This document shows positions 1-64,000 of a stretch of 64,000 bases of DNA, piece by piece (within the stretch, counting starts at the first letter, position 1; each line of letters opens with the position of its first letter). Source of the stretch: Heterodera schachtii (taxonomy: Eukaryota; Nematoda; Chromadorea; Rhabditida; Heteroderidae). A program made the position numbers and the translations under genes. The stretch lies in contig SIJG01000005.1 of the NCBI GenBank assembly GCA_023374025.1, positions 130,680 through 194,679 on the forward strand, in the 5' to 3' direction. The notes below the pieces were generated by a model. The model was not told the origin of the DNA, did no database searches, and saw only the letters and a program-made list of their open reading frames with translations.

Positions 1-640
1 ACGAGGGTGCAACAATTTTAAAATGCCAATGGTGAGTTATATAATTGCAATCGAATCATCGTTTTTTCAGTCTTCTCGATGCCGCTTCTCCCGGGCCCGA
101 GTGATCAGCAGAAGAAAAATGCATGAATTAATTGATCAATTATTGATTGGTTGATGCGATTATGTGACCGAAAATGATGTGATGTGATGTTACATTGTGT
201 TGTTACTTAATTATGTATGTTATTGTTTGGATGTGTTTTACCTTTGCTTGCTCACCGCAAATTCGTCCATTTCCTTTGTATTTTATGTGTATGTTGTAAT
301 TAATTAATTAATTGTGAGTAATCGTTGATAAAATTGTGCTAATGATAAAATGGATTTGATTTAACTGTGTGTGGCGCAAACAATAAATGCCATGGCACAA
401 TAATTTTAGCCAAAATTTTAAAAAACAAAAATTTTGAAAAAACCAAGTACTTGACGAAAAAACATAGACAAAATCAATGATTTTGAAAATACAAGCTCTG
501 ATTCTTTATCAGTGCATTTTTTACTATAGAAAAATTGATTTTGTATTAATTTTAACGCAATAATTCTGAAATTATTCTTCTTCCCTTTGTGACGGACGAC
601 GAGATCATTTGAACTCGGCAAATTTGCTCTAATTGCCACA
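1..640. other. intergenic, no gene seen
   Basis: AT-rich sequence with short TTAATTAA-type runs near 297-312. I see no exon with family resemblance and no element with clear ends. It lies upstream of the truncated F-box-like copy. Confidence 0.5.
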
Positions 641-642
641 AA

Positions 643-827
643 ATGAACCGACGGTAAAATGATTTTAGAGAAATTTTTCATTTATTTAACTAAACTGTTT
701 TCACAATTTCAGTTGGATTTGCAACGACGTTTGGATGGACATTTTGCCCTCTTTTGACCATGCCCAACTCGGCCTCAAATTGGCACTTCTTTCGCCACGT
801 TTCAATGCGTTGGTGGACAAAAAATAA
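643..827 (+). pseudogene. truncated F-box-like gene copy
   Basis: A 5' fragment of the same family as the genes at 10118 and 12482. Exon 1 (643-653) encodes MNRR and ends at a GT donor; exon 2 starts at 713 after TTTCAG and reads CNDVWMDILPSFDHAQLGL, then LALLSPRFNALVD, the F-box-like N-terminus. After VD the intact copies continue with a histidine-phenylalanine-aspartate stretch; here the frame runs into two lysines and a TAA at 825-827. The remaining exons are absent, so the copy is cut off at about 818. What follows is unrelated sequence leading into a nested hairpin (904-1055), suggesting an insertion or rearrangement removed the rest. Confidence 0.8.
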
Positions 828-903
828 TTTAGGTGAACCAAAAACACTTTAAACAACTTACAGGTTTTGAACTTCGCAAAAGGGAGCATGCGAAGACGGA
901 GCA

Positions 904-1055
904 AGTAGTGGGGCGAGACGGAGGGCGGAGGAAAAAATCTGACGAGCGCCACAGGCGGTTGACTGCGGGGGCCCGAAGGGCCCCTGCCAATCAGTCAACC
1001 GCCTGCGGATTACGCGCGGACTTCTTCCGGAGCCCGTAGTCTCGCCCCACCTACT
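904..1055. repeat. nested inverted-repeat hairpin element
   Basis: Outer arms at 904-919 and 1038-1055 are inverted copies around GTGGGGCGAGAC. Inside them a 14-base perfect inverted repeat (CAGGCGGTTGACTG, 952-965; complement at 992-1005) encloses a further GC hairpin at 967-984. The block is far richer in GC than its flanks. Immediately upstream the F-box-like gene is truncated. No target-site duplication was found. A small foldback element is most likely. Confidence 0.6.
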
Positions 1056-1786
1056 GGCCGCCGTAGTCGAGTGTGCGGCGGTTTTTTAGCGCAATAAGCA
1101 AAATTCACTTTTTCAAATTTGATGAATTTTGTTATTTTTTGACTGAACCAGTTTTGAGGACCTATAACTTTTGCCAATTTCTTTTTTATCCAAAAATTCC
1201 TTCGGATTCTTGATTAAGAGACGATGAGGAATCGATTGATATGTGTTTTGTCGCAATTCCATGCGTTTTAAGTCAGTGGACGGTTCAGTCCCAAAGGCAT
1301 TTGGCCATTTCAGTCCCGGGTCTGTAACTCTTCAGGGATTGGTTGCCGCCAAAAAATTCTTTCATTAAAGATCGAGAGGAGTCGAATGGTATATAAATTA
1401 TATACATTTTCAATCCCGTCAGTATTCTTCACTTTTTCCCTAGCTTTTTATAATAAAGAAAATATTAAACCTATAATTTTATCAAGAAAATAAAAAAAAA
1501 TAAAAAAACTACGAACCCGAATTCGAATAAGAAGTCGAAAATTAAAATTTTTCAAAATTCTCACTATTGATTAGGTATTTATTACATACATAGAATGGTA
1601 TTCGCGTCAATGACCCATTCCTTTTATTCCCTGGCAAACGCCGACTTTTCTCACCCGCGAATGCTCGGATTGCTATGCTAATATTTTAGTATAAAAATGC
1701 CTTTTTTTTAACTCCTCATTATTCTATTAATTCTTCCATTCTCCCTATATTTCCCGGTCTTTTTGTTGTTGCAAATGTGTTTAGAT
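1056..1786. other. intergenic, no gene seen
   Basis: AT-rich sequence containing phrases such as CCTATAACTTTTGCC (near 1160) and a diverged partner near 1320, which resemble interior pieces of foldback elements elsewhere in the window. No exon is recognisable. Confidence 0.4.
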
Positions 1787-2062
1787 TAGGGTTCGAGCCC
1801 CGCCCCCGCCCCCGCCCCCGTCCCCGGGGACGGAACAGGTTTTTGGGGCTCACCCCCGTCCCCGCCCCCGTGACTCAGACCCCCGCAACCCCCGCCCCCG
1901 CGACCCTCACCCCCGCGGGGGAGCGGGGGTGAAAAAGACACCCCTAAGAATGAAATATTCGTGGATAAAAGGCAAAAGATTTCTAAATTTTGAATTTTTT
2001 TAACCATTTTGTCAAATTTTATGAAATAAAGTAAATTTATTTTCAATTTTAAATATATTTGT

Positions 2063-2115
2063 TGATTAGTGGTTAGTGCTTCACATTAACGATAATTTTT
2101 GTTATGAGTTCGACA
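2063..2115 (+). other. tRNA-like (A box/B box) segment inside element
   Basis: TAGTGGTTAGTGCTTCA resembles the D-arm/A-box region of a tRNA, and GAGTTCGACACC about 30 bases later resembles a B box. Similar segments sit at the same relative place in the elements at 16027, 25398 and probably 43731. No acceptor stem can be formed, so this is a SINE-like or tRNA-derived module rather than a tRNA gene. Confidence 0.5.
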
Positions 2116-2309
2116 CCGGCTGACGTTTTCTTTTAATTTTATTTTTTTTCCAATTAATATAGGGTTTTTCTATATGTTCTTATTGCCAATCGGCACAGCC
2201 GGCCCCCAAAAAATCCTATTTTTTCTTATAAATTAGCCAAAAATCTTAAACTTTTGTCCTCTTTTTGACAAAATTTGTTAACAGGCATTCAAATTTTCAA
2301 ATTTTTTTT

Positions 2310-2335
2310 CCGGCTGCGCCTATCGGCACCGCCGG
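2310..2335. repeat. CGGC...CCGCCGG hairpin module, copy 1
   Basis: CCGGCTGCGCCTATCGGCAC plus CGCCGG, a near-palindrome with a TATC loop. About fifteen copies occur in the window at comparable positions inside different elements; the set is described under findings. Confidence 0.75.
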
Positions 2336-2439
2336 ACCTCTCCCCTCACACATTTACCAAGTTTTTTGGAAATGTGCCGCAAAAAATGTCAAAAATCTGA
2401 TTTAGTGATCCCGAATGCACTGGAATTTATGATAAATAT

Positions 2440-3270
2440 TAGAGACCGAGCCGGACCGGGCCCGGTACCGGTTTTTACCGGGCCCGGCAAACCGGTCCGG
2501 TGATTTTTGGGAAAATCCGGTTTGACCGGTTTTCCGGTTTGACCGGTTTTTGAGAGGCCGGGCCCGGAAACCGGTCATTTTGAAAATACCAAACCGGTCC
2601 GGAAACCGGCATTTTTGACCGGCTTTTACCGGTTTATGATAATAGCCAAAAATTCTTCATTTTTGTTCATTTTCCTTTGAAAAAATCCCTCTGGCATAAT
2701 GTTATTAATTTTTTTTTTGAATTTTTCGGTTGAATTTTTTATTTCACACAACCATAACTTTTTCTTGAGGCATCCAAATTAAACTCCCGGTGTTGCTATC
2801 TGATAGGCACCACTTCATTTATCTCCTCTGTCATTTCCCTCGAATTTTTTTTTTAAATTTCAAACAGAAATTAAAAAAATTTCCAAAGATATAAAAAAAA
2901 TTTTAACGATTTTTCAATTTGTGATGAATTATCGCAAAAAAATTTCCAAAAAATTTAATTCTTTAAAACAATTCAAATTTTTTTTTTAAAATTTTTAAAA
3001 TTTTTAATTGAAGAGGTCATTTTGACGCCTGAAGTTAAATAAAGTCGAAATTAACACTTGGCACGATTTTTGTTGATTTTGGGGTTGAAATACATGTGAG
3101 AATTTAAATTTTTACCAAACCGGAAACCGGTTCCGGGCCCGGCAATTTGAAAATCCGGTTTCACCGGTTTTCCGGTTTGACCGGTTTTTGAGAGGCCGGG
3201 CCCGGAAACCGGTTGCTTCTGAAAATATCAGACCGGTCCGGTCCGGCACTTTTGGAAATCTCGGTCTCTA
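2440..3270. mobile_element. hAT-like MITE, word CCGGTTT/CCGGGCCCGG
   Basis: Ends TAGAGACCGAG (2440) and CTCGGTCTCTA (3270) are perfect inverted repeats, flanked by the 8-bp duplication ATAAATAT (2432-2439 and 3271-3278). Both subterminal regions are packed with CCGGTTT, ACCGGT and GGGCCCGG words in inverted orientation. The middle is AT-rich and non-coding. The 8-bp duplication and TAGAG end are hAT-like. It is nested inside the element at 1787-3795. Confidence 0.85.
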
Positions 3271-3805
3271 ATAAATATAATAATAGAATACATTTTGATC
3301 GAATAAAATGTAAAAATATTTGAAGTTGCAAAATGTTCTTATTTTTGACCCTAAAATCTTATATATATTTTTTGGCCTTTGTTCTTATTTTGAAAATTTT
3401 GAGATAGAAACCCTGGATTAATAGACAAAAACACCCGTAAAAATATTCTGGCATACTTTATATCCCGAAATTTGGTGATTTTTAAACAATATCTGTGCAA
3501 TTACATCAAAAAGAGTTAAATTGAGGCGATACATCAAATAAAGGAATGTGAACCAAATATATCATTCAAAAAATTGATTTTTTGTGATATTTTTTGGAGC
3601 TAATTAAAAGCAAACCCCCGCCCCCGTCCCCGGGGCGAGTCATTTGCTCACCCCCGCCCCCGCCCCCGCGACTCTGACCCCCGCAATCCCCCGCCCCCGT
3701 GAAAAGCCACCCCCGCCCACGGGGCTCGAACCCTACCAAAAACCTGTCCCGTCCCCGGGGACGGGGGCGGGGGCGGGGGCGGGGCTCGAACCCTAGTGAC
3801 AACTG

Positions 3806-3905
3806 AATGATGCTATGTCATTACTTAAAAACCACCATAATGGGCGTTACTTAAAAAACCATTTCATAATAATTTGGTCGTTACTTAAAAAACCATCATA
3901 ATCAA
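3806..3905. repeat. solo foldback arm, word GTTACTTAAAAAACCAT
   Basis: Three spaced copies of TTACTTAAAAAACCAT, starting with ATGCTATGTCATTACTTAAA. The phrase matches the arm of the complete element at 27798 (ATGCCATTATAAAAAAACCA) in plan and partly in sequence. No inverted partner is seen, so this looks like a single remaining arm. Confidence 0.45.
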
Positions 3906-4029
3906 TATTTGCGCGAAAATTACATGATTTAATTGCCGGAAATACGTCATTCAAAAATGCATTAGATTTAATCGCCGGAACAATTGCAAACCTTGAAAGC
4001 ATTTGAATAAAAAATCAAAAATTTTTTTC

Positions 4030-5136
4030 GGCTCCCTATCATTTCGTCACTGATCGTTTCGTCACTGTTCAGTTCGTCACCGAGAAAATTTTTTTAAAAA
4101 TTTGTCTGGCAGATTGTCAAAACTAAAAAATAATGTTTACTTTATTTAATAAACAAAATCTTTCATATATATAAGTTTGAAAAGAAGTTGACCACAGCAT
4201 AAAAATTGCAATTATTTAAGTAAACTTTTTTTGAAAGTTCTCTTCTTAAAAATTGTTTTTACCCAAAAATTCATCATAATGCAATTCGACATTCTTACAA
4301 ATTTATTTTTGGCTAACTTTGTGATAAAGATCGCTTAAATTCCGAGAAAATATGTTAAAGCAGCGCCGCGAAGAGACGGTTTGCATTTGCAAATAGTGTT
4401 TGCTCGAGAGTCTCGACTCTTGAAAAGACTAGCTTTTTCGGTCTCGGAAAATTTTTCTTTCTCAAGCAGCATTAGTGCAGGAGGCTCGTTAATAAAAGGT
4501 CGTCGTAAATATCACCCTTGACTCCCCGACCCCTGCCCTCTCGGCCAATCATACGAGACCCTGCTGGCCGACCTCTTCCTTATACAATTGTGATCATAAT
4601 CAGTAGTGCTGTTCGAGACCGAAAATTTCCCGAGACTCGAGACCAAAAAACCCGAGACTTTCTCTAGTCGAGATTCGTGACCGAGACTCTCGAACAGCAC
4701 TAATAATCAGGGCCCTGAACTGAAAATTTTCAAATCAGCATTTGACCGACGAAAATCAGCATTTGTGGTCAAAAACCGCTGTAACCCTTTGAAGTCAGAA
4801 GAGTTGGGAGCCCTCTGATCATAATGAATTGGAAAAAAGAAATTTAGAAATAAGCACATTTTGAAGTTTAAAATTAAAAATGAGAAGCTAAATTAATCTC
4901 TTTTATTTCAGAGAAGAGATCCCATTAAAATTTCACAATCAAGGCAATTTATAATTTTTATTTATTAAATTTATTTAGTTCTTTTTTTGCTAGCATTTTT
5001 TTTTATTAAAGAATGTTTTTTCTGTTTTTAATGCAATGTGCCAAAGAAATTTTTTAAAAATTTTGCTTAGTGACGAAATGATCAGTGACGAACTGAACAG
5101 TGACGAAACGATCAGTGACGAAATGATCGGCCACCA
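4030..5136. mobile_element. foldback MULE-like element, word CGTCACTGATCGTTT
   Basis: Left arm (about 4037-4085) and right arm (about 5064-5130) are inverted arrays of the word ATCATTTCGTCACTGATCG and variants. A 9-bp duplication ATTTTTTTC flanks the element (4021-4029 and 5137-5145), although it is low-complexity and therefore weaker than others. The 1.1-kb centre has no protein similarity that I recognise and contains a 99-bp hAT-like insertion at 4604-4702. Confidence 0.7.
4604..4702. mobile_element. 99-bp hAT-like MITE, word GAGACC/GAGACT
   Basis: TAGTGCTGTTCGAGA (4604) and its complement TCTCGAACAGCACTA (4702) form the ends, flanked by the perfect 8-bp duplication ATAATCAG (4596-4603 and 4703-4710). 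The inside is almost only GAGACC/GAGACT words. Related left ends occur at 40822 and 43731. Confidence 0.85.
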
Positions 5137-5171
5137 ATTTTTTTCTATTTTCATAAATAATGTAGGAAAAA

Positions 5172-5558
5172 CGGTAGGGGTCAGTTCCATCCCGCCAGTT
5201 CCGTCCCAAACTCGTTTAAAAAATCATAACTTTTTTCTCAGTTGGCCAAATTTTATATATTTGGCATCAGTCGAAAGCTCTACATGTTTAGAAGCTTTTA
5301 TTAAACTATTTCTAAGCGATTAAATAACTTATAAAAAGTTGCAACATGAATACTACCAAAAAGTCAGAATTTTTGTATATTTTAATTTATAACTTTTTTA
5401 CATGTCGGTATATCATTGTGATTTTTAGGGAGCCAATAGAGCTTGTTAAGAGTTTTCGAATGATACCAAGTTTATTGAATTCGGTCAAAAAAGAAAAAAG
5501 TTATGATGCTCTAAACTTGGCTGGGACGGAACTGGCGGGACGGAACTGGCTCGTTCCG
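5172..5558. mobile_element. foldback element, word GGACGGAACTGGCG
   Basis: Ends CGGTAGGGGTCAGTTCC (5172) and the complement of CGGAACGAGCCAGTTCC (5558), flanked by the 9-bp duplication TAGGAAAAA (5163-5171 and 5559-5567). The arms continue inward into ATAACTTTTTTC and its complement, which is shared with many foldback elements in the window. Non-coding. Its word is the one used by the neighbouring MULE at 5591, suggesting that transposase as a source of mobility. Confidence 0.8.
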
Positions 5559-5590
5559 TAGGAAAAAACGGCAACAACCAAATTCGGGTT

Positions 5591-7847
5591 CGAAGCGGGT
5601 CAGTTCCGTCTCGCCAGTTCCGTCTGGCCAGTTCCGTCTCGCCAGTTCCGTCTGGGGCCGGTTCCGTCTTGAGCCAGTTCCGTCTCGCCAGTTCCGTCTG
5701 GCCAGTTCCGTCTCGCCAGTTCCGTCTTAGTACTCAAAGGGCCGGTTCCGTCTCAAAAATTTTGGACCCAATTAAATTTAATTTTAAATATTAGTCAATT
5801 TGAATTTCTGTTTATTTGCAAAAAGAAAATAAAATTTTGAATAAATAACAATATGCTAAAACAATAATAATCATTCATTCCATTTGATAATTGCTGGAAA
5901 TTCCCCTAAGCATTTCATTAAACAAATTCGGATTATTTTGATTTTGGCCGTATTGGTGATCATCGTTGATTTGCGGCTGCGCTTTTTCCTGATTGTAGCG
6001 CTTCAGAATGCTCAAAATTCGTCCTGTCCGCTTCACGGTAACGCTTTGCTTTCATCGGCGGAGCATTTCCGGCAAGGAAATGTTCAAAGTCCACGTCAAT
6101 TATTTTCTGGCGCTCACGCAGAATGTTGATGAATTTCCAAATTGGGGGATGTCCATGTCCGATCGCATGTTGCAACGTGCGATGATACGCCTCGGCAAAG
6201 TTGTTTGTGCGGTCAGTGCCGTTCAATGTGCGCTCGTAGACACTCCATTCTTCGGGACGAAACAATGGACGAGTGCGTGTGCCGTTGTTGCGAAGCCGTC
6301 CAACATAGTTGATTATAAACCTTTAAAATTATAAGGAAATTGAAAAAATAATTAAAACTCAACCGACCAATCAAGAACGCCCTCAAGCTCATTTGGTAGA
6401 TAGTCCTTCTAGTGCTGCCAGCGCCGGTGTAAGGTCCTCAAGCGGCACAAACGCCAATGAAGTGATCATTTTGGCAGCTTGTGCAAAGGCTGCGTCCGTT
6501 GTGAAACGCTAAACTTGAGCGTTTCAAAAGTAATAAAAAAAATTTCTTACATGAGTTTGCTCGTCGGTAAGACGTGCTTTCATGTTGCGCACCAAATGGA
6601 ATAGGCAAAAGTTGATTGAGCATTGTGGATGTTTTGCACGGAGTGCGTTGACCATCGCCTGTTCGAAGTCCATGGACGCGTTTGTTGGTGAAAATGTCGG
6701 CCAGCGGTTGCGGACCATGTCAAACATCTTTCGTACGTGGACTGCGACTTGCACGTAAGCAGGCAGTGAAGGACCGGAAACACCCAGTCACCACGACTGA
6801 AATTGGGAGAAAAACCATCAAAAAACAAAATTGACAAAAAAGTACCGAGCCAAAATGACGTAAAGTTGCGAAAAGAGCGTCGGCGCACTCGCAAAGGTTC
6901 CGTCAGCGTAAATGTACTTCATTTCGGAAGCCCCATTTCCGAAAGAAAGTCGGCCAAAAATGAGAATTCTAAAATTAAAAAATGTGTGAAAATTCCCCTT
7001 AAAACACACCGCTGTTGTCCGTCTCGCCCATTTTCGGTGTATGTTCCAGAATCCGCCAGAAGGAAAAGCTCCTGCACTTCTTCGGTGCGTTTGTAGATTC
7101 GGTACTGCTCTGGTAGTTCCAACTCTTGAAGGGTTTGCGGCACAGGCGGCGGCAATTCAATTTCATGGCGGACTCGCTTCACCAGCTTAAAACCAAAAAT
7201 GTGAAAAAGTAAAAAAAAAATAGATTTTTACTTTTTTTGTCGCGTTTTTTGTCGGAATTTTCGCCATTACTGGCGTTGGATTTTGCTGAAGCGTGTGTGC
7301 CCTGATTGCCGCTGGCGTTTCCATCGTCTCAGCGGCACGTCATTTAATGCCAGGTGGTGATTTTTTGTGAGACGACATTTGCCGCGCTGTGGTTGCACGT
7401 GTGTACACCAACTGTCTTCAGAACGACGTCATTTAGCGTTGTGTGAAGGCGCCCTCGGCATTTGAATTCGCCGTGCTGATGTTCACAGCGCCAAAATTTT
7501 ACGTCACCATCGGCGTTCAACAAATGGAAGACATACAGGCAGCCTTCATGTTCGAGTTTTTTGTTGTTTCGTTTGTTACAATATTGTTTTCCATTTTGGG
7601 GCTAAATGAAAAAAATTAAAACCAAACATAAGTGTATAGAAAGAAAAAATAAATGTTAGAAACTTTAAAAAACCAGGTATATTTAGGCTGCGGTAGGCAG
7701 CGAAGTAAAATTAAAAAAAAAATTGGGTCCAAAATTTTTGAGACGGAACCGGCCCTTTGAGTACTAAGACGGAACTGGCGAGACGGAACTGGCTCAAGAC
7801 GGAACCGGCCCTGGACGGAACTGGCGAGACGGAACTGACCCCTACTG
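5591..7847 (-). mobile_element. MULE element with FLYWCH-type transposase
   Basis: Word arrays of CAGTTCCGTCTCGC form the left arm (about 5599-5765) and the inverted right arm (about 7735-7840). TTCGGGTT flanks both sides (5583-5590 and 7848-7855); the ninth base differs. The interior encodes a transposase on the minus strand in pieces. The element sits in the left arm of the foldback element 5586-9880. Confidence 0.8.
5960..7567 (-). pseudogene. MULE transposase with FLYWCH zinc finger, decayed
   Basis: The transposase cuts and inserts MULE-class elements. In order on the minus strand: a FLYWCH finger (about 7567-7370) with the pattern WRCEH, KCRGRLHTT and a terminal HTCNH; a linker exon reading QTLQELELPEQYRIYK (about 7180-7000); the start of the MULE catalytic domain, YIYADGTFASAPTLFSQLY (about 6925-6870), where D is the first expected acidic residue; MDFEQAMVNALRAKHP followed by NFCLFHLVRNMK (about 6680-6580), the usual second acidic and C/H motif; and the C-terminal region RTNNFAEAYHRTLQHAIG (6265-5960). 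Reading frame changes and missing joins between blocks indicate decay, though some gaps may be introns. Family assignment is from these motifs; activity is doubtful. Confidence 0.75.
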
Positions 7848-7956
7848 TTCGGGTTGGGGTCAATTCCCTACCGCCAATTCCCTACCAGCCGTTTCCCTAC
7901 CGGCCAATTCCCTACCAGCCGATTCCCTACCGCCAATTCCCTACCAAGGCATTTGC

Positions 7957-8708
7957 GGAACGGGCCAACTGCGTCCTGCCAACTGCGTCCCGCCAACTGC
8001 GTCCCGCCAACTGCGTCCCAGGCCAACTGCGTCCCGGGCCAACTGCGTCCCAGGCCAACTGCGTCCCAAAATAATTTTAATTTTTTTTTTGAAATTCCAT
8101 TGAATAAGGTTTTAAAAATAGCGAAATTTTGAAAAAAAAGCTGGACTCTATGTTGGCCCTATCCTCGTTTCCAAGCCCAGGCCAAGCTCTGATTTTCCTC
8201 AAAAAATTTGTAACCCTCTGTAGGATTTTTAATTTTCCCGAATTTTCAAACTGGGGGTGTAGGATTACCAAACACCTAAATATTATGGAATTCGGTTCTG
8301 TTCTATGGAGTACACAGTACAGTATGGACGTGATCGGGATCCCGCGGGACTAAATTCGGGATCCCACCGACCTATCTCCGGTCTCTACAATGTTTTTTAT
8401 TACTAGGGCTGCAAAAAATATGCAAATGCACTAAACGTTCACCAAATCAAAACATATAAATGCTATTTTCAGCTCCTTTTTTCATAGCAAGAGTAGAAAA
8501 ATTATAAAAAATATACATAGCCCTAGTCCTAGTTATTATTATGTTCATTATTTAAAAATATTCAATGGAATTTCAAAAAAAAATTAAAATTATTTTGGGA
8601 CGCAGTTGGCCCGGGACGCAGTTGGCCCGGGACGCAGTTGGCCTGGGACGCAGTTGGCGGGACGCACTTGGCGGGACGCACTTGGCGGGACGCAGTTGAC
8701 CCCTACCG
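7957..8708. mobile_element. foldback element, word GGGACGCAGTTGGC
   Basis: Left arm about 7965-8067 and right arm about 8598-8698 are inverted arrays of GCCAACTGCGTCCC. The perfect 9-bp duplication GGCATTTGC flanks it (7948-7956 and 8709-8717). The interior is non-coding and contains a small TAGGGCTGC...GCCCTA repeat at 8404-8525. It interrupts the left arm of the element 5586-9880. Confidence 0.85.
8404..8525. mobile_element. small hAT-like MITE, TAGGGCTGCAAAAAATATGC end
   Basis: TAGGGCTGC at the left and a diverged complement ending AGCCCTA at the right. The left end equals that of the complete element at 41784. No clean duplication flanks it, so this is an old or truncated copy. Confidence 0.5.
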
Positions 8709-9429
8709 GGCATTTGCGCCATTTCCATACCAAAAAAATTTTTCGAAAAAAATTTCAAAATAGAAGCGGATTTTCAATTTTTTGATGTTTTCTCATGCAT
8801 TATTAAGTCAATAAGTTTTATGTTTAATGTTGTAGAGAAGAAAATAGAAATACTTCTAACAAAAAAAGAACAGTACAAAGCTTCAAAAAAATGACCATGC
8901 ATACTTTCTCACAAGCCGAAGCAAAAAATGTTTAAAATAGGGTTTTGTTTTTTTTACCAGCTTTATTCGGTCCACGGATTCTTAAATTAGATCGAGAATT
9001 TTTTTCCAGAATTTACAATTGATTTCAAATCGCTTTGTAGGGGGCATCCAGGGCCCGAAAATTTGGAAGTAAGGTCCGGGTTTAACTATTCAAATTTCAC
9101 CCAGCAGGTTCTGTAAGAATACGAAGTCCCTGAAGCTCCGGGAATTTTGAGCCAGGTTTCGGGTAACCGGATGTTGCGAAATTGGGTTTAAACATATTTT
9201 TGGGTCTGTTCAAAATTTGAAAAATTCAGAGATTTGACACTTCTAACTTTTTTAAATGATCGAATCCTGATAATTTGGTATCACCCGAAAGCTCTTGACG
9301 AGCTAAGTCTAAAAAGCAGTGAATAAATTTTCTTGTATGTTTTAATCTGAATGTTTATAATATTCAATACTTTTGGTATGGAAATGGCCCAAATGCCTTG
9401 GTAGGGAATTGGCGGTAGGGAATCGGCCG

Positions 9430-9807
9430 GTAGGCTTTGGGGGGGGGGGGGGGGGCTGAAGTCAAAAATTCGATTTTTAGGGGTGTATTTTTCCTTTTTA
9501 AGTCAATTTTTAGGGGTGTATTTTTGTTTTTTGAAATCCCGAATATGGGGTGTATTTTACAAAATTTTTCGCCAAAAATTAATATTTTTTTACCATTTTG
9601 GCCTTCATTTTTGAAAAATATGGTAAAATGGTGGTCCGGCGGTGCCGATAGGCGCCGCCGGGAAAATTTTTGAGTATTTTAATGCAATTTTGTTAAGAAA
9701 ATCGCTTAAAATTTCAAAAAAATTTACTGAAAATTTTTTATTTTTGGGTTTCGGGGGGGGGGGGGGGGGCTTTAGCCCCCTCAGCCCCCCCCCCCCCTGC
9801 CTACGCC
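9430..9807. mobile_element. G-run-rich hAT-like element (truncated end)
   Basis: Starts with a long G run followed by CTGAAGTCAAAAATTCG and ends CCTGCCTACGCCCTTG. It matches, in inverted orientation, the complete element at 47109-47485, but about 22 bases of one end are missing. It contains a hairpin module (9636-9660) and two TTTTTAGGGGTGTATTTTT phrases. It splits the right arm of the element 5586-9880. Confidence 0.65.
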
Positions 9808-10117
9808 CTTGGCCGGTAGGGAATTGGCTGGTAGGGAATTGGCTGGTAGGGAATTGGCGGTAGGGAATTGGGTCGATCCCACCAAATTCATACCATGCCG
9901 ATTTGTACTGCCCCGATTTGTGAATCAAAAACAAAATTAAATCATTTACCTAACTAATAAAATAATAGCATAGTCCATCAACCAAATTCTTATTTTTGAT
10001 TTAAAAGACTTGCTCATTGGTTAAAGGATTTGCATAACAATTTTATTTACCTATATATTCTGAATTTTGTGACACCAAACAATTGGAAAAAGGGCAAATT
10101 GTGTTAATTGCAGCAAA

Positions 10118-11340
10118 ATGAACAGACGGTAAGGAAATTTTCTTAAATAAATTACACAATTTTCATTTTTTTCATGTTTCAGTTGGGTGTGCAACGACGT
10201 GTGGATGGACATTTTCCCTTTGTTTGGACGTGTTGAACTTGGACTCAATTTGGCACTGCTTTCTGACCGTTTCGATGCTTTGGTGGACACGCATTTTGAT
10301 GGCAGGGAATTGACAATTTGGAATTACATAAGAATTGACAAGGACGGAGGACCAGAACCGAAACTGTTTGTAAGGATCAATGGCACATTTATGGCATTTC
10401 CGATGCCGGATTGTCCGCTGCCAAACAAAATTCGCTTTCGTCTCCTTCAGATTGAGTAATTTTAAAATTTGTTTGTATATTAAAGCATTTGTATGTTTCT
10501 TCAGCTACATTGACCATTCCGTCATTGAATTTCTCCGTTCCAACAAGCACATTTGGGACAGAATTGGCACAAAATTGGAGTTGTCTATTGCAAATGTTCA
10601 ACCAATCTGGGATGTTTTTGTCCGAGAAATTTGGCCCGTTTTTGCAACAAATATTCGCCATTTGAGCTTTGTCGGTCATGACCATTTGGACAAATTGCGT
10701 CGTCACATTTCACCGACAATTCTCACTGATCTTGATCATCTGAATTCAATCGAATCCAATGATCTGTGCCCCGATGGAATTGCTGACGATGGGCCAAATG
10801 CAACTGCTGGCCAAGTGTTGTCCAAATGGTTGCACACTCCAACAACTGATGGTCAACCAAAGCGATTGCATTGCGTTGATTATTTTGATGAATCAAATTT
10901 TGAATGGGTCAACAATTTGAAAGAGGTGATCCGCCGTATTCCGTTAAATTGTTTTTGTTTTTCCAATTTTGTTTAGGCATTTCGCCGTGCCAGCACTTCT
11001 GTCAGTTACACAATTCAACTTTGTATTCTTCATACGATGACAAAAATGCCAATTGAACCATTTGAATTGGTGAACGAAGGGACCAATGAGAAGCTGATAC
11101 TGTGGAAAAATTCCGAGTATAATTGGCTGTTGAAACGGTGTCCAATAATTGTTGGGGAGACGGAAGCGACGGTTCAGTGGGAAAATGACAAAAATTGGGA
11201 TGACAATTTGAACACTGTCGAATTTAATTTGTGGCGTGACAATGATAGCATTGGGTGAGAGCAGAAAAATAATTCATCAAATTCAAATTGCAACTAATTT
11301 TAGGCCATTGTTGTCGCCAGAGGAAGAAGAAGTGGATTAA
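10118..11340 (+). CDS. F-box-like protein, cyst-nematode expanded family
   Basis: Five exons: 10118-10128, 10183-10455, 10505-10925, 10977-11254 and 11304-11340, all in phase, giving 339 residues. The ATG opens an 11-base exon encoding MNRR, a start shared by all three copies here. The N-terminus (CNDVWMDIFPLFGRVELGLN) resembles an F-box; F-box proteins normally dock substrates to SCF ubiquitin ligases, but that role is inferred. The middle carries VIEFLRSNKHIWDRIGTK and the conserved GIADDGPNATAGQVLSKWLH block. Near the C-terminus YNWLLKRCPI is a family signature. The tail ends in a glutamate-rich LLSPEEEEVD. No signal peptide. I recognise the family from cyst-nematode genomes where it is very numerous; the function is unknown. 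Confidence 0.85.
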
Positions 11341-12481
11341 GAAATGGTCGACCCTCACCAATTGAATTTTGATTTGCTCTCGTTTTGTCTCAGAAATCTC
11401 TCTCTTTCATTTTTTGGTTCTTTCGTTCGAATTTTACTATTGTTACCCCATTTCCGTCCGAAAGTGACAAAAAAAATTTTTTATTTAAAATTTTGGGAGT
11501 TTTTGGTGATAGTTTTAGATAAAATAGCCATTTGATAAAAACTTATGAGATTTTAGGGGCGAATATTCATTTTAATTGCACCGTCCACTAAAAAAAGGGA
11601 AAATTTTTCTCCGCCGACCATTGCTTAATTTTCTTCTGCAACAATTGGTTAAAATCAACAATTAGAACGCCGAACTGTTCGTGTGGCCAAGAAAGCGAAA
11701 CAACTTTGAGGAAAATGTCAGCCAAATTTGGCATTTTTTCATGGCATAGACTCAGAAACAATCCCATCCCTTTTTCAAGATTTTTGCAGAAATGCCAAAT
11801 TTTGTATTGTGATAATCATTGTTAATGACTGGTGATAAAACGGATTTGTTTACATAATTTTACAAAAAAAAGTGGGATATTTACGAAGCAACTTTTCGAA
11901 ATTTCAAGTTGAAAATATACAAAAAATTGACGTTTTTTGATGGCATAAATTGTCGAAAATAATTTTCAACTCTTGTTTGACTCCCAGTTCGATGAATGAT
12001 AATATCATTCGACGACTCTCGGTCTGTAAGGCACAAATCCGAAAATTTTTTTTTTGTGCGCTATATCCCGCGGGAGTTGCATTTTTAAAAATTTTTCAAA
12101 GACATAATGCCAAATATTTTTGAATAAATTAAATAAAAATTTAATTAAAGCTAACTCATTTTTCATTGCAATTTTCATTCAAAATTTGTGAAATTTTCCC
12201 GGTGGCGTCTCTCGGCACCGCCGGATATCCCACGGGATCCCGTCCCTCAAAAAATGTTTGATTCCAAACCCGCAGCGGGGTTCCGCAAATTTGAAATTAC
12301 CGGTTTCTAGAAATAACTGTTTTCACTTTTCATGTACCTTCTCTACATTTTGTGTTCTTTTTGCGCTCTCATTTTTCCTAATTGTTTCTCTCTGTTTTAA
12401 TTTAACACAGTTTTTTTTTGCCCTTTTTGACACACAAATCAAATTGAAAAAATTGGAAACCCTTGCTGACTGAACCACAAA
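11341..12481. other. intergenic between F-box-like genes
   Basis: No exon is recognised. A degenerate CGGTGGCGTCTCTCGGCACC hairpin module lies at 12199-12224, just before GATATCCCACGGGATCCCG, a palindrome-like word also seen near 8337-8370. The region probably holds old element remains. Confidence 0.45.
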
Positions 12482-13826
12482 ATGAACAGACGGTAATGAA
12501 TTTTTGAAAAATTACAAATTTTTATTTAAAATTACAAATTTTCATTTTCCCTTTTTTAAACAAATTTCAGTTGGCTTTGTAACGACGTGTGGATGGACAT
12601 TCTCCCATCTTTTGACAGTCCCCAACTCGGTCTCAAAATGGCATTGCTTTCGCCACGTTTTAATGCGTTGGTGGACGCACATTTTGATGGCAAAAGCGAA
12701 TTGACAATTTGGAGCATTGTCAGAATTGAAAAGGACGAAGGACCAAAACCGAAAATGACTATACTCATGGATGGCAAAAACAATTTTGTGGATTTTCCGT
12801 TGTCGGACCGTCAGCTGCCCAACATTTGCTTTAAGAACCTTCAGATTCTGTCAGACTTAACTTTTGTGCATATTAAAAGCAATTTGAATATCCTTCAGTT
12901 ACATTGATCATTCCGTGATCACATTTCTCCGCTCCAAGAAGCGATTCTTTGACAGAAGGGGCACCAATTTGCAATTGTTTGTGCAAGCAATTGATATGGA
13001 TGTTCAACAAGTTTGGGATGTTTTTATCCGTGAAATTTGGCAAATTTTTGCGACAAACATTCGCCAATTGTACTTTCGCAATGCCAACCATTTGGACAAT
13101 TTGCGTCGCCGCACTTCGCCAACATTTCTCACTGATCTTGATCATTTGACTTCGATCGATTCTGGTGCTCTATTCCCCGATGGAATTGCTGACGATGGGC
13201 CAAATGCAACTGCAGGTCAAGCGTTGTCCAAATGGTTACACACGCCGAGCAAAAATGGTCAACCGAAGCGATTGTATCGTAATGGTTATTCAGGGCCACT
13301 GGGTTTCGAATGGGTCGACAACTTCAAGGAGGTGTCCCGCCATATTTTCGTCAATTTCTTTTTGTTTTTCCAATTTTGTTTAGGCATTTCGCCGTGCCAC
13401 CACTTCTGTTAGTTACAAAATTCAACTTTATTTTCGTGTGGACACAATGCCAATTGAACAATTTGAATTGGTGAATGGACTGGACGAAAGAGAAGCTGAC
13501 ACTGAAACAGAAGAGCGAAAAATTAGGGTATATTTGCATGTATAATTGGCTGTTGCAACGGTGCCCAATTGGGGAGACGGCGACGGCGCCAGTTAAGTGG
13601 AAAAACCGCGAAAATTCGAGTGCCAATTTTAACCATATCAGATTTGATCAGCGGTATGACAATAATTCGGGTGCCAATTTGAACAATATCCGATTTGATT
13701 TGTGTGGTGATAGAAATCGATGCATTGGGTGAGCAGCAAAAGCAATTTTTGATTGCCAAATTAATTAATTTTAGGCCATTGTCGTCACCAGCGGAAGAAG
13801 AATTGGATCAAAGCAACGAAAAATAA
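12482..13826 (+). pseudogene. F-box-like gene with a one-base frameshift
   Basis: Same five-exon plan as the gene at 10118: 12482-12492, 12571-12849, 12899-13331, 13384-13728 and 13775-13826. The exons add up to 1120 bases, one more than a multiple of three. Exons 1-3 read well (MNRR, CNDVWMDILPSFDSPQLGL, GIADDGPNATAGQALSKWLH). In exon 4, after EQFELVNG, the frame must shift within about 13470-13495 to reach the conserved NWLLQRCPIGE block; without the shift a TAA follows soon after. The C-terminal half also has a tandem duplication (SSANFNHIRFD and SGANLNNIRFD). The extra base may be a real lesion or a sequencing error. Confidence 0.75.
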
Positions 13827-14189
13827 TTTGATTCTTTCGTTCGAATAAAACATATGTACATTTATATCTTATTGAAAACCTTACTAATTTAATTAAATTA
13901 AAATCACGTGCAGAAATTAGGTGCTTTATTTTAGCAAATTTTTAAAATGCTTCTGCTGCAGTCGCCGTTGACTATGCTGTTCAGCGACGACAACGAGTAC
14001 GGCGGATTAGTTTTTTATAGGCATATTGGGTAGTACGGTAGCCAACTGGGAACTACAGTAGAAAACTGAGTGGCTGTTCATAACAGTTGTAGTGTGTGGT
14101 ACGGTAGCCCATTGCATCATTTTTGGATACAGTAGTAGATACAATCGTATGGTGAAAAGATTGTATTACTGACTCAAATTGGGAGGGAT
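13827..14189. other. intergenic, TACGGTAG/TACAGTAG words
   Basis: Contains several spaced copies of TACGGTAG or TACAGTAG between 14030 and 14130. No exon seen. The phrase GGTATACGGTAG also occurs in introns of the MATH-BTB copies at 31380 and 37095. Confidence 0.4.
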
Positions 14190-14237
14190 ATGGTAGGCAA
14201 AAGAAATTTTACGAAAAACTATTCAACAAATCAGCAG

Positions 14238-15212
14238 GTCTCCTTTTCTCCACCCGCCGCCTCTGTCCTCTCGAACTGCTCGCCGTCGTCCATCTCGCAG
14301 CATCACCACAACGCGCTTGCGCTGCGGCGTGGCACAGACGGTCGCCGCTCGTCCAAAACAATAGCGATCATCATATCACATCGCTGATCAGCTTTGACCC
14401 AAAAGTCCAACACGCTGATCCGTGTGCGCGAGCATCTGCGACCGTCCTCCTCCTCTTCTTCATTGGAGGAGGCGAGCGGCGACCGCTACTCGCTGACGCA
14501 ACCGGCGACAGGGAAACTGGCAGTAGCGACCACCGCTGCGACTGGCGACTGCAGCAAGTCCGTGCCGTCGTCGCCCGCTCCGGAATTGCCGCCCAGCAGT
14601 TGTCCTCTTGCTGGCCCTTTTGAACTGCTCCAGCAGCCTGCTTCTGCTGCTGGAAATGACCATATGAAAGGGCAAGTTCATGCGCCGCCGCTTGTCAACA
14701 ATGGCATGAACTCCAACTCGGCACCACCGACAAGTGCGTACAGATTGTTGTTGGTATGCGCGAACAAATCAGTCCCCGGAAAAGTGCCGGATTTCAATGG
14801 AAAATTTCCAAAAATTTTATTTGTGGTTGAATTTTTTAAAAATATAAAAATAAGTTTTTATGCTTTTCATTTTTAGTTTATGATAGTAAATTTCTAAAAG
14901 TGCCTTATGAACTAATAAAAGTGCCAATTTTTGTAATGTGAAAATTATTATTTTTTTTTTTGCAATTTCCTAAAAATTTTTTCGGTTGAAGCAATTAATT
15001 CTTATACAAATTTATTGTTTTTTTTTAAATTTGCTATTCAAGGAATTGCCAATGTGCCATCATCGTCGGCCAGTGGTCGTGGCCAGTACGGTGGTTTCGA
15101 CAACAGCAGCAACAGTTACGGTGGAAATGGGCAAATTGGACCCAATAATAACACTGATGATAAGAACAACAACCACAAAAATAGGAAACTTGTTTTTATG
15201 ACATCAAAATAA
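14238..15212 (+). CDS. Ser/Pro/Gly-rich protein exons, unassigned
   Basis: Two GC-rich coding-like blocks in AT-rich surroundings. Block 1 (about 14238-14750) shows Ser/Pro/Ala/His-rich translations such as PAASVLSNCSPSSISQHHH and SSSSLEEASGDRYSLTQPAT, in more than one frame, with stops between. Its end, reading LQLGTTDKCVQIVG, can splice in phase from a donor near 14753 to block 2 (about 15042-15212), which reads SASGRGQYGGFDNSSNSYGG and then an Asn-rich tail with a stop at 15212. I do not recognise the protein. The frame changes in block 1 suggest either missed introns or a decaying gene. Block 2 resembles the Gly-rich secreted protein at 19539 in composition only. Confidence 0.4.
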
Positions 15213-16026
15213 AAAAAATTTGCAAAAAAAGGGGGGGGGGGAACCTACACTATTGGGTTCAATGCCAATTTACGAGTCCAACGAAAATGAAGTTTTTAAA
15301 TTGTTCACCCTTCGTCAATTACATCGTCTGCAGGGGTGCGATTTTACCTGGTAAACCCGGCATTTGCCGGGTTTTTGGGGTCCGTGCCGGGTTTTTGCCG
15401 GGTTTTTGAAACTGCCGGGTTTTTTGCCGGGTTTTTGGGTTTTTTGCCGGGTTTCCTATTTCAATTCATTTATTTGAATTTTATTAAACATTTTGCCAAA
15501 ATTGAGATCCAAATATAGTTTTCGTTAATTGTTCCGGTTTATTTTATTAATTTTTGATCCTCATTTTCTAGTCTGCAGAATGTCCCAAAAATCTATTTCT
15601 GATTTCATTTCCAAAGTTACATTTCAACAATCACCTTCAACTCAAATTTCAAGCGCTGAGGAAGCAATTTCAGATTTAGCCGTTTCAATTTCGAGTGATG
15701 AGTTTGGGGTGAATTTTAGCAAATGTACTTTTGTAATTATTAAATTTTAGGTCACATCTCCAAAAAGGAAGAAATATTCTCACAAAAAGCCTGGCGGAGG
15801 ACTATCAAATTATGATGCTTAGGGATCATTTATTTATGTAAGAAAAATCGCGAAATATGTAAATAAAATATGTATAAAAAACACTGAAATATGTATGAAA
15901 TATGTACAAAAATCCAGAAATATGTACTAAAATATGTAAATAAAATTTTTTAAATGGTGATTTTTGGAAAAAAATTCTTTCTAAGGGTGAAATAGGCACA
16001 AATTGCCATAAAAATGACCTATATAG

Positions 16027-17108
16027 CAGGGATGTTGCAAGTTTCGCTTTTCGCTATTTCGCCTTTTTTGGGCCTTTCGCTTTCGCCTTTTCGCTTTTTG
16101 GCTGAAAAGCGAAATAAAAGTACACCCCTAAAGATTGGGTTTTTTAAATAACATGGCATTTTCGTGGGAGAAAAAGCAAAAAATTTAAAGAAATTTTGAA
16201 TTTTTTTAAACTTTTTACCAAATTTTTATTAAATAAAGTAAATTTGCTTTTTATTATTTATGTGTAGTGTAGTGTAATGGTTAGCGCATCAACTTTGACA
16301 TTACTTTCTTTCATGAGTTCGATACGGGTTTACTGTCTTTTTTTTAATTTAATATTTTTTTACTTTTAAAATTGGCTTGGCATCGCCAGGCCCAAACATT
16401 CGTAAACCTTATTTAAAGAATTCTCTCAAAATCGCATAAATTTATCATTTCTTCGACAAAATCTGTTAACAGATCCATCAAAGTTTTCAAAATTTTCCCG
16501 GCGGCGCCTATCGGCACCGCCGGACCCCCTTCTTTACCAAAAGTTTTTTGGAAAAAGCGCGCCGAAAAAATGATGTGAAAAGAAAATATGAATTTGTAAT
16601 TAAATTCGTTTAGTCTAAAAAGATTAATTGTTTGAAATAACTGAAGAAAATTTGTTTGAGAATTTTCATTAATTTAATTTAGCTTTTTAGATTTTATAAA
16701 ATAAATAGCAAAGTAAAAATTTAATTTTTTACTATTTTCATTTGAATTAATTAAATTTTGAATTAATTTTTTAATTTTTAAAATTTCCCAGTTGGTCCCG
16801 TTCACCATTCCGGCCAAAAACCGAGGTCCCGGTCCGGGCTTTTCAGGTCCCGGTCCAGGTTTTGGCAAAATTTCCGGTCCCGTACAACTCTAATAAAATA
16901 GAAAGCTTTTTGACTATATGGCATAAGAAAAAAAAAAACATTAAAAGATGAATTTTTTGAGTCTTATAAATTCATCTAATTTTTGGAAAAAATTTCGCCT
17001 TTTCGCTTTTTCGCTTTTTTGGGGCATTTCGCTTTCGCCTTTTCGCTTTAGCTTTTTATTTTGGTTTCGCTTTTTTCGCTTTTTATTTTTCTCTTTGCAA
17101 CATCCCTG
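16027..17108. mobile_element. hAT-like element, word TTTCGCTTTTTCGC
   Basis: Ends CAGGGATGTTGCAA (16027) and TTGCAACATCCCTG (17108) with the perfect 8-bp duplication CTATATAG (16019-16026 and 17109-17116). Word arrays of TTTCGCTTT flank an interior holding ACACCCCTAAAGATTGG (16120), a tRNA-like segment (16262-16325), the hairpin module (16499-16523) and a GCGCGCCG phrase. Another repeat (GGTCCCGGTCC words, 16796-16890) may be a further insertion. It is nested within 15820-17492. Confidence 0.9.
16262..16325 (+). other. tRNA-like (A box/B box) segment inside element
   Basis: GTAATGGTTAGCGCATCA (A-box-like) followed by CATGAGTTCGATACGG (B-box-like) about 30 bases on. It occupies the same place relative to the ACACCCCTAA motif and hairpin as the segment at 2063. 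Confidence 0.5.
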
Positions 17109-17995
17109 CTATATAGGCTTAAAATTATCTTTTAGTAATTTAAAAATTAATTTTTGGTATTCCATTTTTGAAAAAAAAAAAAAAATTATTTTTTGGGGCA
17201 CATTTTCAAAAAAAATTTTTGCTTTTCGTAAAAAATTTCTATAAATTCTCAAAATTTTTGAAAAAAATTGCGAAATTTTAGATATTTTTGGGTGTATTTC
17301 ATAAAAAAAATTCCCTAAAAATTCTCAAAAAATGCAAAATATGTACGAAAAAATGCGAAAAAATCCGAAAATATGTAAATAAAAGTCCCAACTTTTGTTC
17401 GCAAACACAAAAAAGAAAGTGTTTATCCTACTAATTAGAGCATGAAGAATCCAGGAAAAAAACATGTATTTACATAAAAAAAATGATCCCTAATGATGCT
17501 AAATACGCGGAGAAATTCAAGGCCGATTCCATCCAAAAAAGCAACAAAGGAATTGACAAATTTTTTTGCAAAGCGTGTGACCAAAATTACAAAATACAAA
17601 AAATGGGTGAAAAAGCAATCACGGACCACATCAGAACCACCAAGCACAAAAAAAATTTGGCAGAATTTAACAGAAACGTGCCTTTGACCGATTTTGTTAA
17701 ACAAAAATCGGTAATTCATTTTGGACTCATTAAATAATCTAATTCAATTGATTAAGGCTTCTGAAGAGAAACGGTGTCTCGCAGCAGAATTAACACTGGC
17801 CTACCATTGCGCTCGTCACAATTTCTCAATGAGTTCAGCGAATTGTTCATCTGATCTTTTTGGTGTGGTTTTTTCTGCCGATCCAGCAGCAATTGAATTG
17901 CATCGAAACGGGACAAAACAACGGCATTAATTCGGGGTGAGTACAAATTCTTGTTCCGAGAAAAACAAATTTTTAAGGAGTGCTCAGCCCACATT

Positions 17996-18227
17996 NNNNN
18001 NNNNNNNNNNNNNNNNNNNNNNNNNNNNNNNNNNNNNNNNNNNNNNNNNNNNNNNNNNNNNNNNNNNNNNNNNNNNNNNNNNNNNNNNNNNNNNNNNNNN
18101 NNNNNNNNNNNNNNNNNNNNNNNNNNNNNNNNNNNNNNNNNNNNNNNNNNNNNNNNNNNNNNNNNNNNNNNNNNNNNNNNNNNNNNNNNNNNNNNNNNNN
18201 NNNNNNNNNNNNNNNNNNNNNNNNNNN
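17996..18227. other. assembly gap (232 N)
   Basis: A run of N between the decayed hAT transposase and the 3' part of a secreted Gly/Glu-rich protein gene. The 3' ends of both genes are hidden or lost here. Confidence 1.
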
Positions 18228-18351
18228 TTTACTTTTTTTTTGGCATTGCTTTTCCCTCACCTCCTTCCGCGCCATCGCCGCCTTCCTTTCCTTCCGATGC
18301 GACCAAAATGAAGAACAAACTGAGAAGAGCCAAAATGATCAGTTTTCGCAT
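18228..18351 (-). CDS. secreted Gly/Glu-rich protein, 3' end in gap
   Basis: The ATG at 18351 (minus strand) opens MRKLIILALLSLFFILVASE, a typical signal peptide with a short charged start, a long hydrophobic core and a small-residue cleavage region. The mature part begins GKEGGDGAEGGEGKAMPKKK and then enters the assembly gap at 18227. The start MRKL plus hydrophobic core matches the start of the Gly-rich gene at 19539 on the opposite strand, so the two may be diverged relatives in head-to-head orientation about 1.2 kb apart, with a foldback element between them. Function unknown; a role outside the cell is inferred from the signal peptide. Confidence 0.65.
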
Positions 18352-18786
18352 TTTATAATACTTTTAAATGGAAATTTAAAATGTTTATTAGTAAAATGGA
18401 AATGTGTTTTTTCGGTTCCCTTTTCTCACTTAAATATTTCAGTGAATTCAGCGAATTTAATGAATCGCGAGGCTTTCCATAGAGTTGTGTACATATTACG
18501 TGTTACAGCTGATCAAATAAAAAATGGGTTTAATGAATTTTTAAAAGCATTGCATAATTATTAGGTACGAATAAAGAGAATTAATGATTTGAGGGAACTT
18601 AAGGCGATTGATTTTAATGAAATTGAATTTCGAAACTTTTTAAAAATTTTAATTTAAGTATTTAAAAAATGAAGCATAACATAAATTGAATTTGTAAATT
18701 ATGTAAGCATCAAAAGATAATCAAAAATGATCCAAAGTTGCCCAATATCTTATTGACCTTTGGTCGTCGGCGGATCAGTTCCTTTC

Positions 18787-19165
18787 GGTCTACCTCAGTT
18801 CGGCCCCGGCACGGTTCGGCCCCAGCATGTTTTTGACTATAACTTTTTTCTTTGCCAACCAAATCCAATATTGTTGGTATCATTCGATAGCCCTAAGTGT
18901 TCTCTATTAGCTTGCAAAATTTGAAATTTCATTAAGGTTCAAGAAAGTTATGGTCAGAAGAGTTCAAAAAACCAAATTTTCCAACTTTTTTGGCTCGAAC
19001 TTTTTTTAAACTGAACAAATTTTTTTGGAATTTTGCAGGCTAATAGAGCATCTTAAGAGCTCTCGAATGATACCAACATTGTTGGATTTGATTGGCAAAG
19101 AAAAAAGTTATAGTGCAAAAACATGCTGGGGCCGAACCGTGCCGGGGCCGAACTGAGCCGGTCCG
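18787..19165. mobile_element. foldback element, word CGGTTCGGCCCC
   Basis: Inverted arms of CTCAGTTCGGCCCCGGCACG (about 18793 and 19155) continue into ATAACTTTTTTC on both sides. Flanked by GTTCCTTTC (18778-18786) and GTTCCTTTT (19166-19174), a 9-bp duplication with one mismatch. Interior includes GGTATCATTCGATAGCCCTA, shared by several foldback elements. Non-coding. Confidence 0.75.
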
Positions 19166-19538
19166 GTTCCTTTTGGTAGTCGAATGTCATTTTTCCTGCG
19201 GAAAATTTTAAAAATGTTTTTTTGACGCATTGCAAATTCGTAAATGAAAATTTTGGAGGAGTCAAAGCGTTGGAAAGGGCAATTGGGGCGCAGAAAAATG
19301 AGAAAATCCGCTCGAAATTGGCCAACTTTTTAAAAAATGTAAAAGCAAAAATGGCCAAAAACAATGACGGAGAAAGTAAAAAAAAGAAAATGAAATATTT
19401 AATAAATAATAATAAAACATTTACAGGCAATAAAACGTCGCCACAAATTTCAATTTTATTTGAATTAAAAACAAAAAAACTTGGCAATTAAAGAAAAGTA
19501 ACAATTCGGAAAATCATTCAGAAAACTTTAATTAAAAA

Positions 19539-20071
19539 ATGAGGAAACTTCCCATTCTGGCTCTTATTTTCTGCTTGTTGCTACTTACAACGGGTAGGAA
19601 ACGTATTAAATTAACCAATTAGTTAATTTAATTAGTCTGTGATTTCATTTATTAATGAATTAATCAGTATCTAAGTTATTATTTTTTCAATCATAATTAT
19701 ATGTGTAAGAAAGCAATTTTAGAAGGAAGTATATTTCGCCGAAAAAACAGAAAGAAAAATTCATCGAGCAGCGAACAAAGTAAGGAATTAGAAATAAATA
19801 ATTATTTATTATTTAATTTTAAGAAACACAAAGAAGAAACAGAGGGTATGGCCGAAGTCGCACTTTCTCAAATGGCAATGGCATGTATGGCCAATCGAAT
19901 GGCTATTCAACTGGCGGATTTGGCCGGTCGAATAGCTTTCCAACTGGCGGATTTGGCGGCTCCAGTGGCTTTTCATCGATGGTACATAACTCGGGCGGAC
20001 TTCACGGCTTTGGATCCGGCCCACCTGCTGGAGGCTACGGATACGGAAGCGGTTTTGATGGAAGAAAATGA
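19539..20071 (+). CDS. secreted Gly-rich protein
   Basis: Three exons in phase (19539-19593, 19723-19779, 19824-20071), 119 residues. Exon 1 encodes the signal peptide MRKLPILALIFCLLLLTTG. Exon 2 is short, basic and serine-rich (FRRKNRKKNSSSSEQ). Exon 3 is rich in Gly, Tyr, Phe and Ser, with two repeats of STGGFGRSNSFPTGGFGGSS type, and ends GGYGYGSGFDGRK before TGA at 20069-20071. The whole is about 12 kDa and basic. Nematode Gly-rich secreted proteins include cuticle components, antimicrobial-like peptides and gland products; I cannot choose between these. A longer overlapping frame in exon 3 exists but does not fit the exon 2 phase. Confidence 0.7.
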
Positions 20072-20360
20072 AAAAATGACCGAAAGTGATCGGCGAGAGA
20101 ATGATTTGTGCTGTTGCATTTTATACATGCAATTAATGGAAAAAACGCATTCCACCAGCAAAGCACTTTTTTAAATCAAATCACAGAGAATTCCCATAAA
20201 AAAAATCACAAAAAATCACTCGCCAATACATAATTGGCTAAAAATCGGTCTGTTTCGTTTTGCAATGCTTTTCGGCTTCATCTTCGTCCCAATTGATCGG
20301 CTTTTTCTCAGTCCGCTGCTGCTGAAAATGCCAATGGAGCCTTGCCAAGCAAATGTCAAA

Positions 20361-20800
20361 CAGGGGTGCGATTTTACCCTGGAAACCCGGCATTTGCCGG
20401 GTTTTGGGGGTCCTTGCCGGGTTTTTGGGTTTTTTGCCGGGTTTCCTATTTTCAATTCATTTATTTGAATTTTATTAAACATTTTGCCAAAATTAAGAGC
20501 CAAATATAGTTTTCGTTAATTGTTCAGGTTTATTTTATTAATTTTTGATCCTCATTTTCTAGTCTGCAGAATGTCCCAAAAATCTATTTCTGATTTCATT
20601 TCCAAAGTTACATTTCAACAATCATCTTCAACTCAAATTTCAAGCGCTGAGGAAGCAATTTCAGATTTAGCCGTTTCTGTCTCGAGTGATGAATTTGGGG
20701 TGATTTTTACAAATTGACTTTTTACATAGCAAATTTCAGGTCTCCTCTCCAAAAAGGAAGAAATATTCTCACAAAAAGCCTGGCGGAGGAGATCGGAGAC
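20361..20800 (+). pseudogene. second copy of the hAT transposase 5' end
   Basis: Starts with the same CAGGGGTGCGATTTTACC end and CCGGGTTTTTGCCGGG words as the copy at 15331, then the exon MSQKSISDFISKVTFQQSSS (start 20571) and the second-exon piece PKRKKYSHKKPGG (near 20755). After GGCGGAGGA (about 20790) the two copies diverge completely, so this copy is cut off. The two copies are nearly identical over about 430 bases, indicating a recent common origin. Confidence 0.75.
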
Positions 20801-22162
20801 TGGGTCATTTTCGAGTCTGAACCAACATCAGAAAAAGTTCGAAAGGCGTATAGGCATTTTTGTGGGACGATTCTATATTTAAAAAACTAATTAATATTTT
20901 TGATTTTTGAAAAGTAAATTTTTTTATAACAAAATGAATTAAATCGCCGCGTTTTTTCTTTTAATTTTTTTGGCAATTTTTAATCCGTGCCACAAATGTC
21001 TTTTGCTTTTGTCTGTTTCCCATTTTTTAAAACTCGCCCCGCATCAAGTCCATCATCTCGTGCGCATTCATCAGCAAATGATTCGGCTCTATCGCTTTCC
21101 ATGACGGATTTGGTCTGCAAAATCGCCAAATATTTTATGGACATTAATTAATGCAAAAGCCAGCAAAATATAGCAAGTATTTGGCATTTTTTATGCAAGA
21201 AAAACTTAAAAAAGCAATAAAATAGTAAATAAAAAAACAGAAAGACATTTATACAATATGATAAAAAATATATATATATATATATATACACAAAATATTG
21301 CTTATTTAATATAAAAATGCTATTTCTTAATTGATTATAATCTGTTTTAATAGATTTATGTAATAAATGTGAATATTGCATGAATGTGTAAGAAATCGGC
21401 GAATATGCGTTGGCAAATATTTTTATTATCAGAATTTTAAAAATTCTTATATTCAAAATAGAGTCATTGCCTTATTCTTAGCCAATTTTGTAAACTTATG
21501 CGTAAGCCTAGACAGAATCTTCAAACTAAAACCATTTGAATAAATAAGTCTCATAGTCACCAAGCTTAAAATTGGTTAAAACGGTCTAAGCGACCTAAAA
21601 AAGTTAGAAATTGATGGAAAAATTATAATTAGAGGCGCGCTTGCGGTTTGCAATTTGCTGATTTTTTTTAAATCCTCAAAAATGGCCAATTTCAATGAAA
21701 ATCTGTTAAAAATGGTCAAAATTTCTAACTTTTCCCCAGGCGGCGCTTACCCCCAAAACATAAACATTTTTATTGAATTTTAAATTTATTGAAAATGCTG
21801 TTTTTTGATCCCAAATGCTGATTTTTTGTTGACAAAAAGATGATTTTGAAAATTTTCAACTGGCAGCCTTGATTATGTATGAGATATATTTTCCAACCTT
21901 TTAAATGCCAAGGGATTTTGGAAATTTTTTAAGTGGGAAGGGGGAGGTGCGAGTGGTGTAAATGTGCTTAGAAAGTGATGTATACACTTAAATTCTCATT
22001 AAATTTTCAGTAAACAAATTTTATATTTCTTTTGTAATATTTAAAGGTTTTTATTTTAATGTGCATTTATTGTTTTTTTAATTATTTATTCATCTTTTTT
22101 TATTACAAAATTGGGCATAATTAATGAACAAGTCAAAAACTTTTTTTCACTTTACTATTTGC
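20801..22162. other. intergenic, AT-rich, microsatellite
   Basis: No gene seen. An (AT)n run lies at about 21269-21288. Near 21725-21755 a CAGGCGGCGCTTACC phrase resembles a degraded hairpin module. Confidence 0.45.
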
Positions 22163-22301
22163 AGATAGGCTTTGATCAGAAATATCAATCATTCTTCATT
22201 CGTCAACAATGCCATCGTCGGCCAAACAATTTCCATTTGGGCCGTAAACGCACGGAAAACGGAAGCATTCATCATGGAAAAGGCATTCGTTTTCGTTGAA
22301 A
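22163..22301 (+). CDS. possible terminal exon, basic protein
   Basis: After an acceptor-like TTTGCAG the frame reads GFDQKYQSFFIRQQCHRRPN and ends GSIHHGKGIRFR before TGA at 22297-22299. Composition is basic and His-rich. I recognise no family and find no partner exon with certainty, so this may be a chance frame or the last exon of an unseen gene. Confidence 0.3.
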
Positions 22302-24484
22302 TTTAATTTTTTGTACCTTCCAAATTCTGAAAAGGACCAAAAGTGCCTTAGTTTTAATTGGCGCTAATTGACCCCTCCCCCCACCCGCAATTTGTCCTTC
22401 CATAAAATTACTTACATTGCGTGCCATTTCGTTTTGCTTGGGTCGGTCGATACAAAACAAATTAAAAAGGCAAAAAGAGTGGTGAAATGATAGCAGAAAT
22501 TATTTTGAAAAATTACAAAAAAATAATCGAGCACTTAACGATTTGTAATTCAATGTATAAAATTAAAAATAAATAGTCATTAAACGGAAGTAAAAATAAT
22601 TCTAACCAATTAACGGAAGTATTTAATAATAATTTTACCGGAATAAAACTTAAAATTGATTGATAGTTGTAATATAATTATGACTCCCATCGCCGGAAAT
22701 TTATATTTTCAGATATATATTTTCACGTGAAAAATATGCTATTTTTAAATAATAGCTAATCATTATATTCGTTAGAGTTATTCACAAATATTCAATGTTT
22801 TATTTGTTTTAATGTTAAAACTTTTAACCGAAAGCATTGGAAAATATTATTTATATAATGTCCAAAAGCACAATTTTTAGGCAAATCAAGTTAAAAGTTA
22901 GCAGTTCTCAAAATATTAATTTGTTAATTTTGGTAATTGTTTTTAATCATAATTTTTTATATCCATGAATAAAAGGGAAAATAAATATAAAATTTAAATT
23001 CCATTTTCGGTTTCCATAGGGTAAAAGCTACAGTCTTTTTTTCAGCACGAAATCACAGATATGACGTGTGTTTTAATCAAAGTTTCGGGTTTTCTTTTTG
23101 TTTTGCTAAAGCAAAAATTAATTATTAAATGCATTTTGTTAAAATCAAATTAAAGTAAAGCGGGGGATATAATTAAATATTAAACATAAATAATTAGAGA
23201 TTCCATTTAAAATTTCTGCGCACTTGATACCCTCAGATAAACACGAAAACCCTCGTTTTCCACATATTTTCAGGATTTTCGAGAAAATCCTTGACAAAAA
23301 TGCAATAAAAAAAATACATCCCTAAAAACAAGAAATCATCCGAAAAAATCTCAGAAAATAGACCCATAAGAATTTAAAAATTTTCCCAAGAATTGATTAA
23401 AATTTTTTTTTTCTTGATAAAATCTTTTGGTTTAATTGTCCTTATTAGAAATTTTTTAAAAAATATATAATAATTTCATTTACAATTAAATATAACCAAA
23501 GTTAAGTTTTTTGATTAAGTTTTAGCATTAATAAATAAAATTTATTTGTAAATTTTTGTGCATATTTAATCATATTTTGCGAATTTTTTCTGCCTTTTTA
23601 GGATTATGGAATCCCCCGTGGTGTATGTATGTGTCCATGCTTTGAATTTATGTGGCGTTTTGTCTGTTTTTTGCGTTAAAAACGATTTGAAAAAAGAAAG
23701 TTTGTTTTGCTTTTTTAAATTTTTGTTTTGTCAGTTTTTTCAAAAAGCAGTCTTTTAAAAATGTGTTTTCTGTTTTTTATTTGCTGTTAATTTATATTTC
23801 TTTTTTTGTTTTAACTTCTAAATTGTTTTGTATTTTGATATGAAAGATCGATTCCCGGTGATTGGAATGCCGAAGATGAGGTCAGATTGAGTACCGATTG
23901 AAATGCCAAATGAAAAAAAAGAAAACAACCGATTATTAAAATCTTATTTTATCAAATTAAAAAATTTCAGTTTAAAAAATATTTTTTTTTTGCAATTTTA
24001 GTTTAATTTCTTCTTATTCAGCAATTGATCCGGATTGAGTAATACAAAAGTTTATAAATTGAATTTGAACGATTCAAGAAATCTTTTTTGTAGTTGCTTT
24101 TAAATTTTTCGCACAATTTTAAGTGGCACCAAACGAAGTTTTCCCGTCCTATTACTTCAAATTCCTCCACTATTTTAAGATTATTTTTCTGAATTTTAAT
24201 AAATAAAAAATTAAAAAATAAAAAGTGAAAAAACAATTACTATGAAAGAAGAAAATTATATCTAATTGAGAAAATTAATTAAACAACAGTTTTGTCGATT
24301 ATGTCGGAGGAAGTCAGAAAAATATGCAACAATTAATTAATAACATTAACAAATCGGAAACAAATTTGTTTTCCAACGAGACAAGAAAAAGAGAACAAAT
24401 GTTTATAAATACTGCCCATGTTAATAACAGAAAAACATCCAAATTAACGCGGCACAGTAATAAAACATTAAAGACTCTAAAAAT
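22302..24484. other. intergenic upstream of the CLE gene
   Basis: Very AT-rich with long A and T runs; nothing recognisable as coding, RNA or mobile. It probably includes the CLE promoter, but I cannot mark specific sites. Confidence 0.5.
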
Positions 24485-25152
24485 ATGCCAAGCATTTTCA
24501 AAATCCTTCTCATTGTGCTTTTGGCCGTCATCTCAGTCCGTCTCTCGGCTTCCACTGATGGCAAAAGTAATAACATATGGAATATGTTTTTGAATTTATT
24601 TAAAATAATGATCCTTCAAATTGTGTTAATTATGTCAAATTTCACCAGTTTAATGGCCATGAAAATCCTTATTCTGTGGTTAACCCTCAAAATAAATGAC
24701 ATAATATTGTTATTTGCTTTAAGAAATTGCTAATGATCGGAATGGAAAGAACGCATCAGCTGGGATTGGTACGAAGATCAAACGAATTGTCACCGCTGGG
24801 CTGCTCTTCACTTCCCTGGCCACGGGTGGGTCGGAAGCGATTGGGCGAAACAATGCTCACAATCAGGGAAGAATTGCCGCCGGCGTAATGGTATACGAAT
24901 TGTTAGGGACGCTAATTGTGCCAAGTTACCACGATATGACTGCAACTCACTTTTACCAGGCTCCACCACCTCCTCCTGCGCAATTTGAAAAGGCAACCCC
25001 GGTAGAAAAAATGAGGACACAATTACACGAACTTTCTGAGCGAATGCTGTTAAATAAAGCGCCGGAGGTAGGAATGTCGACTATAATAATTGTTTTTTTA
25101 TTATGCCATTTAGCGAGTTGTACCTGGTGGACCCAACCCATTGCATCATTAA
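24485..25152 (+). CDS. CLE-like secreted plant peptide-hormone mimic
   Basis: Three exons in phase (24485-24566, 24724-25067, 25114-25152), 154 residues. Exon 1 encodes the signal peptide MPSIFKILLIVLLAVISVRL. Exon 2 encodes the variable domain: a conserved AGIGTKIKRIVTAGLLFTSL stretch, then APPPPPAQFEK and a VEKMRTQLHELSERM helix. Exon 3 encodes only the 12-residue CLE motif RVVPGGPNPLHH and the stop. The signal peptide, variable domain and layout closely match Heterodera CLE genes, whose products leave the oesophageal gland, enter root cells and act through plant CLAVATA-type receptors. The motif itself fits the plant consensus (R1, P4, G6, P7, P9, H11, H12) but has V3, N8 and L10, unlike the RLSPSGPDPHHH-type motif I recall for cyst-nematode CLEs. 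It looks intact. Confidence 0.93.
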
Positions 25153-25280
25153 CCTTAGGGCCATGGATGGAACTAACTGAGGAAGGAAGGATGTGTCCTT
25201 AGTTTTGTTATTTTCATTTGATGTTTTTGTTGTTTAACCTAAATAAATTAAAAAATTTATGGCATTGCGACACACAAATT

Positions 25281-26257
25281 AATTTATTGTAATAAAATGC
25301 CCGAAAATATCACAGTTTTAATGCTTTTGTCACCAAAATTGGCGAGAAGAGTTCATCTCCCGAGCGCGGGGGAGGAGTGTTTGCGTTTAGTTCGGACCAG
25401 GGCTGGGCGAAACTTCGGCTTCGGCTTCGAAAACTTCGGGTTTTTTGAGCTTCGAACTTCGTGCTTCGGCTTTGGCTATTTTACCCGAAGTTTCGGGAAA
25501 AATGCACCCTAATGATTGGCTTTTATTTTGATAAATTGATTTATTACTTATATTTTTATCAATTTTCCTGTTGTTCTGGTCAAGGGGTAGTGCTCTTGGT
25601 TGTATTCATTGTTTTTTCTTAGGATCAGATCCCCTCCAAGTATGTATATTTCTTCTAATTTTTCAAAATTATTGTTTTTTTCGACGGAAATTCAATACAA
25701 TTTGACAATTAAAATCGAAAAATGTTTTTCACTTTTATACTCAATCTATTAACAAAGCGCACTAAAAATTTCAAAATTTTCCCCGGCGGCGCCTATCGGC
25801 ACCGCCGGCACCCAAAAGTTCCATTTCATTTTTAAATTGAGTCAAAAACCGTGAATACTCAAAAAATTTAAAATATATTGATCAAAAAGTTCATTATATA
25901 TTTTTTTATCGGGTTGGTTGGTCTCTAGCAGTTCTGTCAATTGATTAATTTGATATCTAACCGAAATTTTGTGATTAAAAATTTTTGGAATTAAAAAAAA
26001 TTTTGAAAAAACTTCGGCTTCGGCTTCGAAAACTTCGGGTTTTTTGGGCTTCGAGCTTCGGACTTCGGCTTCGAATAAAAATTGGGCTTCGCCTTCGGCT
26101 TCGGCTTCGAGTGCTAAGCCGAGCTTCGCCCAGCCCTGGTTCGGACGGGGTAGCCCGGGCGCTGTCCTTGGAGGAAGAAAATGAATTTGGGGGTGGGGTT
26201 TTGGTGCTAGTTCGATGCGAAAAAAACTCAATGTGGACGATCCGAAAAATTCAATGA
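25281..26257 (+). pseudogene. unassigned ORF split by an hAT-like element
   Basis: From about 25294 the frame reads NAFVTKIGEKSSSPERGGGV and runs to the element at 25398. On the other side of the element and one copy of the duplication, the same frame continues ARALSLEEENEFGGGVLVL and ends at TGA (26255-26257). Before the insertion it would have been one open frame of about 70 codons. The upstream limit is a TAA near 25290 and no ATG is obvious, so it would have been an internal or last exon. I recognise no family. It lies only 130 bases downstream of the CLE gene. Confidence 0.4.
25398..26138. mobile_element. hAT-like element, word TTCGGCTTCGG
   Basis: Ends CAGGGCTGGGCGAA (25398) and TTCGCCCAGCCCTG (26138), flanked by the perfect 8-bp duplication GTTCGGAC (25390-25397 and 26139-26146). 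Arms are TTCGGCTTCGG arrays. Interior: GCACCCTAATGATTGG, a tRNA-like segment (25577-25645), the hairpin module (25784-25808). It interrupts an open frame (see 25281-26257). Confidence 0.92.
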
Positions 26258-27028
26258 TTGAAAAATAATTAAATTTAATAATGCGATAGCTAAATTCATA
26301 TCATTATTATACTAATCAATTATATGGAAATATTTTTAAAAATTATAATATTAGCTAAATTTTTTAAAAAATAAAAATTTTTTTATTTACTTAGAGGTTA
26401 TTCTTGAACCAGGAAAATTTGAGAATTGAATAAATTATGGTTTATATGGCTTGCTTAAGGCCTGACATTGAATCTTACTAAATATATCCCTTATACAAAA
26501 TGGTGAATTTTCATATTTTCTTTTTAAATTTATATTTAAATATTAATCGTATTATTAAATTCATTGACACCGATTTCATAATTAATTTAATTATTTTATC
26601 AATCGTTATGCCTTTTTATCTTCCCATTTTCTCTAATTTTTTGCAAAAACTGCCAGCACATATTTTGGCCTTTTTTGGGTTTTTAGCACATATTTCAGCC
26701 TTTTTTAGCACATATTTTATTACATATTTCAGCATTTTTAGCACATAAAAATCCCATCCCTAGATATAAGAGACCATTCATTTTACATTCAAACAAAATT
26801 AAGATGCCAGAGAAATATGCAAAAACAACAAGTTCACTTATACATACATAGGTATATACATTATCAGAACATTAGTGGGACAAATACAATTATCAGCAAG
26901 ACAAATGATGATGATTATCAATCATTTTTTAGCATTTGTTGTCCATCAGTTTTCAATTCGCATTTAAAAATCCAATCCGTGTTCAAGACGAATGTGCCGC
27001 CGGCAGCCATCAAATGCCAAACTGCTCA
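26258..27028. other. intergenic, AGCACATATTTCAGC words
   Basis: AT-rich. Around 26655-26750 the phrase TTTTTAGCACATATTT is repeated, matching in inverted sense the words near 42895-42960. Probably one arm of a decayed element. An open frame near 26900-27030 has no recognisable similarity. Confidence 0.4.
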
Positions 27029-27036
27029 TGGCATAC

Positions 27037-27780
27037 CAGGGCTGGGACGCGACCGCGATCCGCGATTCGCGGCGTTTTTTTTTGCGCGATCCGCGATCCG
27101 CGACCGCGGCAAATTGAATCCGCGATGCGCGATCCGCGACCGCGGGATTTTTTTTTTGCGCGGCGCGCCGCGCATTTTTTGATTGTAAAATTTTTATAAA
27201 GAAAATTTTTTGAATATTCAAAATTAAATAAATTTTTTTGAAAACTTGGATTCTTTTCTTAAAAAATTCGTTTCAAAATTCTAATTTTCCCCGTTAGAGC
27301 TGACAAAAATTTTAATTTTTCTTTAAAATTTGTCTCTAAATCACAAAATAGTTCATTTTTTTACAAAACTTTAACCAAATTGCACTGAAAATTTCAAAAT
27401 TTTTCCCGGCGGCGCCTATCGGCACCGCCGGATCCACCCCCCCCCCCCCCCCCTCCCATCAGTTCCCAGAAGTTTTTTTGAAAAATCGCGCCGAAAAAAC
27501 TGTTTGAAAAACAAAAAATCATAGGCTTTACATGACTGGAACTCCTTCGCAAATTTGAACACTGACTCACTTCCTTCCCCATTCAGTCCCTTCCCAAATT
27601 TTATATGCGTCGGGATTTAATTAATTTTTTATAAGAAAATTTAAAAAAAAAAGTTTTAAAAATTGGTTTAAAAATGGGAAAATTTTGAGTTTTTAAATGC
27701 GCGATCCGCGACCGCGGCAAATTGAATCCGCGATGCGCGATCCGCGACCGCGGGATTTTTCTGTGCGCGCCCCACCCCTG
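27037..27780. mobile_element. hAT-like element, word GCGATCCGCGACCGCG
   Basis: Ends CAGGGCTGGGACGCG (27037) and a diverged complement CGCGCCCCACCCCTG (27780), flanked by the perfect 8-bp duplication TGGCATAC (27029-27036 and 27781-27788). Arms are arrays of CGCGATCCGCGACCGCGG. Interior has the hairpin module (27407-27430) next to a C run. Directly adjacent to the foldback element at 27798. Confidence 0.9.
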
Positions 27781-27797
27781 TGGCATACGTCCAATAG

Positions 27798-28561
27798 GTG
27801 CTATGCCATTATAAAAAAACCATCAAAAAGGGCGTTATAAAAAACCATCAAATGAAAATTTCGAACAAAAAACTATCTGTAACTTTTGTCAAAGTCTACC
27901 AAATTAGACATTCTTGGTATCATTCGATAGCCCTAACCTTTCTCTATTAGCTCACCTAAATTTCAAAAAATTTGGCCAAAGTTAAGCAAAGTTATGGCCA
28001 TAAGTACACATGTGGCCAGGTTTTCGAATATTTTTGACCATAACTTTTTTGAAACCTAACGAAATTTTTTGAAATTTTGCAGGCTAATAGAGGACACTTA
28101 GCACTATCGAATAATAGCAAGAAAATAAAAAACAAAAATATTTTCTAACAGAAATTTTTTAATTAAATATAAAATTATTTTGGTCATCAAAAATTCTGAC
28201 CAAAACATTCTTAGAACGAAAAAAATAAAGTGATCTTGATATCATTCGCTAGCCCTAAGTATCCTCTATTAGCCTGCAAAATTTCAAAAAATTTATTTAG
28301 GCTTCAAAAAAGTTATGGCCAAAAATATACGAAAACCTGGCCACATATGTACTTATAGCCATAACTTTGCTCAACCTTGGCCGATTTTTTTGAAATTTAG
28401 GTGAGCTAATAGAGAAAGGTTAGGGCTATCGAATGATACCAAGAATGTCTAATTTGGTAGACTTTGACAAAAGTTACAGATAGTTTTTTGTTCGAAATTT
28501 TCATTTGATGGTTTTTTTTATAACGCCCTTTTTGATGGCTTTTTTATAACGGCTCAGCACC
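27798..28561. mobile_element. foldback MULE-like element, word AAAAACCATCAAAAAGGG
   Basis: Ends GGTGCTATGCCATTATAAAA and the complement of GGTGCTGAGCCGTTATAAAA, flanked by the perfect 9-bp duplication GTCCAATAG (27789-27797 and 28562-28570). The arms are unusually long (over 220 bases) and include GGTATCATTCGATAGCCCTA and the ATAACTTTTTT phrase. Non-coding. The 9-bp duplication is the MULE-type length. Confidence 0.92.
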
Positions 28562-28579
28562 GTCCAATAGACCCTGCAC

Positions 28580-29981
28580 CAGGGATGGCATCCCGAGGCC
28601 CCAAAAATTTTCGGAAATCGGAAATCGGAATTCCGGGGGTCCAAAATTTTTCGGAAATCGGAAATCGGATTTCCGAGGCCCAAAAATTTTTCGGAAGTCG
28701 GAAATCGGAATTCCGACCCCAAAAACGTCGGAAATCGGAATTCGGAAGTCGGAAATCGGAAATTTTTCAAAAAATATAAAATACAATAAAAAATTTTTAA
28801 CTATTATAATAGGTTAAATTTTTAATTCTTAACCAAGTAAAAGCTGGTTCAAAATTTTTTTGATCTATTTAAATAAATATTTGCCTTAAAAAATTATTCA
28901 ATGATTTTCATCAAAAATTTTACCTTTTTTTTTGCGGCGCGTTTTTTCAAAATTTTTGAAAACACGGCGGGCGAGGTACGGCGGTGCCAATAGGCGCCGC
29001 CGGGGAAATTTTTTATAATTTTAATCAAATTGTTAACAAATCTTGTCCAAAAATGATTAAATTTAGCGATTTTGAGGCAAAAATTTCTCAAGAAAAATAT
29101 GATTTTTAGGGTGCGGCGGTGCCGATAGGCGCCGCCGGGAAATTTTTGAAAATTTCAGTGCGATTTATTAACCAAAATTGTAAAAAATTGTTAATTTTTT
29201 GAAAAAAAAAATTCAAAAAAAATTTCCGATAATTTCCGACTTTTTATCAAAAATTTCGGAAATCGGAAGTCGGAATTCCGACGTCCAAAATTTTTTCGGA
29301 AATCGGAAATCGGAATTCCGACCCCAAAAACGTCGGAAATCGGAATTCGGAAGTCGGAAATCGGAAATTTTTCAAAAAATATAAAATACAATAAAAAATT
29401 TTTAACTATTATAATAGGTTAAATTTTTAATTCTTAACCAAGTAAAAGCTGGTTCAAAATTTTTTTGATCTATTTAAATAAATATTTGCCTTAAAAAATT
29501 ATTCAATGATTTTCATCAAAAATTTTACCTTTTTTTTTGCGGCGCGTTTTTTCAAAATTTTTGAAAACACGGCGGGCGAGGTACGGCGGTGCCAATAGGC
29601 GCCGCCGGGGAAATTTTTTATAATTTTAATCAAATTGTTAACAAATCTTGTCCAAAAATGATTAAATTTAGCGATTTTGAGGCAAAAATTTCTCAAGAAA
29701 AATATGATTTTTAGGGTGCGGCGGTGCCGATAGGCGCCGCCGGGAAATTTTTGAAAATTTCAGTGCGATTTATTAACCAAAATTGTAAAAAATTGTTAAT
29801 TTTTTGAAAAAAAAAAATTCAAAAAAAATTTCCGATAATTTCCGACTTTTTATCAAAAATTTCGGAAATCGGAAGTCGGAATTCCGACGTCCAAAATTTT
29901 TTCGGAAATCGGAAATCGGAATTCCTACCCCAAAAATGTCGGAAATCGGAAGTCGGAAATCGGAATTCCGTGCCATCCCTG
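28580..29981. mobile_element. hAT-like element, word CGGAAATCGGAAGT, with internal duplication
   Basis: Ends CAGGGATGGCA (28580) and TGCCATCCCTG (29981), flanked by the perfect 8-bp duplication CCCTGCAC (28572-28579 and 29982-29989). Arms are arrays of TCGGAAATCGGAAGTCGGAA. A unit of about 605 bases is tandemly duplicated inside (for example around 28894 and 29499), so the centre has two pairs of hairpin modules (28979, 29113, 29584, 29718). No coding sequence. Confidence 0.92.
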
Positions 29982-29989
29982 CCCTGCAC

Positions 29990-30260
29990 CTCCACCACGG
30001 CTGTGGGAAGACATTTGACGAAGGAATCGCTTGTCCCGTGCATTACGTGAATCACACAGGAGCAAATGATGCAAATCGGAACACAGCAGATGACACAATA
30101 AACAACCAAAACGCTGACAATAGTGGTGATTAGAGAAGCTTCTCTGGAATTAATGAATGGAGAAAATTACTGTATGTGAGAGTATGTGGTGGTTGGAGTT
30201 ACTACTGTATGCGGCGGTTCTATTGTAGTTAACAGACCGTAATTGGTAATAGTACGGATA
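29990..30260 (-). CDS. possible membrane-protein exons hit by three insertions
   Basis: On the minus strand an open frame around 30109-30000 reads VVYCVICCVPICIICSCVIH, a likely membrane helix, then SDSFVKCLPTAVVEVQG. With the three elements between 27029 and 29989 removed, the frame would continue LLDVCHEQFG and stop. Upstream (30260-30176) another frame reads TTIEPPHTVVTPTTTYSHIQ up to a possible donor. I do not recognise the gene. If real, it has been broken by the cluster of insertions. Confidence 0.3.
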
Positions 30261-31248
30261 GTACCCCGCCCCCCCTTTTTTTGAAAAACAAAATTTTTGA
30301 AATTTTTTACAGAAAGGATCATATTAGGGGTTTTAAGAGTCGGAGAATCCGAGTCTGACATTAATTTTGACCTATGTCGAATCCCGAACCCGAACTCGAG
30401 CAAAAAATCGAAAATTCAAATTTTCGAATTTTTTATTTTTGGTCTAGAAATGGTTGAAATAATTCCCAGTTCTATTCTTCGTATCATTCGATAGTTTTCC
30501 ATTAGCCTACAAAATTCCAAAAAAAAAAAAAAATTGCGCCAATTTACCAAAAAAATTATGGCCGAAATTTTTTTTTTTTGGTCATAATTTTTTGAAATTT
30601 TTAACGAAATATTTTGAAAAGACAGAAAAAAAGCTGAAAGCGATCATTAGGGCTTTATGTAAATACTTATTTTTTCCTGGATTCTCCATGGCCTTTCTAA
30701 GCCTATTTAGGTCTTTATTATTGTATTTTGTGCCGATTTCACCCTTTACGAAGAATTTTTTTATATATATTTTGGTATTTTTCTTATATATTTCGAGATT
30801 TTTTTTACATATTTATGTACATACTTAGACCACTTTTTATACATATTATTGCCAGCCCTAGCGATCATTAATAGAAAAATGATCATTTTTGTTATTGCTT
30901 TTTTATATTTGAAATAATGTTTTTGTTTTAAATAAGGCTTTTTGACGCCAACGAATTAGGCTTTTTTGTAAACCAAATGAGGTTTTTGAGAATTTTTATC
31001 TGGGAACTTTGATTTAAGATTTAAACTATGATTAAAAAGAAGTAAAGTTGAAAATTTTTGAATAAATTTTCAGAAATACCCAGAAATTAAATTAAATAAA
31101 AAACCAATTTATCGAAAATCGTATTGAATTACTAAATGATCGGTTACAAAAAATAATGCCTGAGGTATAATGAATAAATGATCGAATTTCCCTTGTAATA
31201 ATTAACAAATTCCATTTTAATTGCATCAAATCCCCCATTATTTGTCAT
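30261..31248. other. intergenic, no gene seen
   Basis: A C run near 30268, AT-rich sequence, and TATTTCG/ACATATTT phrases near 30760-30850. Diverged foldback-like interior phrases (GTATCATTCGATAG) occur near 30480. No coding exon is recognised. Confidence 0.4.
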
Positions 31249-34200
31249 TTATTCCTTCTCATTTTTGGCTTTGTTAGCCTTCGCACACTTTGCTGATCGC
31301 ACTTTTTTGACCAATTTGGCGACGGCATTCACCTGAAAAAAGGTAGACTTAAAATACTGTAATGGAGGATGAAAGAGGGGGTATACGGTAGCAAAAATTA
31401 ATTAAAAAAAGACTAACTGGAAAAGTGACGGCACGCCAAAACAAACGACGGCACTTGGCACGGCCACGAACGGCACTGACCGAAGTGCAACCGACAGAAG
31501 CAACGCCAATGGCATTCAGCTGAGACTGAACCGGCAGCACCGTTTGGTGGACAATCCGTTGGCCACACTCAACACAAACTTTGGTACCAACAACAGCAAC
31601 ATTTTGTTGTTGTTGTTGTGCCTTAAAATAATTTTAATAATTGATACGATAAAAATGATTATTTCCCCTATTTCGACTTGTTTTTCGGTACGGCCCATTT
31701 CTTCATTGGCACAATTCTCAACATCAGTCAAGCTCGGCTTCTTCAACATGCCCAATTCGTCTTCCAATTTGCTACAAATAGTTTACATTGTGAATTGAAC
31801 CTCCATCATGACGGATTATGGGAAAATTTGGGATTGGCCATATTTTTTTCCTTTTTAACAGATTTTCACCAAAAATTGCTAATTTTGTGGATTTTTGGAA
31901 AAATTTATGAAATTTTTTGGGAAATTTGGCTTAAAGAGGGTCTTGGTGGTATCAGTAAAGAACTGCTTACCGAGTGCCAAGTTTGTCCTGGCAAATGATC
32001 TTCATTGCCTCCAGTCCGTACTTCTCCGCAATTTCGATTAGCCCCTGGGCATGATCGTTGTCAAATGTGTCGGGCAGTCGACCCGAATACCTTCAATGAT
32101 CTCATACTTTGATCAGTAAATTCATCTATTCCGCCAAGTTCAGGCCATTTTTCGGCAGAAATCCCTGAGCTTTGTTCGTGCTGGTCGTTTAATAAAAAAT
32201 GCCACAATGGGCGTTTCGTAAAAGTGACAATTTTATAAATTTTCGAGAAAATTCGTCATAATTTTCTTAAACAAATCCAAATTTAATAATCTTGATATGT
32301 ATCATACGAATGAAATTTTTTGATTTTTCATGTTAATAGAGCCACCCAAGAGCTATCGAATAATATCCAAGATTCTTTAATTTAATAGTGTTTAAGAAAA
32401 ATTATGACGACTCTTTCTTGAAAATTCTGTAAAATTGGCACTTTTACGAACCGTCAAAAAGTGGCACTTTTATTACGAAACGACCTAGTATTCATTATCT
32501 TTGTCTCCTCCGATCACTCACATGTAAGTTAGCATCTGATGCACAACGATCGGCTTACAGTCGGTGATCCGAACGCGCGACTCGGCACTTTGTGTCGTCT
32601 CATTTTTGTGAGTGAACATGGCGCGGAACACTTCGGAATGTGCCATCAACACAAATTTATGCACATGAAACTGTTGATCAGTGCCGAATTCGATCACACA
32701 GTCCGTGCCATCGCCCGACAGAAACATTTGATGGAAACGGTCAAAATGATCAATAGTCATCTGCAAAACAACACAAAATGATGGAAGATGATGAAAATGA
32801 ATATGTTTACGTGGTGGCCGAAGTACGAAAAGTACAACAAGTTAGAAATTAAAATTATATTTTAAATGAATAAAAATATAATTGATTTAATTAAAAATAT
32901 TTTAATTTTATATTCGATAGTAAAATAATTTAATAATTCAAACAAAACTTATGTATTTATATTATTAACGAAATTATATAAATCGATTTTATTTTTTTAA
33001 AATTAAATTATACTTTTCGTATTTCGACTTATTATTAGCATCGAATTTTTAACACCTGCGACTGGTCGTGGCGGCGACGATTATAAACGCCGGTGGTCGG
33101 CACTTTGCTGAAGTCGGGCACAATTTTGATTTCGCAGACGATGTGCAGCGATTGGTCGGGCCAAAGGCAACTCTCCGCCTATTAGCAAGTGTTAATGTTG
33201 GGACAGAGCCCCACATATATTTTTTCAAAATAAGTATGAAAGTCCTCAAATCTAAGATTTTGACTCGAAAAATAAGAATTTCCCTAAAAATGTTTTTGAC
33301 TTATAAAAACTTTGTTAAAATTATCAAAAATAAGAAAATTTAGAATTTTTAACGTAATAAGCACAATAGCTTTATCATAAAGCCCAAACTCAAAATCGCT
33401 GAAAATTGGCTAGAACCAATTAATACTAAAGGGCACAAAAATAATGAGAAAATGCAAATTTTGGGCGCTGACTGTTCAGTCACTGTTGAAGTTGGGCATT
33501 TGAAAATTTGTTTTCATTAAAAATCACAAGCGCACCCCTAATTTGCATTTTTTCTTTTTTTTTGAATCTTCAGGACCAAATTTGACCGTTTTTTTTACGA
33601 TTTTGAGTTTTAGACTCTTATGATCAATGCTTTTTCCCACCTTTTTGTGTGGAATGTTGCGCAGTCCCCACGAACGAGAGCTTTTGGACGGCTTCACATT
33701 GAAGTCGGCGGTGTTCGTGTTGCTGAATTTTACAGTGCCATGCTCATCCACAAAAAAGAAATGGTACTCGGCACGAACGGTGGTTAACTGAAAAAAGAAA
33801 GATATACCGACGGAACTTTGGTTTTCGAGACTCAAAAATTCCGAGACAGTTGAAAATCGAGAAATACTCCCTAAAAATTGAGTCCACGTGTCGAGAATGA
33901 GAAAATATCAAAGTGGAAATATAGCAGGTACGGCCCAGTTATGGGGGGGGGGGGGGAAAGGGTTTAAATTTTTAAGAAAAAGTGAAAAAGCACGAGAAAA
34001 AGTTCTGAAATTCCTAGATTCAAACATCGTTGCAGAAATTGAATTATTTTGCCCACCGACACCAAGAACAGCCGTTGCATAGAATTTCCAAAATTTTTGA
34101 ACCAAAAATTTAATTTTGGCGTAAAATCTAAAAATTTCTTGCAAAAACTTTTCAGGGTGGTGGCTAACGGCAAAAAAAGGGTTGTTGCCCGTTGAGCCTC

Positions 34201-34589
34201 CACCAGCCTGAAACAGTGGTTTTTGGCACGCCTTTGCCATGGTCAATTGAACACCTCGTGCGCCGGATGTGTCGTTGACATTTTGAGGAACAATGACACA
34301 TTGCCACTGTTCGCCTCGCGCTTGCCGCCCGGGTAAAGGCACAACTGCCAGCAAATGTAGGGCATCGACGTGTCCCAGAGCTTCTTGCCTCGCATGCAAA
34401 CGCCGGGAGTGGCCAACTCCAACGCCTTGGCAAACTTGCTGATCTGAATCAGTGAGTGTGCCAATGTGTGAAATCCAAAATTGTTTGGGCCAATGTCCGT
34501 CGCTCAACTGTCCATTCCTGACGAAGATTCAACGGCTCCCAAACGGTGGCACATTCACTCTGCACCGCGAAGTGATCGGCCGACAACAT
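31249..34589 (-). CDS. MATH-BTB protein
   Basis: Ten exons, all in phase, 426 residues: 34509-34589, 34255-34443, 33641-33787, 33056-33178, 32522-32760, 31971-32090, 31678-31771, 31418-31621 and 31249-31332, with the first two joined through a 65-base intron. MATH domain: EWTISKFAKALELA, then ICWQLCLYPGGKREANSGNV, VRAEYHFFFVDEHGTVKFSN, SSRSWGLRNIPHKK and SLHIVCEIKIVP. BTB domain: FLSGDGTDCVIEFG, FHVHKFVLMAHSEVFRAMF, MLTYMYSGRLPD and EIAEKYGLEAMKIICQDKL. MATH-BTB proteins bring substrates to cullin-3 ubiquitin ligases; this role is inferred. The tail is unusual: a poly-Q stretch, CVECGQRIVHQ, and a basic end (VRGRAKCRRL, VKKVRSAKCAKANKAKNEKE) instead of a BACK domain. Counting the listed exons gives nine; a tenth may lie upstream (34604), where the homeobox gene joins in phase. 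Confidence 0.85.
32187..32487. mobile_element. foldback element in a MATH-BTB intron
   Basis: Inverted arms GGTCGTTTAATAAAAAATGC / complement of GGTCGTTTCGTAATAAAAGT, each with GTAAAAGTGCCAATTTTA-like words, then ATAATTTTCTTAAAC. It lies in the 431-base intron between the BTB exons. No clear duplication was found. Confidence 0.6.
33835..34150. other. MATH-BTB intron with G run and GAGA words
   Basis: Part of the intron between 33788 and 34254. It contains GAGACTCAAAAATTCCGAGA-type words and a G run at about 33943-33955, both seen in hAT-like elements of the window. Probably inserted material without readable ends. Confidence 0.4.
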
Positions 34590-34737
34590 TTGTGGCTTCT
34601 GTGCCTTTACAATTAAAATTATTTAATTTATAAGTTGAAATAATTAATTATTAAATTAAAAACGAAAAAAATGGCTAAACTCGAAAAAGAGATAAAAAAT
34701 TCATAAATAAATATGTATAATTAAAGCTGCGTCTCAC

Positions 34738-35508
34738 TCTGAGTTGCATTTCCGTAATGCCAATTTCCTTGGCCAAATTTTCATCTTCAGAAGCACTTAA
34801 ATCTTTGCTTTTCTCAATTGAGCTTTCCAATTTGTCCAACTGATCGGCCGAAAAGTTTTGTAGTTGTGACTTTAAAATTAAATAAATTATCTTTCGAACA
34901 AATTTAATAATTATTATTTTTTGTAAAATTCTTTTAAAAATGTCATAGAATAAATTTAAGATTTTCTTGTTTGTGTTACCACAACTTTTTGTTCAGCCAC
35001 TTCCGTTTTGTCAACATTTTGTGGCGACTGTTCTTGATAGTCACTGAATTGTTATATGTTAGTTGATTTTTTTATATTTAATCGGTCCTTTTTAGATTTT
35101 CCTATTTTTTTGACACTGCCCCCAGGCCCCATTTTTAAGGGTTCACACCTAAATTGAAACTTTTAGAGCATATTTCGCATTTTTACTGCCTATTTTGAGG
35201 GTTTTTAGGGCCTGAAACCTGTCTAATCTGGCAATTTGTAATCTAGTCATTAATTATTACCAAGAAAATTCTTCTCTCCACCGATTGCGCCGCTGTTCGA
35301 ACCATTCCTAATTAATTAATTAAATAAATTATTATTTTTTAATTTATTTTACTTTTTTTGAATTATTAATGCAATTTCTCACGTTGACTTGCTCTTCTGT
35401 TAGGCCAATTCCCTTGCCCAAACGTCCTTGTTCAGAAGCATTCAAATGTTTTCGGATTTCAAATACGATTTCCAATTTGTCCAACTGATCGGAAGAAATC
35501 GTCGACAT
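34738..35508 (-). CDS. divergent two-homeodomain gene, second domain incomplete
   Basis: Exons in phase: 35383-35508, 35261-35307, 34980-35043, 34738-34869. Starts MSTISSDQLDKLEIVFEIRK. Homeodomain 1 spans exons 1-2: helices 1-2 then EWFEQRRNRWREEFS, the recognition helix (W48, F49 and R53 equivalents kept). A linker DYQEQSPQNVDKTEVAEQKV follows. Homeodomain 2 begins LQNFSADQLDKLESSIEKSK and reaches GITEMQLR, where its recognition helix should follow in the next exon. No such helix is seen; the next in-phase exon is the first exon of the MATH-BTB gene (34604). The linker and domain order match the gene at 37237-38231, so they are tandem duplicates. Likely a DNA-binding regulator; target unknown. 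Confidence 0.75.
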
Positions 35509-36303
35509 GGAATTTATTAAAAACCTATTAAAAATAATTTATTATTTCCGAATTTGACACTAATTACACTGTTGTTTCACCAGTGAAATTTTCTAATATG
35601 TATATGGATGGAAATAAGATTAGGAATTTTTATAATTTAGGTCAATTAAAACACTAAATAATTAATTAAAAATTCCCTACGGATCATTAAAATTAATATA
35701 AAAGAATAAAGTTGAATCGCAAATGGTTATTTGGAAAACACAAGAATTTTTTTATGGAACAGCAAGAATTTCACAAAAAACTTGGTAGCATGGGCAAAGC
35801 CTGCCAAAGTTGGGAACCCTGCTGATAAACAGAGCTACCAACTGAAAATTTTTAAAATCAGCAATTGGACGACAAAAAAATCATTTGGGGTCAAAATCAG
35901 TATTTTGGAAAAAATTTTTTTTTGCGATTTTAGCCAATTTTTAAGCAAAATAAGTTTTTTGGGGGCCGGCGGTGCCGATAGGCGCCGCCGGGAAAAAAAA
36001 TTTGAAAATTGTGAGTTTTTGGTCGCATTTTTACATAAAAATGGTATTTTTATGGATTTTTTCTCAAAAAACAGCAAAAAAAAAAAAAAAATCATTGACC
36101 CTTTGAAATGATCAAAATGATGATAAAGCATCAAAGTTGGGAGCCCTATTAGAATAAATGAATGGAATTCTGCTGGAAATGTGGGAGGAAGTGCCGGTCG
36201 CCTTAATCGATTTCCACCGCCGACGACCGCGTGGCCCGTCGAATAATAAATAAATGGGTGGTCATTTGACCGTGGTCATTTATTTGTTTGACTGTGGTCA
36301 GTT
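35509..36303. other. intergenic with element remains
   Basis: Contains a hairpin module (35966-35990) within an AT-rich stretch starting with CAAAGTTGGGAACCCTGCTG (35808) and ending CAAAGTTGGGAGCCCTATTA (36130), perhaps the ends of an old element. A GC-rich frame at 36170-36255 (EMWEEVPVALIDFHRRRPRG) looks coding but has no partner exons. Confidence 0.4.
36160..36260 (+). other. GC-rich open frame, unassigned
   Basis: Open frame reading EMWEEVPVALIDFHRRRPRG before TAA near 36253. High GC in an AT-rich region suggests an exon remnant, possibly captured next to the foldback element at 36304. No family is recognised. Confidence 0.25.
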
Positions 36304-36621
36304 GGGAAAGGGCCGTTTCGGCGCCGACATTTCGGCGCGATCCCAAGTCTTTTGACTATAACTTTTTTAGTTTCAACGAAATCTAACAATCTTGGTATCA
36401 TCCGAAAGCCTTCCTTCATCTGATCTATTAGCCTTACAAAAAGCAAAAAAGCTTATCTAACCTGTAAAAAGTTAAACTTATCGCAAAACAATAGCTTATT
36501 GGTTAGAAACAGCTTCCAAACATGATAATCTCTCGAATGATACCAAGTTTGTTAGATTTGGTTGACAATGAAAAAAGTTATAGGCCAAAAACTTGGGCTG
36601 TCGACGAAACGAGCCCTACTC
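36304..36621. mobile_element. foldback element, word GTTTCGGCGCCGACA
   Basis: Inverted arms of AGGGCCGTTTCGGCGC type running into TTTTGACTATAACTTTTTT. Flanked by TGGTCAGTT (36295-36303) and TGGTCAATT (36622-36630), a 9-bp duplication with one mismatch. Non-coding; related words appear in the element at 47947. Confidence 0.75.
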
Positions 36622-36959
36622 TGGTCAATTGAACGGTCAGCAGAAATTTCATCCCATGAGAAATTTTATTAGTTTTTTTTTTGAAAAAAAATATTTTTTG
36701 GAATTTATAAAAGTCCTTGGAGAAATGATTTGTGTAGCAAAAATGGTTATTTATTTATTTTTCTTACTCTTTGGCGCATTTAATAAACATCCCACAAAAA
36801 AAGAAAAAAAGCCAACTTTATGAAAATTAATAACAAAATTCCAAATTAATCGTTTACAAAATTAACTATGAAATGGATCAATTATTCGCAAAGCCCATAA
36901 TAATTAACAAATTCCATTTTAATTGTCATCAAATTCCTCTTCCGTTTGCTCATTCTTTT

Positions 36960-37290
36960 CCATTCATTCTTTTTTGTTTTTGCCTTTGTTGGCCAATGCG
37001 CACTTTATTGAACGCACTTTTTTGGCCAATTTGGCGACAGCGTTCACCTAAATAAATCGTTGGAAATACTGTAATAAAAGCAGATAGAGAGGGTATACGG
37101 TAGCAAAACTTAGATCAAAAATGAAAAGCGTAGCTGAGGGAAACTGACCGGGAAGGTGACGGCATGACAAATCAGACGACGGCATTTGGCACGGCCACGA
37201 ACGGCACTGATCGAAGTGCAACCGACAGAAGCAACGTCAATGGCATTGGCATTCGGCTGAGACTGAACCTCCGTCATAATTTATTTTAGA
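36960..37290 (-). pseudogene. remnant of a second MATH-BTB gene (last two exons)
   Basis: Reads ATGACGGAGGTTCAG, then AIDVASVGCTSISAVRGRAK, CRRLICHAVTFP and, after an intron, VNAVAKLAKKVRSIKCALAN to a stop near 36968. These equal the last two exons of the MATH-BTB gene (31249-31621). The ATGAYGGAGGTTCA phrase matches an intron position in that gene (31797-31811). The junction lies at GGTTCA, a 6-base phrase present at both ends of the missing part in the intact copy, so a deletion between short direct repeats removed the rest. The intron keeps the ACTGTAAT...GGTATACGGTAGCAAAA phrase. Probably not functional alone. Confidence 0.75.
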
Positions 37291-38231
37291 ATAATTAATT
37301 AGTGTTTGAATTGGGAATTCCATTAGCATTACATGGCTTTGTTCGTTTTCACAAACATTTTTTTCTAGCTTGTTTTTTGCGTTTTCTTCTCGTTCTTCTC
37401 GTCTGTGTTGTGCTCGTCGCTTTTGGAACCAAACCTAAATAAAAATAAATTTTTATATTTTAATTAAAATCCTCCTAATTACCTGAATTTGATCCACCTT
37501 AATCCCCGTCTCCCGTGCCAATTCCTCGAGCATAAAAATGTCCGGGTATTTTCTCTCATCAAATGCGCCTTTCAAAATGTCCAATTGGTCGGACGAAAAG
37601 TTTTGCAGTTTGGTCTTAATAAAATGGAATTATTTATATTTAAATTAAATAATTTACCACATCAGCTTTTTGTTCAATCGGCTCCGTTTTGTCCTCTTTT
37701 TGTTGCAGTTTTGGTTTTTCATGCTGATCACTGTTTTTTTTAATTGAAAATTTTAGTTAGTTTTTTTGTTGGGCTAACAAATGATTAATTAATTACCCAA
37801 GTGTTTCTTCAGCTCCTTGCAGTTTCCATTGTTCGCGCCGATTACGAAACCATATCTAGGCAATTCATTAAATTCTTAATTACCCAAAATTATTTTAATT
37901 GGACACTAATCAAATTAACGGGGGGGGGGGGAGTGTGCAATCGACTCTCGTAGGTTGTTTAACTGTCTGTTCTCTTATTTTCCTACCATGTCTTTCGCTG
38001 TCTCTCTTTCTTTAGTTCCCCCCCCCCCCCCCCACTGACTTGCCTGCCCCGCCCCGTTAATATATAAATATTTTGGCATTATTTAAAATAATCTTTTACT
38101 TTGACTTCCGTTTCCGTCAAACAGTATTCTGCGGCCATTTTCTTGCGCATTGGAATGTCCGGGTATTTTGTTTTCTCAAATTCGCTTTCCAATTTGGCAT
38201 ATCGCCCGGACGAAATGCAAATCAGTTCCAT
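37237..38231 (-). CDS. two-homeodomain protein
   Basis: Exons in phase: 38100-38231, 37797-37855, 37658-37730, 37483-37614, 37237-37434; 197 residues. Starts MELICISSGRYAKLESEFEK. Homeodomain 1: helices 1-2 in exon 1, recognition helix IWFRNRREQWK in exon 2. Linker GDQHEKPKLQQKEDKTEPIE. Homeodomain 2: LQNFSSDQLDILKGAFDERK, ELARETGIKVDQIQ, then VWFQKRRAQHRREERE, close to the classical VWFQNRRAK helix. The intron before the recognition helix is at the same place in every domain. The C-terminal end runs into the MATH-BTB remnant in another frame and stops at 37237, so the native tail is uncertain. A 115-base insert between G and C runs (about 37920-38056) lies in its first intron. A DNA-binding role is inferred from the domains. 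Confidence 0.8.
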
Positions 38232-38322
38232 ATTAAAATACATAATTAGAATATTAATTTTAAACAAATAATAATTTGTGTTTTAATGAATTCAAATTTT
38301 CTGCGGCGTTTGTCTGCTAACA

Positions 38323-38741
38323 TTAATCTTTTCCACAAACTTTTTTCTTTATCTGTGCCGTGTGTTCTGCGAGTTTATCCCATTTTATTTCTCTTGATCG
38401 TCGACTTTTGAACCATTTCTAAATTTATTTTCGAAAATAAATTTAAATTAAATAATTTGGGCGTCCCCCTTAATTACATTAACTTGCTCCGCCGTGAGGC
38501 CCATTTCCTTGGCCAAATCTTCGCGCATGTAAGCATCCGGGTATTTGATCTTCTCAAATTCGCTTTCCAATTCCTTCCATTGATCGGACTAAAATTTTGT
38601 CATTATTCACATAAAATTAATTAAATAATTTTATATTTTGTAGTTTAAATTAAAAGAATTTTGATTCTAAATGGTCGTTTTTAAATTTTTTTTCTATGCA
38701 TTAGTTACCGTATATTCCTCTCGCTTAGCCAAAGTGGACAT
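38323..38741 (-). CDS. single-homeodomain protein
   Basis: Exons 38709-38741, 38478-38588 and 38323-38418, in phase, 79 residues. Starts MSTLAKREEYT; homeodomain helices 1-2 read SDQWKELESEFEKIKYPDAY and EDLAKEMGLTAEQVN; the recognition helix is KWFKSRRSREIKWDK with W and F kept. The ending VCGKD is followed by TAA. It is upstream of the two-domain gene on the same strand, 90 bases away; splicing from a GTTTGT donor into that gene is possible but the following exon lacks an acceptor, so I treat it as separate. Likely a tandem duplicate within a local homeobox cluster. Confidence 0.7.
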
Positions 38742-39884
38742 TTTTAAGTTATTTATAAATCTATAAGTATAGTAAAAATTTAAATTTTTAATTTTTCGGT
38801 AGAAAATTCAAAAAAAAAGTAGCTCAGACGAATGTTTGTCCATTATTAATCCTACAAAATGTGCAGTCTCTCCTCATTTGGACTGTGCTGGGAAAGTGCG
38901 TGAGTCAGCAAAAAATGATTATTGGTTTGACCTCAACACAAAAGGCATGGGAGAAACAGTTCGGACCCAAGCCAAAAAAAAAAAATTTTCCAAAAAATAT
39001 CTCAGAATTTTTTGAATATTTATTCTCTTTTTTAAAGAAAAAAGGAAAAAAAATAATGAAAAATTTAGTACAAAATTGTGCGCTATAATTAGTAAAAGTA
39101 AAAAAAAAAGAAGAGAAACTTTTGTCTGTACTTTAGAATGGACCGATAAAAAAAACCGCCCAAAACGAGTTCCAATCAATCTCTAATGACTAGAGAGACC
39201 GGTTTTTCAGAACCAAAAAATGATAATTAAGCACTTAATTCAGCATCATAAAATGCTAAATTAAGCACAAAAAAGCATGAAAATGGCAAAATAAGCACAA
39301 AAATCGAAAAAAAAGCATAAAAATTTGGAGATTTTTAGGCTTTTACAAATTTCCCCCGTTATGTACTTGGTAATTGGCATTCCTGTACTTGGAAAGAAGG
39401 TTTATGCGATGGCAACCCTGAATTTATCGAATAGAAATTTTTTGGAGGAAAAATCCAACATTTTTGCATGAAAGAAACTGACAAAGGTGCGCAATTTTTT
39501 CAATCAAAAATTATTCTCAAAGTGCGCATGATTTATGCCGGATTCTAATGTCTTTTCACTGGTCGCATCTTTTATTTGTAGGCATTTTCTTCGTTTGAAA
39601 TTTAATTTTGCCATAAATTTGAAAAAAAAAATATTTTTTTACTTCCATTTTCTTTGATTTTAGCATTTGGCAACAGTGATAAATAGAGCAAGGATTTTTA
39701 TGTGGCTAAAAACTTTCACAAATCGACAAGCGCAATTTTCTAGCAAGCTCATTCCAAGTATGAAAAATTCTGAATTTTGCAGGGTGATATGACTCATGCC
39801 AAAGTATTTTTTCATGCAAAATTTCAAGCTATTCTGATAACTCTGAACCGAATTATCAAAATCGGCTCCCGTACAATTCGACAG
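38742..39884. other. intergenic, no gene seen
   Basis: AT-rich. AAATTAAGCACAAAAAAGCA words at 39225-39320 look like an arm of a decayed element. No exon is recognised. Confidence 0.4.
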
Positions 39885-41615
39885 TGGATAATCCGACAGT
39901 GAGGACAATCCGACAAAAACGGACAATCCGACCAAAATGGACAATCCGACAGTAAGGTCAATCCGACAAAAACGGACAATCCGACAAAAATGGACAATCC
40001 GACCAAAATGGACAATCCGACAAAAATGGACAATCCGACAGTGAGGACAATCCGACAAAAACGGACAATCCGACAAAAATGGACAATCCGACCAAAATGG
40101 GCAATCCGACCAAAATGGACAATCCGACCAAAATGGACAATCCGACAGTAAACTAAAGTTTAAAAAAATAATTTTTAGGCATATAAACGGGCTATATCCT
40201 AAAAATATATTCGAATCAAATTAATTGGTTCGAGTTTCTACAAGCAATTGCACGTAAATAGGCAAAAAAAATGTGAGTTTGGGCGATCAAGAAAATGGCG
40301 CGATTGCTTGATCCTGTTGTACATTTTTCCTTGCCATTCCTTTTCTATATTTCGAGTGGGTCATTGTTGTAATCTTGCACAACAAATTCCAATAACTGTC
40401 TTCTTTTAATTTTGTTAAATAACTTAATGGTCAGTAAAGGAAACGAAATTGGCTAATAACGATCGATGCATGCCTTTAATACGGTTGTGGTCCTCATTAA
40501 ATTTTGCTAATTTGTAGAGATGCGCCGTGAATCTATTGTGCGAAACCAAATAAAAAGTCAAGTTTCAAGGATGACCCCATTTAAATAAAAACTCATTAAA
40601 TTTCTTTAAAACTCACTCGAAATAAGTTATTTTGGGCAAAAGCAGTTAACAAATCCCAAAAAATTTTCAAATATTGTCCACTATAACCCTTATTTTTCTT
40701 AATAATTGGGCAAATATATCTTATAGATCAAAAACAAGAAACCATTTAAAAAAGGTCGGAATCGATTTTGACCGCAAAATATGAGAAATATGCAAATTAT
40801 TGGCGCTCTGCGCGTGCCAATGGTAGTGCTGTTCGAGAACGAAAATTTTCCGAGGCTCGAGACCGAGACTTGACCCCGAGACTCAAGACCGATTTTTATG
40901 GTTCTGATTTTTTGGCTCATTTTACGAACAAAATCTGTTAACAAATTGCAATCAAATTTTAGATTTTTCCCCCTCCAGCGGCGCATACCGGCACCGCGGG
41001 ACTACAAAATTTTTTATTTTATAAAAATTGGCAAATTCGCAAAATTTGGCCATTTTTGTACAAAATCTGTGCACAAATTGCACTCAAATTTTTAAAAATT
41101 CGCCGTCCCTGCTGGACACCCTGTTCCCAAAATTTTTTTGGAAAATTTTACCACAAAAAAGACAGTGTAAAAACAAAAAATTCGCCGACAGGGAAAAATT
41201 TAACTAAAAAAATTCACGGTCACGAAAACCGTGAATTTCACGGGTTTTTTGGATCACGGTCACGGTCACGATTCACGGGGTCAATTCACGGTCACGTTTC
41301 ACGGGTTTTTTCAGTCACGGCGCATCTCTACTAATTTGTAAGCTCTTGATTTTTTATTTCTAAACTTCTATTTTTTGTTTTTCAAATTTGTTAATAAATT
41401 TGAACTGTATGTTTTGACTTGAATATATTTTTAGGAAATAGTCCGCCTTTATGTGCCTAAAAATTATTTTTGAAATTTTATAATTCACTGTCGGATTGTC
41501 CACTTCTGTCGGATTGTCTCACTGTCGGATTGTCCAACTGTCGGACTGTCCTCTTCTGTCGGATTGTCCACTTCTGTCGAATTGTCCACCGTCGGATTGT
41601 CCACTTCTGTCGGAT
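39885..41615. mobile_element. foldback element, word GGACAATCCGACAAAAA
   Basis: Left array 39885-40148 has more than 15 copies of GGACAATCCGAC with 5-base spacers; the inverted right array is at 41487-41615 (GTCGGATTGTCCACTTCT). Internal sequences flanking the arrays are also inverted (CTAAAAATTATTTTT phrases). An hAT-like element is inserted at 40515-41330. No exact target-site duplication was found. Confidence 0.8.
40515..41330. mobile_element. hAT-like element, word TTCACGGTCACG
   Basis: Ends TAGAGATGCGCCGTGA (40515) and TCACGGCGCATCTCTA (41330), flanked by the perfect 8-bp duplication CTAATTTG (40507-40514 and 41331-41338). One arm carries TCACGGTCACG words. It contains a left-end copy of the TAGTGCTGTTCGAGA family (40822) and a degenerate hairpin module (40977-41000). 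Nested in the foldback element 39885-41615. Confidence 0.9.
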
Positions 41616-41783
41616 TGCCAGCGAGGCGAGGCGTCTTTGTGTAAAACACAACTGATTTAAAATGTTAAAAGGATATCATTGAGAATTATTATTACACACG
41701 CACGAATAAGAACCGAATTACCAAAATTAATTTGAGCAAAATTCAAGTTTTTAGCACATCAAAATCTTTGCTTTAGTGATAAA

Positions 41784-42281
41784 TAGGGCTGCAAAAAATA
41801 TGCACGAAAACTGACCAAAATATGCGCATAAATATGCAAATAAAGTCGTGAAATATGCACCAAATATGCACAAAAAAACTGGAAAATTAGGGGTGCAAAT
41901 TAATTTTAAAAAATGTTTTTCTTATAATTTTTATCGATTATTTTTGCAATTGCAATTCAAAAATTTTTAAGATTTTCGGCAGTGAATCTCACTGTTAACC
42001 CACTCGCGCATCATTCAAATTTGTTTTAATTTATTTTTTCTTAAGGGATTTTCAAATCGGAAAATATTTGACTAAAAGTGGTAAAATATGCAAAAAATCT
42101 GAAAATATGCACAAAAAATGGCGAAATATGCACAAAAAGCCAAAATATGAAAATATGCACAAAAAATCTCGAAATATGCAAAAATATGCAAATAAAAGTC
42201 CCGACTTTTATACGCAAAAAAGTGTTTTTCCTCTATTTAGAGCATGGAGCAGCCAGGAAAAAAAAAATTTTTGCAGCCCTA
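41784..42281. mobile_element. hAT-like element, word AAAATATGCACAAA
   Basis: Ends TAGGGCTGCAAAAAATATGC (41784) and TTTTTGCAGCCCTA (42281), flanked by the perfect 8-bp duplication GTGATAAA (41776-41783 and 42282-42289). Arms are AATATGCAC/AAATATGCA arrays. It contains TTAGGGGTGCAAATTAA. Non-coding. Confidence 0.92.
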
Positions 42282-42295
42282 GTGATAAATGTTCT

Positions 42296-42400
42296 TTCAT
42301 ATTTTCGTACCTTCACCTGAAAAAAGTCGAGGGAAAAGTACTGTAATGAAAGAAGAAATGAATGGTATACTGAATCAAAAGTTGCATCAATTAATTATAA
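42296..42400. pseudogene. third remnant of the MATH-BTB last intron
   Basis: TTCACCTGAAAAAAG, TACTGTAATGAAAGAAGAAATG and GGTATAC phrases match the last intron of the MATH-BTB gene (31333-31417) and of the remnant at 36960, including the exon border TTCAC|CTG. The coding part is lost, so it is only a scar of another copy. Confidence 0.45.
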
Positions 42401-42416
42401 CTAGAAAGCCCAGATG

Positions 42417-42892
42417 GTGCTAGTGCGTTTCTTAAATCCGCCAATGGGCTCGAAAACAAAAATTGGGTAATGTATATAAAAAGCATTGACATGTTATATT
42501 TTTTGCAATCGTCATGCATATATAATTATAACATTTAAAATTTTAAAGACTTTAAAATGGAATCAGCCAAAATTAATTTAAATACTTCGATAGCCCTAAG
42601 AATTCTCTATTTATCTTTAAATTTCAGAAAATTTCATTGAGTTTCAAAAAGTTCTGTACAAAAAATTCAGACAGACTTAAGATTTTTTTTAATTTTATGA
42701 CCATAACTTTTTCAATAATTAAGTAAAAAATTTTGAAAATTGTATTATGATAGAGAACAATTAAAGCTATTGAATGATACCACGAAATATTAATTTGGTT
42801 GAATTAAGCCAAGATATGAATTTATATATATTACCCATTTTTTGTTTTCGAACCCATTGACGGATTTAAGAAGCGCCAGCACGAGCCCAGCA
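42417..42892. mobile_element. foldback element, word AAATCCGCCAATGGGCTCG
   Basis: Inverted arms: GTGCGTTTCTTAAATCCGCC ... TTGGGTAATGTATATAA at 42420-42480 and the complement at 42825-42890. AGCCCAG flanks both ends (near 42409 and 42886), a partial duplication. The centre carries ATAACTTTTT and AGCCCTAAGAATTCTCTATT phrases typical of this group. Confidence 0.65.
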
Positions 42893-44275
42893 GATTTTTT
42901 TGTGCTAAAAATCCTGAAATATGTAATAAAATATGTGCCAAAAAATGCTGAAATATGTGCTAAAAATAAAAGAAATGCCAAATTATGTGCGAAAATATGT
43001 ATTCAAAATTGGGAAAAAAATGTATTTTTATGCATAAAAATCCCAGAAAAATTTATTCTTTATTTTTCTCGCCCTCAAAATAGCAAAGCAAACACATTTG
43101 GAGGTGTTTGGGTTAAAATGATCGTTTTTTGTGATAAAAGTGTTTTGTACATTGAAAGCTGTCAGTTGAATCAGTTTCAGGAACACCGAAACCCAATGAC
43201 GAATTAATTGGCATAATTAGTCATTCGAAAACAAAAAAAATTTTTTTTTTATTTTTTACGGTCTTATTTTTCAATTTGTATTTTTTTTACAGATTTTTCA
43301 CAAAAGTGCCAAAATATGTGCAAAATATGTACCAAACCTCGAATTTATAATAAACGAGAAAATGCTGATGAATTTGACGTACAATTTACGTATATTGCCA
43401 ATTTAAAATTTTTTAATATAAATCATAAGTTGGATTGATTGAACAATGTGAATTAAATTAAAAATCGGAGCACCAAAAATCGAAATATTAAAAAAGTAAA
43501 ATAGTTTTTGCTGAAAAGATGATTAATAAAAAAGGATTCATATATATTATGAAAAGTAATGAATTGTACTAATCAAAAAACATTGTCTGTTCTGTTTCAA
43601 ATTCGGATAAATTTTAATTAGGTTGGCTCCGGTGGTTGTCCATATTATTTTTTGAATTTTCGAAAAAACGCAACTGCATTTCCGGTGCTGGCGCGTTCAC
43701 CTGCCGCACTATACATGAAGATCGTTTGAGTAGTGCTGTTCGAGAATCTCGGGTTTTCGGTCTCGGTCTTCGAGACTTGAGAAAGAGGAAGAGAATTTTT
43801 GCACCTCTAATGATTGATTATTGGTAAACTTAAATTTAATAGATTTATGGTAACTACTGTTTTTTCCGGTTCCCTTTTGTGCCCTTGGCTCTGTTTCATA
43901 TTTTTGCGTTGGATCAGTTCCCCTCCAAGTAGCTTTTTTTTCTAATTTTTCAAAAAGTATTTCCCTTTCAATGGAAGATGAAGATTGAATATAAATATAT
44001 TCAGCTCCCTTCAATGTTTTTGGCATAGATTTGAAAAATGTGCCATTTTTCTGTTTATAAAATTATATATTTAAATATAATATTATAATATAATTAATTA
44101 ATTTTTTGTCTATATCCAGTAAAAAACAAGAAATTTTTTAAGAAAATTCTTAAATATATCCTTAATTATTAGGGCAGGTATTTTAAATTAATTATCTTTT
44201 TTTTTCCGTTCCTAAGGCTTTTGCGGCACTTTTTTTTATCAAAATTTTTCATAAAATAATTTTAGGAAAATCAAA
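42893..44275. other. element remains, no gene seen
   Basis: Begins with AAATATGTGCTAAAAAT words (42895-43015). At 43731 a TAGTGCTGTTCGAGA end with GAGACTTGAGAAAGAGG words is followed by GCACCTCTAATGATTG and a tRNA-like segment (about 43885-43935, ending GTTGGATCAGTTCCCCTCC). No right end is visible, so the element is truncated. Confidence 0.5.
43731..43935 (+). mobile_element. truncated hAT-like copy, TAGTGCTGTTCGAGA family
   Basis: Left end TAGTGCTGTTCGAGA, then GAGA-rich words, GCACCTCTAATGATTG, and a tRNA-like piece ending GGATCAGTTCCCCTCC. It shows the same order of modules as the elements at 16027 and 25398. The right end is missing. Confidence 0.55.
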
Positions 44276-44460
44276 ATGAAGAATTTAAATCACAACTATT
44301 CCATGGGAAAAAGACGCCGACAACAACAAAATGAGGATGCCGCAGACATCTCGGCTACTTCCTCTGAACATAGTCAATTCTCGGCATTGAATTCCCGAAT
44401 TTCCAATCTCGAAAAAATGCTGCAACAGCTTTTACAGATAACCAAGATAAAGTGACTGCT
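44276..44460 (+). CDS. short coiled-coil ORF, decayed
   Basis: ATG at 44276 opens MKNLNHNYSMGKRRRQQQNE and ends in a heptad-like SRISNLEKMLQQLLQITKIK before TGA. In the next frame the coiled coil goes on (PIQQLTLRLDRLDKGSK), so a frameshift probably cut a longer helix. A basic region plus a coiled coil is typical of retrotransposon ORF1 products, but nothing decides this. Confidence 0.4.
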
Positions 44461-44842
44461 GGCCCAATCCAACAGCTCACTTTACGCCTGGACAGGTTGG
44501 ATAAAGGGTCGAAATGCTTGTAACACAAAATTCACAAGCATTAAACATCCAAATTAAAAATTAATGGTATAAAATGTATTTTATTCAATGCTCGCTCACT
44601 CCCAAATAAGATTCCAGAATGTACTTACATATAAAGGGATATGGGAATGGAATACGGTGGTATAAATACGGTGTTTATGAAGTGATATGGGGATGGAATT
44701 AGATGGAGAGCATAAGACGTGCGTGCGAATGGGTAGAAGTGGTACCATTTAGTTTGACGCGTTTTTCTTTTGGCCGTAAGAAATCATTACATCGCCATAA
44801 TTAGCTAATTTTTAAAGAACCTTTTATCCCTCCCAAAAGAAT

Positions 44843-45330
44843 TTGCTTTTTTTAAAATTTCATAGGAATTCTTTTCAAGTATGCCGCCATTGAACAACCA
44901 AATTTTCGCGCCAAACTAAACAGATATTTTAGGGAATGCTAACAATAAGAAAAGAAATTTTGTCTGCAAGGCCTATGGAAAATGGTTTTTTCAAGCTTCC
45001 TTCTGTTCAGCACTATGGTTCTCCAAATGCCGGATTGGTCATTATTTCTTCGCAATCATAGGACATTTCGCATTCACGATCCTAAAAACCGGGACCGGGA
45101 CTTACCGGGACCAGAAAAGTCGGGACCGGAACCAAGACCAAGTTTTTTGACCGGGCCCGGGACCGCGAGAAAAGCCGGGACAGGGACCAACCGGGACTTT
45201 TCCCAAGAGAAAATTTTTTTTGAAAAAAAATTTGAAAATTTGAGTGCACTTTATTACGAAAATTACCTATATTCAAAAATGTACCCATAAAATTTTGTAT
45301 TTTCGTTTTGGGGGACGAACTCGAGGAAAA
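44843..45330. repeat. inverted-repeat arm flanking the Srt gene, left copy
   Basis: About 490 bases matching the reverse complement of 52800-53302 with few differences. It includes GGGACCGGGACTTACCGGG words (45092-45190). The outer edge ends at AATTTGC, the same bases as the edge of the glutathione-synthetase-like exon at 53305, so the arm probably derives from that gene's intron. Confidence 0.7.
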
Positions 45331-45479
45331 TTTTTTGCTCTGCATGCACAATTCCCTCAACAACTTATTGGCGTCTTCAATTGGTGAATTTTTATGAAAG
45401 AAAATCAAATTTTTGTCACACTGAATCTCTCTGTTCAGGTTATTTTGTTCAATCTTCAAGAATTCATCGGTTGAAAAGT

Positions 45480-48400
45480 TCAGTTGGTTTGGTTTAAATT
45501 GGGTCGGACGACAGTAACCCCTCCAATATGGTCGATACGGTGTCGCTTGAACAGTTTCATGTACAGCAGACGGCAGTCCGTGCGGATTGTTTTGTTTAGT
45601 GCCAAATAAATGACGGGCGGAAACCCTAAAATACTCAAAAAAAAAGTTCTTCACTGCAAATATTTTGGCTTGACAAAACGTTGTTAAATTGCCTTACCAT
45701 GTATATGTAACCTAAATTCAAAAATTGGCGTTGCTTTTTCATTGGCATTCTTTTTTACCATGCAAAGTCAGCAAGCGTCATCACCCATTGGTCAACTTCA
45801 TGGCTTTGTAAGTATACGTAAATAGAGCTTCCGAACAAATTCATTGCGGAGATCAGCATAACTTGGACAAATATCTAAAAACAAGTAAAAAAATTGATTT
45901 AAAAAACAAATTAAATTAATTTTAAAAAATTATTTAAGAGAAAAAGATTAAGGTTTTGAGTAGAATTTGGACAAATATCTAAATAAGAAGAAAAAAAGCA
46001 ATTTGAAATGAAAAGAATTTTAAATTTCCAAATTCAAAAAATTTATTCTTTAATCGACAAATTTTAGTTTTACTATTAAAAAATGAATAATGACCCGTAT
46101 TTGTGCTGAATCCAATTCGGAAACCAAAATGCCAAACTCTCTGCGATTCGCCCGAACATCGTAGAAAAGTTTAAACGCAAATACCAAATAAATTGACGGA
46201 CTCAAAAGTGCCACCAGATAATTGTGCCAGGGGTGCCACCAATATTCGTACTTAAATAATATATTTCACAAAAACTTTTAGGCTGCACCATTGAAATGTT
46301 TGGAATTTAGCATGAAAATCGCTAATAATTTTAACAAAATAAAACTTCTTTTTTGCATTTTAAATGTTTTTTGACTTTTTTTTTCATTACACTTATTTCA
46401 AATTTGGTTAAGTCCTTTTAGCTTTTCGCGTCCATTTTGGGATTTTATAGATTAGCATCCATTTTGGCACTTTTTAAACTTTTTAATGCCCACTTCCTCG
46501 CGCTGTTGTCGGTCATCAGCAGTGCGATAACCAACGAACGGGTCGAAGAACCAGGTGGAGAAAAGGCTGCTGTACAGGATGGGTTTTTTGAAGAGTACGG
46601 CATAGCCGAGGGCGTACAGGGAACAGGCGAAGAACCATACGTAAATGCGATGACCGGAGAACAAAAGACGGCACAATTTGGCGAAGCCGAGTTCGAGACA
46701 GCGATTCAGTGCCAACACCTAATTACTACTGCATAGAGATTGTTTTTATATTAATTACCAAATCTGCGGAACTTTCAGCAACCCAAAGACCTTAAATTGA
46801 GAGACAAAATTAAAAATTAATTGCGTGTCCCTATCAATTGGGTGTGTGCGAGAAATGATTTTTACCGAGGACCGAGACCGAGAAATGAACACCTAGAAAA
46901 CCGAGAATTAACACCGAGAAAACCGAGAATTAACACAGAGAAAAGATACGAGAACCGAGACCTAAAAAAACTTGAGAAATTTCTCGACTCGGGAATCGAA
47001 AAACGAGAAGTCTTAATAAAATTAAGCTAAAAATGATTTTAAAAATCAAAAACATACATAAAAAATGGGTGGATCAACAGGAATTTTTGCGAAGGAGTAG
47101 GGGGGAGGCAAGGGCGTAGGCAGGGTGGGGCCGAGGGGGCTAAAGCCCCCCCCCCCCCGAAACCCAAAAAGTAAAAAATTTTCAGTAAATTTTTACAATT
47201 TTCTTAAAAATTGCATTATTCAAAAATTTTCTCGGCGACGCCTATCGGCACCGCCGGACCCCCATTTTACCATATTTTTGAAAAATGGAGGCCAAAATGG
47301 CAAAAAATATGAATTTTTTGGCGAAAACGGCGAAAAATTTTGTAAAATACACCCCATAATTCGGGATTTCAAAAAACCAAAAAATACACCCCTAAAAATC
47401 GACATAAAAAGAAAAATACACCCCTAAAAATCGAATTTTTGACTTCAGCCCCCCCCCCAAAGCCAAGGGTCTGGCTACGCCCTTGGGGGGAGGGGTAAGC
47501 GGCCAATTTTGCGAGTGGGTTTCAACATCGAATTTGACGAACTTTTTTTTCAAAACCGCTTTTTTGCGGTGCGTTTTTTCCGAAAAATTTGCAGGAGGAC
47601 TGGCGGTGCCGATAGGCGCCGCCGGGGGAAATTTTGAAGCAATTTGTTAACAAATTTGTAAAATTGACCAACTTTATTTTTTTAGGGATGTATTTTTATT
47701 AGGGCTGGTCCGGAAGCCGGGACTGGTATTAAAAAAACGGGTACAACTGAGTACCCAGTCCCGGTTTTGACCAATTTTGACCGGGACCGTGAAATTCCCT
47801 GTTTTTCCCGGTTTTCCCAGCCAAAAAGTCCCGGTTTCGCCCAAAATTCCCGGTCCCGACCAGCCCTAATTTTTATGCCATACCCGGCGGCGATGGGTGC
47901 GGGATTCCGGTTCATAGGACAGAATAACGGGGACTCTAATTTTCTTTGCACTAGGTCGTTTCGGCGTCAGCCCAAGTTTATGAACCATCATAACTTTTTT
48001 CTTTGTAAGCCAAATCTAACGATCTTGGTTACATTCAAAAGCCTTCACATGCTCTACTAGTCTTACGAAAAACGAAAAAATTTTTAGCCTTTAAAAGATT
48101 ATTAAGAAAAATTTCAAAAAATTCGACTTTTTTGAAATTTTCATGTATAAGTTTTGGTAATTATCTAATTATGAAGCAAAAGCTTAGAAACAGCTAATAA
48201 ACATGATAAGCTTTCGAATGATATCAAGATTACTAGATTTAGTTTACAAATAAAAAAAAGTTATAATTAAGGGTTGTAAATTATGAAGGTTTTTAGTCCA
48301 TATAAATCCGTATTTTGGGGTTTTTCGGTAATAAATCTACATATTTCGCCATTTTTGCTTTTTTAGTCGATATGTTGGCCATTTGGCAAATTTTCAAAAG

Positions 48401-50266
48401 ATCCCCTAAAGATAGACTTTTTGAAAATTTTAAAAATTACCCCCCCCCCCCCCCAAATATACGAAAAATTTGCGCTTTCGTCGTCATTTTGGCATTTTTA
48501 ATTTATTTTTTCGCCATTTTTTTGCGAACATTTCTTTTTTTAATGAGAATTTTTTCTGAATTTTGGCAAACTTGGAGGTATATACAACGGCTGACAATAA
48601 AATTGCATTTTTATGATAAAATCAATTTTTGGTTGTTTTTAAGGTCTTTTTTAAGTTTGTTTAAGCATATATTGAATATTTTTGGAATTTTTGAGGTTTA
48701 AAATTTATTTTTATTTATTTTTGGCAGTTTTTAGTCCATATTTTGGTCCATATTTGGCCATTTTTGAGCTTTTCAATCCATATTTTCGTGCTTATTTAGT
48801 CCATATTTTATGTCCATATTTCGCGTTTTTTAGTCCATATAATTTACAACCCTAGTTATAATTTGAAACTTGGGCTGGCGCCGAAACGGCGGCGCCGAGA
48901 CAATACAGACCCAATTTTCTTCTTTGACAATAATTAATTCTTTGTAAATAATTAGGTTGTAAATTATATGGACTAAAAAAGGCGAAATATGGACATAAAA
49001 TATGGGCTAAAAAAAGTACGAAATATGGACTAAAAAGCTCAAAAATGGCCAAATATGGACTAAAAACTGTCAAAATATATGTTTTAAATCTTCAAAAATT
49101 CTAAAAAAAGGTTTATGTGTTCAATATTTGCTTAGCTTAAATAAACCTAAAAATAAGACAAACAACCAAAAAATGGATTTAAAACTTAAAAAATGCAAAT
49201 TTTTTTAATTGTCGTCCATTGTATAAAAAACACCTCCAAATTTGCCAATTTCAAAAAAAATTCTCATTTAAAAAAAAATTCACAAAAAAATGATGAAAAT
49301 ATGTAAACCCTGATATAAGTAAATAATGTTAAATATTTTTCTGCCCCCGGCGCCAACCCTGCTGTACCTCCCGCCGCCACGCCGACCAAATACATCAGTG
49401 TGGGACTCGAGCAGAAAACGCCGCCGCTCAGATTAAGCCAACCGGTGAAGAAGCCGAGAATCCACAAAATGCCCAAGTCGGCGATGCCGATGTAGAAGAG
49501 CAGTTTGTAGCATGAGTTGTCATGAAAATGCTTCCAAATGGAGTACATGCACGGCACATACAGAACCTAAGACCAGGGATATGTGTGAATGCCAATTTCT
49601 TAAATTTTTGGTTGTCAGAATTAACGATTGCCGTATTTTTCGAACAAAATCAAAAACTTTCGGCAATTTGTTGGAATGGTATGTTGTATATATGTACTAA
49701 TTTTGCTTATCCAATTCTAGAAATTAAAAGACAACAATTTTTTGATGAAAAGCTATCAACAACTCATAATTAATCTTTCAAATTTTTCTCCGGCGGCTCC
49801 TTTCGGCGCCGCTGGCCTCTTCTACTTCCCCTAGAAATTTTCGAAAAGGCACGCCGCAAAAATTAGGTCATCGCTCGTCGTTTGAGGAAAAAATCTTATT
49901 TGTGTTACTTATTATTATTTTTTAATTTTGAGTAAATGGGCCAGCGATGTCGTAAGGCGCTGCCAGAAAGTTTTGAAAATTTGACAATTTGTCAATTTGT
50001 CAAAAAATTGTTTTCAAAAATGAGTAAAAAAAAAAGCCAATTTTTTAGTTTTTTTATCTTCAACAATTGTTGCATTTATACCCCTAACATTTCAAAATAC
50101 CAATTTTGTGTTGATTACTCACATAATAAATGGCGCACAGTACGCATTTGACAATTCCCCCGGCCACAAATTGCCGCCGTCGCTCCAATGGGACGGAGTC
50201 AATGGGAAACGCCGTGCAATTGTAAAGCCGTTCATATTCGGCATGACGGAACAGAAACAGCTCCAT
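45480..50266 (-). CDS. Srt-type serpentine chemoreceptor (7TM GPCR)
   Basis: Eight exons in perfect phase, 343 residues: 50123-50266, 49368-49566, 46759-46790, 46494-46718, 46095-46250, 45759-45874, 45698-45711, 45480-45625. N-terminus: MELFLFRHAEYERLYNC, as in nematode Srt receptors. Other family signatures: YVPCMYSIWKHFHDNSCYKL, FYIGIADLGILWILGFFTGW, LWVAESSADLVLALNRCLEL, WFFDPFVGY, NYLVALLSPSIYLVFAF, and FPPVIYLALNKTIRTDC near the C-terminus. Seven hydrophobic segments fit. Srt receptors sit in sensory-neuron membranes and are thought to sense chemicals; ligands are unknown. The start is the ATG at 50266 preceded by TTG. Exon 7 has only 14 bases. The 2.6-kb intron 2 is filled with transposons. 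Confidence 0.93.
47109..47485. mobile_element. hAT-like element with C/G runs
   Basis: Ends CAAGGGCGTAGGC (47109) and the complement CTACGCCCTTG (47485), flanked by GGGGGAGG (47101-47108 and 47486-47493). Interior: C run, hairpin module (47232-47256), two ATACACCCCTAAAAATCGA phrases. A truncated copy is at 9430-9807. Lies in the Srt gene's intron 2. Confidence 0.8.
47601..47625. repeat. CGGCGG hairpin module, isolated copy
   Basis: TGGCGGTGCCGATAGGCGCC followed by GCCGG. It lies between the elements at 47109 and 47700, in a piece with GCGGTGCGTTTTTTCCG upstream and TTGTTAACAAATTTG downstream, the usual surroundings of the module. Confidence 0.7.
47700..47868. mobile_element. 169-bp hAT-like MITE, word CCCGGTTTTGACC
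   Basis: Ends TAGGGCTGGTC (47700) and GACCAGCCCTA (47868), flanked by the perfect 8-bp duplication ATTTTTAT (47692-47699 and 47869-47876). The inside consists of CCCGGT and CCGGGAC words. Lies in Srt intron 2. Confidence 0.9.
47947..48912. mobile_element. foldback element, word GTTTCGGCGCCGCC
   Basis: Arms GTCGTTTCGGCGTCAGCCCA (47954) and the complement of GTTTCGGCGCCAGCCCAAGT (about 48890), running into CATAACTTTTTTCTTTG. Flanked by the perfect 9-bp duplication AATTTTCTT (47938-47946 and 48913-48921). An hAT-like element is nested at 48268-48854. Lies in Srt intron 2. Confidence 0.82.
48268..48854. mobile_element. hAT-like element, word TTTAGTCCATATTT
   Basis: Ends TAAGGGTTGTAAATTA (48268) and TAATTTACAACCCTA (48854), flanked by the perfect 8-bp duplication GTTATAAT (48260-48267 and 48855-48862). 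Arms of TTTTTAGTCCATATTT words and a C run. A partial second copy with GGTTGTAAATTATATGGACT starts near 48955. Confidence 0.88.
48955..49320. mobile_element. partial hAT-like copy, word AAATATGGACTAAAAA
   Basis: Starts GGTTGTAAATTATATGGACT, matching the complement of the right end of 48268-48854, and ends around ATATGTAAACCCTGATATAAG. The two ends are diverged and no duplication is clear. Confidence 0.5.
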
Positions 50267-50552
50267 CAATCAGTGAAATTTGACCCTGTCAAACACATAA
50301 TATTTGGCCAATAAAGTTAAATTTCGGTTCTCGAATGGGATGGCTTGGTTGCTCAGAGGAAAGAGAAGTCTTTTTTTAAATTAGCTAATTTTTGGATAGG
50401 ATTTGAACAAAATAATAGGGATTGTATATTTTAGTTGACTTATATATGGCCCTTTCTTATGAGTATACTTTGTTGACGTACGTAACATTCTTTTATTTAT
50501 CTCACTTTCTTACTGCTGGCAATTAACGATGATTTTCAGTTTTGTACATATT

Positions 50553-50905
50553 AATGAGGCTACTTCTATATCCATCCTCATTAGGAAGGCATAACATTTA
50601 AATGAAATGCACAACAAAGAATTGTAACGCAATGGCTAAATGATGTCACAATCATTTGAATGTCATAGAAGACTCATTTAAGTTTAGCTAAGCTGAACAC
50701 GCCGCTGTAGCCATTGCGTTACAATTCTTTATTGTGCATTTAGTTTAAATAATAAGCCTTCCTAATGAGAGAGGGTATAGAACAGGGGTGGGACAACTCT
50801 CGTCTCTCGCCAACTCTCGTGATTTTTGGGACTCTCGCAAACTCTCGCTCTCGTCTTTTCTGAGACAAATCACACCCCTGGTATAGAAGTAGCCTCATTA
50901 AAAAT
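50553..50905. mobile_element. inverted-repeat element, TTAATGAGGCTACTTCTA ends
   Basis: About 85-base inverted ends: TTAATGAGGCTACTTCTA, CTCATTAGGAAGGC and AAAGAATTGTAACGCAATGG on both sides. The right arm is split by a 98-bp hAT-like element (50783-50880). A related left arm starts at 51207. Family unclear; a TA duplication would be possible. Confidence 0.7.
50783..50880. mobile_element. 98-bp hAT-like MITE, word AACTCTCGTCTCTCG
   Basis: CAGGGGTGGGACAACTCTCG at the left and AATCACACCCCTG at the right, flanked by the perfect 8-bp duplication GTATAGAA (50775-50782 and 50881-50888). Interior is CTCTCG words only. Confidence 0.9.
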
Positions 50906-51199
50906 TTGCTTTTGAGCCTCCGCTAGTAGCCTGTAAATTTTTATGAAATTTAACAAAACTTACAAAATTTTGAACCTAAAAGGCAAAAAAAAATTTGCCC
51001 TAAGTTTGTTAAAATTAATAAATTTTTTTAGAATTGAAAAGAATAATAGTTTTTAAAAACAAAAATTATTATTTTTTAGTTGACTTATAGTATTTTGGCC
51101 CCTAATTATGAGTAAACTTTGTAGACGACGTACGTAACATTCTTTTATTTGTCCCACTTTTTTACTGGACAATTAACAGTGATTCTCAATTTTGTACAA

Positions 51200-51300
51200 A
51201 TTAATGAGGCTACTTCTAAATCCTTTCTCATTAGGAAGGCTTAACATTTAAAAAAATGCGCAATAAAGTTGTAACGCAATGAAAATGAGCAAAAAATGAC
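51200..51300. repeat. solo arm of the TTAATGAGGCTAC element
   Basis: TTAATGAGGCTACTTCTAAA, CTCATTAGGAAGGC and TTGTAACGCAATG match the left arm at 50553. The preceding sequence (TTGTAGACGACGTACGTAAC) also matches upstream of 50553, so a longer segment was duplicated. Confidence 0.6.
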
Positions 51301-51503
51301 CTAATTAAGATATGTTTTAAAGTTATCATTTTTTGCCAATATTCAAGGAACGGACTTTTTAAAAGAATTGAAAAAATTTCCAATAGAAATTTTTCGTAAT
51401 ACCGAACGAATAAAAAGAATTACGATTTGGAAATTAAAAAATCAGACTAAATGTCACGACCATTCGAAATGTCATAAAAGATTCATTTGCTTGCTGTCTC
51501 ACA

Positions 51504-51850
51504 TCACTCCCTCTGCTGGGTGTAGCCAAACTGAACATGCCGCTGTTTGAACATCTTGGCAAACTTCTCCATTGTTCCAAGTTCAAAATATGCTCGTCGA
51601 TCAGTCCATTCCATTCGCTTCCGCTGTCCCTTACCTCTTCTTAAGAGTATTAGTCCTCTTCCCTCTGCTCCATCATCCCCGCAGCCGTGCCAATTCCCTC
51701 CAAATATTTTCTTGTTGTGTATTTTTTGTTGTTTGCCTTTCCATGGTGTCTTTTTGTTGACCAGGCCACCGTTTGGCGCCAACAATTTGTGGTGGTTGTG
51801 TTGCCTTTACCCGAGTAAAGCATTTCCGCCGCATTTTCTCCATTCAATGC
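51504..51850 (-). CDS. unassigned coding-like region
   Basis: GC-rich relative to its flanks. Two minus-strand frames look coding: NLSALNGENAAEMLYSGKGN (from about 51862) and, overlapping, APNGGLVNKKTPWKGKQQKI onward to FAKMFKQRHVQFGYTQQRE near 51507. Possible donors (GTAAAG, GTAAGG) lie between, so the two may be successive exons of one gene. No family is recognised. Confidence 0.35.
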
Positions 51851-52371
51851 GCTTAAATTGTCCTTGTAAATGAATAATAATTGGAAATAATGAACAAAGA
51901 TCTTTGTTAAATAAAATCTTTTTTTTTAAAAATAACTTTAAAAAATTTGAACAATTTGTGCGATTGATTCACTGCGATGAACAAGCAGAAGAATTTTTTT
52001 TATGTTCATTATTTTTAAATGCAGTTAATTAATAATTAATGAATGACTGATGAAAAAAGCAAAAAATAAATGAATAAAATGTCGGAATTACGAAATGAAA
52101 AGATGAAAAGCACAAGGATTAATTGAAAAAGAAATTTTAAAAAAATTAAAATTTTCAAAGAGAATGAATAAAAGGGGCCGGGTGAAAAATTCAAAATGAG
52201 CAAAATTTATTTTGGTTGCTATTAATGATGACGATGAAAGCTAAAAAATAAATCCATTTAATTAATTTGAATTTGTTTTGAGGGGAGGGGGTGGAAAAGA
52301 TAATGAATTGGTTTGATCCATGCTTTGTGAAGGAAATCAAAGTAATTAAAAGCAAATTATCAAATAATTAA

Positions 52372-52500
52372 AGGAAAAGTGCCATTGTCCCATTCATTCC
52401 CTTCACACCTTTGTCCACTTTGAAGTTCGAGCCGATGCCCGCCAATTTGACCAATTTTTGAAGCGCATTTTTGCATTGTTGGGTCAGTATCAGGAAAAAG
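52372..52500 (-). CDS. possible last exon, unassigned
   Basis: Minus strand reads LILTQQCKNALQKLVKLAGI and GSNFKVDKGVKGMNGTMALF before a stop at about 52372. The plus strand is also open here (HFEVRADARQFDQFLKRIFA to a stop near 52508), so orientation is uncertain. A plus-strand exon could belong to the glutathione-synthetase-like copy that starts downstream; I could not confirm this. Confidence 0.3.
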
Positions 52501-52799
52501 AGAAAAAGTGAACCAATTTTAATTTTGAATTTCCGCTTTTGTCCAAATTAGAGCTGAGCGGGACCGGGAATTTTGACCAAAACCGGGACTTACCGGGACC
52601 AAAAAGTCGGGACCAAGACCAATTTTTCGACCGGGACCAGGACCGCGAGAAAAGCCGGGACAGGGACCAACCGGGACTTTTCCCAAGAGAAAATTTGAAA
52701 ATTTGAGAAAAAGAGCGATTTAAAAGCAAAAAATTAAAGTGTTTGTCAATTATTTAAAAATCCAGAATTTTGGGACTCAGAAAATTCCAAGATCACCCC

Positions 52800-53302
52800 T
52801 GAAATGAAAATTTTCAAAAATTTTCCTCGAGTTCGTCCCCCAAAACGAAAATACAAAATTTTATGGGTACATTTTTGAATATAGGTAATTTTCGTAATAA
52901 AGTGGACTCAAATTCTCAAATTTTTTTCAAAAAAAATTTTCTCTTGGGAAAAGTCCCGGTTGGTCCCTGTCCCGGCTTTTCTCGCGGTCCCGGTCGAAAA
53001 ACTTGGTCTTGGTCCCGGTCCCGACTTTTCTGGTCCCGGTAAGTCCCGGTCCCGGTTTTTAGGATCGTGAATGCGAAATGTCCTATGATTGCGAAGAAAT
53101 AATGACCAATCCGGCATTTGGAGAGCCATAGTGCTGAACAGAAGGAAGCTTGAAAAAACCATTTTCCATAAGCCTTGCAGACAAAATTTCTTTTCTTATT
53201 GTTAGCATTCCCTAAAATATCTGTTTAGTTTGGCGCGAAAATTTGGTTGTTCAATGGCGGCATACTTGAAAAGAATTCCTATGAAATTTTAAAAAAAGCA
53301 AA
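52800..53302. repeat. inverted-repeat arm flanking the Srt gene, right copy
   Basis: Reverse complement of 44843-45330, including ATCGTGAATGCGAAATGTCC and AGGAAGCTTGAAAAAACC. GGGACCGGGA words also occupy 52549-52690, beginning TAGAGCTGAGCGGGACCGGG. The right edge abuts the glutathione-synthetase-like exon at 53305. Confidence 0.7.
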
Positions 53303-53304
53303 TT

Positions 53305-56300
53305 GAGGAATTTCGGCAAACTGTTGACTTTATAGAAAATTGTTATAAAGACGGATTCAAACAGCCGCTGATTTTGTTTTGCCAACGAGCGGTAAAAAAA
53401 TATTAGATTTAATTATAAATAGACATTCGGCGCGCCTATGATTCGTCTACTCGACGATTCGTCTACTCAGCCAAAAAGTGACGATTCGTCTACTCAGCCA
53501 AAATGTGACGATTCGTCTACTCAGCAAAAAAGCGACGATTCGTCTACTAAACGATTCGTCTATTCGACGATTCGTCTACCCAGCCAAAATATGACGATTC
53601 GTCTACTCAGCAAAAAATGCGGTTTTTTGCGATTTTTTTTTCATCAATTTTCACATTTAAGCGTGGTCTTATCTATCACCCGTCTTTGTCAGATTTTCTG
53701 GCAGTGATTCTGGATGATGTTGACAAGCAGGCGGACATCGCAAGATCTGCCCGAGTGTTCCCGCACAAGCGCCGCATCAACATGAGGACCGTGAATAATT
53801 GGATGATTGGTCGCTTTTTACCATTGGCAAAAACCCTGGTATTATTCCGCACAAGTGATTGGATTTTTTAACCTCAATTCTCGTGATTTTTCAACATTTT
53901 CATTTGATTCGAATTGTTATTTTTGATGTTATTATAATAAATTTTCGATTTCACGCGAATGATGCCTGATTCATATTCAGCACCATAAAAACCCCAGAAA
54001 AATGCTTTAAAAGTTTGTTTCGAGTTCGAATCCGGGTTATAGAACTTTTTTGGCGGAGTAGATGAATAATGTAGACGAATCGTCGCTTTTTTGCTGAGTA
54101 GACGAATCGTCATATTTTGGCTGGGTAGACGAATCGTCGAATAGACGAATCGTTTAGTAGACGAATCGTCGCTTTTTTGCTGAGTAGACGAATCGTCACA
54201 TTTTGGCTGAGTAGACGAATCGTCGAGTAGACGAATCGTTGAATAGACGAATCGTTGAGTAGACGAATCGATGGGAGGCGAGACATTCAATTTATTAATT
54301 ATTTAAATTAAGTTAAATATAAATTTAGTAAACATTTAATTTATTTTAGGATTATATGACACATGAAAGTGAAGAGAACATCGAGAAGAAATTGGAATTA
54401 AAGCAGGTAAAAATTGAATTTTATTTTCAAAAATTGGGTATATTGGACTAACATTCTAAGGTAATTTCGTTTTTCTTTATCATTTATTATTACTTTTTCT
54501 GGTGGAAGTCAATGCCGGCCCAGTTGGTGGCTTTGGCACTTCTTCCCGTGTCAAAATTTCGGTTCGGTTAAATGACCGTGAACAACCCAAGAAATTATCA
54601 AAGTGATAATTTAAAACTTTCAGAAATACATAAAACTATCGATTCAATTAATCAAGAGGAGCTAAGAACGAAGAAATTAGTCTCCCCGGTTTAAAATCCA
54701 TTTCCGCAACTGGAGACCTAGTTTTTCATTCTTATCTCCTTGAGGCGAATCCATTGGCATTATCATCATATGTTTTTTGGATGATTTTGACTATGCTTTA
54801 GCCAAACAATCTTTTATTTATAAAAATTTTTGTAAAAATATTTTCTTTATTTAAACTTTCTGAAATAATTAATTAATCTAAATGTTCTATATTAAGGAAT
54901 GAGTTCGGTAACAGCGAGGCGGTGATCCTCTTTCTTCACTCTTCTCCTTTCGACCCACGCTTAATTGAATCGCGCCAAGTCCAAAATGAGGTCGAACGAA
55001 TTTCGAACGGACAAACGAAGTGCGTTTTCCTCATTCTGCGCGAAGCCATTGAACGGTCGGTGAATTTCGAAATTGTGAATTTTTTAAAGTGAATTTAGTA
55101 ATTCTAGGCTTAATACCAAAAATACAAAATTAAGGCTTCTCACTGATTTTGGACGACAAATTTTTGGTGACAGTCGCTGTCCATCGCTACAGTAGTGCAA
55201 CCCCACAGGAATTGACATTTACTCGAGAAATTATACGCCGGTCAACGGCTATTGTAATATGATATTACAGTATCGCATCAGATTTAATTGAATAACTATG
55301 TATTTTATGATTCATTTTTATTTTTGGCTCCATTTAGCAAGATTCATACCGTTCTTTATTGGCCCACACAAAGCGAATGCAGCAGGTAAAGACGAATAAT
55401 ATAATAATTATTAAATTATTTACCCAATTTAAATTAAAGCTTTTCACTTTGCCCGGAGTTGTTGAACGCTTCTTTCCCCGTCCTGAAGAAGCTCACATGG
55501 TCAAAGCCATCAGAGAAGTGCTCACAAAAAGTTGGAGCATCGGAGAAGGGGACGAAGAAGCGGAGGAAATAATAAAAGTGAGTGAATATTTAGAAAATTA
55601 AATTAATTTAAAAATTGAAATTAGAGTGAAAATGAACTCGGAAAAATATGTGATGAAATGGAACGAATGTGGAAGTCCCATGAGTGGACGAAGTATTTTC
55701 TTTGGTGATGAAATAATTAAAGAATTGGACAGAATGACAAACTTTGAACGGAACAATTTTATTATAATGGAAAAGCTGAGGCCTGCGCAAGTCAAAGTAA
55801 GTAAATGAAAAATAAATGTGTACAAATTAGGCGAAATTTTGAAAAAGCCATGACTAGGAATAGTAAAAGACTAAAAGACCTTTAAACGGGTCCATGGTCA
55901 TTTAGAAAACCTATTTTAGGGCAGCAATCTCCAAAAATTGATCAAATGTTATAGTATCTCCCGAGGACTTATGTAAATTGAAAATTGTTTTGGCCAAAAG
56001 GCAAAAGATGAACTTCTCATCTTAATTGCTTAAAAACATCTGCGAGGGATCAAATCAGATACTTTCAAATTAGCCTTTTTTCACCTTAAAAAATATTTTG
56101 CTTTCAATATAAGAAACAAAATAAATTTATTTTTATTTTGTTGCTTTAAAATTTTAGAATCATTTCATTTTTCCCAACGCTGCGGCAATTTTTAATGTCG
56201 CGGCAACGCCCGAATTGGGCATTTTCGGCTGTTTGCTTGGCAACATTGAGGACGGAACGGTGCTGCAACAATTCAGCGGAGAGGCGCATCAAATGAAGAC

Positions 56301-56373
56301 GAAATCGGCCAGCGATAACGAAGGCGGAATTTGGAAAGGCAAAAGTGTTTACGACTCGCCACTTTTGGTGTGA
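53305..56373 (+). pseudogene. glutathione-synthetase-like gene, broken copy
   Basis: Exons by similarity to eukaryotic glutathione synthetase: 53305-53391 (FIENCYKDGFKQPLILFCQR), 54350-54406 (DYMTHESEENIEKK), 54502-54567 (VEVNAGPVGGFGTSSRV, the substrate-binding strand), 54897-55055 (NEFGNSEAVILFLH), 55108-55253, 55338-55385 (LLAHTKRMQQ), 55440-55577 (LFTLPGVVERFFPRPEEAHM), 55625-55796 (MKWNECGSPMSGRSIFFG), 56158-56373 (ATPELGIFGCLLGNIEDGTV to stop). Compared with the minus-strand copy there are four faults: the acceptor before 54502 is CTG instead of CAG, the NHTDTMVAKALHMAW exon is missing, exon 55108 lacks 20 bases, and exon 55625 is 2 bases short. A foldback element fills the intron 53392-54349. 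Family enzymes join gamma-glutamylcysteine and glycine; cyst nematodes have many secreted variants. Confidence 0.85.
53429..54279. mobile_element. foldback element, word GACGATTCGTCTACTCAG
   Basis: Left arm 53438-53620 and right arm 54057-54270 are inverted and nearly identical, built from GACGATTCGTCTACTCAGCC units. Flanked by TAGACATTC (53420-53428) and GAGACATTC (54280-54288), a 9-bp duplication with one mismatch. The spacer between the arms contains an open frame on the plus strand (about 53660-53871) reading FLAVILDDVDKQADIARSAR. It lies in an intron of the glutathione-synthetase-like pseudogene. Confidence 0.82.
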
Positions 56374-57513
56374 AGAAAAATGGAAAAGAAAATCGGAAGA
56401 ATATGAAATTAAGATAGAATTAAACAAAAACATATATATTTATGCTAACCATTTTATTATTACAGTCAATAAAATTGAAGGATAAACAGAGAAATGCCCA
56501 TTTAGTCAGGCCAATAAAATTGTGAAAGCCCTATTTATCAATAGTTATTAAGAAAATTAAAAAATTTATCTGACGACCAATAGTTTGTGAATCATAGAAC
56601 TGATCATTATTTGGAATAATTGTTTTTCTATTTCTTATTGAAATATTCTTAATCTTTTTTATTCAAATATTTAACACAAAAATTTTTTCAATTGTATTTT
56701 GGTAGAGACCGGCGGTAAAGGGAATCCCGCGGAAAAAGCTGGGAATTCCATTCCCGTCTTTTTGACGGAAAAAGCCGGGCGCGTTCCCGTTTCCCGTCCC
56801 GCTTTTTTGAATCCCGATTGCCTTCCCAGCCAATTTTTCTCAAAAACGGGAATAAAATACACTGGTGAATATATGAACGAGCTTTAAGGTTTTTGTCCAT
56901 ATTTCCATATTTGACATCCATATTTCGGCATTTTCACAAAAAATTCGGAAAAGCCACCCCTATAGATGGAAAATTTTTGGAAAATATACCTAAAATCGGA
57001 AAATTTTGGAAAATTACCAAAAACTGTGCAAAAAATTATTCGTCAGCAAAATTCGTGTAAAAATAATTAAAAGAATATTTTGTTTAATATCTCAAAATTT
57101 GTCCGTTGAGAAAATTTAGGTCACTAATTTTTCACTAATTTTTTAAATTTTTTTTACTAATATTTTAGGTATCGAATAGGGCAGATCTTTGGTGTGCCGT
57201 TTTTATTTTTTTTAATTTTAAAATCTCGGCGTATGGCTTTATAACAGCCGGGAAATTAATTTTTCCTTAAATTGATTTTGTTCTTTGTCCGGTATGGGCT
57301 CGTCCGAGTCCCTGGACTTTTCCCACATACTCTGGAAAAATAATTTAACTCCTACCAGGCAGGGTGAGCATAATTCGAGGGGGTCAAAACGAGGCAATTG
57401 TTTTTAGAATAATCCCACGGGTCAATTTTTCCGGTAACGGGACAATAGCAAATGAGAAAAATAAGATGTTCGAACGCAGAGTCCATTTTTATCCAAGTAC
57501 AAGGGGTTAGGTT
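56374..57513. other. intergenic with element remains
   Basis: At 56705 TAGAGACCGGCGG is followed by TTCCCGTCCCG and GGGAATCCCGC words up to about 56840, resembling an hAT-like arm without a partner. GTCCATATTTCCATATTT words follow at 56890-56935 and GCCACCCCTATAGATGG at 56953. No gene seen. Confidence 0.45.
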
Positions 57514-57562
57514 TCGGGAAGGTGATCCTCAGTCGATAGAGCACCAGATTCCTAATCTTTTT
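57514..57562 (+). other. tRNA-Arg(CCU)-derived fragment
   Basis: GTGATCCTCAGTCGATAGAG then CACCAGATTCCTAATCT resembles the D-arm and anticodon arm of a tRNA with anticodon CCU (loop TTCCTAA). The 3' half (T arm, acceptor stem) is absent, so it is not a functional tRNA; it may be the head of a SINE or a tRNA pseudogene. Confidence 0.5.
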
Positions 57563-58589
57563 CTGTCGCCGCTGTTTCCGGAGTGGGAACGACTTTGCAG
57601 AAAGTAGGAGGAAAAGGATTTGAAACTTTGCGTTTAAATTTTTGCGGGGAAAAAGATAAATTGGAAATTTTTATGGCTTATGGTTTGGGAATGGAAGCGC
57701 TAAATTCCTATGGGAGTAATGAGGGAGATAAGTTGGAAAAAGTGGGTTTCCTTATGGGAAGGAAAGGTGGAAAAGTTTTTTGGATAAAACCTTTATTTAA
57801 AAACGCAATGAAAAATGTGTAAAATTAAAATGTATCAAAAAATTGGATCATTTGGAAAAGATCGTTTGATAATTGTTGGATTCAGTTAAAATGGAAAATT
57901 GAAACTCGAATGAGTGGCTCTTCCTTCGTTCTTTTTATATGGGTTTTTCTTAAGAGTGGGCGTATACCAAAAAGGGGCGGTCGCACGGATGAGCATGTTA
58001 AAGAGCGCATGTGGCAAAGGGTGGACATCAACGACAAGAAAAATGTGGAATATGGATGAAGGGCCCAGGGAAAGAATTATGGATGACCATTTTAAAGCAT
58101 TGGGCATTGTTTGGGCAAAGAAGGTCCCAAGTGGTTCAAATTTGCATTGTATCATCGCAGCTTTTGTTTTTGGGCAGCGACTAATTAGGAATATCCAATA
58201 GGTTGTAAAAATGCTCCAATCTTTTCGCTACGCACATCCTTTTCATGTTCCGAAAGTCCGTTTGAAAGTGCCGACAAATCTCTCCCCTTGTCTAATAGAC
58301 ACCGGTTTACCGAAAACTTTAGGCCATTTGGAAAATGCGTCTACACAATTAGGTACATGTTACCAAAGAAATTCTCTACTACATATGCACTCGTTCGATA
58401 GACCCTCCTCTTTTGGGCAAGAATTGAGAAGAAAATTGATTACAACAGCCAGGGGCGTATCTAGAAAAATTTTTCGGGGGGGGGGGGGCGACCTTTTTTT
58501 TTTTTGCTATTAACTCAATTAAAAAAAATTTTTCCCGCTGCTGGTTAAAAAATCCACTTTTTTAGTAAAATGACCCAATTTTGGCCGAC
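57563..58589. other. region with unassigned frames
   Basis: Plus-strand frame 57583-57822 (GGKGFETLRLNFCGEKDKLE, ending FKNAMKNV) and minus-strand frame 58155-57886 are open but match no family I know. At 58454 CAGGGGCGTATCTAG followed by a G run (58473-58487) is an hAT-like left end without a partner. Confidence 0.35.
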
Positions 58590-59280
58590 CTTGGCATTTA
58601 TTTTACTAATGATCTGAAATGGGCACAACATATTGACATTATCTCGAAAAAAGCATTACGATCTGCTTTTACTACATTACGATCTGCTTTTGCTATACTA
58701 AAATCAACCAAAACTCGTGATGAAAATACTTGTAAATTTGTTTAATATTTATTGCAGACCAATTTTAGAGTTTGGATCTCCAATTTTCAACCCCTATTTA
58801 AAAAAGGATATAGAAAAATTGGAAAAGAACTTTTTTGAGAGTAGTATTTAGACGTAACAATTATACTGCTGACCTACCTAATTATGCTGAATTGTTAAAC
58901 ATTTATCATCAAAACTAACTTGATTGTCGTAGGTTAAAAATAGACTTAAAACTTTTCCATGAAATATTTTAGGTAAAATAAATTTACAAAATAACGAATC
59001 CTTTTCTTTTTCCAAAAACCATGTAAAAAACGAATTCACTATAAGAACAGCTTATTGCTCAACCAATGCTAGATACAGTTCGTTCTTTATTCGAACCTCT
59101 CGTCTCTATAGACTTTTACCTAAAGAGACGAGATTACTAAATTATAATGAGTTTGCCAAGCTTCTTGAAAGATCTGATATAAATTTGTTGATTTCTCCAA
59201 AAGTGACCAATTTATTGTTTTATATTGTATTTGATATTGTTTCATTATTTCTTTATTTTTCGCGTCATGCTTTTGCGTAT
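58590..59280 (+). pseudogene. non-LTR retrotransposon reverse transcriptase, 3' part
   Basis: Decayed C-terminal region of a LINE. In shifting frames: TNDLKWAQHIDIISKKALRS, a Leu/Tyr-rich helix region (AILKSTKTRDENTCKF), RPILEFGSPIFNPYLKKDIE and LEKNFF, then the tail FTIRTAYCSTNARYSSFFIR and LYRLLPKE. These correspond to the end of the thumb region and the usual RTxRxxSFFxR...LP block of jockey/CR1-type elements. The palm with the catalytic aspartates is not present. The 3' end runs into GATTGATTGATTGAC near 59286, a short tandem repeat as found at LINE tails. Inactive. Confidence 0.75.
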
Positions 59281-59819
59281 AAATGATTGATTGATTGACT
59301 TTCTCTCAGCAAAAATTAAGGTAAGGTCTTCATTTCGATTAGGGGCATAGTTCCTTTCTGCTGGAGCCAACAATAATGGGGTCAGAGGATGATGCGGCAG
59401 AAGGGTGACAAGATTTAAAATAAAATCCATCACCCTAAAAATAAATTATTTATAGCAGATTTTGACAAAAAAGAATATAATTTGAAACTTTATCTCGAAA
59501 ACTGTAGTAATCTTTGATAAAATTTTTGGGTTAAATTTTTGAATAAAAAAGATTAAGAAATATAACAAATAGAAAACAATTATTCCAAATATAATCAGTT
59601 CTATGACTAACAAACTATCAATCTAAGATAAATTTATTTATCTTCTTAATAACTACTGATAAAATATGGCTCACGAATTCTAGCAGAATTTCTATTCGCC
59701 TGACTAAATGGGCATTTGCTCTATTTATCCTTCCTTTATTGACTGTAATAATGGAATTTTTATTTGTTTATTTCTATGCTAATTTTCAATTTCTTCCGAT
59801 TTTTTTTTTCCATTTTTCT

Positions 59820-62800
59820 TCACACCAAAAGCGGCGAGTCACAAACACTTTTGCCCTTCCAAACTCCGCCTTCATTTTCGCTGGCCAATTTCGTCCTCAT
59901 TACATGCGCCTCTCCGCTGAATTGTTGCAGCACCGTTCCGTCCTCAATGTTGCCAAGCAAACAGCCGAAAATGCCCAATTCGGGTGTTGCCGCGACATTC
60001 AAAATGGGCGCAGAGTTGGGAAAAATGAAATGATTCTAAAATTTGAATAAGCAAAAATAAAAATTAATACTTAAGATGTAACAAATACTTAAGATGTAAC
60101 ATAAGTTCCGCAAAACTACTTAACTTTTTAAAATAAATACAGCAAAGCACCCGCCATTATTAACGAAAATGGAGCCTGGGTAAATTGGCCGTGCTGAGTC
60201 GATTAAGGCCTTAGATTTGGTGGCTACCCGACATTTGAGGACTTGACATTTGAGGACCCGACATTTGAGGACCCGACTTTTGAGGACCCGACATTTGCGG
60301 ATATTCCCGACATTTGAGGACCCGACTTTTGAGGACCCGACATTTGAGGATATACACAATTTCAAAAAAAATAAATGAAATTAAATCATTATAAAAAAGA
60401 GATAAAGCCTTTCCCAAGGGCCAACGGGTGCAATGTATCAAAAAGCATTAAGGACAACCGAATAATTTAAATATTTGACAGCGCAAATAATGATTTCAAA
60501 TTTAATTTTGGAGATTAACAGCCTTTTTCTTTCTTAATGATTTACAAGTCATCCTAATATTCAATTTGCTCATAATAACAGCAATTGAACACGATATAAA
60601 TTATACCAACTGGGAAGCTCCTGTCAATCTTTGATCATTTTGGATCGCATTTAACATAAAAAGTTTGTAAATTAAAATGTATTAAAAGATATCTGAATTT
60701 TTTGCCTTTCCCCACAAAAAAAATGCCATTCATTAGTGATGTGAAAATCTTTCACTCCAAAAAGGTGAAAGCGAAATCAAACCCTGCTGGAAACTGGAAG
60801 TCTTCATGAATCGAAAATTTTTGAAAAAATAAAAATGTAATAAAATTTTAATAATTCATTGATTTTCATGAAATTATTCTAATCTGAATATTTTGGGCGG
60901 CTTCTCTCCATAATAACGCATAGAAAAATATGATTTAAAATTCCGAGCTCTGTTCTAAAAACAAATCTTGTCTCTGTATGTTTTTTTCCTTTCTCGAATA
61001 CTATCCCCTGATAAATTCATTCTTGTTTTGACTTGTGGTCCTAACAATGATTCCACATGTTAATAGAAAAAAGGGGATCTTCATGAATTACCAAAACACA
61101 AGTACTATTTAATTGAGTAGTTAATCTTAAATTGTTTTTGAATTATGAAACTTTCCAAAATAATCAAAGATTGATAAGGGTTTACCAGCATTTGGTACAA
61201 TTTATAATTTGCTTCCTGGCCCTCGGGAAAGGCTTTTTCTCTTTTTTATAATGATATAAATAAAATTTTCATTCATTTTTTTGAAATTGTGTATATCCTC
61301 AAATGTCGGGTCCTCAAAAGTCGGGTCCTCAAATGTCGGGTCCTCAAATGTCAAGTCCTCAAATGTTGCACCACGGATTTGGTCTATGGGTTATCACTGA
61401 ACCTGTACAGCTCCAAATCGAGTAAAATTAGTGGGCCAATTTTCCATTTTGGCATGGTCGGAAAATAAAGCTAGAAAAATTAATCAAGCAAAGAAAAAAT
61501 GAAATGATGGTATGAAATGAAAGAGAAAAGAATGACAAATAAAAAGACATTAAAAAAGTGCAGAATTACGGAGTTAAGAATTTTTGAATTAGACAAAAAA
61601 TTGTGTGGAAATTTATGTTATACCCTAGAATTATTTCTTATTTTGAAAGCAAAAATATTTTTTAAGGCCAAAAATGCTGATATGGAAGTATCTGATTTGA
61701 GCCCTCGCAAATGTTTTTTAAGCATTTTGCCCTTTGACCAAAACAATTTTCAAATTAAGTAATACATTTAATCATTTTTTAGGGATTGCGGCCCAAAAAA
61801 AGAATTGTCAGTGACCATTGACCCAGTTAATTGCCATTTCCTGTTCCGTGTCTTGGATTTTTCAAATTTTCACCTAATTTGTACAAATTTTATTTTACAT
61901 TTGCTCACTTTGACTTGTGCGGGCCTCAACTTTTCCATTATAATAAAATCGTTCCTTTCAACATTTGTCATTGTTTCCAATTTTTCGATTATTTCATTAC
62001 CAAATAGATTCTTTTCGTTAAATTTGCGAGTTCCACATTCATTCCATTTCATCACATATTTTTCCGGGTTCATTTTTACTTTCTATTTTAAATTTTTAAA
62101 TTATTTAATTTTCAGTTTATTCACTCACTTTTATTATTTCCTCCGCTTCTTCGTCCCCTTCTCCGATGCTCCAACTTTTTGTGAGCACTTCTCTGATGGC
62201 TTTGACCATGTGAGCTTCTTCAGGACGGGGAAAGAAACGTTCAACAATTCCGGGCAAAGTGAAAAGCTTAATTTAATTAGGCAATTAATTTAATAATTAT
62301 TATATTATTCGTCTTTACCTGCTGCATTCGCTTTGTGTGGGCCAATAAAGAACGGTATGAATCTTGCTAAATGGAGTCAAAAATAAAGATTAATCCATAA
62401 AATACAAAGTTATTCAATTAAATCTGTTGCGATAATGTAATATCGTATTACAATAGCCGTTGACCGGCGTATAATTTGACGAGTAAATGTCAATTCCTGC
62501 GGAGTTGCTCTGGTGTAGCGATGGACAGCGACGGCCACCAAAAATTTGTCGTCCAAAATCAGCGAGAAATCCTTCGGGTGGAGCTCCAGCCTTAATTTTG
62601 TATTTTTGGTATTAAGCCTAGAATTACTGAATTAAAAAAAAATTAACAAATTCGAAATTCACCGACCGTTCAATGGCTTCGCGTAGAAGGAGGAAAACGC
62701 ACTTCGTCCGTCCGTTCGAAATTCGCTTCACCTCATTTTCGACTTGGTACGATTCAATTAAAAGTCGATCGACAGGAGAAAAGTGAAGAAAAAGGATCAC

Positions 62801-63126
62801 CGCCTCGCTGTTGCCAAATTGATTCCTTAAATACTTGAACATCAATTCAAGCTGTTCAAATATAAATTAGAAATTGTTATTGGTTTTAGCACTTCCGCAA
62901 ATATTCGGACGCGCTGGACCGAAATTAGTTTTTTCTAACTTATTTTAAAAAAATTATGCATTATCTCCCTCTTTAAAAATTTTTTGTTACAATTTTTGCC
63001 TTTTACCATGCCATGTGCAGTGCCTTGGCCACCATTGTGTCCGTGTGATTGGGCGGCTGCGCCGCGGGCGATTGTCCAAAAAATTGACCAAATTTTGGGA
63101 TTTTGACCCAACTTGGAAGCAATCCC
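59820..63126 (-). CDS. glutathione-synthetase-like gene, 5' end outside
   Basis: Seven exons in perfect phase: 63007-63126, 62667-62825, 62452-62617, 62319-62366, 62129-62266, 61909-62082, 59820-60035. Reading: NHTDTMVAKALHMAW joined to NQFGNSEAVILFLH (conserved AKAW-type joint), LILDDKFLVAVAVHRY, QDSYRSLLAHTKRMQQLFTL, PGIVERFFPRPEEAHM, KWNECGTRKFNEKNLFG, FIIMEKLRPAQVK, ATPELGIFGCLLGNIEDGTV and GKSVCDSPLLV to the stop. The family's ATP-binding glycine loop (KPQREGGGNN in human GSS) is replaced by KWNECGTRKF, so normal synthetase activity is doubtful. Cyst nematodes are known to secrete such diverged glutathione-synthetase-like proteins from the gland cells; a secreted role here is inferred because the N-terminus lies beyond the window. 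A foldback element fills the last intron. Confidence 0.85.
60222..61374. mobile_element. foldback element, word GGGTCCTCAAATGTC
   Basis: Left arm 60229-60350 and right arm 61296-61365 of CATTTGAGGACCCGA words, with arm similarity continuing (AAAGCCTTTCCC near 60407 and its complement near 61222). Flanked by AGATTTGGT (60213-60221) and GGATTTGGT (61375-61383), one mismatch in 9. Inserted in the last intron of the minus-strand glutathione-synthetase-like gene. Confidence 0.8.
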
Positions 63127-63380
63127 CTATAAGCAAAAAATTTTTCATATTTTCTTACAATTAGTTGAATTAAACTTTAATTACTAATAAATTTTCATAT
63201 CTTCAAGAAGTTTAAAACAATAAAATTCGATCCCCTTTTTTAAAAGCCTGTAAAAGCAACAAAATTTATTATTTTGATGCCAAATGAGTTAACAAATTTC
63301 ATTAAAACTTCTGATTTGTGACCAGGCCTGCTGTATTGACTTAGTTTTTGCTTGGAAAATATTTAATCATTTACATAGAT

Positions 63381-63472
63381 AACAATAATTTTGAAAGTAT
63401 TTAAGTTATAATATTTCTGGCGCTGTAACAATAATTTTGAAAGTATTTAAGTTATAATATTTCTGGCGCTGT
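63381..63472. repeat. 46-bp unit in tandem (two copies)
   Basis: AACAATAATTTTGAAAGTAT... to CTGGCGCTGT, perfectly repeated at 63381-63426 and 63427-63472. It abuts the MITE at 63473. Both lie between the duplicated copies of a glutathione-synthetase-like exon. Confidence 0.9.
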
Positions 63473-63829
63473 TTAAAAAGTGCTGCCTTTTGAATTTTTA
63501 TAAACCAAAGAGGGGGGACCCTAGAAAAATATCTAGTCGTGAAAATTTGTCCCTGTCTATTTTTGGTCCCAGAACACTAATCTGGTACCTATTTTGACTA
63601 ATTCCTAACCGAACTCGAACAAAAAGGCCAAAATTCAAATTTTTGGGTTTTAACTTTTTGTTCGAGTTCGGGTTTGAGACTAGAAATTGGTAAAATAGAA
63701 GTAAAATTCGTTATAAGGACCCCAAAAACCCCCCGGGAACGTGTTTTCACAAATTATTATTACAAAAATTGCAAACCAAAGGGTCCCCCCTTTGGTATTT
63801 AATAAAATTCAAAAGGCAGAACTTTTTAA
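63473..63829. mobile_element. MITE with TTAA ends
   Basis: TTAAAAAGTGCTGCCTTTTG at the left and the complement of TTAAAAAGTTCTGCCTTTTG at the right, continuing to a GGGGGGACCCT phrase, about 45 bases of inverted repeat. The TTAA at both borders suggests a piggyBac-type target site. Interior has inverted GAACTCGAACAAAAAGGCC phrases. Non-coding. Confidence 0.65.
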
Positions 63830-63931
63830 GTACGCCATATTTCGTACTTGAAAAAATAAAGTAAAAAATTTAAAAAATGCAAATATCCATGTTCCCGTCC
63901 CTGCTTTTTCTGCACGATTTTTGCCTTTTAC

Positions 63932-64000
63932 CATGCCATGTGCAGTGCCTTGGCCACCATTGTGTCCGTGTGATTGGGCGAAAGCGCCGAGGGCGAAGTG
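63932..64000 (-). pseudogene. duplicate of a glutathione-synthetase-like exon, cut by window end
   Basis: Reads NHTDTMVAKALHMAW up to a GTAAAAGG donor at 63931, identical in protein to the exon at 63007-63126 but with a different upstream part (SPSALSP instead of QSPAAQPP). The two copies are 925 bases apart. It could be the true upstream neighbour in a tandem array, an exon duplication, or the end of another gene; the window ends inside it. Confidence 0.6.

What the first reader, a model, noticed from the sequence alone, without database searches (positions are those of the whole stretch)
4030..9880. Foldback elements whose arms are repeated words, different in each element, sharing a MULE-type target-site length
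At least eleven elements have inverted arms made from one short word repeated many times: CGTCACTGATCG (4030), GGACGGAACTGGCG (5172 and 5591), CCAATTCCCTACC (5586), GGGACGCAGTTGGC (7957), CGGTTCGGCCCC (18787), AAAAACCATC (27798), GTTTCGGCGCC (36304, 47947), GGACAATCCGAC (39885), GACGATTCGTCTACTCAG (53429), GGGTCCTCAAATGTC (60222). Seen directly: perfect 9-bp duplications at five (TAGGAAAAA, ACCAAATTC, GGCATTTGC, GTCCAATAG, AATTTTCTT) and 8 of 9 matches at four more. MULEs are known for 9-bp duplications, and the 5591 element encodes MULE/FLYWCH pieces. Inference: one MULE group whose end-binding word is replaced as a set, creating families with private recognition sequences.
Basis: partly seen in the sequence, partly recalled or inferred. 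Interest (0 to 1): 0.87.

Follow-up and report, generated by a model that had tools for sequence, protein, structure and literature searches.

The report
Jumping genes with switchable ID words
An animal genome, probably a nematode's, is full of jumping genes whose two ends are built from copies of a short DNA word, and related families differ because the same letter has changed in all or nearly all copies of the word, as expected if the word is the address read by each family's own jumping enzyme.

Summary
The window holds 12 inverted-arm elements, some nested; 7 have real word arrays, 5 (E2, E5-E8) carry only one or two units per arm. Ends are flanked by 8-9 bp target duplications, not strictly 9: of 52 elements, 28 have exact flush 8- or 9-bp duplications (mismatched-end null 0.27%).

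They belong to a known kind: FLYWCH-MULE foldback transposons of the Tm1/Phantom/Muta type. Of 37 loci chosen by transposase domain, 22 have word arms on both sides, 11 on one. 35 elements with a FLYWCH piece carry 25 words.

New is how words differ. They fall into frameworks and differ by few core bases. Between sister elements the core base differs in every copy (9/9, 8/8, 6/6, 7/7), while spacing, spacers and copy-specific edge letters largely persist, so arrays were not replaced; copies were rewritten one by one. Two families are mixed, with old-type inner copies. Word distance tracks FLYWCH distance beyond catalytic-domain distance (partial Mantel 0.41, p=0.0002; 0.31-0.54 in subsets).

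Most likely the word core is the FLYWCH binding site and families split by specificity change. Binding is untested. New variant of a known kind.

The parts
4020..5145 (.). E1, word GTGACGAANNGATC-type (three to four copies per arm); arms 4038-4080 and 5069-5127; duplication AATTTTTTTC (low complexity)
5172..5558 (.). E2, 387-bp non-autonomous element, word GGGACGGAACTGGC (two copies per arm), caps CGGTAGGGGTCA / CGGAACGAGCC; duplication TAGGAAAAA at 5163-5171 and 5559-5567
5586..9880 (.). E3out, word GGTAGGGAATTGGC (innermost copies 8718-8731 and 9375-9388 carry the sister word GGTATGGAAATGGC); duplication ACCAAATTC 5577-5585 and 9881-9889; interrupted by E3in, E4 and a further insert
5591..7846 (-). 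E3in, word GAGACGGAACTGGC, broken FLYWCH-MULE transposase on the minus strand; duplication [A/G]TTCGGGTT 5582-5590 and 7847-7855
7347..7601 (-). FLYWCH zinc-finger piece of the E3in transposase (E 7.4e-08)
6527..6787 (-). MULE domain piece of the E3in transposase (E 7e-05, 23.6 bits, under the curated cut-off of 27.6)
7957..8708 (.). E4, word GGGACGCAGTTGGC, caps CGGAACGGGCC / CGGTAGGGGTC; duplication GGCATTTG(C) 7948-7956 and 8709-8717
18786..19165 (.). E5, word GGCCGAACCGTG (two copies per arm), cap CGGTCTACCTCA; duplication GTTCCTTT 18778-18785 and 19166-19173; interior related to those of E2 and E8
27797..28561 (.). E6, 328-bp arms with two AAAAACCATC-containing units each; duplication GTCCAATA(G)
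36305..36622 (.). E7, word GGCGCCGAAAC (one or two copies per arm); duplication GGTCAGTTG / GGTCAATTG
39873..41620 (.). E9, word GGACAATCCGAC, arms about 14 and 7 copies; no target duplication found
47947..48912 (.). E8, word GGCGCCGAAACG (one copy left, one and a part right); duplication AATTTTCTT 47938-47946 and 48913-48921
53429..54280 (.). E10, word GAGTAGACGAATCGTC; duplication AGACATTC 53421-53428 and 54281-54288
60222..61374 (.). E11, word GACATTTGAGGACCC; duplication [A/G]GATTTGGT 60213-60221 and 61375-61383

Best explanation
These are cut-and-paste MULE transposons of the FLYWCH-carrying Tm1/Phantom/Muta type together with their non-autonomous derivatives. Each end is a short cap (often [C/G]GG plus about nine bases, a different cap at each end) followed by 2-14 copies of a 13-16 bp word in opposite orientation in the two arms. 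SHOWN: elements, arms, target duplications, FLYWCH-MULE transposases inside the arms, discrete words, base differences shared by all or nearly all copies on a kept copy scaffold, correlation of word with FLYWCH sequence. INFERRED: the invariant word core (about 7-10 bp) is the site bound by the element's own FLYWCH domain; several bound copies per end give the avidity that a short site lacks; when the FLYWCH domain shifts specificity, selection on transposition rewrites the core in each copy by point mutation, while edges and spacers drift slowly and are retained. The result is a set of families with private addresses that should cross-mobilise little. The likely gain is escape from the load of non-autonomous copies that titrate the old transposase; one 310-bp non-autonomous interior is found behind several different words, as if derivatives follow the new addresses.
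Against: No binding or transposition was tested. Elements are related, so Mantel p-values overstate the evidence, and the MULE partial is itself weakly positive (0.11-0.16, p 0.01-0.08, in five of six runs). L008 and L056 have nearly the same word (1 of 16 letters) but FLYWCH domains 53% different; L073 and L074 share a word with 18% different FLYWCH. Not all word differences are complete: L063 mixes two core types (inner copies GGGCCC-type, outer CGGCCC-type), so L061/L063 differ in only 3 of 6 copies; L024/L032 differ in 8 of 9; one of three L077 copies is mutated. Spacing is identical only in L071/L072, off by a base in places in the others. One copy-order test (L051/L075 left arms) was not significant (p 0.29). 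The excess of FLYWCH over MULE change in different-word pairs (ratio 1.59 in 16 pairs against 1.03 in 9 same-word pairs) rests on two lineages. Most transposase copies here look broken. Some MULE loci have no clear word arms (L002, L006, L055, L060).
Confidence: 0.66

Rival explanations
1. Molecular drive: slippage, unequal exchange and hairpin gene conversion homogenise each arm, so a chance mutation spreads to all copies without any selection on binding.
For: The two arms of one element are often 93-100% identical (82-90% in some), which suggests exchange between arms; copy number varies between arms.
Against: Between families the copy spacing, the spacers and copy-specific letters a few bases from the core largely survive in order while the core differs in all copies; conversion would need very short tracts (inference: under about 9 bp). 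An isolated copy beyond a 12-bp spacer changed too (L071/L072).
Confidence: 0.17
2. The word is bound by something other than the transposase: an element-coded or host factor that controls expression or silencing, as VANC proteins do at tandem motifs of Arabidopsis VANDAL MULEs.
For: VANDAL families have private tandem motifs read by VANC, not by the transposase (PMC5735166, sections 9 and 10 read). The words are also kept in short derivatives (L011-L019, L023, L035).
Against: The words sit at the ends; covariation is with the FLYWCH domain of the transposase itself. Only FLYWCH and MULE matched in the 8 frames, but the interiors were not searched exhaustively for other proteins.
Confidence: 0.12
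3. Ordinary satellite arrays that happen to lie in opposite orientation.
For: At least one word also forms a single-orientation run (C3:3186678-3187379, nine hits, all plus).
Against: Target duplications flush with the caps in 28 of 52, transposase between the arms, minus-then-plus order in 11 of 12 neighbouring pairs.
Confidence: 0.02

Closest known systems
Tm1 Mutator/Foldback family of root-knot nematodes (PMC3169594; abstract, sections 5, 9, 10 and passages read)
   Same: Asymmetric 7-bp end motifs, TIRs of 1-9 tandem copies of a mostly 14-bp motif, 8-10 bp (mostly 9) duplications in 45 of 53, FLYWCH+MULE transposase, non-autonomous derivatives.
   Different: One motif consensus per species in the parts read; no set of alternative words in one genome, no copy-by-copy rewriting, no word-FLYWCH comparison there.
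Muta1-Muta14 MULEs of Aedes aegypti (PMC5225508; passages seen, parts of the abstract among them)
   Same: 8-9 bp duplications, FLYWCH N-terminus in 13 of 14 families, 9-15 bp subterminal tandem repeats in 10 of 12 long-TIR families; Muta1 is called a type 2 foldback and is active in yeast.
   Different: The passages seen do not compare the repeat words between families or with the FLYWCH domain.
Phantom clade of MULEs (PMC6446971, passages seen; Marquez and Pritham 2010 seen only as a reference)
   Same: FLYWCH in some members, 8-10 bp duplications, variable TIR length, invertebrate hosts.
   Different: No word system in the passages seen.
Galileo, P superfamily foldback (PMC3688188; abstract and section 2.5 read)
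   Same: Multiple binding sites for the transposase DNA-binding domain in the tandem repeats of the TIRs; partial specificity between subfamilies.
   Different: THAP domain, unrelated transposase superfamily.
VANDAL/VANC of Arabidopsis (PMC5735166 abstract and sections 9-10, PMC10398659 abstract)
   Same: MULE families with private short motifs in tandem repeats that diverge together with the protein that reads them.
   Different: Reader is an anti-silencing protein; repeats lie in non-coding regions and change by gain and loss of repeats.

Membership tests
FLYWCH-MULE (Phantom/Tm1/Muta-type) transposon | MULE catalytic domain in an element between the arms | tested here: met
   PF10551 over cut-off in L048, L051, L071, L072; the window copy E3in is below cut-off alone
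FLYWCH-MULE (Phantom/Tm1/Muta-type) transposon | N-terminal FLYWCH zinc finger | tested here: met
FLYWCH-MULE (Phantom/Tm1/Muta-type) transposon | 8-10 bp target-site duplication | tested here: met
   28 of 52 elements exact flush 8 or 9 bp against a 0.27% null
Tm1-like Mutator/Foldback | asymmetric end caps, then a tandem 14-bp motif | tested here: met
   caps CGGAACGGGCC at one end and CGGTAGGGGTC at the other in GACGGAAC, GACGCAGT and GACGGAGT elements; units 13-16 bp; E7, E8 and others have too few units
Tm1-like Mutator/Foldback | transposase close to known nematode/insect members | tested here: met
   L048 transposase against Photinus pyralis 56% and Meloidogyne hapla 50% identity over 98-99%; one lineage only
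Phantom clade in the strict phylogenetic sense | placement in group 20 of the MULE tree | not tested
   no reference tree was built
Galileo-type foldback | P-superfamily transposase with THAP domain | tested here: not met
   Pfam finds MULE and FLYWCH only in the 8 frames scanned
VANDAL/VANC-type system | separate VANC-like protein reading the motif | tested here: inconclusive
   only FLYWCH and MULE were found in the 8 frames scanned; interiors not searched exhaustively

The most novel reading that the evidence does not exclude
Each word switch is a transposase speciation event: a FLYWCH specificity change followed by point-by-point rewriting of the binding-site copies in both ends, on an unchanged array, outer copies first in the two mixed families, driven by escape from non-autonomous copies. 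Because about 25 word/FLYWCH pairs coexist in one genome, the FLYWCH recognition code could be read from sequence.
Probability: 0.45. Interest if true: 0.87.

Novelty: new variant of a known kind. Interest (0 to 1): 0.74.

Why it matters
How a DNA-binding protein and a multi-copy binding site change together is a long-standing question, because all sites must follow the protein. Here one genome offers about 25 word/transposase pairs, sister pairs one base apart, and two arrays with mixed copies. That makes transposase-site coevolution, family splitting and the FLYWCH code directly testable; the only FLYWCH structure that turned up among solved structures was 2rpr, a domain without DNA by its title.

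Tried and rejected
Satellite arrays in random orientation: rejected. Strict 9-bp rule: replaced by 8-9 bp. The anchored test missed ends with other caps (E3in, L071, L072, E7, E8, E10, E11 gave no flush repeat under the cap rule although searches show repeats), so 28 of 52 may be low. Whole-array replacement: rejected. Word-specific FLYWCH residues (QHG in L071 and the window copy against QRD in L072 and L070) are a lead only; no per-residue test was run. A bias of the word changes towards transversions was looked for by eye and is not claimed. Rfam, phage, plasmid, E. coli, viral and prokaryote collections were not used, as unlikely to inform on a eukaryotic genome.

Rows dropped or chosen: Mantel used 30 of 35 elements with a word and a FLYWCH piece (5 lacked a usable MULE match); words were assigned by me from repeat-finder units, L059 and L065 counted as one word; robustness runs dropped broken or short domains. 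The FLYWCH/MULE ratio used pairs with MULE difference under 0.2. TSD sets used elements with both arms only (52). In some searches and 78 copies were matched by order, with offsets chosen by me for L051/L075 and L051/L052; the L071 right arm was not compared with L072's because copy numbers differ, and L071's own two arms, out of register, differ in 4 of 8 copies at the first edge letter. Searches listed 100 of 102 and 100 of 137 places; one search listed only the first of 908. The 29 loci fetched after one search were chosen for long frames or good FLYWCH matches, which favours well-kept copies.
Full report
1. What is in the window. The best-resolved stack is 5163-9889. A GGTAGGGAATTGGC-word element (5586-9880, duplication ACCAAATTC) was hit by a GACGGAACTGGC-word element carrying transposase pieces (5591-7846, duplication [A/G]TTCGGGTT), by a GGGACGCAGTTGGC-word element (about 7957-8708, duplication GGCATTTGC) and by an insert of another type (9435-9810). 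The undisturbed opposite arm of the outer element reads ccaaGGCATTTGGgccatttcc where the other arm is interrupted, an empty-site-like sequence with one mismatch. Seven of the 12 elements (E1, E3out, E3in, E4, E9, E10, E11) have arrays of three or more words per arm; E2, E5, E6, E7 and E8 have one or two units.

2. Target duplications. For 52 elements with both arms located (12 in the window, 40 elsewhere) the best 9-mer shared by the two flanks is perfect in 21 and at least 8 of 9 in 45; pairing left flanks with right flanks of other elements gives 3.1% and 27% (2652 pairs). Asking for an exact repeat flush with a cap of the form NGG...CCN gives 8 bp in 16, 9 bp in 12, 5-6 bp in 8, a poly-C 12-mer in 1 and nothing in 15; null 0.23% for 8 and 0.04% for 9. 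L017-L019 are copies of one insertion, so the independent count is 26 of 50. The length is 8-9 bp.

4. Words come in frameworks. A degenerate pattern for two adjacent copies, GGNANGNANNTGGC twice, gives 102 places and none for the pattern read backwards. The words in the 100 listed are a short list with a few single-letter variants: GGGACGCAGTTGGC, GGGACGGAGTTGGC, GGGACGGAACTGGC, GGTAGGGAA[T/A/G]TGGC, GGTATGGAAATGGC, GGTACGAAAATGGC. With two free core positions, AGACNNAACTGGC twice gives 137 places; of the 100 listed, 64 are GG/GG, 33 GC/GC, 3 have one odd copy, none mixes GG and GC. GGCGANNTTTCGG twice gives 47: 32 GA, 8 CG, 6 TA, 1 mixed. NNGCCCAANCGTG twice gives 908; those listed fall into GC, GG and CG types before GCCC. 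In all, 25 words were found among 35 elements with a FLYWCH piece.

5. The word is rewritten copy by copy. Sister elements were aligned arm to arm. L071 and L072 have identical copy spacing in the left arm (26,14,14,16,16,14,14,14). All 9 copies read GACGGAAC in one and GACGCAAC in the other (one L072 copy reads GACGCAAT), including a copy separated by a 12-bp spacer; the remaining 13 word positions differ in 5 of 117 cells, and copy-specific letters are largely kept in order. The same holds for L051/L075 (8 of 8 in each arm; other positions 1 of 96 and 9 of 96), L059/L061 (6 of 6 in each arm; 2 and 3 of 72), L046 against L032 and L034 (9 of 9; 9 and 10 of 117), L059/L063 (7 of 7 at one position, 4 of 7 at the next), L051/L052 (5 of 5 at two positions). 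In these pairs spacing is the same or off by a base in places (L052 also has a longer gap). In the same-word comparisons between elements no position differs in more than 2 copies. Shuffling copy order shows that copies correspond one to one (p 0.0001-0.011 in 8 of 9 tests, 0.29 in one). Within elements the core is invariant or nearly so and the edges vary. Incomplete cases: L024 against L032 differs in 8 of 9 copies at two positions, the innermost copy keeping the sister word in both arms; the window's outer element is of this kind. L063 has GGGCCC-type inner and CGGCCC-type outer copies, so it differs from L061 in 3 of 6. Both look like intermediates with old inner copies, which is an inference; direction of change was not established.

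6. Word and FLYWCH. Over 30 elements word distance correlates with FLYWCH distance (0.76) and MULE distance (0.71); the partial correlation is 0.41 with FLYWCH and 0.13 with MULE. The FLYWCH partial stays at 0.31-0.54 by ranks, without broken domains, with one element per word, and inside the window-type clade; the MULE partial is -0.04 to 0.16. Sister pairs with different words have a FLYWCH-to-MULE difference ratio of 1.59 (16 pairs), same-word pairs 1.03 (9 pairs); the pairs come from few lineages. Counter-examples: L008/L056 and L073/L074. Letters just after the WRC motif differ in several word-switch pairs: QHG against QRD (L071/L072), KNS against KDS (L003/L077), TRV against SRL (L051/L075). 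In WRKY factors the equivalent strand reads DNA (recalled).

7. Derivatives. An interior of about 310 bp is shared, 66-80% identical over most of its length, by elements with the words GACGGAAC, GACGCAGT, GACGGAGT and GCCGAAAC (window E8), and over 298 bp (68%) or shorter stretches by GGCCGAAC (window E5); reversed sequences give one hit, E8 with itself. So a non-autonomous lineage has carried several addresses.

8. Reading. The elements are members of a known kind. The mechanism proposed is that the word core is the transposase's FLYWCH site and that families split when specificity shifts. Homogenisation alone does not explain kept spacers and edges; a separate reader protein (as VANC) is not excluded. 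Papers: PMC3169594 (abstract, sections 5, 9, 10, passages), PMC5735166 (abstract, sections 9, 10), PMC3688188 (abstract, one section), PMC5225508 (passages), PMC6446971 (passages), PMC10398659 (abstract), PMC13359780 (passages). Searches; in what I saw of them no paper described copy-by-copy word change, but most listed papers were not opened.

Noticed in passing
window 9435-9810, and about 47110-47482: A different repeat (poly-G stretch, 'cctacgccctt' end) sits in the right arm of the outer element between two copies of GGCCGGTAGG; a related-looking sequence lies near 47.1-47.5 kb.
   Followed up: partly
G000:C3:3186678-3187379; G000:C2:3059513-3060029: The word GGCGAGATTTCGG also forms a single-orientation run on C3, perhaps a satellite in the making; on C2 one arm of a CGGCCCAANCGTG element looks much expanded against the other.
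   Followed up: no
window 54892-55867 and 61837-62830; 56149-56691 and 59514-60044: Large inverted duplication (87% over 1000 bp, 84% over 558 bp) around the 60.2-kb element.
   Followed up: no
window 10374-10976 and 12888-13412: Two similar frames (SYIDHSVI... WDVF.REIW) with no Pfam family over cut-off.
   Followed up: partly
window 28728-29958: A unit of about 605 bp with TCGGAAA arrays is repeated head to tail beside element E6.
   Followed up: no
G000:C9:177175 and C129:220020, 222072: Three copies of a FLYWCH-MULE transposase in open frames of 504 codons, two of them about 2 kb apart; possibly recent. Only the C9 copy (L048) was read.
   Followed up: partly
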